The notes under the pieces are model-generated. The model did no database searches. It worked only from the letters and a program-made list of their open reading frames with translations, and was not told where the DNA came from. 64,000 nucleotides of DNA, taken from Roseomonas indoligenes (GTDB taxonomy: Bacteria > Pseudomonadota > Alphaproteobacteria > Acetobacterales > Acetobacteraceae). The position numbers were made by a program, and so were the translations under genes. Below are positions 1-64,000 of this stretch, piece after piece. The DNA is taken from NCBI RefSeq assembly GCF_017813365.1, contig NZ_JAGIZA010000022.1, forward strand, positions 1 to 64,000. Reading direction: 5' to 3'. How positions within the stretch are numbered: the first letter of the stretch is position 1; each line of letters begins with the position of its first letter.

Positions 1-108
1 TCGGATGGGTAGCGCTTCGTCTTGCGGGCGACTTCGGCCATCCGGCGGCGCGTCTCTCGGGTCCACATCCCGAGCTTGAATCATCTCGCCCACGTCGCGC
101 CAAGCCAT
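1..108 (-). CDS. Possible partial protein running off the left edge
   Basis: An open frame starts at an ATG (bases 108-106 on the minus strand) and stays open to the window edge for 36 codons, beginning MAWRDVGEMIQARDVD. No family is recognised and the piece is too short to score as coding with any certainty. It lies just outside the left boundary of the decayed transposase at about 127-749, so it may be an element gene interrupted by that insertion. Low confidence. Confidence 0.2.
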   Translation of the reverse strand, partial: MAWRDVGEMIQARDVDPRDAPPDGRSRPQDEALPIR

Positions 109-216
109 TCTCAAACGGTCACTAAGAGCCTGTTTGAGCTGCGCTTTGCTGGGCATCCCGATCTTCTCCTGAGGTGAAGACCAGGAGCCGCCTGGCGGGG
201 CGGAGCGGTAGGAGCG

Positions 217-749
217 ATGTGGACGTCCCAGCATCGGGCGCGCCATGCGGCGTACCGTAGGCGGATAGTATCCTCGCATACGATTCGCGAGGTAGCGGAC
301 TGGCTGGAGCGCACCGCCCCGCCACGAAGCCCGAACCCGACGCCAGCGCTGGCCGTGGTGGGGGCGCTGGCCTGGCACCTGCGGGTGGGCGTAGCTGGCG
401 GTTTTTGCTGCCGGGCATGCCGCTCTGGCGCACCGTTTACGGCTGGTTCCGCCGCGGGGCAGAGCGAGGCCTATTCGAGCAGATGATGCGCGACCTGACC
501 CGGCTGCGCCGCCGGGCAGCGGGACGCCGACCAGAGCCCGCGCAACACGAGATCGCCCGCCGGCCGCCCGGCCTACAACCCTACCGCGCCGCTGCGTCGT
601 CGAGCCCAGCTTCGCCTAGCTCACCCCCCCTGGGCCGGACTGATCCGCGACCGCGCATGCCGCCTCGACGTCTGCGAAGCCCGCCTCCACGCCGCCATCG
701 TTCACGCCGCAACAGAGGCCCTCATCAACCCAGCCTGATTACCTCTTAA
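217..749 (+). pseudogene. Decayed IS5-family transposase remnant
   Basis: Pieces of an IS5-type transposase appear in more than one frame. AWHLRVGVA in one frame is followed, after a single-base shift near 390, by WRFLLPGMPLWRTVYGWFRR and then RGLFEQMMRDLTRLRRRAAG, which is the DUF4096 N-terminal signature. Near 596-617 a VVEPSFA-like segment hits a stop (the usual context is VVERTFAWL). A C-terminal-like stretch with RDRACRLDV and ATEALINPA ends at 739. The middle, which should hold the DDE catalytic residues, is missing. A GAGCCTGTTTGAG sequence at about 127-139 resembles an IS5-group terminal repeat, but no clean matching right end was found. The copy cannot be active. Confidence 0.6.
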
Positions 750-1048
750 GCAGGCTGTCAGGCTTTTCGGCTTGCCCCTAAGCCATACGATTCCGTCCAA
801 GACCGCGACGATCTAAGCCGAGTGGAAGTTGGCTCTCAAGTGCGCCGAGGGTCCCTCTCAGGTTGGATGAGCAACCTCGCCGGGGTGGGGTGGTGCTCCG
901 GTATGCGGGTTGGTGTTGCTCCACCGCGAGTAGTTATCTTCTCCCGTGTTGTTCGAGGCCGTCCGGAAGCGGACCTCTATCCTGAACTCCTGACCCGTTC
1001 GCTCGAATCCCCAGCGCCCGGCATCCCGCCGGCCGTGCTGGAGGCCCG
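750..1048. other. Intergenic stretch without a recognisable gene
   Basis: About 300 bases between the transposase remnant and the nuclease gene. No start codon with a believable ribosome site leads into a conserved product on either strand. It presumably carries the promoter of the nuclease gene at 1049, but no clear -35/-10 pair is visible. Confidence 0.4.
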
Positions 1049-2074
1049 ATGCGCCACGATCACTCCTTTGTCCCGCTTCTTCCCGAGGCGCTGCTCCGTC
1101 GCCATCGCTGCCACGAGCCCACCGACACCCGCTTCCGCGCCGCCGCCCGCCTCGCCCAGTCCCTCTGGCGCGAGCAGCAGGGCCTGCCCTGCGGTCGCGT
1201 GACCAACCCCGACACCGGCCGCCACCGCCCGCTCGGCAGCCGCCTGACGGGCGCCGCAGCCAAGGCCGGCGCCAGTTTCCTCGACCCCACCCTCGTGCCG
1301 CTGGTCCGCCGCGAGCTTGCCTGGCGCGAGCCGGGCGCCGTCATCGAAGAGCGCCGCCTCTGGGGCAACCTCCTTTCCAGCCAAGCCCTCGCCTTCTCGC
1401 TCTTCCTCCCCCTCAAGCGCGACCTGGCGCTGGCGACCAAGCTGCTGGGCGGGCTCTTCCCCGACTTGGTCGGCATCGTGACCGGGATCCTCCTCGAGCA
1501 CTCCCCGGGTCGCGGCCATCCCGCCCTCACTGCCGACCGCACCGCCTTCGACGTGCTGGTCCGCTGCACCACCCCCACCGGCCGGCGTGCCTTCCTCGCC
1601 ATCGAGGTGAAGTACTCCGAGGCGCCCGGCGGCGCCGCGGCTTCCCCCTACCCGCCCTATGACGGCCTCTCCCGCACCGCCGGCATCTACCGCGACCCCG
1701 ACGGGGCGGTCCTCCGCTCCGGCATCCTCGGCCAGTTCTGGCGCCAGCAGCTCCTCGCTGCCGCCATGCTCCGGCAGGGCCTCTACGAGACGGGACGCGT
1801 GGTCGTCCTCGCGCCCGCGCCCAATGCCGACGCCTGGCGCGCGCTGGAGGGCTACGCCGACCAGCTGAAGTCGCCGGAGCCGGCGGTTTCCGGCTTCGAG
1901 GCCTTGCCCCTGGAGGCCTTCGTCCTCGCGCTCGCCAAGGCCGGGGCCGACGCGGTTGCCGAGCCGATCGCCCGGCGCTACCTCGACCTCTCGCCCGTCT
2001 ACGCGGCCCTGGACCGACACCTGGAGGGCGGGACGCCACCGGACGGGAAGGAGACCCCGGCGGACGCGGGCTGA
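1049..2074 (+). CDS. PD-(D/E)XK nuclease-fold protein, PGN_0703-like putative restriction endonuclease
   Basis: A 341-residue protein probably able to cut DNA. Residues 164-190 carry the PD-(D/E)XK core: Asp168 in AFDVLV, then Glu186 and Lys188 in the AIEVKYS strand. Family proteins of this type (PGN_0703-like) are annotated as putative restriction endonucleases. The N-terminal 120 residues are Arg-rich and have no recognised domain. No methyltransferase lies beside it, so it is not an ordinary type II restriction system within this window. It is followed after 6 bases by a small unknown gene and then by an ArdC-like gene, all on the same strand, suggesting one accessory transcript on the element next to tRNA-Arg. 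Fold assignment is fairly secure; the biological role (defence, element maintenance or repair) is inferred. Confidence 0.7.
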   Translation: MRHDHSFVPLLPEALLRRHRCHEPTDTRFRAAARLAQSLWREQQGLPCGRVTNPDTGRHRPLGSRLTGAAAKAGASFLDPTLVPLVRRELAWREPGAVIEERRLWGNLLSSQALAFSLFLPLKRDLALATKLLGGLFPDLVGIVTGILLEHSPGRGHPALTADRTAFDVLVRCTTPTGRRAFLAIEVKYSEAPGGAAASPYPPYDGLSRTAGIYRDPDGAVLRSGILGQFWRQQLLAAAMLRQGLYETGRVVVLAPAPNADAWRALEGYADQLKSPEPAVSGFEALPLEAFVLALAKAGADAVAEPIARRYLDLSPVYAALDRHLEGGTPPDGKETPADAG

Positions 2075-2080
2075 GCCGCC

Positions 2081-2458
2081 ATGGCCCAGCACGGAACCGG
2101 CACGGGGGAGGGTCCCTCCCCTGCCGTTGCCGCCCTCCTCCGCGCCCTCGCCGCGCACCCACGGCCGCAGCTCGTCCTGCCGCATGTCGACCCTGAGCAC
2201 CCGGAGACGGATCTCGCCCGCCGGGCCGCTGCCCTCGCCTCGGTTGCGATGGAGGCCCTCGCCTACCTCGCGGGCGAGGCCCGGTGCGGGCACCTGGCCG
2301 ACAGCCTCTGGGAGCAGGTCGCCGCCCTGGAGGACGCGCCGGCCATCCGCGCACCGGTGCCGGACCGGGCCGCCCAGTTGGCGGACCACCGCGTCGAGGT
2401 CTGGCTGGAGGACCGCGCCTTCGGGACTGGCCCCTTCGCGTCCGAGGGGCAGTCGTGA
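2081..2458 (+). CDS. Small hypothetical protein between nuclease and ArdC
   Basis: A 125-residue acidic protein of no recognised family. It looks helical and Ala/Leu-rich (AAALASVAMEALAYLAGEA around residues 48-66), with no signal peptide, Cys cluster or catalytic motif. It starts 6 bases after the nuclease stop, and its TGA overlaps the ATG of the ArdC-like gene in a GTGATG junction, so the three genes are probably translated together. A partner or inhibitor of either neighbour is possible, but nothing in the sequence shows it. Confidence 0.55.
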   Translation: MAQHGTGTGEGPSPAVAALLRALAAHPRPQLVLPHVDPEHPETDLARRAAALASVAMEALAYLAGEARCGHLADSLWEQVAALEDAPAIRAPVPDRAAQLADHRVEVWLEDRAFGTGPFASEGQS

Positions 2459-3453
2459 TGCGCGCCGGAATGCCTTCGGGCAGCTCGTCCGCCGGGGCCG
2501 ACGTCTACGCCCGGGTGACGGACGCCATCGTCGCCGCGATCGAGGCCGGCCTCGCCAACAATGGTGCTGACTGGCGTATGCCCTGGCATCGGCGACGGGA
2601 CACGGGTGCCTCCCCTGCCCTGCCGGTCAACGTCGCGAGCCGGGCCCCCTACCGTGGCATCAACACCCTGGCCTTGTGGGCCGCCGCCGACGCACGGGGC
2701 TACCCCGTCGGGATCTGGGGCACCTACCGGCAGTGGTCCGAGTTGGGCGGCCAGGTCCGGAAGGGCGAGAGGGCCAGCACGGTCGTGTTCTGGCGCTTCC
2801 CGGAGCGGGGCAACGCGGAGGAGGAGGCCGGCGACGGGGAGGCTGCCGTCCATGACGACGGAGCCGTAGACCATCGCCGCCGCGGACCCTGGGCGCGGTC
2901 CTACGCCGTCTTCAACCTGGCCCAGGTGGATGGAGCCACGCTGCTCGCGGACACCACCCCCAAACTGTCGGAGGGGGCGCGGATCGGCAGGGCCGAGGCG
3001 TTCTTCGCTACCCTACCTGGCCTCGACCTGCGGCACGGAGGCGCGGCCGCCTTCTATGCCCCCACGACCGATCACGTGCAGTTACCCGCCTTCGCGGACT
3101 TCCGATCGGCCGAGGGCTACTACGCTACCTTGGCCCACGAGGTGACGCATTGGACGGGGCACCCCTCCCGCTTGGCACGCGACCTCTCGGGGCGGTTCGG
3201 ATCCGCAGCCTACGCGGCTGAGGAACTCGTGGCGGAGCTCTGGGCCGCCTTTGTCGGTGCCACCCTCGGCCTCGCAACCGAGCCCCGGCCCGACCACGCC
3301 CGCTACGTTGCCCACTGGCTCGACTTGCTGCGAGCGGACCGGCGTGCGGTTTTCACGGCCGCCGGTAAGGCGCAGAGCGCCTCAGATTGGGTTGTCGCAA
3401 GACAACTGACTTCCGACGAAGGGTGGCCAATGGGTAGCCACCACTCTGGCTGA
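2458..3453 (+). CDS. ArdC-like antirestriction protein: ssDNA-binding domain plus zincin domain
   Basis: 331 residues. Residues 15-115 match the ArdC N-terminal ssDNA-binding domain (DVYARVTDAIVAAIE, then YRGINTLALW and GTYRQWSELGGQVRKGE). A zincin-type metallopeptidase domain follows, with HEVTH at 227-231 and a downstream EELVAEL glutamate. Family members protect incoming plasmid DNA against restriction, coating ssDNA at early entry. The start is the ATG overlapping the previous stop; a longer in-frame extension runs inside the previous gene and is rejected. The last ~20 residues (after KAQSASDW) do not look like the usual family tail and coincide with two inverted repeats, so the gene end may have been replaced at the element border. 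Cytoplasmic. Confidence 0.85.
   Translation: MRAGMPSGSSSAGADVYARVTDAIVAAIEAGLANNGADWRMPWHRRRDTGASPALPVNVASRAPYRGINTLALWAAADARGYPVGIWGTYRQWSELGGQVRKGERASTVVFWRFPERGNAEEEAGDGEAAVHDDGAVDHRRRGPWARSYAVFNLAQVDGATLLADTTPKLSEGARIGRAEAFFATLPGLDLRHGGAAAFYAPTTDHVQLPAFADFRSAEGYYATLAHEVTHWTGHPSRLARDLSGRFGSAAYAAEELVAELWAAFVGATLGLATEPRPDHARYVAHWLDLLRADRRAVFTAAGKAQSASDWVVARQLTSDEGWPMGSHHSG
3391..3442. repeat. Two short inverted repeats at the element border
   Basis: GTTGTC-GCAA-GACAAC at 3391-3406 is a perfect 6-bp dyad with a GCAA loop. GGTGGC (3422-3427) and GCCACC (3437-3442) form a second. They overlap the anomalous end of the ArdC-like gene and lie 46-97 bp from the 3' end of the tRNA-Arg gene, where arm or core sites of an integrated element would be expected. 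A transcription terminator is the simpler alternative, though no T-run follows. Confidence 0.35.
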
Positions 3454-3487
3454 CCTGATGACCAACTACGCTAACAATTGAAAAGAT

Positions 3488-3564
3488 TGGCGGACCCGAT
3501 ACGATTCGAACGTACGACCTTTGCCTTCGGAGGGCAACGCTCTATCCAGCTGAGCTACGGGTCC
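3488..3564 (-). tRNA. tRNA-Arg (anticodon CCG)
   Basis: On the minus strand the 77 bases fold as a full cloverleaf: acceptor GGACCCG pairing with CGGGTCC, D arm with AGCTCAGCTGGATAGAGC, anticodon stem TTGCC/GGCAA closing the loop CTCCGAA (anticodon CCG, decoding CGG), T arm with TTCGAAT, discriminator G and an encoded CCA (3488-3490). It is divergent from nothing essential nearby. Its 3' end faces the accessory genes at 1-3453, the usual geometry for a tRNA used as an attachment site. Confidence 0.95.
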
Positions 3565-3623
3565 GTTGGCCTTCCCATACCGCACCCGCGCGCCGGGGGA
3601 AACCCCCCGGCGCGCGGCCAGCC

Positions 3624-4850
3624 TCAGGCCACCAGTGGCAGCGATCCAGGTCCCGTCATCCCCAGCGCGGCCTGCCGCGTCGCGTCCACCCGCCGCGTCC
3701 AGCCACGCCCGAAGGTCGGAAAGGTTCCCAGCCCTCGGTAGTAAGCCATCCGCGCCTCGGCCAGCCGCCCGATCAGGTCCGCGCTCCGGCAAGCCCCGGT
3801 CGCGGCCAGGGTGATCGGCCCCACGGAGCCATCCGGAGAGACGCCCACTGCCTTCTGCAGCATCTTCACGGAACGCCCCGCTCCGGCATTCACCCCGAAG
3901 TCGAGCACCATCAGGTCCACGCCCGCCGGCAGTTCCGCGCAGCGCATCGGGGACCAGTAGCGGGCCCGGTAGATCTCGCGCACCTCGGCCCGGGTCAGGG
4001 CCCGGATATCGGCCTCGGTCACCTCCCCGTCCCGGAACTCGGACAGGGTGCGGAGAGTGATGCCCATGTTGGTGGCCCCGCCGGGATCGGCCGGGTGGTT
4101 CACGAAGCCGCCCTCGGATTTCAGGACCTCGTCCAGACAGGCCTCGAAGCGGTCCTCGTCGGAGGGTCCGGACGCGGCAGCGAGGGAGACCGGCCGCAGC
4201 AGCGGGGCCGGGGCGGTGTCCCGCAGCGTCGCCATGGCCGCCTGCACCTGCTGGGCCTGCGCGTCCTGCAGCCGCCCGACGATCGCGTCCTTCTCCCGCG
4301 AGGACTGGGAGGAGCCGATCCAGAAGTTCACCACTGCAGCGAAAGCCGCGCCGAGGGAGCCGACGGTGATGTTGATGATGCTCGCCACCTGCGGGTCGAA
4401 CCGCGCCGCACCGCCCGGCCCGGGATCGAGCGTCACCAGCAGGATCAGCACCGCGAAGAAGCCGAGCACGACGAGGGAGGAGACCGTTGCCGGCCCCCAG
4501 GCCAGGCGGCCACCGCCCCGCAGCATCTCCGCCATGCTGGCGCGGGCGGACTGCGTGTCGCCCAGGGTGGCGCGCAGCGTTTCCAGCGCCGCGCCGCGCT
4601 GCCCGGCCTCGCGCTGCGCGTTGAGACGCTCGCCCTCCAGCGCGATCTCGGCCAGGCGGACACGCAGGGCATTCGCCTTTTCCGTATCGGCGGCCAGGGC
4701 GGCGCGGGCAGCGGCAGGGTCCTCCGTGCCCGCGGCCTGGCGGACGGCCTCGGCCACCGTCCCGGCCACGGTTCCCGCCCGGTCCCCGGCGATCAGACGG
4801 ATGATCTCTGGCGCCAGGGTCGCGGCGATGGCGATCAGAGGAAAGGCCAT
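3624..4850 (-). CDS. Holin/endolysin fusion: 3TM-holin-like N-terminus plus GH108 lysozyme and peptidoglycan-binding domain
   Basis: 408 residues. The N-terminal part has an Ala-rich amphipathic region (residues 30-115, likely coiled), then two membrane segments at about 122-141 and 156-179; the second (INITVGSLGAAFAAVVNFW followed by GSSQSSREKD) resembles the phage 3TM-holin family. Residues 233-325 form a GH108 (ZliS/SagA-type) muramidase with the catalytic Glu246 in KSEGGFVNHPADPGGATNMGIT-like context. A PG_binding_3 domain follows to the C-terminus (GVNAGAGRSVKMLQKAVG). Holin and endolysin are normally separate genes; here they are one polypeptide. No other phage gene is visible nearby. 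In Rhodobacter a GH108 endolysin and a 3TM holin form the detached lysis locus of the gene transfer agent, so a similar role is possible here. Confidence 0.85.
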   Translation of the reverse strand: MAFPLIAIAATLAPEIIRLIAGDRAGTVAGTVAEAVRQAAGTEDPAAARAALAADTEKANALRVRLAEIALEGERLNAQREAGQRGAALETLRATLGDTQSARASMAEMLRGGGRLAWGPATVSSLVVLGFFAVLILLVTLDPGPGGAARFDPQVASIINITVGSLGAAFAAVVNFWIGSSQSSREKDAIVGRLQDAQAQQVQAAMATLRDTAPAPLLRPVSLAAASGPSDEDRFEACLDEVLKSEGGFVNHPADPGGATNMGITLRTLSEFRDGEVTEADIRALTRAEVREIYRARYWSPMRCAELPAGVDLMVLDFGVNAGAGRSVKMLQKAVGVSPDGSVGPITLAATGACRSADLIGRLAEARMAYYRGLGTFPTFGRGWTRRVDATRQAALGMTGPGSLPLVA

Positions 4851-4986
4851 GGAAGAATTCCTCTCAAAGAACGAAACAGGAACCTATCCCGCGCCTCAAT
4901 AGGAAATCAAGCCTTTTGTGCGGCTTCAGCCTTGTTGCCGGCCCTGCCCGGGCGCATGGTGCCGCCCCCGCCCCAAGGTGCCCGCG

Positions 4987-6312
4987 ATGAACGAGATGTC
5001 CCTTCCGCGTCCGAACAACCTCGACTCGTTCTGGATGCCCTACTCGGACAACCGGCACTTCAAGGGCACGCCGCGCATGCTCGCGCGGGCGGAAGGCATG
5101 TCCTACTACACGCCGGAAGGGCGTGAGGTGCTGGACGGCACGGCGGGCCTGTGGTGCTGCAACGCCGGCCATGGCCGGCGCGAGATCGTGGAGGCGATCC
5201 AGAAGCAGGCCGCGATCATGGATTTCGCGCCCACCTTCCAGCTCGGCCACCCCATCGCCTTCGAGGCGGCGGCGCGCGTGGCGGAGATGACGCCAGCCGG
5301 CCTGGACAAGGTCTTCTTCACCAATTCCGGCAGCGAGAGCGCGGACACGGCCCTCAAGATCGCCCTGGCCTACCAGAAGGCCCGCGGCCAGGCTCAGCGC
5401 GTGCGCCTGATCGGGCGGGAGCGCGGCTACCACGGCGTCGGCTTCGGCGGCATGTCGGTCGGCGGCATCGGCGGGAACCGCAAACAGTTCGGCGCCATGC
5501 TGCCCTATGTGGACCACCTGCCCCACACGCATGACCCCGCGCGGAACGCCTTCACCAAGGGCCAGCCGGAGCATGGCGTGGAACTCGCCAACCACCTGAT
5601 GGACCTGATCGCCCTGCACGGCGACACCATCGCGGCTGTCATGGTGGAGCCGGTGGCGGGCTCCACCGGCGTGCTGGTGCCGCCGAAGGGCTACCTGGAG
5701 CGCCTGCGCGAGATCTGCGACGCCAACGGCATCCTGCTGATCTACGACGAGGTGATCACCGGCTTCGGCCGCCTCGGCACGGATTTCGGGGCGGAGCGCC
5801 TGGGCGTGACGCCGGACATCATGACCATGGCGAAGGGCCTGACCAACGCCGCCGTGCCCATGGGCGCTGTCGCCACCTCCAACGAGGTCTACGACACGGT
5901 GGTGAACAACGCCCCCGCGGGGATCGAGCTGTTCCACGGCTACACCTATTCCGGCCACCCGCTGGCCTCGGCCGCCGCTATCGCCACCCTCGCCCTGCAC
6001 CGGGAGGAGGACCTGCCGGGACGGGCGCGCGCGATCGAGCCCTACTGGCAGGAAGCCGCGCACTCCCTTCGCAGCGCGCCGGGGGTGGTGGACATCCGCG
6101 ACTTCGGCCTCATCGCCGGGATCGAGCTGGCCCCGCGCGAGGGCAAGCCCGGCGCCCGCGCGATGGACGTGTTCCGCAAGTGCTTCGACGACGGCGTGCT
6201 GGTGCGTGTGACCGGCGACATCGTCGCCCTCTCCCCGCCCCTCATCATCGAGAAGCCGCATGTGGACCGGATCTTCGGCACGCTGAGCGACGCGATCCAC
6301 GCCTTCGCCTGA
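4987..6312 (+). CDS. Omega-amino acid (beta-alanine)--pyruvate aminotransferase, class III PLP enzyme
   Basis: A 441-residue cytoplasmic class III aminotransferase that moves an omega-amino group (beta-alanine or similar) to pyruvate. The N-terminus has the family's NNLDSFWMPYSDNRHFK and TPEGREVLDGTAGLWCCNAGH. The PLP site shows the GSES phosphate-binding segment (residues ~113), YDEVITGFGR with the PLP-contacting Asp, and the Schiff-base lysine in MAKGLTNAAVPMGAV. The ATG at 4987 is chosen because it begins the conserved region; a longer in-frame start at 4918 adds 23 Cys/Pro-rich residues with no family match. It stands alone, followed by a good hairpin terminator. Confidence 0.9.
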   Translation: MNEMSLPRPNNLDSFWMPYSDNRHFKGTPRMLARAEGMSYYTPEGREVLDGTAGLWCCNAGHGRREIVEAIQKQAAIMDFAPTFQLGHPIAFEAAARVAEMTPAGLDKVFFTNSGSESADTALKIALAYQKARGQAQRVRLIGRERGYHGVGFGGMSVGGIGGNRKQFGAMLPYVDHLPHTHDPARNAFTKGQPEHGVELANHLMDLIALHGDTIAAVMVEPVAGSTGVLVPPKGYLERLREICDANGILLIYDEVITGFGRLGTDFGAERLGVTPDIMTMAKGLTNAAVPMGAVATSNEVYDTVVNNAPAGIELFHGYTYSGHPLASAAAIATLALHREEDLPGRARAIEPYWQEAAHSLRSAPGVVDIRDFGLIAGIELAPREGKPGARAMDVFRKCFDDGVLVRVTGDIVALSPPLIIEKPHVDRIFGTLSDAIHAFA

Positions 6313-6349
6313 GGCATCCCCTCAAGGACTGCTCCTGCGTTAAGGCATA

Positions 6350-6371
6350 GGGGGCTCCGGCCCCCCTTCTT
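6350..6371 (+). terminator. Hairpin terminator after the aminotransferase
   Basis: GGGGGC (6350-6355), loop TCCG, GCCCCC (6360-6365) form a perfect 6-bp GC stem followed by the pyrimidine-rich CTTCTT. It lies about 40 bases past the aminotransferase stop, as expected for an intrinsic terminator. Confidence 0.6.
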
Positions 6372-6431
6372 CGTAACCCCGGTCGATCACGCCGCGTTGG
6401 GCTTCCTGATCCAGGGAGCCGAACGCGCCGC

Positions 6432-8450
6432 ATGAGCACCACCCTCGCGCCGGAGGCACGTCCTCCCGCCCAGGTTCCGCCCCCCTCTAGCCCGGAACTG
6501 GGCCACCTGCTGACCGTGGTGGTCGGCGTCGTCACCGTCGCCGCCCTCTATCTGGCGCGCGAGGTGCTGATCCCCATTACCCTCGCCATCCTGCTCTCCT
6601 TCGTGCTCGCGCCCGTGGTCGGCCTGCTCCGGCGCTGGCGGGTGCCGCGTGTTCCGGCGGTGCTGCTCTCCGTGCTGCTGGCCCTTGGCGTGATCCTGCT
6701 CATCGGCAGCATCATCGGCGTGCAGATCGCGGGCCTGGCCCGGGATGCGCCCCGCTACCAGAGCGCGGTGCAGGAGAAGGTGGAGACGGCGCAGGAAACC
6801 GTCTTCGGCCGCATCCGCGATTTCTCCCGCCGCCTCAGCAACGAGGCGGAGCCCCCGCCCCCGGCGGCCCAGGGCGAGGCACAGGGCCCTGCGGCCCCGG
6901 CCACCCCCGCCCTGCCCGGCCTCAGCGGCGATGACCGCCGCCCCGTCCCCGTGGAGATCCGCCCGGGCGAATCCTCCGCGGTGGAGCTGGCCCGCAAGAT
7001 CGTCTCCCCCGTGCTCGGCCCGCTGGAGACGACTTTCATCGTCTTCATCGTCGCCGTCTTCATCCTCCTCCAGCAGGCGGACCTGCGGGACCGGCTGATC
7101 CGCCTCTTCGGCTCCAGCGACCTCCACCGCACGACAGAGGCGCTGGACGATGCCGGGCGGCGGCTGAGCAAGTACTTCCTCGCCCAGCTCATGCTGAACA
7201 GCTCCTTCGGCGTGCTCGTCGCCATCGGGCTCTTCGTCATCGGCGTGCCCAGCCCGATCGTCTGGGGCATCCTCGCCGCGCTCTTCCGCTTCGTGCCCTA
7301 TGTCGGCTCCATCCTGGCCGCCGCGATGCCCCTGGTGCTGGCCGCCGCGACGGAGCCGGGCTGGTCCATGGTGATCTGGACCGCCGCCCTCTTCCTCGTC
7401 ACGGAATCCGTCATGGGCCAGGTGGTGGAGCCCATGGTCTACGGCCACTCCACCGGGCTCTCACCCGTCTCGGTCGTGGTTGCCGCCATTTTCTGGACCT
7501 GGCTCTGGGGCCCGATCGGCCTGATCCTGGCGACCCCCCTCACCCTCTGCCTCGTCGTGCTCGGGCGGCACGTGGAGAGGCTGGAGTTCCTGGACGTCAT
7601 GCTGGGGGACCGCCCCGCCCTGACCCCGGTGGAGAACTTCTACCAGCGCATCCTGGCCGGCGACACGGACGAGGCCCTCTCCCAGGCCGAGACGCTGCTG
7701 CAGGAGCGCTCGCTCACCAGCTACTACGACGAGGTGGCGCTGAAGGGCCTGCGCCTGGCCGCCAACGACGCGGAGCGCGGCGTGCTGCCGCCGGAGCGGC
7801 TTGGGCGCATCAAAAATGCCGTCGGCGGATTGGTGAACGACCTGTCGGAGGTGCCGGATGGCGACCCGCCGCCGAAGGCGCACAAAGCCGAGCCGGATGC
7901 CATGCCGGCCGGGCGGACGGCGGACGAGAAGGCCGTGCCGATCCAGCCCGCCCCGAGCGTGGTGCTGCCGCCCCTGGCGGAGCGCGCGGGCAACTGGGGC
8001 GCGGAGACGCCCGTCCTCTGCCTCGCCGGCCGCGGCCCGCTGGACGAGGCCGCCTCCGCCATGCTCGCCCAGCTCCTCACGAAGCACGGCCTCGGAGCCC
8101 GCGTGGTGCCGCACGAGGCCAGCTCGCGCGAGCAGGTCGGGCGGCTGGACGCGGCGGGGGTGGCGATGGTTTGCGTGTCCTACCTCGACATCTCCGGCAG
8201 CCCCGCGCATCTGCGCTACCTGCTGCGCCGCCTGCGGCAGCACATGCCGGGCGTGCCCCTGCTGGTCGGGTTGTGGCCGGAGGGCGAGGCGGTGCTGAGC
8301 GATGCCAGCCTCGCGAAGGCTGTCGGCGCGGACTACTACACCTCCTCCCTGCATGCCGCCGTCACGGCCTGCCTGAAGGCGGCCGCCTCCGGCGCCCAGG
8401 ACCCGGGCGAGGCGAAGGCGGCGATGGAGAAGAAGCCTCTGCCCGGTTGA
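6432..8450 (+). CDS. AI-2E/PerM-family permease with a long C-terminal cytosolic domain
   Basis: 672 residues, nearly twice the usual ~350-400 of the family. Residues 15-390 are the permease: paired N-terminal helices, a cytosolic loop rich in Pro/Ala (~130-180), and the five C-terminal helices with the family's IGVPSPIVWGILAALFRFVPYVGS and ATPLTLCLVVLGRHVE. Residues 400-500 add a helical linker (NFYQRILAGDTDEALSQAE). Residues ~525-650 look like an alpha/beta (flavodoxin- or B12-binding-like) domain with LCLAGRGPLDEAASAMLAQLL, VAMVCVSYLD and VPLLVGLWPEGE strands. Family members export small molecules or ions; the substrate here is unknown. Inner membrane. A stand-alone gene. Confidence 0.85.
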   Translation: MSTTLAPEARPPAQVPPPSSPELGHLLTVVVGVVTVAALYLAREVLIPITLAILLSFVLAPVVGLLRRWRVPRVPAVLLSVLLALGVILLIGSIIGVQIAGLARDAPRYQSAVQEKVETAQETVFGRIRDFSRRLSNEAEPPPPAAQGEAQGPAAPATPALPGLSGDDRRPVPVEIRPGESSAVELARKIVSPVLGPLETTFIVFIVAVFILLQQADLRDRLIRLFGSSDLHRTTEALDDAGRRLSKYFLAQLMLNSSFGVLVAIGLFVIGVPSPIVWGILAALFRFVPYVGSILAAAMPLVLAAATEPGWSMVIWTAALFLVTESVMGQVVEPMVYGHSTGLSPVSVVVAAIFWTWLWGPIGLILATPLTLCLVVLGRHVERLEFLDVMLGDRPALTPVENFYQRILAGDTDEALSQAETLLQERSLTSYYDEVALKGLRLAANDAERGVLPPERLGRIKNAVGGLVNDLSEVPDGDPPPKAHKAEPDAMPAGRTADEKAVPIQPAPSVVLPPLAERAGNWGAETPVLCLAGRGPLDEAASAMLAQLLTKHGLGARVVPHEASSREQVGRLDAAGVAMVCVSYLDISGSPAHLRYLLRRLRQHMPGVPLLVGLWPEGEAVLSDASLAKAVGADYYTSSLHAAVTACLKAAASGAQDPGEAKAAMEKKPLPG

Positions 8451-8516
8451 GAAGCCGGGCCGCCGGCCTCAGACGCCGATCAGCTGTATTGCGAGCGGAC
8501 GGTGAGGTCCGGGGAT

Positions 8517-8540
8517 CCAAGGGGGGCGACGCCCCCTTGG
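8517..8540. terminator. Strong palindrome between convergent genes, likely bidirectional terminator
   Basis: CCAAGGGGG (8517-8525) and CCCCCTTGG (8532-8540) form a perfect 9-bp stem with a 6-base loop, 66 bases past the permease stop and 17 bases before the stop of the convergent basic-protein gene. No T-run is present on either side, which is common in such GC-rich genomes. Confidence 0.55.
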
Positions 8541-8557
8541 GGCCGCCCGTGTCCGGT

Positions 8558-8920
8558 TCAGGCGCTCTTGCGCGCGGCGTTTCGCTTCCGCGTCGCGGCC
8601 GCCTTCCTCGCGGAGGCGGACCGCTCCTCCGGCGTCCGGCTTGCCGCCGCCTTCTTGGCCGAGGCGGAGCGGGCGCTCGCCGGTCGGGCCGCGCTGGCCG
8701 CTCCGCCCCGCTCGCCGCCCTTGCGGGCAGGCGCCTTGTTCATCGGTTTGCCGCGGCCGGAGCCGCTCTTCTTCCCCCCGCCCGTCTCCTTGTTGACGGT
8801 GGCCCAGGCCCGGCGCTCGGCTTCCTCCTCCGGCACGCCGCGGGATCCGTAGGAATCCTCAATGTGCTCGGCCATGCGCTTCTGCTTGTCGGTATAGGCG
8901 GATTTGTCACCACGGGGCAT
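8558..8920 (-). CDS. Small Lys/Arg-rich protein (often annotated plasmid stabilisation protein)
   Basis: 120 residues. The first 45 are conserved-looking and folded (DKQKRMAEHIEDSY, then GVPEEEAERRAWATVNKETGGGKKSG). The remaining ~75 are a low-complexity Ala/Ser/Lys/Arg tail with repeated SARKAAA units, like histone H1-type tails, suggesting nucleic-acid binding. Many genomes label this family as plasmid stabilisation, but nothing here links it to a plasmid. Monocistronic. Confidence 0.7.
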   Translation of the reverse strand: MPRGDKSAYTDKQKRMAEHIEDSYGSRGVPEEEAERRAWATVNKETGGGKKSGSGRGKPMNKAPARKGGERGGAASAARPASARSASAKKAAASRTPEERSASARKAAATRKRNAARKSA

Positions 8921-9061
8921 GGGAACGGCCTCCTGCTGGGATGATGGCCGGAAGAACGCGGGAACCGGGGGGCCGGTTCAATCGCCCTTCCCGATACCAT
9001 ATAACGCGGCGAACCGGCCCTCCCCCGAGGGCCACCGAGACTTGCCCGAAGGCGTCACCCC

Positions 9062-10039
9062 ATGTCCCAGACCACCGAAGCGGCCCCTACCCCCGTCACC
9101 GTCCTCACCGGCTATCTCGGCGCCGGCAAGACCACCCTGCTGAACCGCATCCTCACCGAGAATCACGGCCGCAAGTTCGCGGTGGTGATCAACGAGTTCG
9201 GCGAGATGGGCGTGGACCAGGACCTCGTCATCGACGCGGACGAGGAAGTGTTCGAGATGAACAACGGCTGCATCTGCTGCACCGTGCGCGGTGACCTGAT
9301 CCGCATCATCGGCAGCCTGATGAAGCGCCGGGACCGGTTCGACGGCATCATCGTGGAGACGACGGGCCTGGCGAACCCCGCCCCCGTCGCCCAGACCTTC
9401 TTCGTGGACGAGGACGTGAAGCGCGCCACGCGCCTGGACGCCATCGTGACCGTGGTGGACGCCAAGCACCTCCTCACCCGCCTCGGCGACAGTCCGGAGG
9501 CCGAGGACCAGGTGGCCTTCGCCGACGTGATCGTGCTGAACAAGATGGACCTCGTGACGGCCGAGGAGGCGGACGAGGTGGAGCGCCGCATCCGCGCCAT
9601 CAACCCGACCGTGGAGATCCGCCGCGCCACCAAGTCCGAGGTGCCGCTGGACGCCGTGATCGGCCGCGATGCCTTCAGCCTGGACCGCATCCTGGCGCGG
9701 GAGCCCGAGTTCCTGACCGGCGACGACGAGCACACGCATGACAGCGCCGTGCAGTCCGTCTCCTTCGAGCTGGACCGCCCTGTGGACCCGGAGAAGTTCA
9801 ATGCCTGGATCGGCGAGCTGCTCCAGACCAAGGGCCAGGACCTTCTGCGGACGAAGGGCATCCTTCACTACAAGGGCGATGACCGCCGCTTCGCCTTCCA
9901 GGCCGTGCACATGATCGCCGATGGCGACTACATCGGCGAGTGGAAGGAAGGCGATCCCCGCAAGTCCCGCATCGTTTTCATCGGGCGCGACCTGAACCGG
10001 CCCAAGCTGCGCCGCGGCTTCGAATCCACGGCGGCCTGA
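9062..10039 (+). CDS. CobW/COG0523-family GTPase, putative metal chaperone
   Basis: 325 residues. P-loop [12 protein letters not shown] at 18-29, the metal-binding CxCC motif in [13 protein letters not shown] (~68-80), [10 protein letters not shown] switch region, NKMDL guanine specificity loop (~161), and the C-terminal CobW domain with [24 protein letters not shown]. The family uses GTP hydrolysis to deliver zinc or cobalt to enzymes. The stop is 2 bases before the WD40 gene, so the two are one transcript. Whether it serves zinc homeostasis or cobalamin synthesis cannot be told here: no Zur box or cobalamin riboswitch was seen upstream, and no cob genes lie nearby. Confidence 0.9.
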
Positions 10040-10041
10040 GC

Positions 10042-11082
10042 ATGTCGGACGTCGCGGACGCGGATTTCCTTCTGGACCAGCGCGGCACCGGGCGCGAGCT
10101 CGGCGCCTGGGTGGCCGACGTCGCCTTCGGGAGGGAGGGGCGCTCCGTCGCCTTCGCCCTCTCCGATGGCAGCATCCACCTCGCCTCCCCCGCGAACCAC
10201 GCGGGGGAGTGGCAGAAGCTGGAGGCGCATGACGGCGCCGTTCTCAACATGGTGCCGGACAGCGCCGATGGCCTGCTCTCCGGCGGCGACGACGGCAAGC
10301 TGCTGCACATCGCGCCCGATGGCAGCACGGAGGTCGTCTCCGACTTCGGGATGATGAAGTGGGTGGCGCACCTCGCCGCCCATTCCTCCGGGCTGCGCGC
10401 GGTGGCCGTCGGCAAGAACGTCCACCTGCTGGACGGGAAGGGCGCGAAGCTCAAGACCCTCGGCCCGCACCCCTCCACCGTCGGCGGCGTTGCCATCGAC
10501 GCCAAGGGCAAGCGCCTCTTCGCCTCCCACTACAACGGCGTCTCCGCCTGGTTCGTGGGCGCCAAGGAGGACAAGCCGCGCGTGCTGGAGTGGAAGGGGA
10601 GCCATCACGCCATAGCCGTTTCCCCCGATGGCCAGAACGTCGTCACGGGCATGCAGGAGAACGCGCTGCACGGCTGGCGCCTGACGGACAGCCAGCACAT
10701 GCGGATGTCGGGCTACCCGACGAAGACCCATTCCCTCTCCTTCACCGCCAAGGGCCGCTGGCTCGCCTCCTCCGGCGCGGATTCGGTCGTGCTCTGGCCC
10801 TTCTTCGGCGGCGGCCCGATGGGCAAGGCACCGACGGAGATCGCGGGCGGGGACCAGGTGATCTGCACCCGTGTCGCCTGCCACCCGCAGCACGAGGTGG
10901 TGGTGGCGGGTTTCCAGGACGGGCTCGTGCTGATGGCGGAGATCGCCTCCGGCAAGGTCGTGCCCGTCGCGGCGCCCGGGCGCGGCGCTGTCTCCGCGCT
11001 CGCCTGGAACGCCACCGGGACGCATCTCGCCTTCGGCACTGAAACCGGCTTTGGCGGGCTTCTGGACTTGGCGAAGCGCTAG
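10042..11082 (+). CDS. WD40 repeat protein partnered with the CobW GTPase
   Basis: 346 residues forming a single beta-propeller of WD40-like blades (GAWVADVAFGREGRSVAFALSDG, LEAHDGAVLNM, SGGDDGKLLHIA, LAWNATGTHLAFGTE and others), with no signal peptide or membrane segment. Such a cytoplasmic propeller is a protein-binding scaffold. It starts 2 bases after the GTPase stop; this pairing recurs in alphaproteobacteria and suggests the propeller works with the metal-chaperone GTPase, but its role has not been established to my knowledge. The ATG at 10042 is used; an upstream in-frame extension lies inside the GTPase gene. Confidence 0.85.
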   Translation: MSDVADADFLLDQRGTGRELGAWVADVAFGREGRSVAFALSDGSIHLASPANHAGEWQKLEAHDGAVLNMVPDSADGLLSGGDDGKLLHIAPDGSTEVVSDFGMMKWVAHLAAHSSGLRAVAVGKNVHLLDGKGAKLKTLGPHPSTVGGVAIDAKGKRLFASHYNGVSAWFVGAKEDKPRVLEWKGSHHAIAVSPDGQNVVTGMQENALHGWRLTDSQHMRMSGYPTKTHSLSFTAKGRWLASSGADSVVLWPFFGGGPMGKAPTEIAGGDQVICTRVACHPQHEVVVAGFQDGLVLMAEIASGKVVPVAAPGRGAVSALAWNATGTHLAFGTETGFGGLLDLAKR

Positions 11083-11103
11083 GGCAGCCCCAACCTGGGT
11101 GGC

Positions 11104-11931
11104 ATGAGCGATCGCATCACCACCCCCCTCCTCTCCATCCCGCGCCTCGGGCTCGGCACCTACCGTCTGACCGGGGCGGCAGGGCAGGCCGCGGTGGAAT
11201 CAGCCCTGGCCATGGGCTACCGCGCCCTGGATACGGCCGAGATGTACGGCAACGAGGTGGAGGTCGGCGCCGGCCTTCAGGCCTCCGGCCTGCCGCGCTC
11301 CGACGTTTTCGTGACCAGCAAGGTCTGGTGGGACCATCTCAGCCCCGCTGAAATCCGCCAAGCCTGCGAGACCTCGCTCCGCAAGCTCGGCACGGACTAC
11401 CTGGACCTCTATCTCGTCCACTGGCCTGCCGCCGACATGGACCTGCACCGCGTGATGCACGACATGACACGGCTGCGCGAGGAAGGGCTGGTCCGCGCGA
11501 TCGGCGTGGCGAACTTTCCGGCCGGGCTGCTGAAGCGCGCGATCGAGACGGGCGCACCCATCGCGGCCAATCAGGTCGAGTACCACGCCCAGCTCTCGCA
11601 GGACCGGCTGCTGGAGGTGACCCGCCCCAACAACATCGTGCTGACGGCCTATTCCCCGCTCGGCCGCGGCGTGATGACGGAGAATCCGGTGATCCGGGCG
11701 ATCGCCGCGCGCCACGGCACCGGCGCCGGGCAGGTCGCGCTGGCCTGGCTGCTGCGGCAGGACGGGGTGGCCGCCATTCCCAAGGCGTCGCGCCCGGAGA
11801 GCCAGCGCGCGAACCTGGAGGCGCTGGCCCTAGCGGAGCAGATCACCGAAGCGGATGTGGCGGAGTTGAACGCACTTCCGAAGGACCAGCGCTTCGTGAA
11901 CCCGGCTTTCGCGCCGGACTGGGCGGCCTGA
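11104..11931 (+). CDS. Aldo/keto reductase (2,5-diketo-D-gluconate reductase-like)
   Basis: 275 residues, a complete TIM-barrel NADPH-dependent carbonyl reductase. The catalytic tetrad is visible: Asp in ALDTAEMYGNE, Tyr of the same motif, Lys in VTSKVWWDHL and His in LYLVHWP. The C-terminal IPKASRPESQRANLEA is the cofactor phosphate-binding segment. It resembles DkgB-type enzymes that reduce methylglyoxal, diketogluconate and other aldehydes. It follows the WD40 gene by 21 bases but is functionally unrelated to it. Confidence 0.88.
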   Translation: MSDRITTPLLSIPRLGLGTYRLTGAAGQAAVESALAMGYRALDTAEMYGNEVEVGAGLQASGLPRSDVFVTSKVWWDHLSPAEIRQACETSLRKLGTDYLDLYLVHWPAADMDLHRVMHDMTRLREEGLVRAIGVANFPAGLLKRAIETGAPIAANQVEYHAQLSQDRLLEVTRPNNIVLTAYSPLGRGVMTENPVIRAIAARHGTGAGQVALAWLLRQDGVAAIPKASRPESQRANLEALALAEQITEADVAELNALPKDQRFVNPAFAPDWAA

Positions 11932-11941
11932 GAGCCGCCAA

Positions 11942-11963
11942 CCGCCCGGCCATCGCCGGGCGG
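11942..11963. terminator. Bidirectional hairpin between convergent genes
   Basis: CCGCCCGGC (11942-11950), loop CATC, GCCGGGCGG (11955-11963): a perfect 9-bp stem placed between the aldo/keto reductase stop and the convergent small exported protein. Confidence 0.55.
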
Positions 11964-11970
11964 ACTGCCC

Positions 11971-12321
11971 TCAGGTGTAGCGGACGGGGCGCGAAGCGCC
12001 GGCCGGAGAGATGCAGAAGTGCACGGCCGGGTAGAGCACGGCCTCGGCCTCGGGGGCCGGGGCATCGGCCTGCGCCGCCTGCTCAACCGGCTTGCGCGGG
12101 GCGGGGCGGGCGGCCGGGCTGCGGCGATGCGCCGGAGCAGCGGCCGGCCGCTCGGCCCGGACCTGCCGGGAGAAGATCGTGGCCCCGGAGGAAATCGGCG
12201 CCGCAACGTCACACATCGTCGCATTAACGAAGGCCGGAGCCTCTTCAGCGCTTGCAGATGGCGCCAGGGCAACAGTCCCGGCGAGCATCCCGAAGAGTGC
12301 GATCGCGCCCCAATTCAGCAT
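11971..12321 (-). CDS. Small exported hypothetical protein
   Basis: 116 residues from the ATG at 12321 (an ATG 21 bases upstream adds MRKRGSE). Residues 1-26 are a Sec signal peptide (LNWGAIALFGMLAGTVALA, cleavage near ASAEE). The mature part is Ala/Pro/Arg-rich and disordered, with two cysteines (TMCDVAAP and HFCISP) that may form one disulfide. No family recognised. Confidence 0.55.
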   Translation of the reverse strand: MLNWGAIALFGMLAGTVALAPSASAEEAPAFVNATMCDVAAPISSGATIFSRQVRAERPAAAPAHRRSPAARPAPRKPVEQAAQADAPAPEAEAVLYPAVHFCISPAGASRPVRYT

Positions 12322-12519
12322 CTCCGACCCCCTCTTCCGCATTAAATCATATACTTAGCGAAGCTTCTTGCCTCGCTCTCTGCGGAATGAACGCCGAGTC
12401 ATCGCGGCGGTTTCCGCGAAGCCGAATCGCGGATCCGGCGGCAGCCGAAACGCGGATGAAGCGTTGGGCGGGCGGCAACCCTCTCCAGCGCCCGATCGGG
12501 GCCCCTCAGGAGCGACGAA

Positions 12520-12954
12520 ATGAGCGACAAGCCCCCCGGCATCCCTGGGATTTCTCCCCAGGACGATGATGAGGTTGACCTCGGCATCAGCATCCAGACC
12601 GTCGCCAACATCGTCGACGCGGCCCGCGCCTCCGATGAGACGGAGGAGGACGAGCTGAACGAGGACATGAACGACCCGGAGACGGACGACGCCGCCAAGC
12701 CCGACCTGACCGGCGAGAATCTTGAGACCCTGATCGGCGAGCTGAACGAGGACGAGCAGGCCGCCCTCATCGCCCTCGCCTGGGTCGGACGCGGCGACTA
12801 CGAGCCGGATGAGTGGAGCGAGGCGATCGGCCTCGCGCGCGAGCGCAACGAGACTGACACCGCCGCCTACCTGATGGGCATGGAGTTGCTCGGCGACCTG
12901 CTGGCCGAGGGCCTGGCCGCCTTCGGCATCGTGGTCGAGGAAATCGAGCGCTGA
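12520..12954 (+). CDS. DUF3775-family protein
   Basis: 144 acidic residues. The C-terminal half matches DUF3775 (LNEDEQAALIALAWVGRGDYEPDEW, then AYLMGMELLGDLLAEGLAAFG). The N-terminal third is a disordered Asp/Glu-rich segment. The start has a clear ribosome site, AGGAG, 7 bases upstream. Family function is unknown; the protein is soluble and stands alone. Confidence 0.8.
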   Translation: MSDKPPGIPGISPQDDDEVDLGISIQTVANIVDAARASDETEEDELNEDMNDPETDDAAKPDLTGENLETLIGELNEDEQAALIALAWVGRGDYEPDEWSEAIGLARERNETDTAAYLMGMELLGDLLAEGLAAFGIVVEEIER

Positions 12955-12987
12955 CGGCTCGCCCCTGAACGGGCCCGCGGGCCGGTC

Positions 12988-13707
12988 CTACCCGAAGACC
13001 GGCCCCGGCAGCCCGGCGATCTCCCGCACCAGCTTGCGGCGCACGGCGTTGCCGAAAGCCTCGAAATCCTCGGCCGCAATGAGGAAGGCGCCGTCGCCGC
13101 CGATCACGGAATCCCGGTAGTAGGCATCCAGTGGGATAGGGGATGGCCGCCCGAAGGTCGGGCGGTCGTTGATGATGGGCAGTCCGTTGATCGTCACGCC
13201 TTGCGCCACCACGCGGTCGCGCACGGCCTCTACGGGCTGGCCGCTGTTGTTCACGCCGTCGCCGGAGACGTCGATCACGCGCCGCGTTCCCTCATAGGGC
13301 GATTCCATGAGGGTCCGCATGGAGAAATCCAGCCCGCCCGAGATGGAGGTCCAGGAGAGCGCGACGCGCGGCGCCTGCTCCAGCGCCGTGGCCCAGGCCG
13401 CCGCCTCCGCCTGGCTGCCGATATGCGTCCAGGGGATCACCAGCCGCTGGTAGTCCGATCCCGCCCATTCGACATAGGCCACGGCGATGGCTCCGGTCAT
13501 GCCGCCGCGGATCGCCTCCACCACGCGCGGATCGGTCATCGCGTTGCGGTAGCCCTCCCGCTGCAGCCGGGCCTCGTCGTCGTCGATGGAGCGGGAGACG
13601 TCCACCGCCAGCACCAGCAGCAGGTCGACCGACTCTTCGGCGCGCGCGGGATGCGTGGCGGGGAGCATCGCGGCGCCGCCCGCCGCGAGAAGGGACCGAC
13701 GCCGCAT
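12988..13707 (-). CDS. DUF1194 protein, secreted von Willebrand factor A-like
   Basis: 239 residues. The N-terminus has a twin-arginine-style signal (MRRRSLLAAGGAAML, cleavage after ARAEE). The mature protein starts with a VWA-like fold: VLAVDVSRSIDDDE supplies the DxSxS metal-ion-dependent adhesion motif (~residue 34). Continuing segments RRVIDVSGDGVNNSG and GLPIIND are typical of DUF1194. Periplasmic; likely binds a protein partner through a metal ion. Partner unknown. Confidence 0.85.
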   Translation of the reverse strand: MRRRSLLAAGGAAMLPATHPARAEESVDLLLVLAVDVSRSIDDDEARLQREGYRNAMTDPRVVEAIRGGMTGAIAVAYVEWAGSDYQRLVIPWTHIGSQAEAAAWATALEQAPRVALSWTSISGGLDFSMRTLMESPYEGTRRVIDVSGDGVNNSGQPVEAVRDRVVAQGVTINGLPIINDRPTFGRPSPIPLDAYYRDSVIGGDGAFLIAAEDFEAFGNAVRRKLVREIAGLPGPVFG

Positions 13708-13792
13708 GGAACATGCCCTCGCCTGCTGATCGAGGGATCAGATCAGGCGCATCCACCGCGCCGCAATGACTTTCGTGTGGCGCACGCGCTTG

Positions 13793-14458
13793 TCAGGGAA
13801 GGCGCACGGCCGGCACCGTGGCGGGATCGGGCGCCCAGCCGCCGGGCACCGGGCGCAGCAGCGGCGCGGCGAAGGCCGCGACGACCGGCACCTCGCCCGG
13901 CCAGTCCGCCACCCAGCGGTCCCCCTGCGCCATGGCCACGCAGAGGCCCACCGGCCGCACCCCGGCCCGCGCCAGCAATGCCAGCCCCGCCAGCGCCGAG
14001 GTGCCGGTGCTGATCACGTCGTCCACCAGCAGCACGCGGCGGCCCTGCAGCCGGTGCAGCACGCGCGGATCCAGCCACATCCGCCGCTCCCCGGGCGTGG
14101 TGGAGGAGGAGACGGGGGCGGAGAGGGCCTCCTCGTACCAGCGCTTGCGGGAATAGCCCGCGGCGACCCAGTTCGGGTGCCCCAGCGCCTCCGCCACCGG
14201 CGGCGCCAGGGCGTGGCCCAGCGTGGGCAGCCCGCAGACCACCTCCGCCCCCAGCGGCCGCGCCGCATCCGCCATCCAGCCCGCCAGGCGCCGCAGGACC
14301 GGGAAGGAAGCCTGGTTCACGATGAGCCCGGTGACCGCCACCCCGCCATAGTTCCGCAGCGGCAGGCGCAGGGCGGAGCCGCCCGGCACGGGCAGGGCCG
14401 CGCTCTCCCGGTAAGGCGGGGCGTCGGGGGCGGGTTCAAAACCTTGCCAGAAATCCAT
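13793..14458 (-). CDS. Phosphoribosyltransferase-domain protein
   Basis: 221 residues with a type I PRTase fold. The PRPP-binding motif VLLVDDVISTGTSALA lies at about 142-157, and the N-terminal half has the hood region with AEVVCGLPTLGHALAPPVAEALG. It resembles adenine/orotate-type transferases, but the base substrate cannot be assigned. It is divergent from the ABC importer operon starting at 14533, separated by 74 bases. Confidence 0.8.
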   Translation of the reverse strand: MDFWQGFEPAPDAPPYRESAALPVPGGSALRLPLRNYGGVAVTGLIVNQASFPVLRRLAGWMADAARPLGAEVVCGLPTLGHALAPPVAEALGHPNWVAAGYSRKRWYEEALSAPVSSSTTPGERRMWLDPRVLHRLQGRRVLLVDDVISTGTSALAGLALLARAGVRPVGLCVAMAQGDRWVADWPGEVPVVAAFAAPLLRPVPGGWAPDPATVPAVRLP

Positions 14459-14532
14459 TCACGGCGCTTGGCACGCTGTCGCGCGGTGGTCCAGCCTCGT
14501 AGAACCACCCGAATCCCCCTCGGAGCCGAGCC

Positions 14533-16131
14533 ATGCCCAGCCGCCGCACCCTTTTCGCCGCCTCGGGCGCCGCCTTCCTGTCCTGGGACGCGGTGATCCG
14601 CGCCGCCCATGCCCAGACCCCGCCCGGCGTGCTGGTGATGGCGAAGCAGATCGACGACGTGATCTCGCTCGATCCTGCCGAGAGCTTCGAGTTCACGGGC
14701 ACCGAGATCTGCGGCAACGTCTACCAGAAGCTCACCACCACCGCGACCGACGACCCCGCCCGCCTGGCCGGCGACCTCGCGGAGAGCTGGACCGCGGGCG
14801 ATGACGCGAAGACCTTCACCTTCACGCTGAAGCCCGGCCAGAAGTTCGCCAGCGGCAAGGAGGTGACGGCGGAGGACGTGGTCTACTCCCTCCAGCGCGT
14901 CGTGGCGCTGAACAAGAGCCCGGCCTTCATCATCAACCAGTTCGGCTTCACCAAGGACAACATGGCGCAGACGATCCGCGCCACGGGGCCGCGCACGGTG
15001 GTGCTGACCACGGCCGAGCCTACCGCCACTTCCTTCCTGCTCTACTGCCTCTCCGCCGCCGTCGGCTCGATCGTGGAGAAGGCGGTCGTCTCCGCCCGCG
15101 CCGCGAACGACGACTGGGGCAATGCCTGGATGAAGGCCAACTCCGCCGGTTCGGGCCCCTACCGCATCGTCTCCTGGCGCGCGAGCGAGGCGGTGACGCT
15201 GGACGCCAATCCGAACGCGGCCCGTGCCCCGGCCACGCGCCGGATCATCCTGCGCCACGTCGCCGATCCCTCCGCCCAGCTGCTGGGCCTGCAGCGCGGC
15301 GACTACGACGTGGCGCGCAACCTCGCCTCCGACCAGATTCGGGGCGCGCAGGGCGACAGCCGCTACACGCTGGTGACGCAGCGCAAGGCGGGCCTGCTCT
15401 ACATCGCGATGAACCAGAAGCACCCGATCCTGTCGAAGCCGGGGGTGCGGCAGGCCATCAAGTGGGCGATCGACTACGAGGGCATCCAGCGCAACATCGT
15501 CCCCAGCAACTACGCCGTGCACCAGGCCTTCCTGCCGGAGGGCCTGCCGGGCGCGCTGACGGAGAAGCCCTTCAAGGCCGATGTCGCCGCCGCGAAGAAG
15601 CTGTTGGCCGAGGCCGGGCACCCGGACGGCTTCGAGATCGGCTTCGACTTCTTCTCCGGCCCGCCGGTGAACGACATCGCCCAGGCCGTGCAGGCCAACT
15701 TGGCCGCCATCGGCATCCGCGCCCGGATGCTGCCGGGCGAGATGCGCTCCGTCATCACCAAGACCCGCGCGCGCCAGCACGACCTCGCCCTGCTGCGCTG
15801 GGGGTCCGACTACTTCGACCCGCACAGCAACGCCGAGGCCTTCAGCATGAACCCCGACAACGGGGATGATGCGCGCAACAAGACCCTCGCCTGGCGCTCC
15901 GCCTGGGCCATTCCGGAGCTGACCGCCCGCACGGTCGCCGCCGTGAAGGAGACGGACGGGGAGAAGCGCGTGGCGATGTACGAGGCCCTGCAGCGCGACC
16001 ACCAGCAGCAGAGCCCCTTCGCCATCATGCTGCAGGACCTAGAAGTGGCGGTCGCGCGCAACACCGTGAAGGGCCTGCAGATCGGCGTGCTGAACGACCG
16101 CACCAACTACGCCGGTGTCACCAAGGCCTGA
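14533..16131 (+). CDS. ABC transporter substrate-binding protein, SBP_bac_5 (oligopeptide/nickel type)
   Basis: 532 residues. N-terminal signal with SRRTLFAASGAAFL and cleavage near AHAQTPP. The mature protein shows the SBP_bac_5 layout: DDVISLDPAESFEFTG, ESWTAGDDAKTFTFTLKPGQKFASGKEVTAEDVVYSL, GSGPYRIVSW and RQAIKWAIDYEGI. It captures a peptide or other large solute in the periplasm for the permeases encoded next, whose gene starts inside this stop codon (TGATG). The specific ligand cannot be told from sequence. Confidence 0.9.
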   Translation: MPSRRTLFAASGAAFLSWDAVIRAAHAQTPPGVLVMAKQIDDVISLDPAESFEFTGTEICGNVYQKLTTTATDDPARLAGDLAESWTAGDDAKTFTFTLKPGQKFASGKEVTAEDVVYSLQRVVALNKSPAFIINQFGFTKDNMAQTIRATGPRTVVLTTAEPTATSFLLYCLSAAVGSIVEKAVVSARAANDDWGNAWMKANSAGSGPYRIVSWRASEAVTLDANPNAARAPATRRIILRHVADPSAQLLGLQRGDYDVARNLASDQIRGAQGDSRYTLVTQRKAGLLYIAMNQKHPILSKPGVRQAIKWAIDYEGIQRNIVPSNYAVHQAFLPEGLPGALTEKPFKADVAAAKKLLAEAGHPDGFEIGFDFFSGPPVNDIAQAVQANLAAIGIRARMLPGEMRSVITKTRARQHDLALLRWGSDYFDPHSNAEAFSMNPDNGDDARNKTLAWRSAWAIPELTARTVAAVKETDGEKRVAMYEALQRDHQQQSPFAIMLQDLEVAVARNTVKGLQIGVLNDRTNYAGVTKA

Positions 16132-17147
16132 TGCTTCTCGCCCGGCTCAAGTCGCTGGCGGCCACGGCCGCCAGCATCCCCATCACCCTGCTCGGCCTCG
16201 CCGTCGTCACCTTCTTCATCGGCCGCGTGGTGCCGATCGACCCGGTGCTGGCCGTGGTGGGCGATCGCGCCCCCGCGGACGTGGTGGCGCGCGCGCGGAT
16301 CGAGCTCGGGCTGGACCAGCCGCTCTATGCCCAGTTCTGGCGCTACCTGACGGACATCCTCTCCGGCAATCTCGGCCGGTCCGTCATGACCTCCAACACG
16401 GTGTGGGAGGACATCGCCCGCTACTTCCCCGCCACCTTCGAGCTGGCGACGCTGGCGATCCTCATCGCCGCGCTGCTGGGCATCGGCCTCGGCGTCCTTG
16501 CCGCCACGCGCCAGGGGAGCTGGGTGGACCAGGCGGTCCGCGTCTTCTGCCTTGCCGGCCATTCCCTGCCCGTCTTCGTCCTCGCCCTCGTCTCGCTGCT
16601 CGTCTTCTACGCCTGGCTGGGCTGGCTGCCCGGGCCGGGGCGGCAGGGCATCGTCTTTCAGGACATGGTGGAGCCGGTCACGGGCATCCTGACGCTGGAC
16701 GCCCTCCTCGCCGGCGATTGGCCCGCCTTCTGGGATGCGGTGCTGCACCTGATCCAGCCTGCGGGCATCCTCGCCTTCTTTTCCCTGGCCTATATCGCGC
16801 GCATGACCCGCGCCTTCATGCTGGCCGAGCTTCGCAGCGAGTACGTCACCACCGCCCGTGCCAAGGGCCTCTCCTCCATGCGGATCGTCTGGCGCCACGC
16901 CTTCCGCAACACGGCCGTGCCGCTAGTGACGGTGATCTTCCTCACCTATGCCGGGCTGCTGGAGGGCGCGGTGCTGACGGAAACGATCTTCGGCTGGCCG
17001 GGGCTGGGGCAGTACCTCACCGTCTCCCTGCTGAATGCGGACATGAATGCGGTGCTCGGCGCCACCCTTGTCGTGGGACTGATCTACGTGGTGCTGAACC
17101 TGATGGCCGACCTGCTCTACCGCCTGATGGACCCGCGGACGCGATGA
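16131..17147 (+). CDS. ABC transporter permease, DppB/OppB type
   Basis: 338 residues with six membrane helices. The N-terminal LLGLAVVTFFIGRVVPIDPV is the first helix with the typical periplasmic loop (ARIELGLDQPLYAQFWRYL). The EAA loop for ATPase docking reads EYVTTARAKGLSSMRIVWRHAFRN (~235-258, longer than shown motif parts). ATG overlaps the binding-protein stop, and its own TGA overlaps the next ATG (ATGA), so translation is coupled through the operon. Confidence 0.9.
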   Translation: MLLARLKSLAATAASIPITLLGLAVVTFFIGRVVPIDPVLAVVGDRAPADVVARARIELGLDQPLYAQFWRYLTDILSGNLGRSVMTSNTVWEDIARYFPATFELATLAILIAALLGIGLGVLAATRQGSWVDQAVRVFCLAGHSLPVFVLALVSLLVFYAWLGWLPGPGRQGIVFQDMVEPVTGILTLDALLAGDWPAFWDAVLHLIQPAGILAFFSLAYIARMTRAFMLAELRSEYVTTARAKGLSSMRIVWRHAFRNTAVPLVTVIFLTYAGLLEGAVLTETIFGWPGLGQYLTVSLLNADMNAVLGATLVVGLIYVVLNLMADLLYRLMDPRTR

Positions 17148-18163
17148 GCGGCCATTCCCCCGGCAGCCCCATGGCCGATGCCGCCACCGCCACGGCGGCG
17201 GTCGAGCCCGTGTCCGACGCGGCGCCCGAGGCCGCCCTGGCGCCACCGCCGCCGCAACCCGGCGCGGCGCCTAGCCGCCGCGACTGGCTGCTGACCGATG
17301 CCCCCGCCTCCCGCAGCCAGGCCGCCTGGGGCCGCCGTTACCAGGCCTGGCTCGCCTTCCGCCGCAATCCGCTGGCGATGGTGGGGCTGGGCGTGATCCT
17401 GGCGATGCTGGTCCTGATCCTACTGGCGCCGCTGATCGCCACCCACGATCCGGGCGCGCAGGAGCTCGGCAACCGCCTTGCCGCCCCCTCGGCCGCCCAT
17501 TGGCTGGGCACGGACGAGCTGGGCCGCGATGTCTGGTCCCGCATTCTCTACGGCGGCCGCATCACGCTCGGCATGGTCGTCGCCGTGGTGCTTTTGGTGG
17601 CCCCGCTGGGCCTGCTGGTGGGCTGCGTGGCCGGCTATGCCGGGGGCGTCTGGGACCGGTTGCTGATGCGGGTCACGGACATCTTCCTCGCCTTTCCCCG
17701 GCTCATCCTGGCGCTCGCCTTCGTCGCCGCCATGCGGCCGGGGGTGGAGAGCGCGGTGATCGCCATCGCCCTTACCGCCTGGCCGCCCTATGCGCGGCTG
17801 GCGCGGGCGGAGACGCTGACCATCCGCCGCACGGACTATGTCGCCGCGGCGCGGATGACCGGCGCCTCCCCCGCCCGTATCGTGCTGCGCCACGTCATGC
17901 CGATGTGCCTGCCCTCCCTCGTCGTGCGCGTCACGCTGGACATGTCCTCCATCATCCTGACCGCCGCGGGCCTCGGCTTCCTCGGCCTCGGCGCCCAGCC
18001 GCCCCTGCCGGAATGGGGCACGATGATCGCCACCGCCCGGCGCTTCATCCTGGAGCAGTGGTGGGTCGCCCTGATGCCCGGCATCGCCATCTTCTCCGCC
18101 TCCCTCGCCTTCAACCTGCTCGGCGACGGCCTGCGCGACGTTCTGGACCCGAAGCAGCGATGA
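17144..18163 (+). CDS. ABC transporter permease, DppC/OppC type
   Basis: 339 residues. An unusual Ala/Pro-rich N-terminal extension of ~55 residues precedes RYQAWLAFRRNPLAMVGLGV, the normal first helix of this subfamily. LGTDELGRDVWSRILYGGRITL and the EAA loop (YVAAARMTGASPARIVLRHV) are well kept, and the C-terminus ends with LNLLGDGLRDVLDPK. Start ATG overlaps the previous stop. Pairs with the DppB-type subunit in the inner membrane. Confidence 0.9.
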   Translation: MSGHSPGSPMADAATATAAVEPVSDAAPEAALAPPPPQPGAAPSRRDWLLTDAPASRSQAAWGRRYQAWLAFRRNPLAMVGLGVILAMLVLILLAPLIATHDPGAQELGNRLAAPSAAHWLGTDELGRDVWSRILYGGRITLGMVVAVVLLVAPLGLLVGCVAGYAGGVWDRLLMRVTDIFLAFPRLILALAFVAAMRPGVESAVIAIALTAWPPYARLARAETLTIRRTDYVAAARMTGASPARIVLRHVMPMCLPSLVVRVTLDMSSIILTAAGLGFLGLGAQPPLPEWGTMIATARRFILEQWWVALMPGIAIFSASLAFNLLGDGLRDVLDPKQR

Positions 18164-19023
18164 GCGGCCCTTCCCTCGAGAGCGAACCTCTGGTCGCCGT
18201 GCGGAACCTCCATGTCGAGTTCCCCTCCGCTACCGGCGTCACCCATGCCGTTCGCGGCGTCTCCTTCGCGATCGGGCGGGAGAAGCTGGGCATCGTGGGG
18301 GAGAGCGGCTCCGGCAAGTCCGTGACGGGCCGCGCCCTGATGCGCCTCCTGCCGGGCAGCGCGCGGATGCGGGCGGACGTGCTGCGCTTCGGCACCACGG
18401 ACATCCTGCAGGCGGGCGAGCGCGAGATGCGCGCCCTGCGCGGCGGCCGCATCGGCCTGGTGCTGCAGGACCCGAAATATAGCCTCAACCCCGTGATGAC
18501 GGCGGGTGCCCAGATTGCGGAGGCGCTGCGCGCCCACAAGCGCCTGGGCCGGCGGGAGGCGCGCGATGCCGCCCTGGCCCTGCTGGAATCCGTCCGCATC
18601 CGCGATCCCCGCCGCGTCCACGACGCCTACCCGCACGAGCTTTCCGGCGGCATGGGCCAGCGCGTGATGATCGCCATGATGCTCGCCCCCGACCCGGAGC
18701 TGCTGATCGCGGACGAGCCCACCTCGGCGCTGGACGCCAGTGTGCAGGCGGAGATCCTCTCCCTCATCGAGGAGCAGGTGGACCGCCGCGGCATGGCGCT
18801 GATGCTCATCAGCCACGACCTCCCCCTCGTCGCCCGCTTCTGCGACCGGGTGGCGGTGATGTATGCCGGCCAGGTGATGGAGGAGCTGCCCGCGGCCGAC
18901 CTGCACCAGGCCCGCCACGCCTACACGCGCGGGCTGTTGGAATGCCTGCCCAGCCTCTCGGAACGGCGGGACCGCCTGCCCACCCTGAAGCGCGACCCCG
19001 CCTGGCTGGCGCCGCGCGCATGA
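18160..19023 (+). CDS. ABC transporter ATP-binding protein, DppD/OppD type
   Basis: 287 residues. Walker [10 protein letters not shown] (~47-55), Q-loop [11 protein letters not shown], signature LSGGMGQRV, Walker [13 protein letters not shown] and the H-loop SHDLPLV. The C-terminus is shorter than in many OppD proteins: the usual Cys-containing oligopeptide-transporter tail is mostly absent (it ends [12 protein letters not shown]). ATG overlaps the permease stop, TGA overlaps the next ATG. Confidence 0.9.
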
Positions 19024-19763
19024 TCGACGTCGGCAACCTCGATATCCGCTTCGGCGCCAACCACGCGGTGCGCGGCGTCTCGTTCCGCGTGGAGCCCGGC
19101 GAGACCTTCGGCCTGGTGGGGGAGAGCGGCAGCGGCAAGTCCACCGTGCTGCGCGCCATCGCCGGCCTCATCACCGAATGGTCCGGCCGCATCGCCGTGG
19201 ACGGCCAGGCCCTCGGACGCAAGCGCGACCGCGCCTTCTTCCGCACCGTCCAGATGGTGTTCCAGGACCCCTACGGCTCCCTCCACCCCCGCCAGACCGT
19301 GGACCGCATCCTGTCGGAGCCGCTGGAAGTCCACGGCGTGCGCGATGCCGATACCCGCATCGCTCGCGCGCTGGAGGAGGTGGCCCTGCCCCGCACCGCG
19401 CGCTTCCGCTACCCGCACCAGTTGTCCGGCGGCCAGCGCCAGCGCGTCGCCATCGCCCGCGCCCTGGTGGCGGACCCGCGCGTGCTGCTGCTGGACGAGC
19501 CCACCAGCGCGCTCGACGTCTCCGTGCAGGCGGAGGTGCTGAACCTGCTGGCCGATCTCCGTGCCGCCCGGAGCCTCACTTGCATCCTCGTCTCGCATAA
19601 TCTCGCCGTCGTGGCCCATCTCTGCGGCCAGATCGCGGTGATGCAGGGTGGACAGGTCGTGGAGAGGCTGGACGAGGCCGCGCTGCGTGCCGGCCGAGCG
19701 GTACACCCGCACACGCAGGACCTGATCCGGCTCTCGCGGGAGGTGGAGGACCGGGCCACTTGA
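19020..19763 (+). CDS. ABC transporter ATP-binding protein, DppF/OppF type
   Basis: 247 residues: Walker [16 protein letters not shown]-loop [14 protein letters not shown], signature [15 protein letters not shown], Walker [14 protein letters not shown]-loop SHNLAVV. Shorter than typical DppF because the C-terminal ~70-residue extension is missing. The ATG overlaps the TGA of the previous ATPase gene. It completes a standard two-permease, two-ATPase importer with the binding protein at 14533. Confidence 0.9.
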
Positions 19764-19809
19764 GGCCACCACCGTCCCGAACCCTGGGATCATCATCATG
19801 GGATGACAC

Positions 19810-19869
19810 ATGGAACGTTTCGATGATATCCTGCATCCGCAGGGTATCGGGTCGTAGGAAGCGTTCCAT
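19810..19869 (+). promoter_or_regulatory. Nested stem-loop leader enclosing the ribosome site and TTG start of the protease gene
   Basis: ATGGAACG (19810-19817) is a perfect inverted match of CGTTCCAT (19862-19869). Inside it GATATCCTG (19825-19833) pairs with CAGGGTATC (19840-19848) with one mismatch. The Shine-Dalgarno AGGAAG (19856-19861) and the first base of the TTG start codon sit in or beside the outer stem, so folding would hide them. The same bases encode a 15-codon reading frame (19810-19857, MERFDDILHPQGIGS) whose TAG overlaps the Shine-Dalgarno, so translation of it could open the structure. Function is inferred from layout only; an operator dyad is the alternative. Confidence 0.4.
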
Positions 19870-22064
19870 TGCGTAGTTACAAGCTTGATGATTCGGGGCT
19901 GAACGAGAGCGATGGCGGGTTCGACACTCCCTTCATCCCGCCCGGTGCCCTCGGCCTCGCGCCTCCCCAGGGCCTGACGCCGCCCGGCGCGCCGGTGCCG
20001 CCGATGGCGTCCACATTCCCCGATCCGGACCAGCCGGGCGCCCCTGAGCTGGACGTCTTCTACGGCCTCGACAGCGGCACGGTGCCGATGGAGGAGCCGG
20101 AGGACTATTCGGCCTCTTACGGCAAATGGGGTGCCTCCCGCAGCTTCGGCACCGCCGGGGGCGTGGTGACCTGGAGCATCGCCGGGGCCGGTCTCTCCAA
20201 CGGCACGGGCAGCTACAGCTTCTTCACTGGCAGCACGGTGTCGCTGTCGAGCTTTCTCTCTTTCGATTACAGCGCCGTCCTCACTCAGGCCTTTGCCGCC
20301 TGGTCTTCGGTCGCGAACATCACCTTCGTTCAGGTGGCCGATGGCGGCGGCAGCATCGGTGTCGGCCTTTCCGCCAACATTCGCATCGGCGCCGGCTACG
20401 TGGATGGCCGCCCGGTCTATGGCAGCAGCGTGCTGGCATCCACCTTCCTGCCGTCCAGCTACACGAACCCCGCCAGCGTCGCGACCTCCGGCGACGTCGT
20501 CTTCGACAGCGCGGAGGGAAGCTTCTGGACGCCCAACAGCTTCCTCGCGGTCGCCACGCATGAGATCGGGCACTCGCTGGGGCTAAGCCACTCCGGCTTC
20601 TCCAGCGCTCTCATGTCCCCCTACTACAACGCCGCCATCACCACGCCGCAGGCGGATGACATCGCGGGCATCCGCTCCATCTACGGCTCGGCCAGCGGCT
20701 TTCCCGGGTCCGTGTCCATCAACAATGTCACCATCACGGAGGGCACGGGGGGCATCACCTATGCGACTTTCACGGTGACCCGCACCGGCGGGAGTTCCGC
20801 CTTCTCCGTGAACTATGCCACGGTTGACAGCACCGCCCATGCCGGCAGCGACTATGTCGCGACCTCCGGCACGCTTTTCTTTGAGAGCGGCGCCCTTTCG
20901 AAGACGGTTTCCGTCGCCGTCCTCGGGGATAGTCTTCACGACCCGAACGAGGCCTTCGTCGTCGCCCTCTCCGGCGCCACGAACAACGCCCTCGTCACCA
21001 ACGGCGTGGGCGTCGGCACGATCCTGGACAACGACGCCCCTTTCCGCCCGACCGGCTTCGCCCTGGCCAGCTTCGCGCCCAACGCCGGCGGCTGGGCCAG
21101 CAACGACCTTGTTCCGCGCCACCTTGCGGACGTGAACGGCGATGGCGCGGCCGACATCATCGGCTTCGGTTTCGGCGGCGCGCTCGTCTCCCTCGCCAAT
21201 GGCCGCGGCGGCTTCGACAATCCCGGCTACGGGCTGGGTGCCTTCGGTGCCGACAACGGCGGCTGGGTCAGCGACAGCCTCCTCCCGCGCGAGCTGGCCG
21301 ACGTGAACGGCGACGGAATGGCCGACATCGTCGGCTTCGGCTTCAACGGGGTCTATGTTTCCCTCGCCACCGGTGGCGGCCACTTCGCCGGCCCCACCTT
21401 CGAACTCGGGGCCTTCGGTGCCAACAGCGGCGGCTGGGTCAACAGCAACATCCTCCCGCGTGAGCTGGCCGACGTGAACGGCGACGGAATGGCCGATATC
21501 GTCGGCTTCGGCTTCAACGGGGTCTATGTTTCCCTCGCCACCGGCGGCGGCCACTTCGCCGGCCCCACCTTCGAACTCGGGGCCTTCGGTGCCAACAGCG
21601 GCGGCTGGGTCAACAGCAACATCCTCCCGCGTGAGCTGGCCGACGTGAACGGCGACGGAATGGCCGATATCGTCGGCTTCGGCTTCAACGGGGTCTATGT
21701 TTCCCTCGCCACCGGCGGCGGCCACTTCGCCGGCCCCACCTTCGAACTCGGGGCCTTCGGTGCCAACAACGGCGGCTGGGTCAGCAACGACATCCTCCCG
21801 CGCGAACTGGCCGACGTGAACGGCGACGGGATGGCCGACATCGTCGGCTTCGGCTTCAACGGCACCTATGCCGCCCTCGCGACCGGTGGCGGGCATTTCG
21901 GGCCGGTGATGCAGCAGGTCGCCGACTTCGGCCCCTCGGCCGGCGGCTGGGTCAGCAACAATCTCCTTCCGCGCGAGCTGGCCGACGTGAACGGCGACGG
22001 CCATGACGACATTGTCGGCTTCGGCTTCGGTGGCGTTTATACCACCCTCTCCAACTACGACTGA
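19869..22064 (+). CDS. Secreted metzincin (M10-like) protease with Calx-beta and FG-GAP/VCBS repeats
   Basis: 731 residues from a TTG start, chosen because AGGAAG lies 7 bases upstream and no ATG precedes the conserved region. Residues ~70-275 are a matrixin-like catalytic domain: THEIGHSLGLSHSG (~230-243) gives the three zinc histidines and catalytic Glu, and SALMSPYYN supplies the Met-turn. Residues ~280-390 are a Calx-beta domain (NVTITEGTGGITYATFTVTRTGG, DYVATSGTLFF). Residues ~393-731 are six 57-residue FG-GAP-like repeats, each with the calcium loop DVNGDG.AD. No N-terminal signal peptide exists, so export by a type I system is likely, although the usual RTX nonapeptides are absent. Low-complexity Pro-rich N-terminus (residues 20-60). 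Probably acts on extracellular protein. Confidence 0.85.
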   Translation: MRSYKLDDSGLNESDGGFDTPFIPPGALGLAPPQGLTPPGAPVPPMASTFPDPDQPGAPELDVFYGLDSGTVPMEEPEDYSASYGKWGASRSFGTAGGVVTWSIAGAGLSNGTGSYSFFTGSTVSLSSFLSFDYSAVLTQAFAAWSSVANITFVQVADGGGSIGVGLSANIRIGAGYVDGRPVYGSSVLASTFLPSSYTNPASVATSGDVVFDSAEGSFWTPNSFLAVATHEIGHSLGLSHSGFSSALMSPYYNAAITTPQADDIAGIRSIYGSASGFPGSVSINNVTITEGTGGITYATFTVTRTGGSSAFSVNYATVDSTAHAGSDYVATSGTLFFESGALSKTVSVAVLGDSLHDPNEAFVVALSGATNNALVTNGVGVGTILDNDAPFRPTGFALASFAPNAGGWASNDLVPRHLADVNGDGAADIIGFGFGGALVSLANGRGGFDNPGYGLGAFGADNGGWVSDSLLPRELADVNGDGMADIVGFGFNGVYVSLATGGGHFAGPTFELGAFGANSGGWVNSNILPRELADVNGDGMADIVGFGFNGVYVSLATGGGHFAGPTFELGAFGANSGGWVNSNILPRELADVNGDGMADIVGFGFNGVYVSLATGGGHFAGPTFELGAFGANNGGWVSNDILPRELADVNGDGMADIVGFGFNGTYAALATGGGHFGPVMQQVADFGPSAGGWVSNNLLPRELADVNGDGHDDIVGFGFGGVYTTLSNYD
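21049..22061 (+). repeat. Six tandem 171-bp coding repeats (FG-GAP units)
   Basis: The 57-codon unit recurs six times. Two central copies (21396-21566 and 21567-21737) look identical base for base, including synonymous positions; flanking copies differ at scattered sites. The pattern implies recent duplication or gene conversion, and recombination between copies could change repeat number. Confidence 0.85.
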
Positions 22065-22621
22065 TCGGGTCCCAGCCGCCGTACCACCCGCGCCGGGTTC
22101 CCTACGGCCAGCACTCCCGGCGGCAGGTCGCGGTTCACCACCGCCCCTGCCCCCACCACCGTGTCGTCCCCGATCGTCACCCCGGGCAGCACGATGCAGC
22201 CGCCGCCCAGCCACACGTTCCGCCCGATCGTCACGGGGTGCGCGCTCTCGATCCCTGCCGCGCGTGGGCCGGGCTCCAGCGGGTGGGTTGCCGTGTAGAT
22301 CTGCACGGCGGGCGCCACTTGGCAGTGATCGCCGAGGGTGATCGGCGCGCAGTCCAGGAACACGCAGTTGAAGTTGACGTAGGCGGATGCGCCAATGCGG
22401 ATGTTGCTGCCGTAGTCGCAGCGGAAGCCCGGCATCACCATCGTCTTCGCGCCGATCCCACCCAGCAGCTCCTCCAGCGCGGCCCGACGCGCCGCCTCGT
22501 CCTCGGGCGGCAGGGCGTCCATGCGCAGCATCAGCGCCCTGGCCCGGTAGCGTGCCGCCAGGAGGTCCGGATCCATCCCGTCATAGGGAAGCCCGGCCAA
22601 CATCTTCTCGCGTTCGGTCAT
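22055..22621 (-). CDS. maa: Sugar O-acetyltransferase (maltose/galactoside acetyltransferase type)
   Basis: 188 residues. N-terminal Mac domain (TEREKMLAGLPYDGMDPDLLAARYRA), then a left-handed beta-helix of hexapeptide repeats (IRIGASAYVNFNCVFLD, VTIGRNVWLGGGCIVLPGVTIGDDTVVGAGAVV). The catalytic His is in IYTATHPLEP. It moves acetyl from acetyl-CoA to a sugar hydroxyl. Its 3' end overlaps the convergent protease gene by 10 bases. Whether it modifies the glycoconjugate made by the cluster at 23691-31309 is unknown. Confidence 0.88.
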   Translation of the reverse strand: MTEREKMLAGLPYDGMDPDLLAARYRARALMLRMDALPPEDEAARRAALEELLGGIGAKTMVMPGFRCDYGSNIRIGASAYVNFNCVFLDCAPITLGDHCQVAPAVQIYTATHPLEPGPRAAGIESAHPVTIGRNVWLGGGCIVLPGVTIGDDTVVGAGAVVNRDLPPGVLAVGNPARVVRRLGPDQS

Positions 22622-22722
22622 GCCCCAGCATGGCCCGGCAGGACGCGCCCGACCACCCTACGGCGGGGAAGCGCGGCATCGCCGGGCGCAACAGCCAATG
22701 CGCCAGCGAGCGTGCGCGGCGC

Positions 22723-23694
22723 CTAGTCCGCCACCGCCCGGCTTCCCTCCTTCCCGTCGGCCGGGCAGTCCTCCACCACTTCCCGCGCCAGGGTCAGCAG
22801 CAGGCGCCGCAGCCAGGCATGGCCCTGGTCGGCCTCGAAGCGCCGGTGGAAGATCATGGAAAGGCGGGTGTGCTGCGTCGCCGCGGCCGCTGCCTCCGGC
22901 AGGGGCAGCATCGCCAGCCCGTTCGCGGCGGAAAGCTGCCGCGCCAGGCGGGAGGACAGGGTCATCACCATGTCCGTCCCCAGCAGGATGCTCGGCACAG
23001 CGGAGAGATGGGCGACCACCGCGCCCAGCCGCCGGGAGTGGCCGAGGTCCCGCAGGATACGGTCCATCGCCCCGTCCCGCGAGCCGTTGGGCGAGTGCAG
23101 CAGGTGCGGGAAGGCGGTGTAGCGCTCCAGGCTCAGCGGCCCATCCAGCAGCGGGTGCCCGGGGCGGACGAGGATCATGAAGGCCTCCGGCAGCAGCCGC
23201 AGCCGGGTGTAGAGGGCGGTGGGCTCCGCCAGCATGGCCACCGCCAGCTGCGCCTCGTCCCCTTCCAGCAAGGCATTGGCATTGGTGCGGTCCGCGTGGC
23301 GGATGGCCACCAGGATGCCCGGCGCCTCCTTCGCCAGGCGCGCGAAGAGCGGGGGCGCCAGGATCGCCTCCGCATATTCCGAGAAGGCGAGGGTGAAGAC
23401 GCGGTCGCTCGTCGCTGGGTCGAAGGGGGCGGTGGCGGCCAGGGTCTCCTGCAGCCGGTCCAGCACCTCCGCCACCGGCTGCATCAGGGCGAGCGCGAGG
23501 CTGGTGGGCTCCACCCCCTGGGGTGCGCGCAGGAACAGCTCGTCCCCCAGGGCCCCCCGCAGCCGGTTCAGCGCGTTGGAGACGGCGGGCTGGGAGAGGT
23601 TCAACCGCGACGCCGCGCGGGTGACATGCCGCTCCCGCGCCACCGCGTCGAAGACGCGCAGCAGGTTGAGGTCGAGCTGCGACAGGTCCTTCAT
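22723..23694 (-). CDS. LysR-family transcriptional regulator
   Basis: 323 residues. N-terminal winged helix-turn-helix (LDLNLLRVFDAVARERHVTRAASRLNLSQPAVSNALNRLR, split here for reading, residues ~7-46), then a type-2 periplasmic-binding-like effector domain resembling NodD/NahR-type members. The ATG at 23694 overlaps the stop of the glucosyltransferase gene (ATGA), so the regulator is translated after it from the same message and may autoregulate that unit. Effector unknown. Confidence 0.88.
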   Translation of the reverse strand: MKDLSQLDLNLLRVFDAVARERHVTRAASRLNLSQPAVSNALNRLRGALGDELFLRAPQGVEPTSLALALMQPVAEVLDRLQETLAATAPFDPATSDRVFTLAFSEYAEAILAPPLFARLAKEAPGILVAIRHADRTNANALLEGDEAQLAVAMLAEPTALYTRLRLLPEAFMILVRPGHPLLDGPLSLERYTAFPHLLHSPNGSRDGAMDRILRDLGHSRRLGAVVAHLSAVPSILLGTDMVMTLSSRLARQLSAANGLAMLPLPEAAAAATQHTRLSMIFHRRFEADQGHAWLRRLLLTLAREVVEDCPADGKEGSRAVAD

Positions 23695-25424
23695 GCCCGG
23701 TGATCCCCCTGGGCCCCATCCTTGGCGCGGGCGGGCCCGGACGCCAAGGCCGCCAGTTCCTCCGGCGTGGCGGCGATGCGGTGCCGGACGAGCAGGGCGG
23801 AGAGCCCGGGTGAGGCCGTGAGCACGCAGAGCGGCACCGCCAGCACCGGCCCCGCCAGGAAGGGAAGGCCGAGCAGCAGCGCCGTCCCGGAGGCCGAGGC
23901 CAGTGCCGCGGTGCAGCCCAGCCCGATCAGCGTGTGCGGCCAAAGCAGCCGCGCCGCGTCCCGCCAGGCCACGCCGCGATCCGCCCGGTTCTGCGGCGCC
24001 CAGCCGCCCCGGCCACCGAGGGCCAGCCGGCCCAGGGCAAGGCTCTTGTTGAGAAGGCTGACCGGCTCCACCAGCAGGGAGAAGAGGATTTCCGCCCCCG
24101 CTCCGCGCAGCACCGCCCGGCGCCCGCCATAGAGGGCGGCGCGCTCCCGCCGCATCAGCAGCTCCGCATAGCCCATCAGCTTCGGCGCTGCGTTGGCGGC
24201 CCAGGTGAGGGCCAGCAGCGCCGCCAGCGCCCCCATGGGCGTCCCCGCCCCGCCGCCCGTCGCGGCATTCGCCGCCGCCGCCAGCAGCATCCCCAGCCAG
24301 AGCGGCGCGCAGAGGAAGAGCAGCATGGCCTGCGCCAACTGCCACCGCCCCATGAGGGTCAGGCCCGGCCGCAGGATCAGGTGGCGGTACTGCATGTTCC
24401 CCGCCCCCCAGCGCACGTCCCGCGCCAGGAACTCCGGCAGGGCGGGGGGATTGCCCTCCAGGCTGCCATCCTCGGAGGGCAGGCAGCGCACGCGCCAGCC
24501 GGCGGCGTGCAGGCGCACCGCCTCCACCTGGTCGTGGGAAAGGATGGAGGAGCCGTCCGGCAGGGGCGCGAGCCGCGCGTGCGCCCGGAAAGGTGCAATC
24601 CGCAGCACGGCGTTGTGGCCCCAGTAGGGACCGTCATCCAGCTGCCACCAGCCCTGCCCCGTGGCCCAGGCCCGCATTCCCGCACGCATCCCGAACTGGA
24701 ACAGGCGGGGGAAGGCGCGCGCCGCCGGGCGGCCGGCGATGAGCTGCTGGATCAGCGCCAAGCCCGGATCGGCCTCCATCCCCCGCACCAGCCGCAGCAC
24801 GGCGGCCGCCGACATCTCGGAATCCGCGTCCAGCATCAGGGCTAGGTCATGATCGCCGGCGTGATGGTCCAGGAACTCCATCACATTCCCCGCCTTGAAG
24901 CCGGTATTGCCTGCCCGACGGCGGTAGCGCACGGAAATCGGGCTGGCGGCGGCGAATGCGGCGACCGCCGCCGCCTCCGCCGCCGCATGCGCCGCGTCCG
25001 CGGTGTCCGAGAGGAACCACAGGGTGAAACGTCCTCCCTGCCCCGCCGCCGCCAGCCCATCCAGCAGCCGCCCCAGGGGGGGCAGCACGCCCTCCATGGC
25101 CTCGTTGCGGATGCAGACGGCAATGGCGGTGCGCAGGGGCGGCCCGATGCGCGGCGCGGCCACCTGCGGCACCAGGAAGGCCGGCGCATCCGGCTCCCGC
25201 AGCAGAAGAAACAGGCCGATCGCGGCGTTCGCCACACAGATCGCCGTCCAGGGCAAGGTTCCCAGGTAGAGGGCGGCGATCGCCGCCTCCCACCCCGTCC
25301 AGCCGCCGGGAAGCAGCACCCGCCAGAGCAGCGCCGCCAGCGGCAGGGCAACGACAAGGCAGAGCAGCAGGAAGAGCGCGCGGCGGAGCGCGGGGCGCTC
25401 CCGGTGCGTCGGATTCACGATCAC
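23691..25424 (-). CDS. mdoH: MdoH/OpgH-like membrane glucosyltransferase
   Basis: 577 residues, shorter than the ~840 of E. coli OpgH. Two N-terminal helices (LFLLLCLVVALPLAALLWRV; GTLPWTAICVANAAIGLFLL) precede a GT2 domain with DADSEMS (metal-binding), GYWGHNAVLRI-type WGHNAVLRI and SHDQVEAVRLH, and C-terminal helices (LAQAMLLFLCAPLWLGMLLAAA; ILFSLLVEPVSLLNKSLA). Family members build osmoregulated periplasmic beta-glucans from UDP-glucose. No mdoG/opgG partner is present in the window, so the product is uncertain. It is divergent from the acyl-CoA dehydrogenase cluster, only 46 bases away; the intergene contains the palindrome TTGCGCAA at about 25454-25461. Confidence 0.85.
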   Translation of the reverse strand: MIVNPTHRERPALRRALFLLLCLVVALPLAALLWRVLLPGGWTGWEAAIAALYLGTLPWTAICVANAAIGLFLLLREPDAPAFLVPQVAAPRIGPPLRTAIAVCIRNEAMEGVLPPLGRLLDGLAAAGQGGRFTLWFLSDTADAAHAAAEAAAVAAFAAASPISVRYRRRAGNTGFKAGNVMEFLDHHAGDHDLALMLDADSEMSAAAVLRLVRGMEADPGLALIQQLIAGRPAARAFPRLFQFGMRAGMRAWATGQGWWQLDDGPYWGHNAVLRIAPFRAHARLAPLPDGSSILSHDQVEAVRLHAAGWRVRCLPSEDGSLEGNPPALPEFLARDVRWGAGNMQYRHLILRPGLTLMGRWQLAQAMLLFLCAPLWLGMLLAAAANAATGGGAGTPMGALAALLALTWAANAAPKLMGYAELLMRRERAALYGGRRAVLRGAGAEILFSLLVEPVSLLNKSLALGRLALGGRGGWAPQNRADRGVAWRDAARLLWPHTLIGLGCTAALASASGTALLLGLPFLAGPVLAVPLCVLTASPGLSALLVRHRIAATPEELAALASGPARAKDGAQGDHRA

Positions 25425-25470
25425 TCACGGAAATGGGATGGGATCAGAGTAGCTTGCGCAACTGCAAACC

Positions 25471-26646
25471 GTGAGCACCTTATCGCACGTTATGGATGCC
25501 CTCACCCTTACCAGCGCACTCGCCCCCCCCGCGGCGGACGAGGCTGTCCTCTCTCGGCTCCGTGCCGTCATGCCGGCCATCGCAAGCCGCGCGGCGGCGC
25601 TGGACAGCATGGATTCCGCCCTGCCGGAGGCGGATGTTGCTGCGCTGGCGGAAGCCGGGTTGCTGACAGCCCCCCTGCCCCGCGCGCTGGGCGGCCGGGG
25701 CTGGGGCAGCGAACCCGCCGGGGCCGAATCGGTCTTCGAGGCGCTTCGGCTGGTGGGCCGGGCGAGCCTGCCGTTGGGCCGGCTCTATGAGGGCCATGTC
25801 AACGCGATACGGCTGGTGGCGGAGCACGGCACCCCCGCCCAGCACGCCGCCGCAGCCGCCGCCGCGCGGGACGGCCGTCTTTTCGGTGTCTGGAACACGG
25901 AGCGGCCGGGGATCGACCTGCGAATCGATGCGGAGGGGGTTCTGCGCGGAGGGAAGGTGCTCTGCTCCGGCGCCGGGCTGGTGGAGCGCGCCCTCGTGAC
26001 GGGCCGCCATGGCGGCGAGGGCCCGCAGCAGATGCTGCTGGTGCCACTGGAGCGCGGGACGGACCGCGCGGAAAGTTCCGAGTGGCGCGTGACGGGCATG
26101 CGCGCCTCCGCCACCGGCACGGTGATGATGGACGGCATCCCCGCCACGGAGGAGATCGTGCTCGGCGAGCCCGACGCCTACATGCGCCAGCCCGGCTTCT
26201 CTGGCGGCGCCTGGCGCTTCCTGGCCGTGCATCTCGGCGGGGTGGAGGCGGTGGCCGCGGCGCTGCGCGAGCACCACATCCGCACGGGCCGTGGCGCCGA
26301 CCCGCACCAGGCGGCCCGCTTCGGCGCGGTTCTGACGGCAGCCGAGACGGCCCGCCTCTGGGTGTTGAACGCCGCCCGGATGGTGGAGGAGGAGGTGGCC
26401 GAGCCCGCGCGGATCATTGCCTATGTCGATCTCGCGCGCGGCGCGGTGGAGCGGGCGGCGCTGGACGTGCTGGAACTGGCGCAACGCTCCATCGGCCTGC
26501 AGGCCTTCACCCGCGCCAACCCGGTGGAGCGGATGATGCGTGACCTCGCCACCTATCTGCGCCAGCCCGCACCGGACCGCGCGCTGGTGGCGGGCGCGGC
26601 CGCCGGGCTGGCCTTCGGCGAGGCCGTGGGCGACATGTGGCCGTGA
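25471..26646 (+). CDS. Acyl-CoA dehydrogenase-like flavoprotein in a glycosyltransferase cluster
   Basis: 391 residues from a GTG start. The fold is acyl-CoA dehydrogenase: N-terminal helical domain (LPEADVAALAEAGLLTAPLPRALGG), a middle beta domain (GFRASATGTVMMDGI-like GMRASATGTVMMDG) and a C-terminal helical domain (AQRSIGLQAFTRANPVERMMRDL). The usual catalytic Glu of ACADs is not obvious, so oxidation of a CoA ester is not assured; the family also includes enzymes acting on amines and nitro compounds. It is the first gene of a six-gene run; the deacetylase gene begins inside its last codons. Confidence 0.8.
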   Translation: MSTLSHVMDALTLTSALAPPAADEAVLSRLRAVMPAIASRAAALDSMDSALPEADVAALAEAGLLTAPLPRALGGRGWGSEPAGAESVFEALRLVGRASLPLGRLYEGHVNAIRLVAEHGTPAQHAAAAAAARDGRLFGVWNTERPGIDLRIDAEGVLRGGKVLCSGAGLVERALVTGRHGGEGPQQMLLVPLERGTDRAESSEWRVTGMRASATGTVMMDGIPATEEIVLGEPDAYMRQPGFSGGAWRFLAVHLGGVEAVAAALREHHIRTGRGADPHQAARFGAVLTAAETARLWVLNAARMVEEEVAEPARIIAYVDLARGAVERAALDVLELAQRSIGLQAFTRANPVERMMRDLATYLRQPAPDRALVAGAAAGLAFGEAVGDMWP

Positions 26647-27404
26647 GGGCCGGCGACTTCCTGCGGGAGGCCGAGGCGCTGCCGCTGGTTCCCTTGAACA
26701 CGCTAGTCCCGGAAGGCGGCGTGCTGGTGCTGGCACCGCACCCCGACGATGAATCCCTGGGCTGCGGCGGGCTGCTGGCCGCGCTGGCTGCGGCGGGCCG
26801 CCCGGCGCGCGTGGTGGTGATGTCGGACGGCGCGGGATCGCACCCGAATTCCCGCACCCATCCCGCCCCCGTGCTGCGCGAGCTGCGGCGGCGGGAGGCC
26901 GTGGAGGCAATGCGGGCGCTCGGCGTCCCGCCGCCGATTTTCCTCAACCTGCCGGATGGCGACGTGCCCAGGGCCGAAACCCCGTCAGGAAACGCGGTTG
27001 CCTTCGAGAACGCGGTGGAGGCGGTGATCGGCGCCGCAATCGGGCTGGGCACGATCGCCGCCACGATCGACCTGGATCCGCATAAGGACCACGAGGCGAC
27101 CTGGGCCATCGCGAAGGAGGCTTCGCGCCGCGCGGGGCTGCGGCTGCTGGGCTATCCCGTCTGGAGCTGGCGCCACCTCTATCCCGCCATGGCGCCGATT
27201 GCGCCGGTGGAGGTGCCGGCGCCGCCGCGCGGGATGCGGCTGGACGTCTCCGCGCAGATGGCGGCGAAGCGGCGCGCGGTGATGGCGCATCGGAGCCAAG
27301 TGACGCGGCTGATCGAGGACGATCCTTTTGGCTTTATCCTCTCACCCGCCGTGCTCTCCGTGCTGATGCGGCCCTTCGAGGTCTATCTGGAGGAGGTCGC
27401 GTGA
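26637..27404 (+). CDS. PIG-L family deacetylase
   Basis: 255 residues. The LmbE/PIG-L zinc motif APHPDDESLGCGG lies at ~33-45, and DLDPHKDHEATW supplies the third zinc histidine. Family enzymes remove N-acetyl groups from GlcNAc-type substrates (GlcNAc-PI, mycothiol and bacillithiol precursors, some glycopeptides). GTG at 26637 gives the longest frame; a second GTG at 26643, overlapping the previous TGA (GTGA), is equally plausible. Its stop overlaps the next GTG. Here it probably makes a free amine on a sugar, which the next enzyme could methylate. Confidence 0.85.
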   Translation: MAVRAGDFLREAEALPLVPLNTLVPEGGVLVLAPHPDDESLGCGGLLAALAAAGRPARVVVMSDGAGSHPNSRTHPAPVLRELRRREAVEAMRALGVPPPIFLNLPDGDVPRAETPSGNAVAFENAVEAVIGAAIGLGTIAATIDLDPHKDHEATWAIAKEASRRAGLRLLGYPVWSWRHLYPAMAPIAPVEVPAPPRGMRLDVSAQMAAKRRAVMAHRSQVTRLIEDDPFGFILSPAVLSVLMRPFEVYLEEVA

Positions 27405-27994
27405 AGCCGCCCGGCGAGAGCTTTGGCCCGCAGTTCTTCGAGGAGTTCTACGCGAAGGACCCGGATCCCTGGCGTTTCAGGACTTCGCCCTACGAGCGGG
27501 AAAAATACGCGGCAACCCTCAACGCCCTGCCGCGCGAGCGCTACGAGAGCGCCTTCGAGCTGGGCTGCTCCATCGGCGTGCTCACCCGCCTCCTCGCGCC
27601 CCGCTGCGCGCGGCTGCTCTCGGTTGATGCGGCCGAGGCGCCGCTGGCGGAGGCGCGGGACAACGTGGCCGAGATGCCCTGGGTGGAGATCCGCCGCGCC
27701 CACGTCCCGGCGGACTGGCCGGAGGGCGAGAGCTTCGACCTCATCCTGCTCTCCGAGGTGCTCTACTTCCTCAACCCCGCCGATCTCCGCAGGGTGACGG
27801 AGCAGGCTTTGCGCGCGCTGCGCCCGGGCGGCGACGTGGTGCTGGTGCACTGGTTGCCACCCGCGGATCCGCCCTTCCCGCAGACGGGCGACGAGGCGGT
27901 GGGGGGATTCCTCTCGCATGCCGGCGCCGCGCTGCAGCCTGTCTCGGCACGTCGCGAGGAGCAGTACCGGCTCGACGTGCTGCGGCGCGCGTGA
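27401..27994 (+). CDS. NodS-like SAM-dependent methyltransferase
   Basis: 197 residues. Class I Rossmann methyltransferase with AFELGCSIGVLTRLLAPRC (SAM motif I, ~51-69), LLSVDAAEAPLAEAR (motif II) and FDLILLSEVLYFL (post-I). The N-terminal DPDPWRFRTSPYEREKYAATLNAL is typical of the NodS group, which N-methylates the deacetylated end of Nod-factor oligosaccharides. The GTG start overlaps the deacetylase stop, so deacetylation followed by methylation of the same amine is a natural reading, though not proven. Confidence 0.82.
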   Translation: MKPPGESFGPQFFEEFYAKDPDPWRFRTSPYEREKYAATLNALPRERYESAFELGCSIGVLTRLLAPRCARLLSVDAAEAPLAEARDNVAEMPWVEIRRAHVPADWPEGESFDLILLSEVLYFLNPADLRRVTEQALRALRPGGDVVLVHWLPPADPPFPQTGDEAVGGFLSHAGAALQPVSARREEQYRLDVLRRA

Positions 27995-28139
27995 CACCGA
28001 ATTTACCTGTCGCGCGGCAACGCCGGGGCCGGATCATTCGCTTGCATATTCGGTGCGCGGGCCTTCCGGCACGCTTATTCCCGCCACATTCAAGCGCGAC
28101 ATAGCGCTGAGCAACGGCCCATCGCGGCCTATCGGAGAG

Positions 28140-29264
28140 ATGACGTTGACGGCTGCCACATCGCTCAGGATCGCGGTCGTCTCTCACCTGAAATACCCTA
28201 TCGCGGAGCCCTTCCCGGGCGGGCTGGAGATGTACACGCACATGCTCGCGCGCCTGCTGAAGGCACGCGGCCACGACGTGACGCTCTTCGCCAGCGAGAG
28301 GTCGGACGCGGCCTTGAACCTGCGCACCTACGGCCCGCCCACCGGCACGCCGACGGATGACCGGGAGGCGGAGGCGACGGAGTTCGCCGAGCACCGCGCC
28401 TACGACGCCATGATGGACGACGTGGCGGCCGGCGGCTTCGACATCGTGCACAACAACGCCCTGCACTACCTGCCCCTGACCGCCGCGCGCCGCGTCAAGG
28501 CGCCGATGCTCACGGTCTTCCATACGCCGCCCTTCATGGAGCTGGAGAACGGCGTGCTGGAATGCACGCGGCCGGACATGCGCTTCGTCGCCGTCTCCCA
28601 GGCCGTGAAGGCGATGTGGAAAGATGTGGTGACCGTGGACGAGGTGATCTGCAACGGCATCGACCTCGACCTCTTCGCCGCGCGCACCGGGGCGCCGGCC
28701 CATCCCGCCGCCCATCCCGGCACCGGGCCGCACGCCATCTGGTCCGGCCGCATCGTGCCGGAGAAGGGCACGGACCTGGCGATCCGCGCCGCGCGTCGTG
28801 CCGGCATCCCGCTGCGCTTCGCCGGCCCCATCAGCAACCTCGCCTTCTGGCATGAGAAGATCGTGCCTCTGCTGGGCGAGGACGTCACCTATCTCGGCCA
28901 CCTGAACCACCGCGAGCTGGCGGTCGAGGTCGCGCGCGCCTCCGTCGCGCTCATCACCCCGCGCTTCGACGAGCCCTACGGGCTTGTGGTCGCGGAGGCG
29001 CTGGCCTGCGGCACGCCCATCGCCGGCTTCGCGCGCGGCGCCCTGCCCGAACTGACGAATGAGAAGACGGGCTGCCTCGCCCCGCCCGATGACGTGGATG
29101 CGCTGGCGGACTGCATCCCCCGCGCCGCCGCCCTCTCCCGCGCCGCCTGCCGGGCGCGTGCGGCGGCGAACTGCGACATGCACCGCATGGTCGACCACTA
29201 CGAGGCGCTGTACCATCGGGAGATCGCCCGCGCCGCCGCGGCAGGGGCCATGGCCGCAAGGTAG
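28140..29264 (+). CDS. Glycosyltransferase family 4 protein
   Basis: 374 residues, GT-B fold. N-terminal domain with the GGLEMYTHMLARLLKARGHDV acceptor-binding start (~25-45) and VFHTPPF; C-terminal donor domain with WSGRIVPEKGTDLAIRAARRA, FAGPISN and the EX7E-like segment EPYGLVVAEALACGTPIAGF. Retaining transferase using a nucleotide sugar; cytoplasmic. The ATG at 28140 is used; upstream in-frame codons run back into the previous gene. A 145-base gap separates it from the methyltransferase gene, the only real gap in the cluster. Confidence 0.88.
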   Translation: MTLTAATSLRIAVVSHLKYPIAEPFPGGLEMYTHMLARLLKARGHDVTLFASERSDAALNLRTYGPPTGTPTDDREAEATEFAEHRAYDAMMDDVAAGGFDIVHNNALHYLPLTAARRVKAPMLTVFHTPPFMELENGVLECTRPDMRFVAVSQAVKAMWKDVVTVDEVICNGIDLDLFAARTGAPAHPAAHPGTGPHAIWSGRIVPEKGTDLAIRAARRAGIPLRFAGPISNLAFWHEKIVPLLGEDVTYLGHLNHRELAVEVARASVALITPRFDEPYGLVVAEALACGTPIAGFARGALPELTNEKTGCLAPPDDVDALADCIPRAAALSRAACRARAAANCDMHRMVDHYEALYHREIARAAAAGAMAAR

Positions 29265-29273
29265 GAATCCCGC

Positions 29274-30296
29274 TTGAGTCCCGCCCTCGTCGTCTGCATT
29301 CCCGCGCGGAACGAGGCGGAGCGGCTTCCTCGCCTCCTGCGCGCCCTGGCGGCGCAGGAAGGCCCCGCGCCGCTGCGCGTTCTGGTGCTGGCGAACAACT
29401 GCACGGACGGCACTGCCGAGGCCGCGCGCCGAGAGGCCGCGCCATCCCTGGAGTTGCGCGTGGAGGAGGCGGTGCTGCCGCCGGATCGTTCCCATGCCGG
29501 GGGGGCGCGCGGGCTGGCCATGGGGCGGGGCGCGGCGTGGCTGCGCGAGGCCGGCGCTACCGATGGCGTGCTGCTGAGCACGGATGCCGATTCCGAGCCG
29601 CCGCCGCACTGGGTCGCCGCCAACCTCGCCGCCATCGCCGCCGGGGCTGAGGCCGTGGGCGGCGCCATCCGCATCGCGCCGGAGCCCGGTGCCGCTGTGC
29701 CGGACTGGCTGCAGGCCGCGCAGGCGCGCGTGGCCCGATACTGGGAAGCCGTACGTGCCCTGGCCCATGCCATCGATCCGCTGCCCTATGACCCGCCGCC
29801 GCGCCACGGCGACCACACCGGCGCCAGCCTCGCCGTGACGCTGGCGGCCTTCGAGGCCGCCGGCGGCGTGCCCGCCATTCCCACCGGCGAGGACAACGCG
29901 CTGGTCACGGCCATCGAGCGCAATGGCGGCCGCCTGCGCCACCCGCCCGATGTCTGGATCGCCGTGTCCGCGCGCGAGGACGGCCGCGCCACCGGCGGCA
30001 TGGCCGGCGAGGTCCGCCGCTGGCGCGAGATGGCGGAGAGCGGCGCGCCCCACCTGCTGCCCGATGCTGCCTTCTGGCAGGCCCTGTTCATGCGCAACCG
30101 GGCCCTGCGCGATTCCTGGCCGCGCGCCGATGCGCGCATTGCCGGCGCCGATCCCGACATCCTCGCCCGCACGGCGCGGGAGAGCGTGAACGCGATCGCC
30201 TTCGTCAAGCGCGCCGAACCGCTCCTGCCGCCACTGACGCCGGAATGGCACGAGATTGCCCGCGCCACGCGCGACCTGGAAGCGATGGTGCGATGA
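29274..30296 (+). CDS. Glycosyltransferase family 2 protein
   Basis: 340 residues from a TTG start (AGGAA lies 7 bases upstream, and the previous stop is 9 bases away). GT-A fold: VVCIPARNEAERLPRLLRAL at the N-terminus, LANNCTDGT, the DADSEPPPHW metal site (~104-113) and the GEDNALVTAIERNGG acceptor/base motif. No membrane segments. Its TGA overlaps the ATG of the next gene. Resembles mannosyl- or glucosyl-transferring GT2 proteins; donor unknown. Confidence 0.85.
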   Translation: MSPALVVCIPARNEAERLPRLLRALAAQEGPAPLRVLVLANNCTDGTAEAARREAAPSLELRVEEAVLPPDRSHAGGARGLAMGRGAAWLREAGATDGVLLSTDADSEPPPHWVAANLAAIAAGAEAVGGAIRIAPEPGAAVPDWLQAAQARVARYWEAVRALAHAIDPLPYDPPPRHGDHTGASLAVTLAAFEAAGGVPAIPTGEDNALVTAIERNGGRLRHPPDVWIAVSAREDGRATGGMAGEVRRWREMAESGAPHLLPDAAFWQALFMRNRALRDSWPRADARIAGADPDILARTARESVNAIAFVKRAEPLLPPLTPEWHEIARATRDLEAMVR

Positions 30297-31309
30297 GGCC
30301 CGTCGGCTACTACGTGCACCATCAGGGCATGGGCCACTGGCACCGTGCCGCTGCCCTGGCACGGCAGATGCGCCACCCCGTGACGCTGATCGGCACCATG
30401 GCGGAGCCGCGCGAGGCACCCTGCCCCGTCCTCGTTCTGCCCGACGATGCCGGCGCCGACGGGCGCCACGGCGATCCGGCCGGCGTGCCCGGCCTGCACT
30501 ACGCGCCGATCCACCACGAGGGGATGCGCGTCCGCGGCGCCGCCATCGCCGGATGGATCGCGCGGGAACGCCCGGCCCTGATGGTGGTGGACGTCTCCGT
30601 GGAGGTGGCCGTTCTCTCACGCCTCCTCGCGACGCCTTTCCTCTACTTCCGCTTGTCCGGCACGCGGGACGATGCGCCGCACATCACCGCCTTCCGCGCC
30701 GCCGAGGCCCTGATCGCCCCCTTCCCCGCCGTGCTGGAGGATCCCGCCACGCCGGACTGGGCGCGTGCGAAGACCTTCCACGCCGGTTTCCTTTCCGGCA
30801 GCGGTGCCCTGCCCTCCTCGGGCAGTGGGATCGTCGCCGCCTTCGGGCGCGGCGGCACGGGCGGTGACGCATCCGCCCTGGCGGCTGCCGCACGCGCCGT
30901 TCCCGGCCAGCGCTGGCGCGTCCTCGGCCCCGTCACCGGCCGTGCCGACCTGCCGCCCAACCTGGAACTGCTGGGATGGCGCGACGACGCGAGCGCCATT
31001 CTGGCAGAAGCCGATCTCGTCGTCGGCGGCGGAGGGGACGGGCTGGTGGCGGAGGTCGCGGCCCTCGGCAAGCGCTTCCTCTGCCTGCCGGAGCCACGGC
31101 CCTTCGACGAGCAGGGAACCAAGGCCCGCCGCCTCGCCGCCCTCGGCGCGGCGGTGGTGCGGGAGGAGTGGCCGAAGGACTGGCCGGAGGCGATCACTGC
31201 AACGCTCGCGCTGGACCCCGCGCGCATCGCAGCGCTGCACGATCCGCAGGCCATGGCGCGCACCGCCGCCTTTATCGACGAGGTGGCGGCGCGGTTCGAC
31301 GGAGCCTAG
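30293..31309 (+). CDS. MurG/MGT-like glycosyltransferase (GT28/GT1 type)
   Basis: 338 residues. N-terminal GYYVHHQGMGHWHRAAALARQM resembles the GT-B entry motif of MurG and related transferases. The C-terminal donor domain includes ELLGWRDDASAILAEADLVVGGGGDGLVAEVAALGKRFLCLPEPRPFDEQGTKA, here described in parts: the GGGGxGxxxE loop (~243-252) and PRPFDEQ (nucleotide-sugar binding). ATG overlaps the GT2 stop. Last gene of the run; it ends 10 bases before a convergent gene. Substrate unknown. Confidence 0.8.
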   Translation: MRPVGYYVHHQGMGHWHRAAALARQMRHPVTLIGTMAEPREAPCPVLVLPDDAGADGRHGDPAGVPGLHYAPIHHEGMRVRGAAIAGWIARERPALMVVDVSVEVAVLSRLLATPFLYFRLSGTRDDAPHITAFRAAEALIAPFPAVLEDPATPDWARAKTFHAGFLSGSGALPSSGSGIVAAFGRGGTGGDASALAAAARAVPGQRWRVLGPVTGRADLPPNLELLGWRDDASAILAEADLVVGGGGDGLVAEVAALGKRFLCLPEPRPFDEQGTKARRLAALGAAVVREEWPKDWPEAITATLALDPARIAALHDPQAMARTAAFIDEVAARFDGA

Positions 31310-31318
31310 CCCCGGCCC

Positions 31319-32560
31319 TTACTGGCCGGGCGCAACCGCGATGCAGGGCCCTCGCGCCGTGCGGCAGGCCCGGCGTGCCCGGTCCTGGGAAAGCCCGGTC
31401 ACGCGCGCGCGCCAGAGCCAGCCGCTACGCACCCGCACGCGCCGCAGATCCACCGTGCCGCCCCCTGCGGCCGCGCGCCGCGCCGCGGCCTGTGCAGGCC
31501 CGCGATCCGCGTAGGCGCCCACCTGCACCGCCCATCGGCCGGGCACGGGTGCCTTCCGCGCGGCGGGCGGCCGCGGGCGGGGCACGGCCGCACGAACGAC
31601 CGGGCGCGGCGCCGCCACACGGGGCAGCGGCCGCAGCGCGGGCGCGATGGCCGCGGCCTGCGCGGTGCCGACGAAGCGCAGCCCGCCGCGCGAGGCCATC
31701 ATCGTGCCGCCCTGCGGTGGGGCGATCTGGTCGAAGCCCTGGTCGAGCAGCGCCATGACATGCGCGTCCCGCGCGGCACCGCTCGCGCCCCCGAACACCA
31801 CCGCCACCAGCCGTCTTCCGTCGCGCACGGCGCTGGCGGCCAGGTTGAACCCGCTGGCATCGATATATCCCGTCTTGATCCCGTCCGCGCCGTCATAGGC
31901 GGTGAGGAGGCGGTTGTGGTTGCCGATGTAGCGCCCGCGCCAGTCGAAGCCGGAGGCGCTGAAATAGGCGTAGCGCTCGGGGAAGTCCCGGATCAGCCGG
32001 CGGCTGAGGACCGCGATGTCGCGCGCCGTCGTCACCTGCCCACGGTCCGGCAGGCCGGATGCGTTGCGGAAGGTGGTCCGGCCCATGCCCAGCGCGCGAG
32101 CCTTGCGCGTCATCATCCGCGCGAAGCCGGCCTCGCTCCCGCCGAGATGCTCGCCCAAGGCCGCCGCCGCGTCGTTCGCCGACTTCGTGACGAGCGCCAT
32201 CATCGCCTCCCCGACCGAGATCGTGGAGCCCGCGCGCAGGCCGAGCTTGGAGGGCGGCCGGCTGGCGGCGTGTCGCGAGACGCGGATGCGCGTGCTCTCC
32301 GTCATCTTGCCGCGCCCCAGCGCCTCGAAGGCAAGGTAGAGCGTCATCATCTTCGTCAGCGAGGCCGGGTAGCGCGGCGCGTCCGCATCCACCGCGAACA
32401 GAACCTCGCCCGTTCCCGCATCCTGCACGAAGGCGGCGTAGCGCCTGTCGCCCGGCTCCGCACGCGACGGCAAGGCGAGCGCGGCCGGGGCAAGAAGCGA
32501 CACGGCGAGCAGCGCGGCAAGCGCCAGGCGGCACCGCGTGGCACGGCTGAGAAGCGGCAT
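31319..32560 (-). CDS. D-alanyl-D-alanine carboxypeptidase with C-terminal SPOR domain
   Basis: 413 residues. The ATG at 32560 opens a clear signal peptide (RCRLALAALLAVSLLAPAALA). Penicillin-binding motifs of peptidase family S11 are present: SLTK (~61-64, catalytic Ser and Lys), SAN (~120) and KTG (~228). A linker of Pro/Arg/Ala residues is followed by a SPOR domain (WAVQVGAYADRGPAQAAARRAA to the end), which binds denuded septal glycan. It trims the last D-Ala from stem peptides in the periplasm, probably at the division site. Monocistronic and convergent with the glycosyltransferase cluster. Confidence 0.9.
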   Translation of the reverse strand: MPLLSRATRCRLALAALLAVSLLAPAALALPSRAEPGDRRYAAFVQDAGTGEVLFAVDADAPRYPASLTKMMTLYLAFEALGRGKMTESTRIRVSRHAASRPPSKLGLRAGSTISVGEAMMALVTKSANDAAAALGEHLGGSEAGFARMMTRKARALGMGRTTFRNASGLPDRGQVTTARDIAVLSRRLIRDFPERYAYFSASGFDWRGRYIGNHNRLLTAYDGADGIKTGYIDASGFNLAASAVRDGRRLVAVVFGGASGAARDAHVMALLDQGFDQIAPPQGGTMMASRGGLRFVGTAQAAAIAPALRPLPRVAAPRPVVRAAVPRPRPPAARKAPVPGRWAVQVGAYADRGPAQAAARRAAAGGGTVDLRRVRVRSGWLWRARVTGLSQDRARRACRTARGPCIAVAPGQ

Positions 32561-32939
32561 GGCTGAACATCCCCCAACAGCACGGCCGCCTCCGCCTCGG
32601 GCCGCGCGGTTCGTCTCCGCCAGGCCCCCCGGCCCGACGGTTCGGCGCCGCGGAACCCCTATGCGCCGCGACCGCGCGCAGCATGGCGCCCCGGTGCGGC
32701 ACCAGGAAGCGCGCGAGGAAGGATGTCGGGGAAAGATACCTTCTGACACGCACCGTCATGCGCCGTGACGGACGATGCAGGTGTGTCCCGAAGGACAGCG
32801 TCAATCCCACACATGCAAGTCCGTCGCTCAAGAAAACGCAAGCCCGCGGCGCGCCTTGCCGGATGGGGGATGGCCGCTATCCTTCCGCCCGCGGGCGCGC
32901 GGCGTCCGCTTCCCCCGCCCTTTCGTGGAAGCACCGCGC
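32561..32939. promoter_or_regulatory. Divergent intergenic region with an imperfect long dyad
   Basis: About 380 bases between two divergent genes. TGCAGGTGTG (32776-32785) and CACACATGCA (32808-32817) are inverted repeats with one mismatch, enclosing a small GTCC-CGAA-GGAC hairpin (32785-32796). This could be an operator or a leader structure for the unknown secreted protein at 32940. No coding frame here has a believable ribosome site. Confidence 0.3.
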
Positions 32940-34217
32940 TTGCGCCTGATCCGTCTCGCCGTCGCCCTGCTGATCCCCGTTCAACTCATACTGGTGAAGG
33001 ATGCGCCCGCACGCGGGACGACATCGCCTGCGCGGGCCGAGGTGGCTGTGGAACCGAGGGCGCCGTCCGAGCAGGACATTCTCTTCGCCTATCACCGGAT
33101 GCGCGGCACGGAACCGGATTTCGGCGCCCTCGCGGTAACGGAGGTGGACAGTCGCCCGCCCCCGCCGCAGCGCGCGCGCGATCCCGAGCGGGAGCGGCGC
33201 TACCTCCTCGTTCTCGCCGAGCGGCGGCTGCGCGCGAACTTCGCCGCTTTCGACCTCGACCGCTCCTTCCGCATCCACGCCGCCGCGGACGTGCTGGGCT
33301 ACGACGCGGAGCGCGGCGGCATTCCGCTCCGCACCGGCGTGTTCCGCGGCATCTCCATGCGGGACGCAACGGATGGGGAGCGCGGCTTCACCCTGCGCTT
33401 CCGCAACCCCGACGCGATCCGCGCCATTCCCGCCGCGGATTCGCATGCCGCCGGCGCGCTGCTGCAGAATGCCGGGCTAGCATCGCTCGGCAACTGGGCG
33501 GGGCCGGGCGTTCTGGTAATCGACTTCGTTTTCGCCGGCACCGTGCCCGCGCTGCCGGAGCTGAAGGACACGCCGGTCCTGGCGGAGATTACCTCCGCCC
33601 GCGTCGAGACGCGCGAGGGACGGCCGCTGCACAGCTTCGCTTCCGTCGGCTCCCGCAGTTCCGCGGCGGCCATGCGGCGGGCGGGCTTCCCGCCGCTGCT
33701 CGGGGCTGAGCTCACCGGGATCCGCATCGGGATGCCACCGGAGGAGGCACGGCGGCTCGCGCTGCAGGGTCATCCCCAGGCGCTGGCCTCCGGGTTCTTC
33801 AGCGAAGCACGGCAGGGCGCCGCCGATGCGCCGCGCTGCTCGCGCGGGCTCGTCGCGGATATCCGCGCCTTCAACCTCCCCCTCGCGCCGAAGGATTCCT
33901 ACGCCGCCTGCATCGCCTTCACGGCGGGCGACGGGGATGGCGGCCTGTCCGAGGTCACCTGGCTGCGTTTCCTGCCTGGCACTACCCCGGCCCTCCTGCG
34001 CGAGGATCTGGAGCGGGAGCACGGCATGCCGGAGGAACCGATGAACGGCGGCATCCTGTGGCTCGGCCGCGATCCCGAGCGGAAGGGCCTGCCGGAGCTG
34101 CTGGAGCTGCGCGCGGACATGGCCGAGTTGCAGGAGGGCGGGCCGGAGCGGGAGCCCGGCACCCTCCTCGCGCTCACGCTCCGCCGCCTTCCCCTGCCCG
34201 CCGAGGACGGGGGCTGA
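32940..34217 (+). CDS. Secreted protein of unknown function (DUF4852-like in places)
   Basis: 425 residues if started at the TTG at 32940, which has GGAAG 8 bases upstream and opens a signal-peptide-like LRLIRLAVALLIPVQLILV. A longer frame reaching to an ATG at 32775 lacks a ribosome site. The mature protein has two parts: residues ~40-240 (beta-rich, with RFRNPDAIRAIPAA and VLVIDFVFAGTVPAL), and residues ~250-425 starting LTGIRIGMPPEEARRLALQGHP, a motif found in many exported proteins that sense or fold. Two Cys (RCSRG, ACIAF) may pair. Function not recognised. Confidence 0.6.
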   Translation: MRLIRLAVALLIPVQLILVKDAPARGTTSPARAEVAVEPRAPSEQDILFAYHRMRGTEPDFGALAVTEVDSRPPPPQRARDPERERRYLLVLAERRLRANFAAFDLDRSFRIHAAADVLGYDAERGGIPLRTGVFRGISMRDATDGERGFTLRFRNPDAIRAIPAADSHAAGALLQNAGLASLGNWAGPGVLVIDFVFAGTVPALPELKDTPVLAEITSARVETREGRPLHSFASVGSRSSAAAMRRAGFPPLLGAELTGIRIGMPPEEARRLALQGHPQALASGFFSEARQGAADAPRCSRGLVADIRAFNLPLAPKDSYAACIAFTAGDGDGGLSEVTWLRFLPGTTPALLREDLEREHGMPEEPMNGGILWLGRDPERKGLPELLELRADMAELQEGGPEREPGTLLALTLRRLPLPAEDGG

Positions 34218-34223
34218 AGCGCC

Positions 34224-37031
34224 TCAGCCGAAGGCCCCGCACTCCAGCGAAACCACCGCTGTCGCTTCCCGGACCATCGCGAACATCTCCCGCAGCGGTT
34301 CCATCAGCTCCGCGTGCTCGCGCCCGTAGCCGCCGTGGCGCGGTGCGGGCGGCTCGCCATAGTCCAGCGCGGCGCTCGGCGGCTCGTGGGCGGGGAAGAC
34401 CTCGTCCAGCAGCTTCGCCGCCTCCTCCACGTCCAGCCGCAGCAGGCGGCGCAGCAGCCCGTCCCGCGTCACGCCGTGGCGGGGCGAGAACTCGGGAATT
34501 CCGACGGCGCGCATCCAGATGCGCTGTATCATCAGCAGCCGCACCGCGTGCACGGCAAAGAGCCGGTCCGACATGAGCGGCGCCTCGGTCGGCCAGGCGC
34601 CGCGCAGTGCGGTGTCATCCGCCAGCAACCGGCGGAAGGTGCGGCGCACGGGATCGCCGAGCCCGAAATCCTCCAGCGCCGCCGCCACGGCCGTCAGCGC
34701 GGCCGCATTCGCGGGGCGGCGCGCATTCGCTGCGCGATCCAACCACATCCCGGGATCGAGGGTGGCGACATAGGCGCGCAGCACGTCAGGATCGGAGAGG
34801 GAGAGGCCCGCCCGCGCGAAGGCCATGGCGCCCGCGAAGCGTGGCGACTTCCGCACGAGTTCCGCGAAGCCCTCCGGCTCCCGCGAGGCGCCCGCCCCCA
34901 GTCCCTGAGTCAGGTTGGCGAGGAAGCCCAACTGCTGCAGCACGGCGTTGTTGGGGATGGCACGCAGCTCGCGCGGGTGGCGGATCGTGGCAGGGCCGCC
35001 CGTGTCGCTCTGCCGGGCTGCGGGGCGCGATCCCGTGCGGTCCAGCAGCGCCGGCCCGAAGCCGCCGAGCAGGCCCGCATAGCCGGGATCCTCCACCAGC
35101 GCCGCCATGGCGCCGCGCATCCCCGCGAAGAGGTCCGCCGCGAAGCCGGCTTCCACATAGACGGGGTCCTGCACCTCCGCCGGCAGCGCGGCGAAAGCGT
35201 GCTCCGCGATCCGGGCGACGGTGGCGTGCGCCAGGGCGGGCGTGCCGAAGAGCTGGTAGCCGTCGCCGCCCTGGAAGCTCGTCTCCAGCCGGAGCGGGAT
35301 GCGCGCGGCCGCCATGGCGGCGCGCACGGCGGGCGGGTCCACATAGGCGAAGCGCGCGGCCAGCCCGTCCGGGTGGCCGCCGCGCCCCAGACCTTCGCCA
35401 TGGGTGTCGAACATCACGATTTCCAGGTCCGACAGCCCGTGCCGCTCCAGCAGCCCGGCCACGCGCAGCTTCAGCCGCTCGATCAGGTGGGATGCGGCGG
35501 GCTGCCCGACATAGCGCCCGGAATCCGAGTAGCCGAACTGCAGGCAGAGCCGCCCGATGCCTTTAAGGTAGGCGCGCCAGTGCGGGGATCGCAGCGCCTC
35601 CTCGATCACCCGCTCCCCGCGCATCTCCAGCGCCTCGGCCGTCTCGAAGAGCGGGCTGATCTCCACGTGCCGCTCCGCGCCGCAGATCCGCGCCAGCAGC
35701 AGCGCGCAGAGCAGCGTGAAGCCGCTCTCCGTCTCCGCCACCAGGAAGCGCACGGGCTGGGATGCGTCGACGTGCTTGGCGATCTGCGCGACCGTCATCA
35801 TCAACCGCATGGCGCTGGCCGATTCCGCCAGCAGCCCGCCCGTGTCCACGGGTTCCGCTTTCGCCTCGTCCAGCGCGGCGTTGATGGCGCCGAACAGGGC
35901 GCGGCGGCGCGCCACGTCGTCCGGCCCGCCGCCTAGCGCCGGCGCCCGCAGTCGCGCGGCGTTGTGCAGCTGGCTGGAATTCAGCCGGACATGGGTGTGC
36001 GCCAGCGACAGCCCGTGCGCCACCAGCCCGGCCCGCGCGACGAGCAGCGCCACACGCGCGCCATCATCCGGCGCGGCGGCGATGGCGCCGCCGAACAGTT
36101 CCAGCAGCGGCTCCGGCGTGGTCAGCGCGTCGTCCCGCCGGTCCACCAGGGCCAGCGCGAAGCGCCGCGCCGCCTCTGGATCGGGCTGGCCGGAGGGGGG
36201 GCAGGCCGCGATCTGCGCGCGCACCGCCTCCAGCGCCAGGGCCAGTCGCTCACGCAGCGGCTCCGCGCCATCCGGCGGCAGGGCGCCGATCTGCGCTTCC
36301 AGCCGCGCAAGACCCAGTTCCTTCATCCGCAGCCGGAGCCGCAGCGTGTCCTGCCAGCCGATATCGGTGCGCCCGTCCGTGTCGTAGCCCACCCAGGAGG
36401 AGAGGATGACGGGCGTGGGGATCAGCCCCCGCCAGCGGTCCGGCCAGGTCTCCCGCGCCACGCCGAGGAAGGCGGCGGAGAGCCGGTCCAGCGCGTCCCG
36501 CCCGTTGGCGATGGCGAAGGCGGCCTGGGAGAACTCCTCCTCCAGGTCCGGCGGCACGGGGCGCAGGGGCAGGCCCTCGGGGATCGGCGCACCGCAGGCG
36601 GCCTCGGCCAGGGCGCGATTGGTCTCCCGCGGGAGGGAGAAGGTGGGGTGGGCGGTGAAGACCGCCGCCGCCCGGGGCCGCTCGCAGGTCAGGCGGAAGG
36701 CGGCGAAGGGCACGGGGCTGTCCGCCGGGTCCGGCCGGGCGGCGCGCTTGGCCACGGCGATCAGCGCGGCATCCGTCTCCGCCGCGTCCGTGCCGCCCAC
36801 CTGCCGGGACAGGCGCTTCGCGCGGTCGGCAAAAGCCTGGTCCCCGATCCGCCGCAGCGCCGCGCGCAGGGCGGGCAGGTCCAGTTCCCCGTCATCCAGC
36901 CGCCGGCTGAGGGCGAGGGCCATGGCCAGCGCCGGGGTGGCGAAAGGATCGCCCCGCCCTTGGGCGCGGGCCGCCGCGGCCAAGGCCACGAGGTCGGGCG
37001 GCGGGGCGCCCTCCTTGCCGGCTTTCGCCAT
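34224..37031 (-). CDS. Divergent phosphoenolpyruvate carboxylase homologue
   Basis: 935 residues, full family length. Recognisable PEPC landmarks: TAHPTF at 126-131 (canonical TAHPTE; His128 kept, Glu replaced by Phe), WVGYDTDGR (canonical WxGGDRDGN), GYSDSGRYVG at ~500-509 (canonical GYSDSxKDxG, so Lys replaced by Arg and Asp by Tyr), and HGEGLGRGG at ~544-552 (canonical HGRGGxxGRGG, two residues shorter and lacking the first Arg). The C-terminus ends in GAFG rather than the almost universal RNTG. PEPC makes oxaloacetate from PEP and bicarbonate; these changes make normal activity doubtful. The ATG at 37031 starts the conserved region. It is divergent from nasT. Confidence 0.7.
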   Translation of the reverse strand: MAKAGKEGAPPPDLVALAAAARAQGRGDPFATPALAMALALSRRLDDGELDLPALRAALRRIGDQAFADRAKRLSRQVGGTDAAETDAALIAVAKRAARPDPADSPVPFAAFRLTCERPRAAAVFTAHPTFSLPRETNRALAEAACGAPIPEGLPLRPVPPDLEEEFSQAAFAIANGRDALDRLSAAFLGVARETWPDRWRGLIPTPVILSSWVGYDTDGRTDIGWQDTLRLRLRMKELGLARLEAQIGALPPDGAEPLRERLALALEAVRAQIAACPPSGQPDPEAARRFALALVDRRDDALTTPEPLLELFGGAIAAAPDDGARVALLVARAGLVAHGLSLAHTHVRLNSSQLHNAARLRAPALGGGPDDVARRRALFGAINAALDEAKAEPVDTGGLLAESASAMRLMMTVAQIAKHVDASQPVRFLVAETESGFTLLCALLLARICGAERHVEISPLFETAEALEMRGERVIEEALRSPHWRAYLKGIGRLCLQFGYSDSGRYVGQPAASHLIERLKLRVAGLLERHGLSDLEIVMFDTHGEGLGRGGHPDGLAARFAYVDPPAVRAAMAAARIPLRLETSFQGGDGYQLFGTPALAHATVARIAEHAFAALPAEVQDPVYVEAGFAADLFAGMRGAMAALVEDPGYAGLLGGFGPALLDRTGSRPAARQSDTGGPATIRHPRELRAIPNNAVLQQLGFLANLTQGLGAGASREPEGFAELVRKSPRFAGAMAFARAGLSLSDPDVLRAYVATLDPGMWLDRAANARRPANAAALTAVAAALEDFGLGDPVRRTFRRLLADDTALRGAWPTEAPLMSDRLFAVHAVRLLMIQRIWMRAVGIPEFSPRHGVTRDGLLRRLLRLDVEEAAKLLDEVFPAHEPPSAALDYGEPPAPRHGGYGREHAELMEPLREMFAMVREATAVVSLECGAFG

Positions 37032-37061
37032 GCCCGACTTCCTTCTGCTTCTGGCCGGGGG

Positions 37062-37751
37062 ATGCTGCGGCCGCGAGGGACGGCCGGCAACCGCGCCGGA
37101 CATGCTGCGCTGCAAGAACTCTGGCAAAGCCCTTGCGTAGGACAGTACCGCATACCGGAACGTGCCGGGGCGGATGAAGGGATCAGGGGCCTGCGCGTCC
37201 TTCTCGTCGATGCGGACACCGAGCGCGCCGCCCTGGTCTCGGCCGGCCTGCGGGCGGCCGGCTACGAGGTGGTGGCCCTGGCACCCGACGCCGCCGACCT
37301 GACCCGACGCGTCCGCGAATCGGGCGCAGAGGTGATCGTCTGCGACCTGGACGACCCCGGCCGCGACGCGCTGGAGAGCATGCGCGCCCTGAACCGCGAC
37401 GAGCCCCGCCCCGTGGTCCTCTTCGCCGAACGGGGCGAGCCCGAGCAGATCGAGGCGGCGCTGGAGGCAGGGGTGGCCGCCTATGTCGTGGAGGGCCTGG
37501 CGCCCACCCGTGTACGACCGGTGATCGAGGTGGCGATCCGCCGGTTCCGCGCCCATCACGCCATGCGGCAGGAGCTGGAACAGACCCGCGCCACTCTCGC
37601 CGCCCGCACCATCATTGATCGCGCCAAGGCGAGGCTCATGGAGCGCGGACGGCTGAGCGAGGAGGAGGCCTATCGCCGACTGCGGCGGTCTGCGATGGAC
37701 CAGGGACGCCGCATGGTGGACGTTGCACAGACCATCCTGGACAAATCCTAG
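37062..37751 (+). CDS. nasT: NasT-like ANTAR response regulator of nitrate assimilation
   Basis: A pseudo-receiver domain (LRVLLVDADTERAALVSAGLRAAGYEV, VIVCDLDDPGRD, RPVVLFAERG) is followed by a helical linker and an ANTAR RNA-binding domain (IIDRAKARLMERGRLSEEEAYRRLRRSAMDQG, C-terminal 55 residues). NasT-type proteins bind paired hairpins in nitrate-operon leaders and prevent termination; NasS holds them inactive without nitrate. Such hairpins occur at 39513-39569. The start is awkward: the only in-frame standard start is ATG 37062, giving a 45-residue extension (229 residues). An ATG at about 37172 sits just before the domain but is one base out of frame, so a recent indel or a non-ATG start (CTG near 37193) is possible. 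Confidence 0.8.
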   Translation: MLRPRGTAGNRAGHAALQELWQSPCVGQYRIPERAGADEGIRGLRVLLVDADTERAALVSAGLRAAGYEVVALAPDAADLTRRVRESGAEVIVCDLDDPGRDALESMRALNRDEPRPVVLFAERGEPEQIEAALEAGVAAYVVEGLAPTRVRPVIEVAIRRFRAHHAMRQELEQTRATLAARTIIDRAKARLMERGRLSEEEAYRRLRRSAMDQGRRMVDVAQTILDKS

Positions 37752-37888
37752 GCATTTGCACGCACCCTTCGTCAGATGGCTGCGCTCTGAGAAGAGGAGG
37801 ACGAAGGATGGCTTATAGGGCGGGAATGGCTCGCAGGGTTCGTGCCTCTGGCTTCTAAGGTAAAAATGATCGGCGGAGATTTAGGGTA

Positions 37889-38752
37889 ATGGCAATTCAA
37901 AGAATTTTACCCAGTTTATTCCTGAACCAGCCCACCACCCGAGATTATGTGCCACACCAGAAAGAAGGTCTGTCCATTCCAAGGATCATACATCAAACAT
38001 ATCGATCTTGGGACGCTATACCCACAGTCATCCGTGACAGTATAGCCGAGATGCGCGCGCGCAATGTCGGCTGGGATTATCGATTCTACGATGATGCTGC
38101 CGTCAGTCAATTTATTCGAGATGCTTACGGATCAAATATACTGGCTCGCTTTGAGCGGATCGACCCCCGATATGGTGCGGCGCGGGCCGATGTATTTCGC
38201 TATCTGTTGGCCTATCACACGGGCGGTGTTTACCTCGACATCAAGAGCACGGCTAGCCGCCCCCTGGACGAGCTTTTACTCCCAAATGATCGATTGATAC
38301 TCGCGCAGTGGCCAGAGGACGCGGCCTTCGATGGTTGGGGTAGCCACGACTGGGATTTCGCCGGGAGGATCAAGGGCGGCGAGTTCCAACAATGGCACGT
38401 TATATGTGCGCCTGGCCATCCCTACATGCACGCAGTAATCAATGCGGTTCTCCGGAATATCGACTGCTACATCCCGCAGATGCACGGCTGCGGAGTCAAT
38501 GCCGTGCTACGTTTGACAGGACCGATCGCTTATACGATTGCGATGTTGCCGCTACTAAATGCCGGGCTGCATCGGACCGCGCAGCAACACAGGGACTTGG
38601 GCCTGGATTATTCGATGCTTCCAGCCAATGCGGATCACAAGAAGATTCTCGTGTCGCATTACAGCAAGCTGTCGCAGCCGATCGTTCACCCTTATTTTGC
38701 CCAAAAAGTGTTAGGGCGCCTCTACACACTATATGACGGTTTGCGGAAGTGA
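37889..38752 (+). CDS. DXD-type sugar transferase (Gly_transf_sug/OCH1-like), likely acquired
   Basis: 287 residues. IPRIIHQTYRSW at the N-terminus, RADVFRYLLAYHTGGVYLDIK (~94-114) with the D-x-D variant, and a helical C-terminus match the Gly_transf_sug family that transfers hexoses to capsule or lipid-linked glycans. The gene and its flanks are clearly AT-richer than the neighbourhood (many AT-ending codons), pointing to horizontal transfer. It splits nasT from the rest of the nitrate genes. Upstream, GAGGAGG (37793-37799) precedes a 16-codon frame at 37808-37858 that may be a leader peptide or chance. No partner polysaccharide genes are nearby. Confidence 0.8.
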   Translation: MAIQRILPSLFLNQPTTRDYVPHQKEGLSIPRIIHQTYRSWDAIPTVIRDSIAEMRARNVGWDYRFYDDAAVSQFIRDAYGSNILARFERIDPRYGAARADVFRYLLAYHTGGVYLDIKSTASRPLDELLLPNDRLILAQWPEDAAFDGWGSHDWDFAGRIKGGEFQQWHVICAPGHPYMHAVINAVLRNIDCYIPQMHGCGVNAVLRLTGPIAYTIAMLPLLNAGLHRTAQQHRDLGLDYSMLPANADHKKILVSHYSKLSQPIVHPYFAQKVLGRLYTLYDGLRK

Positions 38753-39500
38753 CCATTGTCCCGACATCATGATCTCGTGAAATGCAATAAAGAACATCCA
38801 ACGAAACAAGCCTGCGCCGTGCAGTGCCTGGCGGTCGTTCGCCGTTGCGGCAGACAAGCTTTTCCGTCGAATGTTGATGGCTAGGCGGCTGAGGCTCTAT
38901 CTTCGAAAGAGCCGCCGGAGCACGCTTGGTCCTGCGACAATTTTCAGAGCTCACGTCACCACTCCACTGGTAAGCGCGCCGGCAATCGAACCCTTGCCCA
39001 CAGGGCAACCGCGCAACGGTGCAGAGCCAAGCACAGGCTGCAAGTCGAGCATGGGCTTATGAGACGAAAGGTTGCTCGATTTCGCTCATCTCGCTCAGCC
39101 GAGATGTCGGTTGGGGATTCAGCGTTCGGGCTCTGAGGCGATGAAGGTTCGCGTATCGGGAGCAGGGAGCAGCACTCAGCGACGTGGCGGATCACGGTGC
39201 CGTCGCTTAACTAGGGACCAGCCGAGATCCGCCGGGCCACCGGATCGCGCCTGCGTATGCCGATCATCTCGCCACCCAGTCCGTTCGTGCCTGCAGCACC
39301 ATAGCCCCGCAGGTGCCTCCACTGCCCGCCCAGAGCTGAGTCCTCCGGCCAGCTTCACAGTTGAGCTGAACGGCAAGGCGATAGGACAGGCGTCGAGTTA
39401 CTGCCAATGAGGAGCGATTTGATCAACTTTTAGGCTTCTCGCACAAAATGTCGTCGTTTTTCCGAGTGCCTTTTCGTCTTTGCCCGAATAAGTTGCGTAT
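38753..39500. other. AT-richer stretch without a recognised gene
   Basis: About 750 bases after the acquired sugar transferase. Only short frames without ribosome sites are present; none resembles a known product. Composition is intermediate between the transferase gene and the GC-rich background, as in the decayed flank of an insertion. No insertion-sequence ends or direct repeats were identified by eye. Confidence 0.5.
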
Positions 39501-39512
39501 TTCGCTTGCCTG

Positions 39513-39569
39513 CCTGCACCGCCGCATGATCAATGAGGCCTACGGGGTCGGCCTGCAACGATGCAGGTC
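39513..39569 (+). promoter_or_regulatory. Candidate ANTAR-target leader (two hexaloop hairpins) of the nitrate operon
   Basis: P1: TGC (39515-39517), six-base loop ACCGCC (39518-39523), GCA (39524-39526), with one mismatch and one further pair outside. P2: GGCCTGC (39550-39556), six-base loop AACGAT (39557-39562), GCAGGTC (39563-39569), a 7-bp stem with one G-U pair. Both loops have A at position 1 and G at position 4, the rule for ANTAR-bound RNA. It lies 93 bases before nasS, the first gene of the operon, downstream of the regulator gene nasT. A terminator that should follow was not clearly seen; a T5 run near 39630 lacks a good stem. Confidence 0.6.
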
Positions 39570-39661
39570 CTCGGCCACCCCGATCGGCCATCCGGCGGTC
39601 CAATGGCGGCCCGCCTCCCGCTTCCCCAGGATTTTTCCGACAGGGGGAGCCCGGAGCGCGC

Positions 39662-40732
39662 ATGCCAGACCGGCCCCTCCGCATCGGCTATGTGCCCCTG
39701 ACCGACGCCGCGCCGCTTCTCGTCGCCGAGGAGATGGGGCTGTTCCGCCAGCACGGCGCCCGCGTGGCGCTCTCCGAGGAATCTGCCTGGGCGGCGGTGC
39801 GGGACCGGCTGGCCCACGGCATCCTGGACGGCGCCCACCTGCTGGCCCCCATGCCCATCGCCCTCTCCTGCAGCCTGGGCGGGGTGCGCGCGCGGCTCTC
39901 GGTCGGCGCCGGCATCGGCCGCAACGGCAACACCCTCACCCTTTCCAACGCGATGGCGGAGGAGGCCGGGCTGGACCCGGACGGCGCGCCGCTCTCGGCC
40001 GAGGCCTTCGCCGCCGCCATCCGCGCCCGCGCCGCCGCCGGGCGCCCGCCGTTGCGGCTGGCGGCCGTGTTCCCCTTCTCCTCCCACCATTACCTGCTGC
40101 GCCACTGGCTCGCCTCCGGCGGGTTGGACCCGGACCACGACCTGCGCCTCGTCCTCGTGCCGCCGCCCCGTACCGCGCGCGCGCTGGAGGCGGGCGAGGT
40201 AGACGGCTTCTGTGCCGGCGAGCCCTGGGGCAGCCACGCCGCGGCGCTCGGCCTCGGCCGCGTGGCGCTGACAGGTGGCGACATCTGGCCGGACCACCCG
40301 GAAAAGGTGCTCGCCTTCCGCGAGGGCCTGCCTTTCGAGAGCGGCGTGGCGGTGACCGCCGCCGTGATCGCCGCCGCCCGCTGGCTGGACGACCCCGCCA
40401 ACCGCGACGATGCGGCGCGGCTGATGCATGCCCGCGTCTTCCCCTTCATGGCGCGAGAGACGGTGCGGCTGGCGCTGGACGGGCTGACGCCCACCGCGAA
40501 CGGCACGCGCGCGCTGCCGGCCCCCATGCGCTTCCGCGAGGCGACCCTGGCCCGGCCCGAGGCCGCCGCCTGGTACCTGCGGCAGATGCGCCGCTGGGGC
40601 CACGTGCCGGAGGGCGTGCCGGACGAGAGCGCCCTTTCCGCCTTCGGCGATGCCACCTGGCACGCCGCCGCCGCCCTGCTGGGCGAAGCCGAACCCCGAA
40701 CCGTGACCCTCCCCGAGGAGAAAGCCGCGTGA
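39662..40732 (+). CDS. nasS: NasS-like cytoplasmic nitrate/nitrite sensor
   Basis: 356 residues related to the NrtA/CmpA binding proteins but with no signal peptide (starts MPDRPLRIGYVPLTDAAPLL). The core GILDGAHLLAPMPIALSCSLGG, FPFSSHHYLLRHWLASGGL, EVDGFCAGEPWGSHAA and the GDIWPDHPEKVLAF segments fit NasS, which binds nitrate in the cytoplasm and releases NasT. The ATG at 39662 is preceded by GGAG within the gagcccggagcgcgc stretch. Stop overlaps a GTG/ATG pair of nrtA (GTGAGCATG). Partner of NasT at 37062. Confidence 0.85.
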   Translation: MPDRPLRIGYVPLTDAAPLLVAEEMGLFRQHGARVALSEESAWAAVRDRLAHGILDGAHLLAPMPIALSCSLGGVRARLSVGAGIGRNGNTLTLSNAMAEEAGLDPDGAPLSAEAFAAAIRARAAAGRPPLRLAAVFPFSSHHYLLRHWLASGGLDPDHDLRLVLVPPPRTARALEAGEVDGFCAGEPWGSHAAALGLGRVALTGGDIWPDHPEKVLAFREGLPFESGVAVTAAVIAAARWLDDPANRDDAARLMHARVFPFMARETVRLALDGLTPTANGTRALPAPMRFREATLARPEAAAWYLRQMRRWGHVPEGVPDESALSAFGDATWHAAAALLGEAEPRTVTLPEEKAA

Positions 40733-40734
40733 GC

Positions 40735-41994
40735 ATGAACAGACGCCAGGCCATCGCCGCCACCGCCGCCCTCTTCGCGGCCGCCCGCGCCACCGCGCCG
40801 CGCGGTGCCTTCGCGCAGGGCTCCACCGTGCCGGAGGTCAAGAAGGCGGTGCTCGGCTATATCGCGCTCACCGATGCCGCGCCGCTGATCATCGCGAAGG
40901 AGAAGGGCCTCTTCGCCAAGCACGGCATGCCGGACGTCGAGGTTTCCAAGCAGGCCAGCTGGGGCGCGACCCGCGACAACCTCGTGCTCGGCGGCGGCGC
41001 GGGCGGCATCGACGGCGCCCACATCCTCACGCCCATGCCCTACCTGATGCACACGGGGCGCGTGACGCAGAACAGCCAGCCGGTGCCGATGGCGATCCTG
41101 GCGCGGCTGAACACCCAGGGACAGGGCCTGTCTGTCGCCAACAAGCACAAGGCCACGGGCGTCACCATCGACGCCTCCGGCCTCAAGCGCGCGATGACGC
41201 CGGAGAGCAAGGTCGCCATGACCTTCCGCGGCGGCACGCACGACCTGTGGATCCGCTACTGGCTCGCCGCCGCCGGCATCGACCCGGACAAGGACTTGCA
41301 GACCATCGTGGTGCCGCCGCCGCAGATGGTGGCGAACCTGAAGGTCGGCACCATGGACGCCTTCTGCGTGGGCGAGCCCTGGCCGGACCAGACGGTGAAC
41401 CAGAAGATCGGCTTCACCGCCGCCGTGACGGGCGAGCTGTGGAAGGATCACCCGGAGAAGTCGCTGGGCATGCGCGCGGATTGGGTGAACGCCAACCCGA
41501 AGGCTGCCGAGGCCCTGACCGCCGCCGTGATCGAGGCCCAGCGCTGGTGCGACGCCGAGGCGAACAAGCCGGAGATGTGCAGCATCATCGGCAAGCGCGC
41601 CTGGTTCAACGTGCCCGTCACGGACATCCTCGACCGCTCCCTCGGCAACATCGACTACGGCGACGGCCGCAAGGTGGAGAAGTCGCCGCTGCTGATGAAG
41701 TTCTGGCGCGACCACGCCTCCTACCCCTTCCGCAGCCACGAGCAGTGGTTCCTGACGGAGGACATCCGCTGGGGCGTGCTGCCGGAGAGCACGGACACGA
41801 AGAAGCTCATCGGCGAGGTGAACCGCGAGGACATCTGGCGCGCCGCGGCCGCCCGCGCGGGCGTGCCGGCCGGCGAGATGCCCAACGGCACGTCCCGCGG
41901 CCGCGAGACCTTCTTCGACGGCAAGGTCTTCGACCCCGAGAACCCGGCGGCCTACCTCGCCTCCCTCTCCATCAAGAAGACAGCGGCGGCCTGA
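40735..41994 (+). CDS. nrtA: Nitrate ABC transporter substrate-binding protein NrtA
   Basis: 419 residues. Twin-arginine-type signal (MNRRQAIAATAALFAAARA, cleavage near AFAQG). The mature protein keeps the nitrate-pocket regions of NrtA: GAHILTPMPYLMHTG, FRGGTHDLWIRYWLAAAGIDP, KVGTMDAFCVGEPWPDQTV, DHPEKSLGMRADWV. Periplasmic. Start ATG 40735 is preferred; GTG 40729 in frame is possible. Passes nitrate to NrtB/NrtC. Confidence 0.92.
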   Translation: MNRRQAIAATAALFAAARATAPRGAFAQGSTVPEVKKAVLGYIALTDAAPLIIAKEKGLFAKHGMPDVEVSKQASWGATRDNLVLGGGAGGIDGAHILTPMPYLMHTGRVTQNSQPVPMAILARLNTQGQGLSVANKHKATGVTIDASGLKRAMTPESKVAMTFRGGTHDLWIRYWLAAAGIDPDKDLQTIVVPPPQMVANLKVGTMDAFCVGEPWPDQTVNQKIGFTAAVTGELWKDHPEKSLGMRADWVNANPKAAEALTAAVIEAQRWCDAEANKPEMCSIIGKRAWFNVPVTDILDRSLGNIDYGDGRKVEKSPLLMKFWRDHASYPFRSHEQWFLTEDIRWGVLPESTDTKKLIGEVNREDIWRAAAARAGVPAGEMPNGTSRGRETFFDGKVFDPENPAAYLASLSIKKTAAA

Positions 41995-41996
41995 CC

Positions 41997-42869
41997 ATGA
42001 ACGCTTCCGTCCAGACCCCGGTGGCGGCCAACCCGGCCGTCACGGTCGCCGAGCCGGCGATGATGCCGGTCCCGACCCTCGCCACCCGCCTGCGCCCCTA
42101 TGCCGAGCGGGTCCTGCCGCCCGTGCTTGTCGTGCTGGCCCTCGGGCTGCTGTGGGAAGCGGCGGCGAGCGGCGCCGGCGCCACGCTGCCGCCGCCCTCC
42201 AAGGTCTGGGCGGACGCGCACGACCTGATCGTCGATCCGTTCTTCGACAATGGCGGGCTGGACAAGGGCCTGTTCTGGCACCTGCTCGCCAGCCTCCAGC
42301 GCGTCGCTGTGGGCTTCACCCTCTCCGCCATAGCCGGCATCGCCGTGGGGCTGCTGATCGGGACCTCCAAGCTCGCGATGCGCGGGCTGGACCCGATCTT
42401 CCAGGTGCTGCGCACCGTGCCGCCGCTCGCCTGGCTGCCACTGTCGCTCGCCGCGTTCCGGGAAGCCCAGCCCTCCGCGATCTTCGTGATCTTCATCACC
42501 TCGGTCTGGCCGATCATCATCAACACCGCGGTCGGCGTGCGGAACGTGCCGCAGGACTACCGCAACGTCGCCGCCGTGATCCGCCTGCGCGGCCCGGCCT
42601 ACTGGTGGCGCATCATCCTGCCCGCCGCCGCCCCCTACATCTTCACGGGCCTGCGGATCGGCGTCGGCCTCTCCTGGCTCGCCATCATCGCGGCGGAGAT
42701 GCTCATCGGCGGCGTCGGCATCGGCTTCTTCATCTGGGACGCGTGGAACTCCTCCAACCTGTCCGACATCATCGTGGCCCTGTTCTACGTCGGCATCGTC
42801 GGCTTCCTGCTGGACCGGCTGATGGCCCTCGTCGGCCACCTCGTCACCCGCGGCACCGCGACGGCCTGA
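41997..42869 (+). CDS. nrtB: Nitrate ABC transporter permease NrtB
   Basis: 290 residues with six membrane helices. The N-terminal ~30 residues are Val/Pro-rich and cytoplasmic; LPPVLVVLALGLLWEAAASG begins the first helix. TVPPLAWLPLSLAAFRE and the EAA loop NVAAVIRLRGPAYWWRIILPAAAPYIFTGLR are typical of the NrtB/SsuC/TauC group. It begins 2 bases after the nrtA stop. Confidence 0.92.
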   Translation: MNASVQTPVAANPAVTVAEPAMMPVPTLATRLRPYAERVLPPVLVVLALGLLWEAAASGAGATLPPPSKVWADAHDLIVDPFFDNGGLDKGLFWHLLASLQRVAVGFTLSAIAGIAVGLLIGTSKLAMRGLDPIFQVLRTVPPLAWLPLSLAAFREAQPSAIFVIFITSVWPIIINTAVGVRNVPQDYRNVAAVIRLRGPAYWWRIILPAAAPYIFTGLRIGVGLSWLAIIAAEMLIGGVGIGFFIWDAWNSSNLSDIIVALFYVGIVGFLLDRLMALVGHLVTRGTATA

Positions 42870-42879
42870 GGACGTGATC

Positions 42880-43683
42880 ATGAGCGGCAACCAAGCCTTC
42901 CTCGACATCTCCGATGTCACCGTCGCCTTCGGGCGCTCCCGCGTGCCGGTGCTGAACGGCATCGACCTGAAGATCCGGCGCGGCGAGTACATCTCCGTCA
43001 TCGGCCATTCCGGCTGCGGCAAGTCTACGCTGCTGAACGTGGTGGCGGGGCTGCTGGACGCCTCCGGCGGCGGCGTGGTGCTGGACGGGCGCGAGATCTC
43101 CGGCCCCGGCCCGGACCGCGCCGTGGTGTTCCAGAACCACTCCCTCCTCCCCTGGCTCACCTGCTACGAGAACGTCCGCCTCGCCGTGGACCAGACGCTC
43201 TCCAAGACCATGTCCAAGGCCGAGCGGCACGAATGGACGCTGGAGAACATCGCCCTCGTCCGCATGACCCACGCCAAGGACAAGCGCCCGGGCGAGATCT
43301 CCGGCGGCATGAAGCAGCGCATCGGCATCGCCCGCGCGCTGTCGATGAAGCCGAAGGTCCTGCTGCTGGACGAGCCCTTCGGCGCGCTGGACGCCCTGAC
43401 CCGCGCACACCTGCAGGACCAGGTGATGCAAATTCACGCGGATCTCGGCAGCACGGTGATGATGATCACCCACGACGTGGACGAGGCCGTGCTGCTCTCC
43501 GACCGTATCGTGATGCTCACCAACGGCCCCAATGCCCGGATCGGCGAAATCCTGGAGGTGGACCTGCCCCGCCCGCGCGACCGCCTCGCGCTCGTGGCCG
43601 ATCCGCGCTTCATCGCAGCCCGTGCCGCGGTGCTGGAGTTCCTGCACCACCGCCACACCGCGCCGGGGCTGGCCGCGGCATGA
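42880..43683 (+). CDS. nrtC: Nitrate ABC transporter ATP-binding protein
   Basis: 267 residues. Walker A GHSGCGKSTLLNVVAG, Q-loop VVFQNHSLLPWLTC, signature ISGGMKQRIGIARAL, Walker B VLLLDEPFGALD, H-loop THDVDEAVLLSDRIVML. A single-domain ATPase (equivalent to NrtD or to NrtC without its binding-protein fusion). ATG 42880 with GAGGA 7 bases upstream is chosen over an in-frame GTG at 42874. TGA overlaps the next ATG. Confidence 0.92.
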   Translation: MSGNQAFLDISDVTVAFGRSRVPVLNGIDLKIRRGEYISVIGHSGCGKSTLLNVVAGLLDASGGGVVLDGREISGPGPDRAVVFQNHSLLPWLTCYENVRLAVDQTLSKTMSKAERHEWTLENIALVRMTHAKDKRPGEISGGMKQRIGIARALSMKPKVLLLDEPFGALDALTRAHLQDQVMQIHADLGSTVMMITHDVDEAVLLSDRIVMLTNGPNARIGEILEVDLPRPRDRLALVADPRFIAARAAVLEFLHHRHTAPGLAAA

Positions 43684-44870
43684 GGATCCTGGTCGTCGGC
43701 GCCGGCCCGGCCGGCACGCGCTGCGCCCTGCGGACCGCCGGGCGCGTGCCCGGCGCCCAGGTGCTGCTGGCGGGTGCCGAGCCGGCCCTGCCCTACGACC
43801 GGGTCGCCCTCTCCAAGCACCTCGTGGGCGATCTGACCCAGGAGGCGCTGATCACCCACACCCTCGCCGACCTGCGCGCGGCGGGCGTCTCCTACCGCCC
43901 AGGCACGCGGATCGAGCGGCTGGACCTCACCGCGCGCGAAGCCATCACCGCCCGCGGCGAGCGCATCCCTTACGACCGCTGTGTCATCGCCACCGGCAGC
44001 CGCTCCTTCCGCCTGCCCCTGCCGGGTGCCGATCTGCCCGGCGTCATTGCCTGGCGCGACCTCGCCGAGAGCCGCCAGATGCTGCAGGTCGCGCGCGACG
44101 GCGGGCCCGCCGTGGTGATCGGCGGCGGACTTCTGGGCCTTGAAGCCGCCGTCGGCCTCGCCGCGCGCGGCATGAAGGTGACGGTGCTCCATGCCGTCGG
44201 CTGGCCGATGGAGCGTCAGCTCGATTACGACGCGGGCACGCTGCTGGCGAATCGCCTGCGCGCCCGCGGCCTGACCATCCACATGCCCGCCGCGACCGTC
44301 GCCATCGAGGGCAAGGAGCGCGCCGAGGCCGTGCTGCTGAAGTCTGGCGAGCGCATCCCCGCCCGCCTCGTCGCCATGTGCGTCGGCGTGCGCCCGAACG
44401 TCGATCTGGCGAAAGTCAGCGGGTTGGAGGTCGCGCGCGGCATCGTGGCCGACGCCGCCATGCACACCAGCGATCCGAACGTCCTCGCCATCGGCGAGTG
44501 CGCGGAGGTGGAGGGTCGCCTGATCGGCCTCGTCGCCCCCGCGCTGGAGCAGGCGGAGATCGCCGCCGCCACCATCGCCGGAGAGGCCGCCATCTGGGCG
44601 CCGCGCGCGGAATCCGCCGCCCTCAAGGTCTCCGGCACCCATGTCTGGTCCGGCGGCGAGGTGGCGCCCGCCAATGCAGAGGCGGTGACCCTGCGCGCCG
44701 GCGAATCCTACCGCCGCCTGTGGTGGCGCGAAGGCCGCCTCGTCGGCGCCGTGCTCTACGGCGACACCAGCGAGGCCGGCTTCTACCAGATCCTGATTGC
44801 GAGCGGCCGCCCGGTCGCGTCCCGCGCGGACGCGGCCCTGGGCCAGGCCTACCTCAAGGATGCGGCGTGA
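43680..44870 (+). CDS. FAD/NAD(P)-dependent oxidoreductase, nitrite/nitrate reductase electron-transfer subunit (NirB N-terminal/NasB-like)
   Basis: 396 residues. ILVVGAGPAGTRCALR (FAD-binding, residues 3-18), VVIGGGLLGLEAAVGLAARGMKVTVL (NAD(P) Rossmann, ~143), and VLAIGECAEVEGRLIGLVAPALEQA (FAD ribityl region, ~262). It lacks the BFD [2Fe-2S] and siroheme domains of full NirB, so it is an electron donor, likely to NasA or to the nitrite reductase encoded next. ATG overlaps the ABC ATPase stop; TGA overlaps the next ATG. Confidence 0.85.
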   Translation: MRILVVGAGPAGTRCALRTAGRVPGAQVLLAGAEPALPYDRVALSKHLVGDLTQEALITHTLADLRAAGVSYRPGTRIERLDLTAREAITARGERIPYDRCVIATGSRSFRLPLPGADLPGVIAWRDLAESRQMLQVARDGGPAVVIGGGLLGLEAAVGLAARGMKVTVLHAVGWPMERQLDYDAGTLLANRLRARGLTIHMPAATVAIEGKERAEAVLLKSGERIPARLVAMCVGVRPNVDLAKVSGLEVARGIVADAAMHTSDPNVLAIGECAEVEGRLIGLVAPALEQAEIAAATIAGEAAIWAPRAESAALKVSGTHVWSGGEVAPANAEAVTLRAGESYRRLWWREGRLVGAVLYGDTSEAGFYQILIASGRPVASRADAALGQAYLKDAA

Positions 44871-46597
44871 TGGACGGCAGCTTCACCCCCGAGCAGCAGA
44901 ACTACCTCCAGGGCTTCATGGCGGGCGTCGAGGCCCGCCGCGGCACGCTCTCCCCCGGTGGCGCCGCGGAGGGCGGCGCGCCGCCGGACGCGATGCGCGC
45001 CGCGCAGGACGCGGCGGTGGCGGCCGGCGGCAAGCTGAGCCCCGAGGAGAGGATGAAGCGGGAGAAGCACCCGCTGGACCGCTGGGACGAGGTGGAGGCG
45101 CGCGCCAGGGCGGGCAAATTCCCCCATGGGCTGGAGAACCTGGCCACGCGCTGGCACGGGCTGTTCTACGTCGGCCCGACGCAGGATTCCTTCATGTGCC
45201 GCCTGCGCATCCCCGGCGGCATCCTCTCGACCCACCAGGCGCGCGGCATTGCGGCCATCGCGGAGGAGTGCGGCGGCGGCTACGTGGACGCCACCACCCG
45301 CAACAACCTGCAGATCCGCGAGATCCCCGCGGACAAGGGCTTGGAGCTGCTGGAGCGTCTGGCCGACCTCGGCATCATCCCCAAGGGCACGGGCGCGGAC
45401 AACATCCGCAACATCACGGCATCCCCCACCAGCGGCATCGATCCCCACGAGCTGATCGACACCCGCGCCATCGTCCGCAAGCTGCACCACCACATCCTGA
45501 ACACGCGCGACCTCTTCGGCCTGCCGCGCAAGTTCAACATCTCCATCGACGGCGGCAGCCGCGTGGCCGTGGTGGAGGACACGAACGACATCGCCTTCGC
45601 CGCCGTGAAGGTCGGGGAGGAGGTCCTGTTCCGCCTTGCCCTCGGCGGCATCACCGGCCACCGCGACTTCGCGCGCGACACGGGCCGCGTGGTGGCAGCG
45701 GACGAGGTGGTGAAGGTCTGCGACGCCATCCTCCGCGTCTTCCTCGCCCATGGCGACCGCACGGATCGTCGCAAGTCCCGCCTGAAATACCTGCTGGATA
45801 CCTGGGGCCTGCCCCGTTTCATCGAGGCGGTGGAGGCCCAGCTGGGCGCCCCGCTGCGCGAGGTGGATGGCGGCGAGTCCGCGCCGCCCGCCGACAAGCA
45901 CGGCCATCTCGGCGTGCACGACCAGAAGCAGGACGGCCTGCAATATGTCGGCGTGGTCCTGCCCGTCGGCCGCATCACCGCCGACGAGCTCCGCGCCCTG
46001 GCCCGCATCGCCGACACTTATGGCAGCGGCACCCTGCGCCTGACGGTCTGGCAGAACCTTCTCATCTCCGACATCCCGCGCGACCGCATGGCGGAAGCCT
46101 GCCGCGAGATCGAGGCGATCGGCTTCGGCACCACCGCCAGCCACGTGCGCGGCGGCCTCGTTGCCTGCACGGGCGCGGCCGGCTGCAAGTTCGCCGCCGC
46201 CCACACGAAGCAGCACGCGGCGGCGCTGGCGGACTACCTGGATTCCCGAATCGCCGTGAGCCGCCCGATCAACATCCACCTCACCGGCTGCCACAACTCC
46301 TGCGCCCAGCACTATATCGGCGACATCGGCCTGATCGGCGCCAAGGTGGAGCGCGGCGAGGAGGAGGTGGAGGGCTACGACCTCCATGTCGGCGGCGGTG
46401 CGGGGATGGAGCAGCGCATCGGCCGCTTGGTCCTCCCGAAGGTGGCGCATGACGATCTGGGCCCGGCGGTGCTGAACCTGCTGCGCGCCTGGCAGGCCGA
46501 AGCCGCCGAACTCACCTTCCAGGCCTTCACCGACCGCCACGGCGAAGCCGAGCTTCTGGCCATGACCGGTCGCAGCGCCGCGGAGATCGACGCGTGA
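44870..46597 (+). CDS. nirA: Siroheme [4Fe-4S] nitrite reductase, NirA type
   Basis: 575 residues. Two nitrite/sulfite ferredoxin-like half domains with GGGYVDATTRNNLQIREI and TLRLTVWQNLLI, and the cluster ligands: VACTGAAGCKF (~430-440) and TGCHNSCAQHYIGDIG (~472-487), four cysteines in all. It reduces nitrite to ammonium with six electrons. The extra N-terminus has FTPEQQNYLQGFMAG, a motif repeated in the next gene. GTG of the next gene overlaps the stop. Confidence 0.9.
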   Translation: MDGSFTPEQQNYLQGFMAGVEARRGTLSPGGAAEGGAPPDAMRAAQDAAVAAGGKLSPEERMKREKHPLDRWDEVEARARAGKFPHGLENLATRWHGLFYVGPTQDSFMCRLRIPGGILSTHQARGIAAIAEECGGGYVDATTRNNLQIREIPADKGLELLERLADLGIIPKGTGADNIRNITASPTSGIDPHELIDTRAIVRKLHHHILNTRDLFGLPRKFNISIDGGSRVAVVEDTNDIAFAAVKVGEEVLFRLALGGITGHRDFARDTGRVVAADEVVKVCDAILRVFLAHGDRTDRRKSRLKYLLDTWGLPRFIEAVEAQLGAPLREVDGGESAPPADKHGHLGVHDQKQDGLQYVGVVLPVGRITADELRALARIADTYGSGTLRLTVWQNLLISDIPRDRMAEACREIEAIGFGTTASHVRGGLVACTGAAGCKFAAAHTKQHAAALADYLDSRIAVSRPINIHLTGCHNSCAQHYIGDIGLIGAKVERGEEEVEGYDLHVGGGAGMEQRIGRLVLPKVAHDDLGPAVLNLLRAWQAEAAELTFQAFTDRHGEAELLAMTGRSAAEIDA

Positions 46598-48219
46598 ACG
46601 CCATTTCCCCCGTCGCGGGCGCCTTCCCTGGCCCCGCCCCCACCCCGATGATCCCGGAAAGCGCGCCTTTCTCGCCGGAGCAGCGCGCCTGGCTGAACGG
46701 TTTCCTCGCCGGCCTCTACGGCGGCGCGGGGGCGGCCGGCAGCGCGGCCGCCCCCGCGCCGGAGCCGGAGGAGGACTTTCCCTGGCACGACCCGGCGCTC
46801 TCGCTGGATGAGCGGTTGCTGATGGCGGCGGACAAGCCACAATCCCGGCGCTACATGGCCGCCATGGCGCAGCTGGATTGCGGCCAGTGCGGCTATGTCT
46901 GCAAGAGCTATGCGGAGGCCATCGCCTCGGGTGCGGAGGGCTCGCTTTCCCTCTGCGTTCCCGGCGGCAAGGCGACGCAGAAGGCGCTGAAGGCCCTGCA
47001 GGCCGAAGCCCCCGCCGCAACGGCGCCCGCCCCTACCGCCAAGGCCACGGGCCCGGCCATGGTGCCCATCCGCGTCCTCGCCGTGCATGCCCTTTCCGGC
47101 GAAGGTTCCGCCAAGGACGTCCGCAACATCGTGCTGGACCTCGAAGACAGCGGACTGCGCTACGATCCCGGCGACAGCCTCGGCCTGCTGGCGCCGAACG
47201 ACCCGGAGCTGGTGGAAGCCTGCCTCCGCATCCTCGGCGCCACGGGGGAGGAGCCGGTGCCCTGCCCCGATGGCATGGCTCGCCCCGCACGCGAGGCCTT
47301 CCTGACGCACCTCGCCATCGCCCGCCCGCTGGACCGCACCACGGACCTTCTCGCCGGCGCGGCGAAGGACGCCAAGGAAGCGGCCATGCTCCGCAAGCTG
47401 ACTGACGGGGAGGACGACGCGGAGCCGCAGGACGCCGACCTGCTGGACCTGCTGGAGCACTTCCCCTCCGCACGTCCCTCGCTGGCCGACCTCGCCGCCT
47501 CCCTTCCCGGCCTCAAGCCCCGCCTCTACTCCATCGCCTCTTCGCCCCTCGCCGTGCCGGGGAAGGTCGAGCTCTGCGTCTCCGTGGTGAAGGCAGACCG
47601 GCGCGGCCGCGTGCGCCAGGGCGTCGCCTCCTCCCATCTCGGCTTCCGCGCCATCCCCGACCTCATTGAGGGCGAAGGCCATGCCACGCCCGGCGACCGG
47701 GAGCGCGCGATCACCGAGATCATGCCCGCCTACATGCAGGTCTCCCACTTCCGCCTGCCGGAGGACCCCTCCACCCCCGTCATCATGTGCGGCCCCGGCA
47801 CGGGCATCGCGCCCTTCCGCGCCTTCCTGCAGCACCGCGCCGCGCAGGGCATCAAGGGCCGCACCTGGCTCTTCTTCGGTGACCAGAGATCCGCCACCGA
47901 CTACCTCTTCCGCGAGGAGATCGAGGACTGGAGGGCCGATGGCACGCTGGAGCGTCTCTCGCTCGCCTGGTCGCGCGATCCCGGCGCGAAGAAGACCTAC
48001 GTGCAGGACCGCATGAAGGAAAGCGCCGCCGACCTCTGGCGCTGGTTCCAGGACGGCGCGCGCTTCTACATCTGCGGCGACGCTGCCCGCATGGCGAAGG
48101 ACGTGGACACCACGCTGCGCGAGATCGCCATGAAGGAAGGCCGGATGGACGCGGACGCCGCGCGCGACTGGATCGTCGCCCTGGCCCGCCAGAACCGCTA
48201 CCAGCGCGACGTGTACTGA
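46594..48219 (+). CDS. CysJ-like NADPH-flavoprotein reductase with N-terminal Fe-S motif
   Basis: 541 residues from a GTG start overlapping the nirA stop. N-terminal FSPEQRAWLNGFLAGL parallels the nirA N-terminus. Next comes a probable [4Fe-4S] motif CGQCGYVCKSYAEAI with a further Cys in LCVPGGK (~96-124). The C-terminal 380 residues are the CysJ/CPR reductase module: FAD binding RLYSIASSP and HLGFRAI, NADPH binding CGPGTGIAPFRAFLQHR, LFFGDQR, FYICGDAARM. The flavodoxin (FMN) domain of true CysJ is missing. It likely feeds NADPH electrons to the nitrite reductase. Confidence 0.85.
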   Translation: MNAISPVAGAFPGPAPTPMIPESAPFSPEQRAWLNGFLAGLYGGAGAAGSAAAPAPEPEEDFPWHDPALSLDERLLMAADKPQSRRYMAAMAQLDCGQCGYVCKSYAEAIASGAEGSLSLCVPGGKATQKALKALQAEAPAATAPAPTAKATGPAMVPIRVLAVHALSGEGSAKDVRNIVLDLEDSGLRYDPGDSLGLLAPNDPELVEACLRILGATGEEPVPCPDGMARPAREAFLTHLAIARPLDRTTDLLAGAAKDAKEAAMLRKLTDGEDDAEPQDADLLDLLEHFPSARPSLADLAASLPGLKPRLYSIASSPLAVPGKVELCVSVVKADRRGRVRQGVASSHLGFRAIPDLIEGEGHATPGDRERAITEIMPAYMQVSHFRLPEDPSTPVIMCGPGTGIAPFRAFLQHRAAQGIKGRTWLFFGDQRSATDYLFREEIEDWRADGTLERLSLAWSRDPGAKKTYVQDRMKESAADLWRWFQDGARFYICGDAARMAKDVDTTLREIAMKEGRMDADAARDWIVALARQNRYQRDVY

Positions 48220-50846
48220 TGGACGCGCTGCCCCCGCCCTCCGGCCTGACGCGCACGACCTGCCCCTATTGCGGCGTCGGCTGCGGCGTTCTCGCCGCGC
48301 CGGATGGACGCATTGCGGGCGATACCGAGCACCCCGCGAACAAGGGCCGCCTCTGCAGTAAGGGCACGGCGCTGGGCGAGACGCTGGACCTGCCGGGCCG
48401 CCTGCTGCACCCGGAGGTCGGCGGCAAGCGCGCGTCCTGGGGCGCCGCGCTGGACGCGGTGGCGGAGGGCTTCCGAAAGGCGCAGGCCGATCTCGGCCGC
48501 GACGGCGTGGCCCTCTACGTCTCCGGCCAGCTGCTGACGGAGGACTACTACGCCGCCAACAAGCTGGCGAAGGGCTTTCTCGGCACCGCCAACATCGACA
48601 GCAACTCCCGGCTCTGCATGGCCAGCGCGGTGGCCGCCCACAAGCGCGCCTTCGGCGAGGACGTCGTGCCCGGCCTCTACGAGGACCTCGAAGAGGCGGA
48701 ACTCGTGGTGCTGGTCGGCAGCAACCTCGCCTGGTGCCACCCCGTGCTGTTCCAGCGCATCGCGGCCGCGCGCGCCATGCGGCCCAATATGCGGCTCGTC
48801 ATCGTCGATCCCCGCCGCACGCCGAGCGCGGAGGGCGCGGACCTGCATCTCGGGATCCGTCCGGGCTCCGACGTCGCCTTGTTCAACGCCCTCCTGGCCC
48901 ACCTGCACGACCGCGGCCTGGCCGACCACAGCTACGTCTACGCCCACACGCAGGGCCTGGACGCCACACTCACCGCCGCCCACGCCGACGCCGCGCATGC
49001 GGCGCAGCGCACGGGGCTGGACCCCGCCGACCTCGCCACCTTCGTCGACTGGTTCGCGAGCACGCCCCGCACCGTCACCCTTTGGTCGCAGGGCATCAAC
49101 CAGTCCGAGACGGGCACGGACGGCGCCAACGCCATCATCAACTGCCATCTGCTGACGGGCCGCATCGGAAAGCCCGGCGCCGGCCCCTTCTCGGTCACGG
49201 GCCAGCCCAACGCCATGGGCGGGCGGGAAGTGGGCGCGCTCGGCCATGTCCTCGCCGGCCATCTCGACTGGTCCGTGCCGGGCGAGGCCGATCTCGTGCG
49301 CGGCCACTGGAACGCCCCGAACCTCGCCGTCGGCCCCGGGCTGAAGGCGGTGGACCTGTTCCGCGCCCTCGGCGCCGGCAGGATCGGCGCCCTCTGGGTC
49401 ATGGCCACCAATCCCGCCGTCTCCCTGCCGGAAGCGGAGGCGGCGCGGGACGCGATGCGCCGCGCGCCCTTCCTCGTCGTGTCCGAGGTCATGCGGGACA
49501 CGGACACCGCCGGTTTCGCCCATGTCCGCCTGCCCGCCCTCGGCTGGGCGGAGAAGGACGGCACCGTCACGAACTCCGAACGTGTCATCTCCCGCCAGCG
49601 CGCCTTCCTGCCGCCGCCCGGCGAGGCGCGGCAGGACTGGTGGATCGTCGCCCAGGTCGCCGCCCGCCTCGGCTGGGGCGCCGAATTTGCATGGCCCGAT
49701 GCCGCCGCCATCTTCCGCGAGCACGCGGCTCTCACCGGCCTCGGCAACAACGGCACCCGCGCCTTCGACATCTCCGGCCTCGCCGACCTGTCCGACGCGG
49801 ACTACGCCGCCCTGCCCCCCACGCGCTGGCCCGTGCCCGCCGGGGGCACCGCCAAGCCCCGCTTCTTCGCCGACGGTGCCTTCCCCGCCGGCCGCGCGCG
49901 CTTCGTCCCCGTTGCCCACAAGCCGCGCCCGGAAGGCAACGGTCTTCTCACCCTCCTCACGGGTCGCTTGCGCGACCAGTGGCACACCATGACCCGCACG
50001 GGCGGCGTGCCCCGGCTGATGGCGCACAAGCCGGAGCCGGAGCTGGTGGTCCACCCCGCCGATGCGGGGGGCCTGCCGGATGGCAGCCTGGCCCGCATCA
50101 CCGGCCATGAGGGCGCCTCCGCCGTGCTGCGCCTGCGCCACGATGCCGGCCAGCGCCGCGGCACTGCCTTCGCGCCGATGCACTGGACCGCGGAGCGCGC
50201 CCCCGCCGCGCGCATCAACGGGACCATCCCGCCCGTGGTGGACCCGGTTTCCGCCCAGCCCGCGCTGAAATCCGCCCGCGTGGCGCTCTCCGCCTTCGCT
50301 CCGGCCTGGCACGGCTTCCTCATCGCCCGCCGCAGCCTCGGCCCGGTTGTGGCGGACTGGGTGGCCCTTGCCCTCGCAGGTCCTGGCCTGTTCCGGCACG
50401 AGCTGGCGGGCGCGGAGGCGCCAGAAGACGCTTTCACCCGCCTCTCCGCCCTGCTGGAGGAGCTTGGCACCGAATGGGTCCGGTTGGACGACCCCGCCGC
50501 CGGTCTTCACCGCGCCGCGCTGATGCGCCAGGGCCGGGCCGAGGCAGTTCTCTTCATCGGGCCGGACCACCGCCTGCCCCCGCGCGACTGGCTGGTCGGC
50601 CTTCTGGCCGGAGAAGGCGTGGCGAGCGCCGCGGCCCTCCTCGCCGGTCGCCCCGCCGATGGCCCGCCGCCCTCTCCCACCCTCTGCGTCTGCAACGGCG
50701 TCTCGGTGGATACGGTGTGCCGCGCCCTCCGCCAGGGCTGCGGCAGCGTGGCCGCCGTGGGCGAGGCCACGCGGGCCGGCACGAGCTGCGGCTCCTGCAG
50801 GCCGGAGATCGCGGCCCTTCTGGCCGCAGACATGGTCCCGGCTTGA
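48219..50846 (+). CDS. nasA: Assimilatory nitrate reductase catalytic subunit NasA
   Basis: 875 residues. N-terminal [4Fe-4S] ligands TTCPYCGVGCGV with a fourth Cys in GRLCSKGTAL; molybdopterin domain with SNSRLCMASAV, VIVDPRRTPSA and GRIGKPGAGPFSVTGQPNAMGGREVG; C-terminal molybdopterin-binding barrel (LLTGRLRDQWHTMTRTG). The last 50 residues add a BFD-like [2Fe-2S] domain (LCVCNGVSVDTVCRALRQGC, GTSCGSCRPEI), found in NasA of proteobacteria. Reduces nitrate to nitrite in the cytoplasm. Starts in the TGATG overlap with the previous gene; ends 2 bases from a convergent gene. Confidence 0.92.
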   Translation: MDALPPPSGLTRTTCPYCGVGCGVLAAPDGRIAGDTEHPANKGRLCSKGTALGETLDLPGRLLHPEVGGKRASWGAALDAVAEGFRKAQADLGRDGVALYVSGQLLTEDYYAANKLAKGFLGTANIDSNSRLCMASAVAAHKRAFGEDVVPGLYEDLEEAELVVLVGSNLAWCHPVLFQRIAAARAMRPNMRLVIVDPRRTPSAEGADLHLGIRPGSDVALFNALLAHLHDRGLADHSYVYAHTQGLDATLTAAHADAAHAAQRTGLDPADLATFVDWFASTPRTVTLWSQGINQSETGTDGANAIINCHLLTGRIGKPGAGPFSVTGQPNAMGGREVGALGHVLAGHLDWSVPGEADLVRGHWNAPNLAVGPGLKAVDLFRALGAGRIGALWVMATNPAVSLPEAEAARDAMRRAPFLVVSEVMRDTDTAGFAHVRLPALGWAEKDGTVTNSERVISRQRAFLPPPGEARQDWWIVAQVAARLGWGAEFAWPDAAAIFREHAALTGLGNNGTRAFDISGLADLSDADYAALPPTRWPVPAGGTAKPRFFADGAFPAGRARFVPVAHKPRPEGNGLLTLLTGRLRDQWHTMTRTGGVPRLMAHKPEPELVVHPADAGGLPDGSLARITGHEGASAVLRLRHDAGQRRGTAFAPMHWTAERAPAARINGTIPPVVDPVSAQPALKSARVALSAFAPAWHGFLIARRSLGPVVADWVALALAGPGLFRHELAGAEAPEDAFTRLSALLEELGTEWVRLDDPAAGLHRAALMRQGRAEAVLFIGPDHRLPPRDWLVGLLAGEGVASAAALLAGRPADGPPPSPTLCVCNGVSVDTVCRALRQGCGSVAAVGEATRAGTSCGSCRPEIAALLAADMVPA

Positions 50847-50847
50847 T

Positions 50848-52548
50848 CTACATCGCCAGGGCGTAGGCCGGCCGACGCGGATCGGCCGCGCCCGCCTTCA
50901 CGCCCGTGACGGGATCGTAGCGCACCGCCTCCACGCTGCCGGCCAACCAGGTCCAGTCCGGCCAGTCCTGGATCTCGTGCCCCCGGTCCCGCAGCGCCTC
51001 CCGCGTGGCGGCGGGGATGCGGGACTCTACCGCCAGCCGGCCCGGGAAATAATCGTAGGGCGCGAAGGAGGAGGGGAAGGAATAGGTCGCCACGCGCGGC
51101 GCCTCGATCGCCTCCTGCAGGTCCATGCCGAAGTGCAGGTGGTTCAGCAGCACCTGCAGCATGGCCTGGATCTGCACGTCGCCGCCCGGCGTGCCGAAGG
51201 GGATCACCGCCCCCTCCCGCGTCACGCAGAGAGCGGGATTGGGCGTCAGCCGCGGCCGCGCGCCGGGGCGCACGCCGCAGGGATGCGCCGGATCGGGCCG
51301 GGACTGCGTGCCGCGGGGCGAGGCCACGAAGCCCAGGCCCGGGATGACCGGCACGTTCCATGTGCCGTCCGATGGCGTGGCGGAGAAGGCGTTCCCCTCC
51401 CGGTCAACCACCGCGACATAGGAGGTGTCGGGCTCGATCGCCGCGACCAGCCGCTCGCTCCGCTCGTGCTTGCCCGTGCCGTCGTTCAGGCGGGGGGAGG
51501 GCATGCCGGGATGGGCGCGCGCCGGGTCGATCGCCGCGGCGCGCGCGGCCAGGTGCGTCTCGCCCAGCAGGGCATCCAGCGGCACGTCGCGGAAGGCGGG
51601 ATCGCCGAAATGGTACTCGCGGTCCGCCATGGCCACCTTCAGGCACTCCGCGAGCAGGTGCAGGTAGTCCGGGCTGTTGTGTTCCATGCCGTCGAAGCCC
51701 GCATGCTCCATCAGCAGCAGCGCCTCCAGCAGCGCCGGCCCCTGGCACCAGGGGCCGGAGGTCGTCACCTCGTGCCCGCGCCAGTCCCGCGTCAAGGCGG
51801 GCTCCAGGCGGGAGCGGAAATTGGCGAGGTCCTCGGCGGAGAGGTACCCGCCCTCCGCCTTCATGAAGGCGACGATCTGCCGGGCAATGTCGCCGCGGTA
51901 GAAGGCATCATGCGCGGCCCGCAGCCCCGCCTCCCGCCCGCCCCTTGCGGCGGCATGCCGGTCCTCATCCGCCATGAAGCGGATAGTGGCGGCCAGATCC
52001 TTCTGGATGAACAGCGCGCCGACCGGGTGCGGCCTGCCGCCGGGCAGGAAGATCGCCGCGTTCGTCGGGAAGCCCGCATAGTCCTTCGCGTGGGAGGCGA
52101 CGCTCTCCGCGAACATCGGATAGACGGGGAATCCTTCCTCCGCGAAGCGGATGGCGGCCCCGGCCACGTCGGCGAAGCCCATGGTGCCGTGCCGCTCCAG
52201 CGCGGTGATCCAGGCATCCGGCGCGGCGGGCACCACGGTCCGCAGCACGCCGCGCGGCATCTTGCCGCCGTGCTCCCGCATGAAGATGTCCGGCGGCAGG
52301 GACATGGGCCAGTGCCCGAGGCCCGCAATGCTCTCGACCCGCCCGTCCGCGCGCCGAATCAGGATGGGCGCGACGCCGCCGAAGTTCACGATGTCCGGCT
52401 GCACCACGCCAAGGACGAGGCCCGCTGCCACGCCCGCATCGATCGCGTTGCCGCCCGCCTCCAGGATGGCCAGCCCCGCCGCGCTGGCGAGGTAATGCCC
52501 GGCGCTGATCGCGTGGCGCGGGCCGGAGACGAGGGGACGGGTTGTCAT
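50848..52548 (-). CDS. Gamma-glutamyltransferase family protein
   Basis: 566 residues, no signal peptide. The Ntn-hydrolase fold is intact: N-terminal large-subunit region (SAAGLAILEAGGNAIDAGVAA, NFGGVAPILIRR) and the processing/nucleophile site in EPDTSYVAVVDREGNAFS, where the Thr follows Asp as in the family. Near the C-terminus FGTPGGDVQIQAMLQVLLNHL is also typical. Lack of a signal suggests a cytoplasmic enzyme, perhaps an acylase or glutathione-like amide hydrolase. The ATG at 52548 gives the conserved start; an upstream ATG adds 17 residues. Divergent from the HExxH protein. Confidence 0.87.
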   Translation of the reverse strand: MTTRPLVSGPRHAISAGHYLASAAGLAILEAGGNAIDAGVAAGLVLGVVQPDIVNFGGVAPILIRRADGRVESIAGLGHWPMSLPPDIFMREHGGKMPRGVLRTVVPAAPDAWITALERHGTMGFADVAGAAIRFAEEGFPVYPMFAESVASHAKDYAGFPTNAAIFLPGGRPHPVGALFIQKDLAATIRFMADEDRHAAARGGREAGLRAAHDAFYRGDIARQIVAFMKAEGGYLSAEDLANFRSRLEPALTRDWRGHEVTTSGPWCQGPALLEALLLMEHAGFDGMEHNSPDYLHLLAECLKVAMADREYHFGDPAFRDVPLDALLGETHLAARAAAIDPARAHPGMPSPRLNDGTGKHERSERLVAAIEPDTSYVAVVDREGNAFSATPSDGTWNVPVIPGLGFVASPRGTQSRPDPAHPCGVRPGARPRLTPNPALCVTREGAVIPFGTPGGDVQIQAMLQVLLNHLHFGMDLQEAIEAPRVATYSFPSSFAPYDYFPGRLAVESRIPAATREALRDRGHEIQDWPDWTWLAGSVEAVRYDPVTGVKAGAADPRRPAYALAM

Positions 52549-52649
52549 GCAGCGATCCTTGATCCGCCCATTGTCATCCCGCCGATGGACGGCCGGCACG
52601 ATGTCACGGCACCGGAACGTCTTGCTTGCATCGGGGGACGGGAGGCTAG

Positions 52650-53282
52650 ATGATCGGCGGCCGGGATGGAAAGCGGGAAAGCGCCATGGCCGTCTTGAAC
52701 CTCATCCTCGTCCGGAAGTTCTCGGCCGAGAGAACCCTGTTCAACGAATCCTGGCAGGGCACCACCGGCATGATCCTGATGGACTACTTCAAGCCCTGCA
52801 TCACCGGCAGCTACAGCTCGGTGGATTACTGGTGGGACCGCAATGCCTCCAGCGTCACCGACTTCGACCTTGTCTGCTACTGCCTGGAGGACCAGGGCGA
52901 CAGCATCCTGGTGAAGCACGGCGGCGCCTCGAAAGCGGATCTGGGCTTCGGCGGCTCGACGCAATGGTCCAAGACTCAGCAGGCCATGATCTGCGAGGTC
53001 TATCTCACCGACGTCATCCGCGGCGGAGACCCGCGGGGCGGAGCGGACGGGGCGCGGGACTGGGCCGTGGCGAACATCATCTTCCACGAGCTGATGCACT
53101 CTTGCCTCGATGCCGGGCCGGGGGCGCCGCTGCGGAACGTGCACAAGATCCCCAACGGCGTGCTCGGCACCGACAAGCCGCTCAACTCCTCCATGCGGGC
53201 CTCGGACGCCGACAAGGCCGCGATGCGCCAGGGTCTTGCGGCCCGCAAGTCGGGCCTGAAGCAGTTCACGGGCGCAATGTAG
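52650..53282 (+). CDS. Hypothetical protein with a HExxH zincin motif
   Basis: 210 residues. NIIFHELMHSCLD (~145-157) is a zinc-peptidase-like HExxH followed by a Cys/Asp; no third ligand can be named with confidence. No signal peptide. Trp/Tyr-rich N-terminal half (YSSVDYWWDRNASS). The ATG at 52650 has GGGAGG 5 bases upstream; an in-frame ATG at 52686 has no good site. The gene ends 17 bases inside the convergent binding-protein gene. Family not recognised. Confidence 0.6.
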   Translation: MIGGRDGKRESAMAVLNLILVRKFSAERTLFNESWQGTTGMILMDYFKPCITGSYSSVDYWWDRNASSVTDFDLVCYCLEDQGDSILVKHGGASKADLGFGGSTQWSKTQQAMICEVYLTDVIRGGDPRGGADGARDWAVANIIFHELMHSCLDAGPGAPLRNVHKIPNGVLGTDKPLNSSMRASDADKAAMRQGLAARKSGLKQFTGAM

Positions 53283-54888
53283 CCTCTGCGGGCCGCGCCT
53301 GCTGGGCCAGCAACTGCTCGTCCATGCGCGGCTCGTAGAGCACGCCCTTCCGCGCAGCGACGAGGGTCACCTGGTTGTACATCGGGATGATCGGGACGCG
53401 GTCGATCGCGGCGCGCATCACGGCGCGCAGCGCCTCCTCCCGCCCGGGGTCGCTGCGGGTGATGGCCGCCTGGATCGCCGCGTCCATCTCCGGCTCCGAG
53501 AAGCTGCCGCGGTTGCCCTGGCCATAGGCCTGCTGGACGTTCCGCGTGTGGACGGCCGTGGAGAGGATGTAGCTGGCATCGCGCGAGGAAGAGAGCGAGA
53601 GCCCGTAGAGGATCACGGGAAACTCGTTCTTCCCCTCCACGGTGCGCGGGAAGAAGACGCTGCCCGGCATCGTCTCCACCTTCGTCTGGAACCCGGCGCG
53701 GGTGAACATCTGCCCCACCGCCTGGCAGACCCGCGCGTCGTTGACGAAGCGGTTGTTGGAGCAGGCGATGGAGAGCCCGAAGCCGCGGGGGTAGCCCGCC
53801 TCCGCCAGCAGCTTCCGCGCCGCCTCCGGATCGGGCCGCGGCACGGGGAAGGACGGATCGTAGGCCCCGAACTGCTGCGGCACCATCTGGCCCGTGGGCA
53901 CCGCCTGCCCGTCCAGCGCGCGGGAGGCGAGCGCCGACCGGTCCAGCGCCAGGGAGAGCGCCCGGCGGACCCGCACGTCCCGCAGCGGGTTGCCGCCCAG
54001 CGGCTTGCCCTCCGCATCCGTCAGCAGCGCCAGCCGCTCCGCCCCGACATTGGGGATCAGGTACATGATCCGATCGGAGTTGTGGCGGAACAGGATCACG
54101 CGCGGCTCCCGCTCCAGCCGCGCCACGTCGCCGGGCGGCACGCTTTCGATCAGGTCCACGTCGCCCGCCACCAGTGCGGCCAGGCGGGAGGCGTCGTTGC
54201 CGATGACGCGGATCTCGGCCTTCTCATAGGCCGGCGCAGGGCCCCAGTAGCCCGGGTTGCGCACCAGCGACATGCCTTCGGAGCCGTGCATCGCCGCCAG
54301 CCGGTAGGGCCCGGTGCCGATGGCCGCGCGGCCATTGTTGAAGTCGGCCGTGCTGGCGCCGGCCGCCGTGCCGTCCCCCCGCGCGGCGTTGCGGGAGACG
54401 ACGAAGATGTTCGTCAGCTGCCCCATCAGCGTGGGGTTCGGCCGGTCCGTGCGGATCCGCAGGGTCAGCGGATCCACCACCTCCACGGCCGCGATGGTCC
54501 GCAGGTTGGACGTATAGGGACCGGGGTTGTTCGGCACGGCCGGCACCCGGGCGATGGAGAAGGCGATGTCATCCGCCGTCAGCGGGCTGCCGTCGTGGAA
54601 GGTGACACCCGGCCGCAGGCGCAGCAGCCAGGTCCGGTCATCCGGTGCTTCCCAGGACTGCACGATGCCCGGGACGAAGCGACTCTCCGAATCCCGGTTG
54701 ATGATGCTGTCGTAGATCTGGCGCGCGGCCGCCATGTTGGGGCCGACGAAGAGGAAGTGCGGGTCGATCCCGAAGGGGCTCTCCACCGCGATGGTGATGG
54801 TCCCCGGCGGCGATTCCGCCCTCGCCGGGGCCGCAGCCTGCATCGCCAGACCGAGGAGCAGACCGCCCCAGACCCATCGCCGTGCCAT
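53266..54888 (-). CDS. ABC transporter substrate-binding protein, SBP_bac_5
   Basis: 540 residues with a Sec signal peptide (VWGGLLLGLAMQAAAPARA). Mature part: IAVESPFGIDPHFLFVGPNMAAARQIYDSII, QSWEAPDDRTWLLRLRPGVTFHDGSPLTADDIAFSI, AIGTGPYRLAAM, VRRALSLALDRSAL, all typical of peptide-binding proteins. No permease or ATPase genes adjoin; it probably serves an importer encoded elsewhere. It lies 63 bases downstream of hupE on the same strand. Confidence 0.88.
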   Translation of the reverse strand: MARRWVWGGLLLGLAMQAAAPARAESPPGTITIAVESPFGIDPHFLFVGPNMAAARQIYDSIINRDSESRFVPGIVQSWEAPDDRTWLLRLRPGVTFHDGSPLTADDIAFSIARVPAVPNNPGPYTSNLRTIAAVEVVDPLTLRIRTDRPNPTLMGQLTNIFVVSRNAARGDGTAAGASTADFNNGRAAIGTGPYRLAAMHGSEGMSLVRNPGYWGPAPAYEKAEIRVIGNDASRLAALVAGDVDLIESVPPGDVARLEREPRVILFRHNSDRIMYLIPNVGAERLALLTDAEGKPLGGNPLRDVRVRRALSLALDRSALASRALDGQAVPTGQMVPQQFGAYDPSFPVPRPDPEAARKLLAEAGYPRGFGLSIACSNNRFVNDARVCQAVGQMFTRAGFQTKVETMPGSVFFPRTVEGKNEFPVILYGLSLSSSRDASYILSTAVHTRNVQQAYGQGNRGSFSEPEMDAAIQAAITRSDPGREEALRAVMRAAIDRVPIIPMYNQVTLVAARKGVLYEPRMDEQLLAQQARPAEATLRP

Positions 54889-54951
54889 GCCGCCCTCTCG
54901 CGCCGTGGACGGCAGGCTATGCCCTTCCCGACCGCGCTGCCAGCACCCGGC

Positions 54952-55520
54952 TCAGCCGAGGACGAGAAACGCTGTCATGAGCGCCACGCCGCCCGCCCCC
55001 GCCACCCGCGCCACCGTGCGGAACCCAGGCATGCGGGCGGAGCCGATCGCCAGCCCCAGCGCGTGCAGCCCCGCGGTCGCCAGCAGGAAGCCGGCGGCGT
55101 AGCCGGCCGCCGCCGCCCCCGGCAGCATCTCCGCCCCATGGGCATGGCCGTGGACGAGGCCGAAGAGCGCCGAGAGGCCCAGCGCAACCGCCAGGGGCGG
55201 CCGCACCGCGAGCGCCACCAGCGCGCCGAGCACGATGACGGAACCGGCGATCCCCGCCTCCACCATCGGCAGCCCGATCCCCGCCATCCCGAGCGCACCG
55301 CCCACGGTCATGGCGCCCAGGAAGGCGAGCGGCAGCGCCCAGGCCGCGCGCCCGCCCATCAACCCCGCCCAGAGCCCGATCGCCACCATCGCCATCAGGT
55401 GGTCCGCCCCGCCCAGCGGGTGCGCGAAGCCTGCGGTGAAGCCCGCCACATGGCCCAGCCCCGTATGGGCCAGGGCGGGCAGCGGCAGCAGGGCCAGGGC
55501 GAGAGGAAGAAGGCGGCGCA

Positions 55521-55524
<4 letters not shown>
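54952..55524 (-). CDS. hupE: HupE/UreJ family nickel permease-like membrane protein
   Basis: 190 residues. Signal-like N-terminus ([17 protein letters not shown]) followed by [33 protein letters not shown], where the His residues and GGxDHxLxM form the HupE signature, and [14 protein letters not shown]. About six helices. Family members carry nickel or cobalt across the inner membrane for urease or hydrogenase. The ATG overlaps the ureG stop, placing it in the urease operon. Confidence 0.88.
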
Positions 55525-56212
<688 letters not shown>

Positions 56213-56216
<4 letters not shown>

Positions 56217-56923
56217 GAGCGGAACAGCCTCGTGTACTGCGTCTCGTGGCGCATGGAGAAAAGGTCGAGCATCGGCGCGGAGGTGCCGATTTCATCCAAC
56301 TCGGCCGCCAGTGCGGCCTCGGTGGCCGCCTGCACGGCTGACATCAGCGCGGCGGTGGCCACCTGCCCGTCCGTCTGTCCCAAAGGCACCAGCCGGACGC
56401 CCGCCGAAACCAGATTGGCCGCGAAGGCCCCGAGCCAGCTGAACAGTGCCGCGCGCTGCGGGATGCCATTCCAGGCCGCGGCGGCCCCGAAGGCCACCGG
56501 ATGCACCAGCCGCTTCGGATGGCGCGCGATGAGCGCGGCGAAGCGCGGCTCCGGCCAGGCAGCGGCCGTGACGGTTGCGAAGGCCGCACCCTGCGCCCCG
56601 CTCTCCAGCGCCGTCTCCGCCGTGCCACGCCAGGCGGAGGCCAGCTCGGCCACCTCGTCCAGCGCCGCCTCGTCATCCGCCTCGGCCGCACGCCAGGCCG
56701 CGGCAAGCAACGGCCCATCCACCGCCCCCGCCCCGCGCCCCAGCGCCGCCTGCACATAGGCGATCAGCCCGGCGCGGTTCGTCACCGCGCCGTCCTCCAC
56801 CGCCGTCTCCAGCCCGTGGCTGTAGGTGTAGGCCCCGACCGGATAGGCCGGCGACGTCCAGGCCAGCAGGCGATAGAGGGCGGCGTCGCCCGCAGTGGTG
56901 CCCTCAGTGATGATGGTGGTCAT
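56213..56923 (-). CDS. ureF: Urease accessory protein UreF
   Basis: 236 residues, all-helical. [29 protein letters not shown] at the N-terminus is the UreF signature; the C-terminal [14 protein letters not shown] tail binds UreG/UreD in known complexes. The start ATG at 56923 lies 19 bases inside the 3' end of ureE. A longer frame upstream is the shifted reading of the ureE His tail and is rejected. Confidence 0.92.
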
Positions 56924-57470
56924 GCCCGTGGTCGTGGGAGTGGCCATGATCGTGATCGTGATCGTGATCGTGGTGATGGTGCCCGTGCTGCGGCCCGTGA
57001 TGGTGCGCGGTCTGCCGGTTGTGCTCGCCATAGGCGCCGCCTTCCGGATTGAAGGGCGCGTTCACCGTCCGCAGCGTGGCACCCAGCCCTCGCAGCATCG
57101 CGGTGATCACGTGGTCGTCTCGGATCAGGATGCGCTCCGCGCCGATCTCCGCCGGCAAATGCCGGTTGCCGAGATGCCAGGCCAGCCGCGCGAAATGCGC
57201 CCGATCCCCCGCCGTGATCTCCACCAGCGGCTCCGGCGCCGCGCGCACGGCGACCGTACCCCCGCCCTCCAGCACCAGTCCGTCGCCATCGTACAGCACC
57301 ACCGCTTCCGGCAGGTCGAGAAGGAAGGCAAAGCCTCCCTTCCCCGTGTAGCGGCGGCGGCGGCGATGACGGTCGTCGAAATCCAGCGTTACGGCGTCGC
57401 GCGCCTCGGCGGCGTTCCACTCGCCGGCGGGCAGCACCTTCGTGGCGCGGGGCAGGCTGTCTTCGGTCAT
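56904..57470 (-). CDS. ureE: Urease accessory protein UreE with a His-rich nickel tail
   Basis: 188 residues. N-terminal UreE domain ([29 protein letters not shown]), then the metallochaperone domain with [23 protein letters not shown] and [18 protein letters not shown], whose His is the interface nickel ligand. The last ~33 residues contain 20 His ([13 protein letters not shown] style), a nickel-binding store. The tail is encoded by a slippage-prone hexamer repeat at 56948-56971. UreE delivers nickel to UreG. Confidence 0.93.
56948..56971 (+). repeat. Hexanucleotide tandem repeat (GATCGT)x4 in the ureE His tail
   Basis: Four perfect copies of GATCGT, read on the minus strand as alternating Asp-His codons of UreE. 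Copy-number change by slippage would lengthen or shorten the His tail in frame, without touching the ureF start at 56923. Confidence 0.8.
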
Positions 57471-57478
57471 CTTGCTTC

Positions 57479-59191
57479 TCAGAACAGGAAGTAGCGCTGC
57501 GCCATGGGCAGCACCTTCGCGGGCTCGCAGACCAGCAGTTCGCCGTCCGCGCGCACCTCATAGGTTTCGGCATCCACCTCGATGCGTGGGCAGAGGTCGT
57601 TCAGCACCATGTCGCGCTTGGAGATGCCGCCCCGCGTATTCCGCACCGCCAACAGCGGCCGCTCCAGCCGCAGCCGCTCCCCGATCCCCGCCTGCATCGC
57701 CGCCCCGGAGGTGAAGGTCACCCCAACCGCCGGCAGGGCGCGCCCGAAGGCCCCGAACATCGGCCGGTAGTGCACGGGCTGCGGCGTGGGGATGGAGGCG
57801 TTCGGATCGCCCATCGGCGCCATGGCGATGGTGCCGCATTTCAGCACCATCTCCGGCTTCACACCGAAGAAGGCCGGGCTCCACATTACCAGATCCGCCA
57901 GCTTCCCCACCTCCACGCTGCCGACGTGATCGGCGATGCCCTGGGAAATGGCGGGGTTGATCGTGTACTTCGCAACGTAGCGGCGCGCGCGCAGGTTGTC
58001 GTTGTCGCCCGTCTCGCCCGGCAGGCGCCCGCGCTGCTGCTTCATCTTGTGCGCGGTCTGCCAAGTGCGGATGATCACCTCGCCCACCCGCCCCATCGCT
58101 TGGCTGTCGGAGCTCATCATCGAGATGGCGCCGAGGTCGTGCAGGATGTCCTCCGCCGCGATCGTCTCACGCCGGATGCGGCTCTCCGCGAAGGCCACGT
58201 CCTCCGGGATGCGCGGATCGAGGTGATGGCACACCATGAGCATGTCCAGATGCTCGTCCAGCGTGTTCACCGTATAGGGCATGGTGGGGTTGGTGGAGGA
58301 AGGCAGCACGTTCGCCTCCCCCACCAGCCGCAGGATGTCCGGCGCGTGCCCGCCGCCCGCGCCCTCCGTGTGGAAGGCCTGGATGGTGCGCCCGCCGATC
58401 GCCTTGATGGTGCTCTCGACGAAGCCGCTCTCGTTCAGCGTGTCCGTGTGGATGGCCACCTGCACGTCCAGCACATCCGCCACCGCCAGGCAGGTGTCGA
58501 TCGCCTTCGGCGTGGTGCCCCAGTCCTCGTGCAGCTTCATCCCGGCCGCCCCGGCCAGGATCTGCTCCTCCAACCCCTTCGGCAGCGCCGCATTGCCCTT
58601 GCCGAGGAAGCCCAGGTTCATCGGGAACCCCTCGGCCGCCTGCAGCATGCGCGCCAGATGGAAGGCCCCCGGAGTCGCCGTCGTCGCCAATGTCCCATGC
58701 GCCGGCCCGGTGCCACCGCCGAACATTGTCGTCACGCCAGAGGCCAGCGCTTCTTCGATCTGCTGCGGGCAGATGAAATGGATGTGCACGTCGATCCCGC
58801 CGGAGGTGAGGATCCGCCCCTCGCAGGCGATGATCTCTGTCGTCGGCCCGATGATGATGTCCACGCCCGGCTGCGTGTCGGGATTCCCCGCCTTGCCGAT
58901 GGCCGCGATCCGCCCGTCCCGCAGCCCCACATCCGCCTTGTAGATGCCGGTATGGTCCAGGATCAGCGCATTGGTGATGACGGTGTCCATCGCCCCGTCG
59001 TCCCGCCCGAGCTGGGATTGCCCCATCCCGTCGCGGATCACCTTGCCGCCACCGAACTTCACCTCCTCGCCATAGGTGGTGAGGTCGCGCTCCACCTCGA
59101 TGATGATGTCGGTATCGGCCAGCCGCACCCGGTCGCCCGTGGTCGGCCCGTACATGCCGGCATAGGCCGAGCGGGAAATCCTGGCGGCCAT
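57479..59191 (-). CDS. ureC: Urease alpha subunit UreC
   Basis: 570 residues, full length. Nickel ligands and active-site residues are in place: HIHFICPQQ (~136), the carbamylated lysine in GMKLHEDWG (~219), [24 protein letters not shown], and the flap [30 protein letters not shown] (in parts). Starts [20 protein letters not shown]. Hydrolyses urea to ammonia and carbamate. Two bases after the ureB stop. Confidence 0.97.
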
Positions 59192-59193
59192 GG

Positions 59194-59499
59194 CTAGAGC
59201 TTTCCTTCAACCTCGCCGCGGAACCCGTGCACGATCCGTGCCCCGGCATAGGGGATCAGCCGCACCAGCCGCGTCTGCCCGGGCTCGAAGCGCACGGCGG
59301 TGCCGGCCGCGATGTCCAGCCGCATCCCGCGCGCCACCGCGCGGTCGAAGGCCAGCTCCGGGTTCGTCTCGGCAAAGTGGTAGTGGCTGCCCACCTGCAC
59401 GGGGCGATCGCCCGTGTTGGCGACCTCCATTTCCACCGCCGGGCGGCCAGCATTCAGCTCGATCTCGCCTTCGGCGGGAAACACCTCTCCGGGGATCAT
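59194..59499 (-). CDS. ureB: Urease beta subunit UreB
   Basis: 101 residues starting [19 protein letters not shown]; contains [24 protein letters not shown] and the C-terminal [13 protein letters not shown]. Structural subunit of the urease trimer. ATG 59499 is the conserved start; 17 upstream in-frame codons are not part of the family. Confidence 0.95.
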
Positions 59500-59509
59500 C
59501 GCACTGCCC

Positions 59510-59812
59510 TCAACGGATCGGCTGGTGGACGGTGACGAGCTTCGTCCCATCGGGGAAGGTCGCCTCCACCTGGATCTCGTGGATCATCTCGGCCACGCCC
59601 TCCATCACCTGGTCCCGCGTGATCACCGTGGCGCCATCCCGCATCAGCTCCGCCACGCTGCGCCCGTCCCGCGCGCCCTCCACCACGAAATCCGACACCA
59701 GCGCCACCGCCTCCGGGTGGTTCAGCCGCACGCCCCGCTCCAGCCGGCGCCGCGCCACGTTCGCCGCCATGGCGATCAGCAGCTTGTCCTTCTCGCGCGG
59801 GGTCAGGTGCAT
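59510..59812 (-). CDS. ureA: Urease gamma subunit UreA
   Basis: 100 residues, exactly family length: [48 protein letters not shown] and the C-terminal [19 protein letters not shown]. Smallest structural subunit; 10 bases before ureB. Confidence 0.95.
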
Positions 59813-59856
59813 GGGCGGGTTCCGAAAAGGGTCGGCGGAGTATGGCGGCGGCGGCC

Positions 59857-60684
59857 TTAGGTGGTCCAGAGCCGCGGCAGCGCCGGTGGCAGACCGAACA
59901 GCGCCGCGCGCAAGGCGGGAATGGCCGCCGCCAGTGCGGCCCGTACCGGCATGGCCGGACCGAGCCAGCGGATCAGTGCCACGCCCTCCCGCGGGACGGT
60001 GGCGGCACCCAGTGGCCCGGCGAGGTCGCGCAGGACGGGCAGCCGTTCCGCCGCATCCGCCCCCGCATAGAGCAGCGTCGCGAAGCCGCCCGCCCCCGCG
60101 AAGCCGAACCGGTCCTCCAGCGCCTCGTCCGGCACCTCGATCCGCAGCGCATCGGCCCAGCGCAGCCGCCCGTTCACCCGCAGGCGCCAGGCATCGTGCA
60201 GGAACCCCTCCCGGAACCTCTCCCCCCGGGCCGCACGGCCGAAGACCAGCATCTCCGTCGCCAGCAGCCGCGCACCGGGGGAAAGCTCCACGTCCAGCCG
60301 CCGCCGCAGCCGTGCGCGGTCGAACAGGATCGTCTCCTGCGGCAGCCACTCCAGCACGGCCCCCGGCCCCACATGCAGCGCCGTCCCGATCCGCGTCTCC
60401 GGCCCAAGGGACCGGTACAGCTTCTCCGCCGCCGGGGTGCAAAGGGTTGCCGTGGCCCCCTCCTCCACCCGCGCCTGGACCCGGACCATATCGCCCCCGG
60501 CCAGGCCACCGGCCGTGTTCACCAGCGCGCCCGTGATCGGCGTTCCCGGCTCCGCATCCGGGAAGAGCACGCGCATCGGTGAGGATTGGTAGAGGTGGCG
60601 CAGCACCGTGCGCCCGCGCGCCACGCCGAAGACGATCTCGACGCCGCCATCCGCCCTCTGGTGTCGTGGGGCCTCCGCCGTCAC
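59857..60684 (-). CDS. ureD: Urease accessory protein UreD
   Basis: 275 residues from a GTG whose first bases overlap the TGA of the HxlR gene (GTGA). Characteristic [59 protein letters not shown] and [17 protein letters not shown]. UreD is the scaffold that docks UreF/UreG on apo-urease. It precedes ureA in the usual ureDABC order. Confidence 0.92.
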
Positions 60685-61034
60685 GCCGCCTTCTGCAACG
60701 CCGCCATCACGTGCCTGTCCCCCCAATCCTTCAGCGCCTGGATCACCGGCGCCAGACTCCGCCCGCGCTCGGAAAGGCTGTACTCCACGCGCGGCGGCAC
60801 CTCCGCATAGACGCGGCGCGTGATCAACCCGTCCGCCTCCAGCTCCCGCAACTGGTTCGTCAGCATCCGCTGCGTCACGTTCGGCAGGCGCCGGCGGATC
60901 TCGCTGAACCGCATCGTCCCCTCCCCGAGGTGATGCAGGATCACGCCCTTCCACTTGCCGTCGATGAGGGCGAGCGTCGCCTCCACGGCGCAGCCCGGGC
61001 TGCAATCCAGGCGTTCGTGCCGGGTCCGGGCCAT
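60681..61034 (-). CDS. HxlR-family transcriptional regulator, first gene of the urease transcript
   Basis: 117 residues, winged HTH of the HxlR/MarR-like type: [48 protein letters not shown]. Two Cys near the N-terminus ([10 protein letters not shown]) sit where YodB/QorR-type members sense quinones or oxidants. ATG 61034 has AAGGA upstream; an in-frame GTG at 61037 is possible. It is divergent from the quinone-oxidoreductase-like gene (typical HxlR target) and also overlaps ureD by 4 bases, so it may control both directions. Confidence 0.85.
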
Positions 61035-61133
61035 CACGGTATCCTTTTCGACACTATGGGTGATTCATGTGCGTTCTTGCGATGGCCCAGGGTATCGCGC
61101 ATCTCCGGCCCAACACAGCCCCGGAGAAGTGCC

Positions 61134-62162
61134 ATGCGCGCCATCGGTTACCAGACCTCCCTCCCCATCGACCGCGAGGACTCCCTTCTCGACATCGACC
61201 TTCCCGCCCCCGAGCCGAAGGGCCGCGACCTGTTGGTGGAGGTCCGCGCCGTTTCCGTGAACCCCGTAGATACGAAGGTGCGGATGCGGGCCGCGCCGGA
61301 AGCCGGTGGATACAAGGTGCTGGGCTGGGACGCAGCCGGCATCGTGAAGGCCGCGGGCCCGGACGCCACCCGCTTCAAGCCGGGCGACGCCGTGTTCTAC
61401 GCCGGCGACATCACCCGCCCCGGCACGAATTCCGAGCTGCACCTGGTTGATGAACGGATCGTCGGCACCAAGCCCGCCTCCCTCGGCTTCGCCGAGGCCG
61501 CGGCCATGCCGCTGACCGCCATCACCGCCTGGGAAGCGCTGTTCGACCGGCTTCAGGTGAAGACCCACGCTGTCCCCGGCGCCGCCCGCGCCCTGCTGAT
61601 CGTCGGCGGCGCCGGCGGGGTCGGCTCCATCGCCATCCAGCTCGCCCGCAAGCTGACGGACCTGACCGTCATCGCCACCGCCTCCCGCCCGGAGACGCGG
61701 GACTGGGCGCTGGAACTCGGCGCGCACCACGTGGTGGACCATTCCAAGCCCCTGGCCGCGGAAGTGGCCGGCCTCAACCTCGGCGCCCCCGGTTTCGTCT
61801 TCTCCACGACCCAGACGGACAAGCACCTGGCCGAGATCGCGGAACTGATGGCCCCCCAGGGCCGCTTCGTCCTGATCGACGACCCGGGCCCGGGAACGCT
61901 GAACGTGAGCCTGCTGAAAACGAAGAGCATCTCCCTGCACTGGGAGCTGATGTACACCCGCTCCATGTTCGGCACCCCCGACATGGGGGAGCAGGGCGCG
62001 CTGCTGGACGAGGTCTCCCGCTTGGTGGATGCCGGCACCCTCCGCACCACCCTGACGGAGACCTTCGGCACGATCAACGCCGCCAACCTCCGCCGCGCCC
62101 ATGCCCTGCTCGAGAGCGGCAAATCCCGCGGCAAGGTGGTGCTGGAAGGCTTCGGCGCCTGA
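61134..62162 (+). CDS. Zinc-type alcohol dehydrogenase/quinone oxidoreductase family protein
   Basis: 342 residues, medium-chain dehydrogenase fold. N-terminal VRAVSVNPVDTKVRMR and LGWDAAGIVKAAGPDATRFKPGDAVFYAG; NADPH-binding LLIVGGAGGVGSIAIQLARKLT (~160). No zinc-ligand Cys set is visible, matching the zinc-free quinone/enone reductases. Divergent from the HxlR regulator (99-base intergene), a common arrangement in which the regulator controls the reductase in response to electrophiles. Confidence 0.88.
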   Translation: MRAIGYQTSLPIDREDSLLDIDLPAPEPKGRDLLVEVRAVSVNPVDTKVRMRAAPEAGGYKVLGWDAAGIVKAAGPDATRFKPGDAVFYAGDITRPGTNSELHLVDERIVGTKPASLGFAEAAAMPLTAITAWEALFDRLQVKTHAVPGAARALLIVGGAGGVGSIAIQLARKLTDLTVIATASRPETRDWALELGAHHVVDHSKPLAAEVAGLNLGAPGFVFSTTQTDKHLAEIAELMAPQGRFVLIDDPGPGTLNVSLLKTKSISLHWELMYTRSMFGTPDMGEQGALLDEVSRLVDAGTLRTTLTETFGTINAANLRRAHALLESGKSRGKVVLEGFGA

Positions 62163-62240
62163 TCCGGCCGGGCGGGGCGGCCGCAACGCCGCCTCGCCCG
62201 CCCGCGTTCCCCCTCCGTCATCCATCGCGGAGAGAGCCCG

Positions 62241-62444
62241 ATGTCCCAGCCATCCGGAAATCCCGGCGTCACCGTTCCCGCCGCCGGGGGCACGCCTGCC
62301 CCCGGCGACGAGACTACCCCGGATGCCACCCAGACCGCTGAGAACACCTGCCCGGAGTGTGGCGGGTCCGGCACGGTGCAGGGCAAGCCCTGCCCGGGCT
62401 GCGAGGGCACCGGCACTGTCACGGTGACCGTCGGCGACGCCTGA
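62241..62444 (+). CDS. Tiny CxxCxGxG zinc-knuckle-like protein
   Basis: 67 residues. A disordered Pro/Thr-rich N-terminus is followed by TCPECGGSGTVQGKPCPGCEGTGTVTV, two DnaJ-type CxxCxGxG repeats that would hold one zinc ion. AGAGAG (62227-62232) lies 8 bases before the ATG. Stand-alone; probable small chaperone-like or adaptor protein, function unknown. Confidence 0.6.
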   Translation: MSQPSGNPGVTVPAAGGTPAPGDETTPDATQTAENTCPECGGSGTVQGKPCPGCEGTGTVTVTVGDA

Positions 62445-62529
62445 CCCATCCGGCGGGTGACGCCGGAGGCCTGCCACGCCATCATGGACGCCACACCGGC
62501 CCGGAACGAGGTCGGCAAGGAGATTGTCC

Positions 62530-63510
62530 ATGCTCACCCGCCGCCATCTCGGCACCCTGGCGCTGTCCGGTGCCGTCCTGGCCCGCCCGGCCCTCGCTGC
62601 CTATCCCGAGCGAACGATCACGGTCGTCGTCCCCTTCGCGCCCGGGGGCGCGAACGACCTCGCGGGCCGCCTGCTGGCCGACCGCATCGGCCCGCTCCTC
62701 TCGCCCGAGGGCCGCGCCCTGGTGGAGAACCGGCCCGGCGGCGGCAGCGCCATCGGGGCCGAATACGTCCGCCGCGCGAAGCCGGATGGCTACACCCTGC
62801 TCGTCGGCTCCGCCTCCACCCTCGCCGTCGCCCCGGCCTCCGGCGCCAGCGCGGCGCGCTACCACCCGACCCAGGACTTCACGCCGATCACGATCGTCGG
62901 CACCAGCCCGCTCGGCGTGGTGGTGCCGACGAACTCCGGCATCACCACGGTCAAGCAGCTGGTGGACAAGCTTCGCGCGGAGCCGGGGCTCGTCGGCTAC
63001 GCCAGCTCCGGCGTCGGGGGCGTGGCGCATCTCGCCGCGGACTACCTGGCCAACCTCGCCGGCACCACCGCGCAGCACGTGCCCTATCGCGGCGGTTCCC
63101 AGACCGCGGAGTCCCTGATCAAGGGGGAGACCCTCTACGCCGTGGACCAGCTCGGCTCCGTCGTCGGCCAGGTGCGGGACGGTGCGCTGCGGCTCCTGGC
63201 CGTCACCACCCGCAGCCGCGACCCGAACTTCCCGGACGTGCCGACGGTGGCGGAAGCCGTGCTGCCCGACTACGAGCTGACCACCTGGACCGTGATGGCC
63301 GGCCCCAAGGACCTGCCGGACGACGTGGCCGGGGCGCTCAGCAAGGCTGCCAACACTGCCCTGGCCGAGCCCCGCGTGCGCGAGCGGCTGGAGAGCACGG
63401 GCACCACCCCCACGCTGGACAGCACCCCGGCCTCCACCCGCGCCTTCCTGGACCGTGAATACGCGCTCTATCGGAACATCGTGCAGCGGATCGGGCTGAA
63501 GCTGGACTAG
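62530..63510 (+). CDS. Bug-family (tripartite tricarboxylate transporter) substrate-binding protein
   Basis: 326 residues. Twin-arginine-type signal MLTRRHLGTLALSGAVLA, cleavage before AYPERT. Family features: PERTITVVVPFAPGGANDLAGRLLAD, VENRPGGGSAIGAEYVRRAKPDGYTLLVG, YRGGSQTAESLIKGETLYAVDQLGS and VPTVAEAVLPDYELTTW. AAGGAG 8 bases upstream decides ATG 62530. Binds a carboxylate in the periplasm; no TctA/TctB partners are present here. Confidence 0.9.
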   Translation: MLTRRHLGTLALSGAVLARPALAAYPERTITVVVPFAPGGANDLAGRLLADRIGPLLSPEGRALVENRPGGGSAIGAEYVRRAKPDGYTLLVGSASTLAVAPASGASAARYHPTQDFTPITIVGTSPLGVVVPTNSGITTVKQLVDKLRAEPGLVGYASSGVGGVAHLAADYLANLAGTTAQHVPYRGGSQTAESLIKGETLYAVDQLGSVVGQVRDGALRLLAVTTRSRDPNFPDVPTVAEAVLPDYELTTWTVMAGPKDLPDDVAGALSKAANTALAEPRVRERLESTGTTPTLDSTPASTRAFLDREYALYRNIVQRIGLKLD

Positions 63511-63572
63511 GCCGCACCCTTGCGGCGGCGCGCCCCATCGGCAGGATGGGCGCGCCGCCGACGGAGGGATGC

Positions 63573-64000
63573 ATGACCGACTGGGCCACCGATACGGGAC
63601 GCTTCGCCCTGGGCGACCTGGCCGTTCTCAAGGGCGGCACCATCCGCGGCGCCGCACTGAACTGGAAAACCCACGGCACCCTCTCCCCGGCAGGGGACAA
63701 CGTCATCCTCTATCCTACCAGCTACGGCGCCACCGCCGCGGAGCTGGAATGGCTGATCCGGCCGGACGGCGTGCTGGACCCCGGGCGCTGGTTCGTCGTG
63801 CAGATCGACATGTTCGGCAACGGCGTTTCCTCCTCACCCCAGGACACGCCGGACTACCCCCTCCTCGTCACCGCCTGGGACAATGTCCACGCCCAGCGCC
63901 GTCTCCTGAAGGAGGTGCTGGGGATCGAGCGCCTGCGCGCCGTCTATGGCTGGTCCATGGGCGCGCAGCAGGCCTACCACTGGGCCGCGCTTTTCCCCGA
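63573..64000 (+). CDS. Alpha/beta-fold hydrolase, homoserine acetyltransferase-like, truncated by window end
   Basis: 142 residues are visible before the right edge. GDLAVLKGGTIRGAALNWKTHGTLS at the start and VVQIDMFGNGVSSSPQDTP follow the MetX-like group of alpha/beta hydrolases. GWSMGAQQAYHWA supplies the nucleophile elbow (Ser in GxSxG). The rest of the catalytic triad is outside the window. GGAGGG is 6 bases before the ATG. Function (acyl transfer or ester hydrolysis) not decided. Confidence 0.8.
   Translation, partial: MTDWATDTGRFALGDLAVLKGGTIRGAALNWKTHGTLSPAGDNVILYPTSYGATAAELEWLIRPDGVLDPGRWFVVQIDMFGNGVSSSPQDTPDYPLLVTAWDNVHAQRRLLKEVLGIERLRAVYGWSMGAQQAYHWAALFP

Follow-up and report, generated by a model that had tools for sequence, protein, structure and literature searches.

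A widely conserved gene cassette in Roseomonas indoligenes and its probable product, a small modified amino-sugar compound

Gene order and sequence comparison indicate that six neighbouring genes of Roseomonas indoligenes belong together in one pathway, though not in Nod-factor synthesis. The core of the set is, by the same comparison, an acyl-CoA dehydrogenase (ACAD)-like flavoenzyme, a PIG-L deacetylase and a NodS-like methyltransferase, usually accompanied by a GT2 glycosyltransferase. This assembly line is widely conserved yet, as far as could be found, undescribed, and its probable product is a small modified amino-sugar compound. The open literature searched gave no named product or pathway for the cassette and contained an Acinetobacter operon only as list entries.

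Materials and methods

The window is the whole 64,000-nucleotide stretch of DNA that was analysed. In the tally of partner genes, those of the window were added manually, and genome G208 was judged from a locus with 1.5-kb flanks. The survey of strand and fusions was confined to loci in which exactly one ACAD match exceeded 100 bits. Loci L030 and L031, which are close copies, were left out of alignments A1 to A4, together with L035 (a stop in the matched stretch) in A1 and the cassette-less PIG-L genes L043-L048 in A2; the fused M. aquaticum frame entered the alignments as two stretches. Alignment A5, of the ACAD-like family, consisted of P0001 and 51 of 55 picks (L030, L094, L116 and L118 left out), and A8 of every third of these 51 picks plus the window protein.

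Results

Gene layout and protein families

As the original prediction had it, the six genes stand on one strand, all of them open frames of the plus strand, and an MdoH-like gene is divergent from the ACAD-like gene at a distance of 46 bases:

25471..26646, + strand: ACAD-fold flavoenzyme, 391 aa, GTG start (Pfam and family alignment; marked by an EGHVNAL-like stretch and the C-terminal RDLATYLRQPAPD)
26637..27404, + strand: PIG-L (LmbE-type) N-deacetylase, 255 aa (HPDDE and DPHxDH motifs)
27401..27994, + strand: NodS-like SAM-dependent methyltransferase, 197 aa (Pfam, NCBIfam, alignment and structure search)
28140..29264, + strand: GT4 glycosyltransferase, first in the GT4-GT2-GT28 block, with a 145-base gap upstream
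29274..30296, + strand: GT2 glycosyltransferase, 340 aa, TTG start (Pfam; family close to the core genes in 27 of 34 genomes)
30293..31309, + strand: GT28-like glycosyltransferase, 338 aa (Pfam, AlphaFold model and relatives)
23691..25424, - strand: MdoH/OpgH-like membrane glucosyltransferase, divergent, judged to lie outside the pathway

Each of the six has the codon-position G+C pattern typical of real genes. Five tight junctions had been claimed; six genes have five junctions, of which four are indeed tightly packed (an overlap of 10 bases, an overlap of 4, a gap of 9 and an overlap of 4). Since the junction between the methyltransferase and GT4 genes measures 145 bases (stop at 27994, ATG at 28140), two transcription units of three genes each are possible. 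A sigma-70 promoter scan found none, an Rfam search of 25300-31500 gave no match, and two terminator-like sites were counted against 1.4 expected. The window cluster has no EcfG-type motif. Among alphaproteobacterial relatives this motif was found in 8 of 54 GT2 upstream regions, where mononucleotide shuffles gave 0.41 on average and the opposite strand 1, and in 4 of 107 ACAD upstream regions, where the shuffles gave 0.50 and the opposite strand 7; methyltransferase (2/89), GT4 (0/11) and ACAD regions of other groups (0/24) had few or none. Because the rows are related, we give these counts little weight.

Pfam matches agree with the gene kinds predicted: PIG-L (PF02585, 80.8 bits, the sole match on the deacetylase), NodS on the methyltransferase (56.2 bits), Glyco_transf_4 and Glycos_transf_1 on the GT4 protein (62.7 and 60.3), Glycos_transf_2 on the GT2 protein (37.3) and Glyco_tran_28_C on the GT28-like protein (30.6), whose AlphaFold model is of medium quality (pLDDT 75.9). 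The PIG-L metal-site residues H35, D37, D38, E39, D147, H149, D151 and H152 are invariant in 21 of 21 rows, and the acidic motif residues T103, D104, D106, E206 and D207 of the GT2 protein are kept in 15 of 15. None of the six proteins has a strongly hydrophobic 19-residue window above the hydropathy threshold used. For the methyltransferase, the NCBIfam NodS model (NF041650) scores 72.3 bits, below its cut-off of 300, and is still the best-scoring methyltransferase model; the closest solved structure is PDB 4isc (E 6e-50), listed merely as a methyltransferase. N- and O-methylation cannot be told apart from sequence.

Conserved linkage in other genomes

The ACAD-like gene, taken as a marker, occurs in 34 of the 398 Pseudomonadota genomes searched (about 1 in 12). 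The methyltransferase gene lies beside it in 33 of these 34 and the PIG-L gene in 29, with a GT2 gene nearby in 27 and a GT4 gene in only 6. In loci that overlap in part, all 78 PIG-L matches and all 110 methyltransferase matches share its strand. The order ACAD-PIG-L-methyltransferase extends over many families of Pseudomonadota and to Deinococcota and Cyanobacteriota. The six-gene set also recurs in Roseomonas, Methylobacterium, Sphingobium and Novosphingobium in three arrangements, with GT4-GT2-GT28 moving as one block. Moreover, GT2 and ACAD are fused in a single open frame in M. aquaticum, and PIG-L and methyltransferase in G449. We argue for one pathway because of this linkage, the recurring set, the movement of the block and the fusions; on the linkage counts and fusions we reject the idea of chance neighbours. 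The original prediction had made conservation of gene order its own test of a single pathway, and the order is conserved, with added support from the fusions.

In Rubrobacter, the ACAD-like and methyltransferase genes are preceded, at a distance of 44 bases, by a gene for a polysaccharide deacetylase, and no PIG-L gene is found within the 17-kb stretch. Among 80 ACAD-like loci, 54 of them from Methylobacterium or Methylorubrum, PIG-L is beside the gene in 29 and the methyltransferase in 62; 17 have no partner at all and 1 has GT2 alone, some loci stopping at contig ends. As many of these loci lack partners, this family must occur in other settings as well.

The ACAD-like flavoenzyme

The first protein had been called a flavoprotein acyl-CoA dehydrogenase. 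Its ACAD domains are borne out, barely, by Pfam (N domain 24.6 bits, gathering 22.9; C domain 23.2 bits, gathering 22.4), while the dehydrogenase reaction is doubtful, because in the 52-row alignment of the family no Glu beyond D358 of the RD motif is invariant or nearly so, in the C-terminal segment where dehydrogenases carry their catalytic Glu. Some dehydrogenases have this Glu at another, alternative position. Against solved structures, the family profile scores best with DszC (83.7 bits) and MsuC (81.4), which belong to the class D flavin monooxygenases; an acyl-CoA dehydrogenase comes next (73.4), so that dehydrogenases score between these two and the further class D matches, DnmZ (66.1) and a nitrososynthase (62.8). 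Unlike those systems, the cassette encodes no flavin reductase, and the protein falls below the NCBIfam equivalog cut-offs of both SfnB and DszC. The ACAD-fold enzyme may stand nearer to the class D flavin monooxygenases than it does to dehydrogenases. The C-terminal profile match continues through MsuC, and dehydrogenase alignments end at the RD region; however, 27 of 30 matched solved chains end at positions 133-137, including dehydrogenases but also the monooxygenases 2jbr and XiaF. As the matches stop alike in both groups, the case for a monooxygenase is weak.

A seventh gene and the MdoH-like neighbour

The six genes had been thought a complete route, which our comparison does not bear out: a seventh gene, for a galactosyltransferase-like GT2, ends the operon in four sphingomonad records, and its homologue in the window's genome lies on another contig (61% identical to a Pseudoroseomonas copy). 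The MdoH-like protein passes one NCBIfam MdoH cut-off (403.5 vs 328) and falls below the other MdoH models listed. Besides the window (L129), MdoH adjoins the cassette among loci L021-L158 only in G006 (L030, L049) and G013 (L031). We set it aside as a pathway partner, its adjacency among the loci scanned being limited to these two close relatives.

Stress-related neighbours

Related cassettes repeatedly adjoin genes for surviving drying and oxidative stress, a link that is new here. Of 46 genomes, 13 have at least one match to Mn-catalase, catalase, OtsA or Ku no further than 10 kb from the ACAD-like gene, and the other 33 have none so near. Across the 46 genomes, matches within this distance number 5 of 31 for Mn-catalase (0.13 expected), 3 of 47 for OtsA (0.19), 2 of 32 for Ku (0.13) and 4 of 133 for catalase (0.55), against 1 of 55 for the control TIM (0.23). 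Among 132 flanking frames near 19 loci, Pfam gave small counts, for example alpha-amylase 3, Mn-catalase 2, MFS 2, BLUF 2, catalase 1 and OtsA 1. Of 18 annotated plasmid loci, which were hand-picked rather than random, 9 have no gene for any of catalase, OtsA, Ku and LigD. In the genome of the window itself, catalase, Mn-catalase and OtsA matches are all on other contigs and Ku has no match; the stress context sits in other genomes, outside the view of the original prediction.

Discussion

We consider it somewhat more probable than the contrary that the cluster is the local form of a conserved, cytosolic cassette for a small glycoside (or glycolipid head group) serving as a protectant or redox metabolite under stress. 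The core GT2 would place an N-acetylated amino sugar on an acceptor; removal of the acetyl group would fall to the PIG-L enzyme, and methylation of the freed amine to the NodS-like enzyme. For an amino sugar, such N-deacetylation and subsequent N-methylation is plausible. The ACAD-fold flavoenzyme would then oxidise the product, possibly on nitrogen, and in this version the GT4, the GT28-like enzyme and the seventh GT2 encoded elsewhere in the genome would add further sugars. The identity of the product is something we infer. As relatives lie close to genes for DNA end-joining, catalase and trehalose synthesis, and one published data set shows a relative to be co-regulated with genes of these kinds, it is most likely a protectant or a redox-active metabolite that cells produce in stationary phase or when exposed to drying or oxidative stress. 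Should this association with stress hold, it would point to a protectant or redox metabolite of wide occurrence.

A more specific and tentative form of this proposal, which we think unlikely as it stands, is a small oligosaccharide with N-methylated, N-oxidised (hydroxylamine or nitrone) glucosamine, acting as a dry-state protectant or radical scavenger beside trehalose and catalase. Such a compound would represent a class of bacterial stress metabolite not described before. It would be the work of a soluble cassette that occurs in Pseudomonadota, Deinococcota and Cyanobacteriota and, as a variant, in Actinomycetota, and its chemistry would join Nod-factor-like sugar tailoring to an amine-oxidising relative of nitrososynthases.

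The three to four glycosyltransferases could instead extend an envelope glycan, with the deacetylase and methyltransferase tailoring it as a decoration of surface polysaccharide or lipopolysaccharide. The MdoH-like glucan enzyme 46 bases away is in keeping with this, and MFS transporters near some loci temper the objections to it. Yet the conserved set has no flippase, polymerase or membrane-anchored transferase, the hydropathy scan points the same way, the MdoH adjacency is not conserved, and the Acinetobacter version manages with four genes, GT4 and GT28-like absent; we judge envelope decoration improbable. Were the ACAD-like protein a true acyl-CoA dehydrogenase, it could provide an amino-sugar lipid with its unsaturated acyl chain. 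The Pfam domains just above cut-off, the annotation carried by the records and dehydrogenase scores close behind DszC and MsuC would all suit such a glycolipid route, which we nonetheless find very unlikely, given that no Glu after the RD motif is invariant or nearly so and given a conserved set without acyltransferase, ACP or acyl-CoA ligase.

The likeness to Nod-factor synthesis that had been drawn from the NodB-NodS order survives as reaction logic and fails as membership. Like NodC-NodB-NodS, the cassette encodes a GT2, an N-deacetylase and a NodS-like methyltransferase together, and these might replace the Nod enzymes to give a short modified chito-oligosaccharide or lipid signal. NodS is the top methyltransferase model, and the Rubrobacter deacetylase belongs, as NodB does, to the polysaccharide deacetylases. 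However, the methyltransferase misses the NodS equivalog cut-off (72 vs 300 bits) and the deacetylase matches PIG-L instead of the NodB family; we therefore reject Nod-factor membership. NodC is not among the names of the six NCBIfam matches of the GT2 (E <= 0.001). The added ACAD-fold flavoenzyme, hosts that include Deinococcus, Nostoc and Acinetobacter, and the stress genes among the neighbours also differ, and NodA (PF02474) has no match in G000, but control genomes gave none either. A Nod-like signal seems highly improbable to us. In the part of one Bradyrhizobium paper available to us, NodS is named in the reference list only (PMC8092242).

Bacillithiol, mycothiol and N-methyl-bacillithiol share with our set the logic of GT4, PIG-L and methyltransferase. 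BshB1 is the best NCBIfam match of the PIG-L protein, BshA and MshA are among those of the GT4 protein, and catalase neighbours would suit a low-molecular-weight thiol or redox cofactor. Against this, the scores are 58 bits for BshB1 (cut-off 182), 38 for BshA (274) and 39 for MshA (463), the conserved set has no cysteine ligase, and the usual partner is GT2, not GT4. The equivalogs BshB1, BshB2, MshB, BshA and MshA are all below cut-off, so membership is rejected, and a thiol of this kind appears extremely unlikely. The MSMEG_0565 cluster model (TIGR04047) likewise scores below its cut-off on the GT4 protein (67.5 vs 259.85 bits).

To return to the protectant or redox metabolite under stress, the cassette gives a shared setting to four vague labels: acyl-CoA dehydrogenase, nodulation methyltransferase, LmbE protein and glycosyltransferase. 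The same four gene kinds form one operon in Acinetobacter baumannii (ACICU_02432-02435; PMC5660220, Table 2), which differs in having no GT4 or GT28-like gene and was matched to the cassette by annotation. It was down 31-62-fold together with otsA/otsB and a catalase, in a colistin study rather than a stress test (PMC5660220), and it also adjoins blsA (PMC6240043). A. ursingii, of the same genus, carries genes matching the cassette.

Conservation of the cluster

The six genes form a real, conserved cluster that serves one pathway. They were assigned from gene calls and Pfam as follows.

25471-31309, + strand: ACAD-fold flavoenzyme, PIG-L deacetylase, NodS-like methyltransferase, and GT4, GT2 and GT28-like glycosyltransferases

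All six frames behave as genes by codon-position G+C, and none of the six proteins passed NCBIfam cut-offs. Among the named matches listed, the ACAD-like gene is closest to one from Roseomonas populi (90% identity). The tight spacing described in the original prediction holds at four of the five junctions and fails at the other (in gene order: overlap of 10 bases, overlap of 4, gap of 145, gap of 9, overlap of 4), so that the six genes may constitute two transcription units. Elsewhere in the window, G+C falls to 0.608 at 38001-40000 (0.675-0.749 in the remaining 2-kb stretches), and 19869-22064 (+) encodes a protein with near-identical repeats (ADVNGDGMADIVGFGFNG...), which we take to be secreted and metalloprotease-like, with repeats of FG-GAP/VCBS look.

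A PIG-L match at E ≤ 1e-20 was found in 17 of 60 genomes, and some of these matches are not cassettes. Reading of the loci showed that the trio of ACAD-like, PIG-L and methyltransferase genes is present in 8 of 15 genomes of the genus (the window's own genome G000, and G003, G004, G006, G010, G012, G013 and G014), with the GT4-GT2-GT28 block attached in four (G000, G006, G013, G014). At one locus (L035, in G012), an in-frame stop interrupts the matched N-terminal part of the ACAD-like gene, which is possibly a broken copy or has a different start. In a fairer sample, an even draw of 398 Pseudomonadota genomes, the ACAD-like family was found at E ≤ 1e-40 in 34, the window included. A methyltransferase lies within 1.8 kb of the ACAD-like gene in 33 of these 34 and PIG-L in 29, while GT2, GT4 and GT28-like genes lie within 6 kb in 27, 6 and 5, respectively; the gene order is conserved in other genomes. 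The ACAD-like family clearly occurs in other settings too. A scan of named records confirmed at least 563 relatives, of which 80 were kept (54 from Methylobacterium or Methylorubrum); these loci, some of which stop at contig ends, have a methyltransferase in 62, PIG-L in 29, GT2 in 35, a methyltransferase without PIG-L in 33, GT2 only in one and no partner in 17. Four genomes from a single genus have a second PIG-L gene directly after the cassette (L167, L173, L188, L189; Pfam checked for L167).

That the genes belong to a single pathway, as originally proposed, is supported by fused frames and by the block recurring in several arrangements across genera. GT2 and ACAD are joined in a single open frame in Methylobacterium aquaticum, as are PIG-L and the methyltransferase in one genome of the window's class. 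The block follows the trio in Roseomonas. It lies ahead of the trio, in the same orientation, in G152, G386, Sphingobium sp. RAC03, Novosphingobium sp. P6W and N. resinovorum SA1 and HR1a; in Methylobacterium sp. WL119 and G200 the two face each other. In all four sphingomonad records (RAC03, P6W, SA1, HR1a), a galactosyltransferase-like GT2 is the seventh and last operon gene; a long catalase gene directly precedes the operon in the same direction in RAC03, P6W and SA1, and is divergent from it in HR1a. The homologue of this seventh gene in the window's genome is on another contig (C3), next to what is presumably a phytochrome-like kinase (L202:8782-13653) and a gene that we take to be heme oxygenase-like.

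In plasmid records from outside Pseudomonadota, Deinococcus wulumuqiensis and D. radiodurans each carry the trio with one other gene interposed, and Nostoc sp. UHCC 0926 carries the trio plus GT2. Two Deinococcus ACAD-like proteins (L194:6750-9089; L027:4143-6515) have ∼400 additional N-terminal residues, which had no Pfam match at 1e-3 and look GH1-type glycosidase-like to the eye.

Enzyme functions

The PIG-L metal-site motifs are invariant in 21 of 21 aligned rows, and the GT2 acidic motifs in 15 of 15. Rubrobacter indicoceani has a weaker ACAD-like match (169 bits), a methyltransferase and GT2, but PIG-L was not found in the 17-kb stretch. Immediately upstream of its ACAD-like gene, outside the usual PIG-L place between that gene and the methyltransferase, lies a polysaccharide deacetylase gene (PF01522, 92 bits). 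It looks like one sugar deacetylase was swapped for another, and this single case offers the strongest indirect clue to carbohydrate N-deacetylation as the PIG-L step. The closest solved structure to the methyltransferase is 4isc, followed by NodS; the analogy to NodB-NodS was dropped as a membership claim.

The flavoenzyme was originally called an acyl-CoA dehydrogenase. Its profile ranks DszC (83.7 bits) and MsuC (81.4) before acyl-CoA dehydrogenase (73.4), DnmZ (66.1) and nitrososynthase (62.8), a ranking that by itself does not decide between dehydrogenase and monooxygenase. In many dehydrogenases the catalytic Glu is located after the RD motif, and across 52 ACAD-like rows no invariant or nearly invariant Glu was found downstream of it. 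Of 30 solved chains, the C-terminal-half profile matched three right through to their ends: MsuC, and 5z8t and 5gj7, whose deposits name them acyl-CoA dehydrogenase type 2 domain proteins. In the other 27 the match ends near the RD motif; these include the dehydrogenases and, equally, the monooxygenases 2jbr and XiaF. Taken together, the profile result and the lack of a conserved Glu at that place make a dehydrogenase reaction doubtful, and we dropped that label as a membership claim. A monooxygenase reaction is a partly supported guess. The amino-sugar nitrogen is where nitrososynthases act, and the likeness to them suggests that the enzyme could carry out N-oxidation. We lean towards a cassette that would make a small, stress-linked glycoside with a modified amino sugar, with confidence slightly reduced because the C-terminal support for a monooxygenase is weak.

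Stress-gene neighbourhood

A stress role of the pathway, which adds to the original picture, is probable. We located stress-family matches in 46 genomes with an ACAD-like gene and measured their distance to it. Within 10 kb were 5 of 31 Mn-catalase matches (expected 0.13; 3 of 29 without two loci seen beforehand), 2 of 32 Ku (0.13), 3 of 47 OtsA (0.19) and 4 of 133 catalase (0.55), compared with 1 of 55 for the neutral control triose-phosphate isomerase (0.23); since the families and the 10-kb limit were picked after initial looks at neighbours, the P values are guides. At least one of the four families was this close in 13 of the 46 genomes; none is near the cluster in the window's own genome. 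Among 18 hand-picked annotated plasmid stretches, catalase, Mn-catalase, OtsA, Ku or LigD lies within 8-9 kb in nine and all are absent from that range in nine.

A 4-alpha-glucanotransferase and an alpha-amylase-type protein adjoin the cassette in G294. Homologues are present in three further genomes of its genus (G401, G343, G367) and in one frame in L165, and a GlgX-like protein is near the cassette in G413; these neighbours would be trehalose or glycogen genes. A sucrose-phosphate synthase/phosphatase-like fusion adjoins pathway genes at L163:4274-6658 and L181:4710-6842 (Pfam for L163 only). A LigD 3'-phosphoesterase domain is encoded between GT2 and ACAD in Methylobacterium, as seen in M. 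longum and in loci without PIG-L (L053:7333-7932, the one run against Pfam, and homologues at L059 and L064).

The open literature searched, which takes in few subscription journals and no preprints, yielded no name for the pathway or product. A table in section 8 of PMC5660220 shows that, in two colistin-dependent A. baumannii mutants, the operon ACICU_02432-02435, annotated with the four gene kinds of the trio plus GT2, was down 31- to 62-fold, alongside trehalose-6-phosphate synthase and phosphatase (down 12- to 50-fold) and a catalase (down 22- and 31-fold). The same four gene kinds adjoin blsA in Acinetobacter, according to PMC6240043. Photoreceptor-like genes near pathway members include blsA, the presumed phytochrome-like kinase and a BLUF protein (L023:717-1148) near a Bradyrhizobium cassette.
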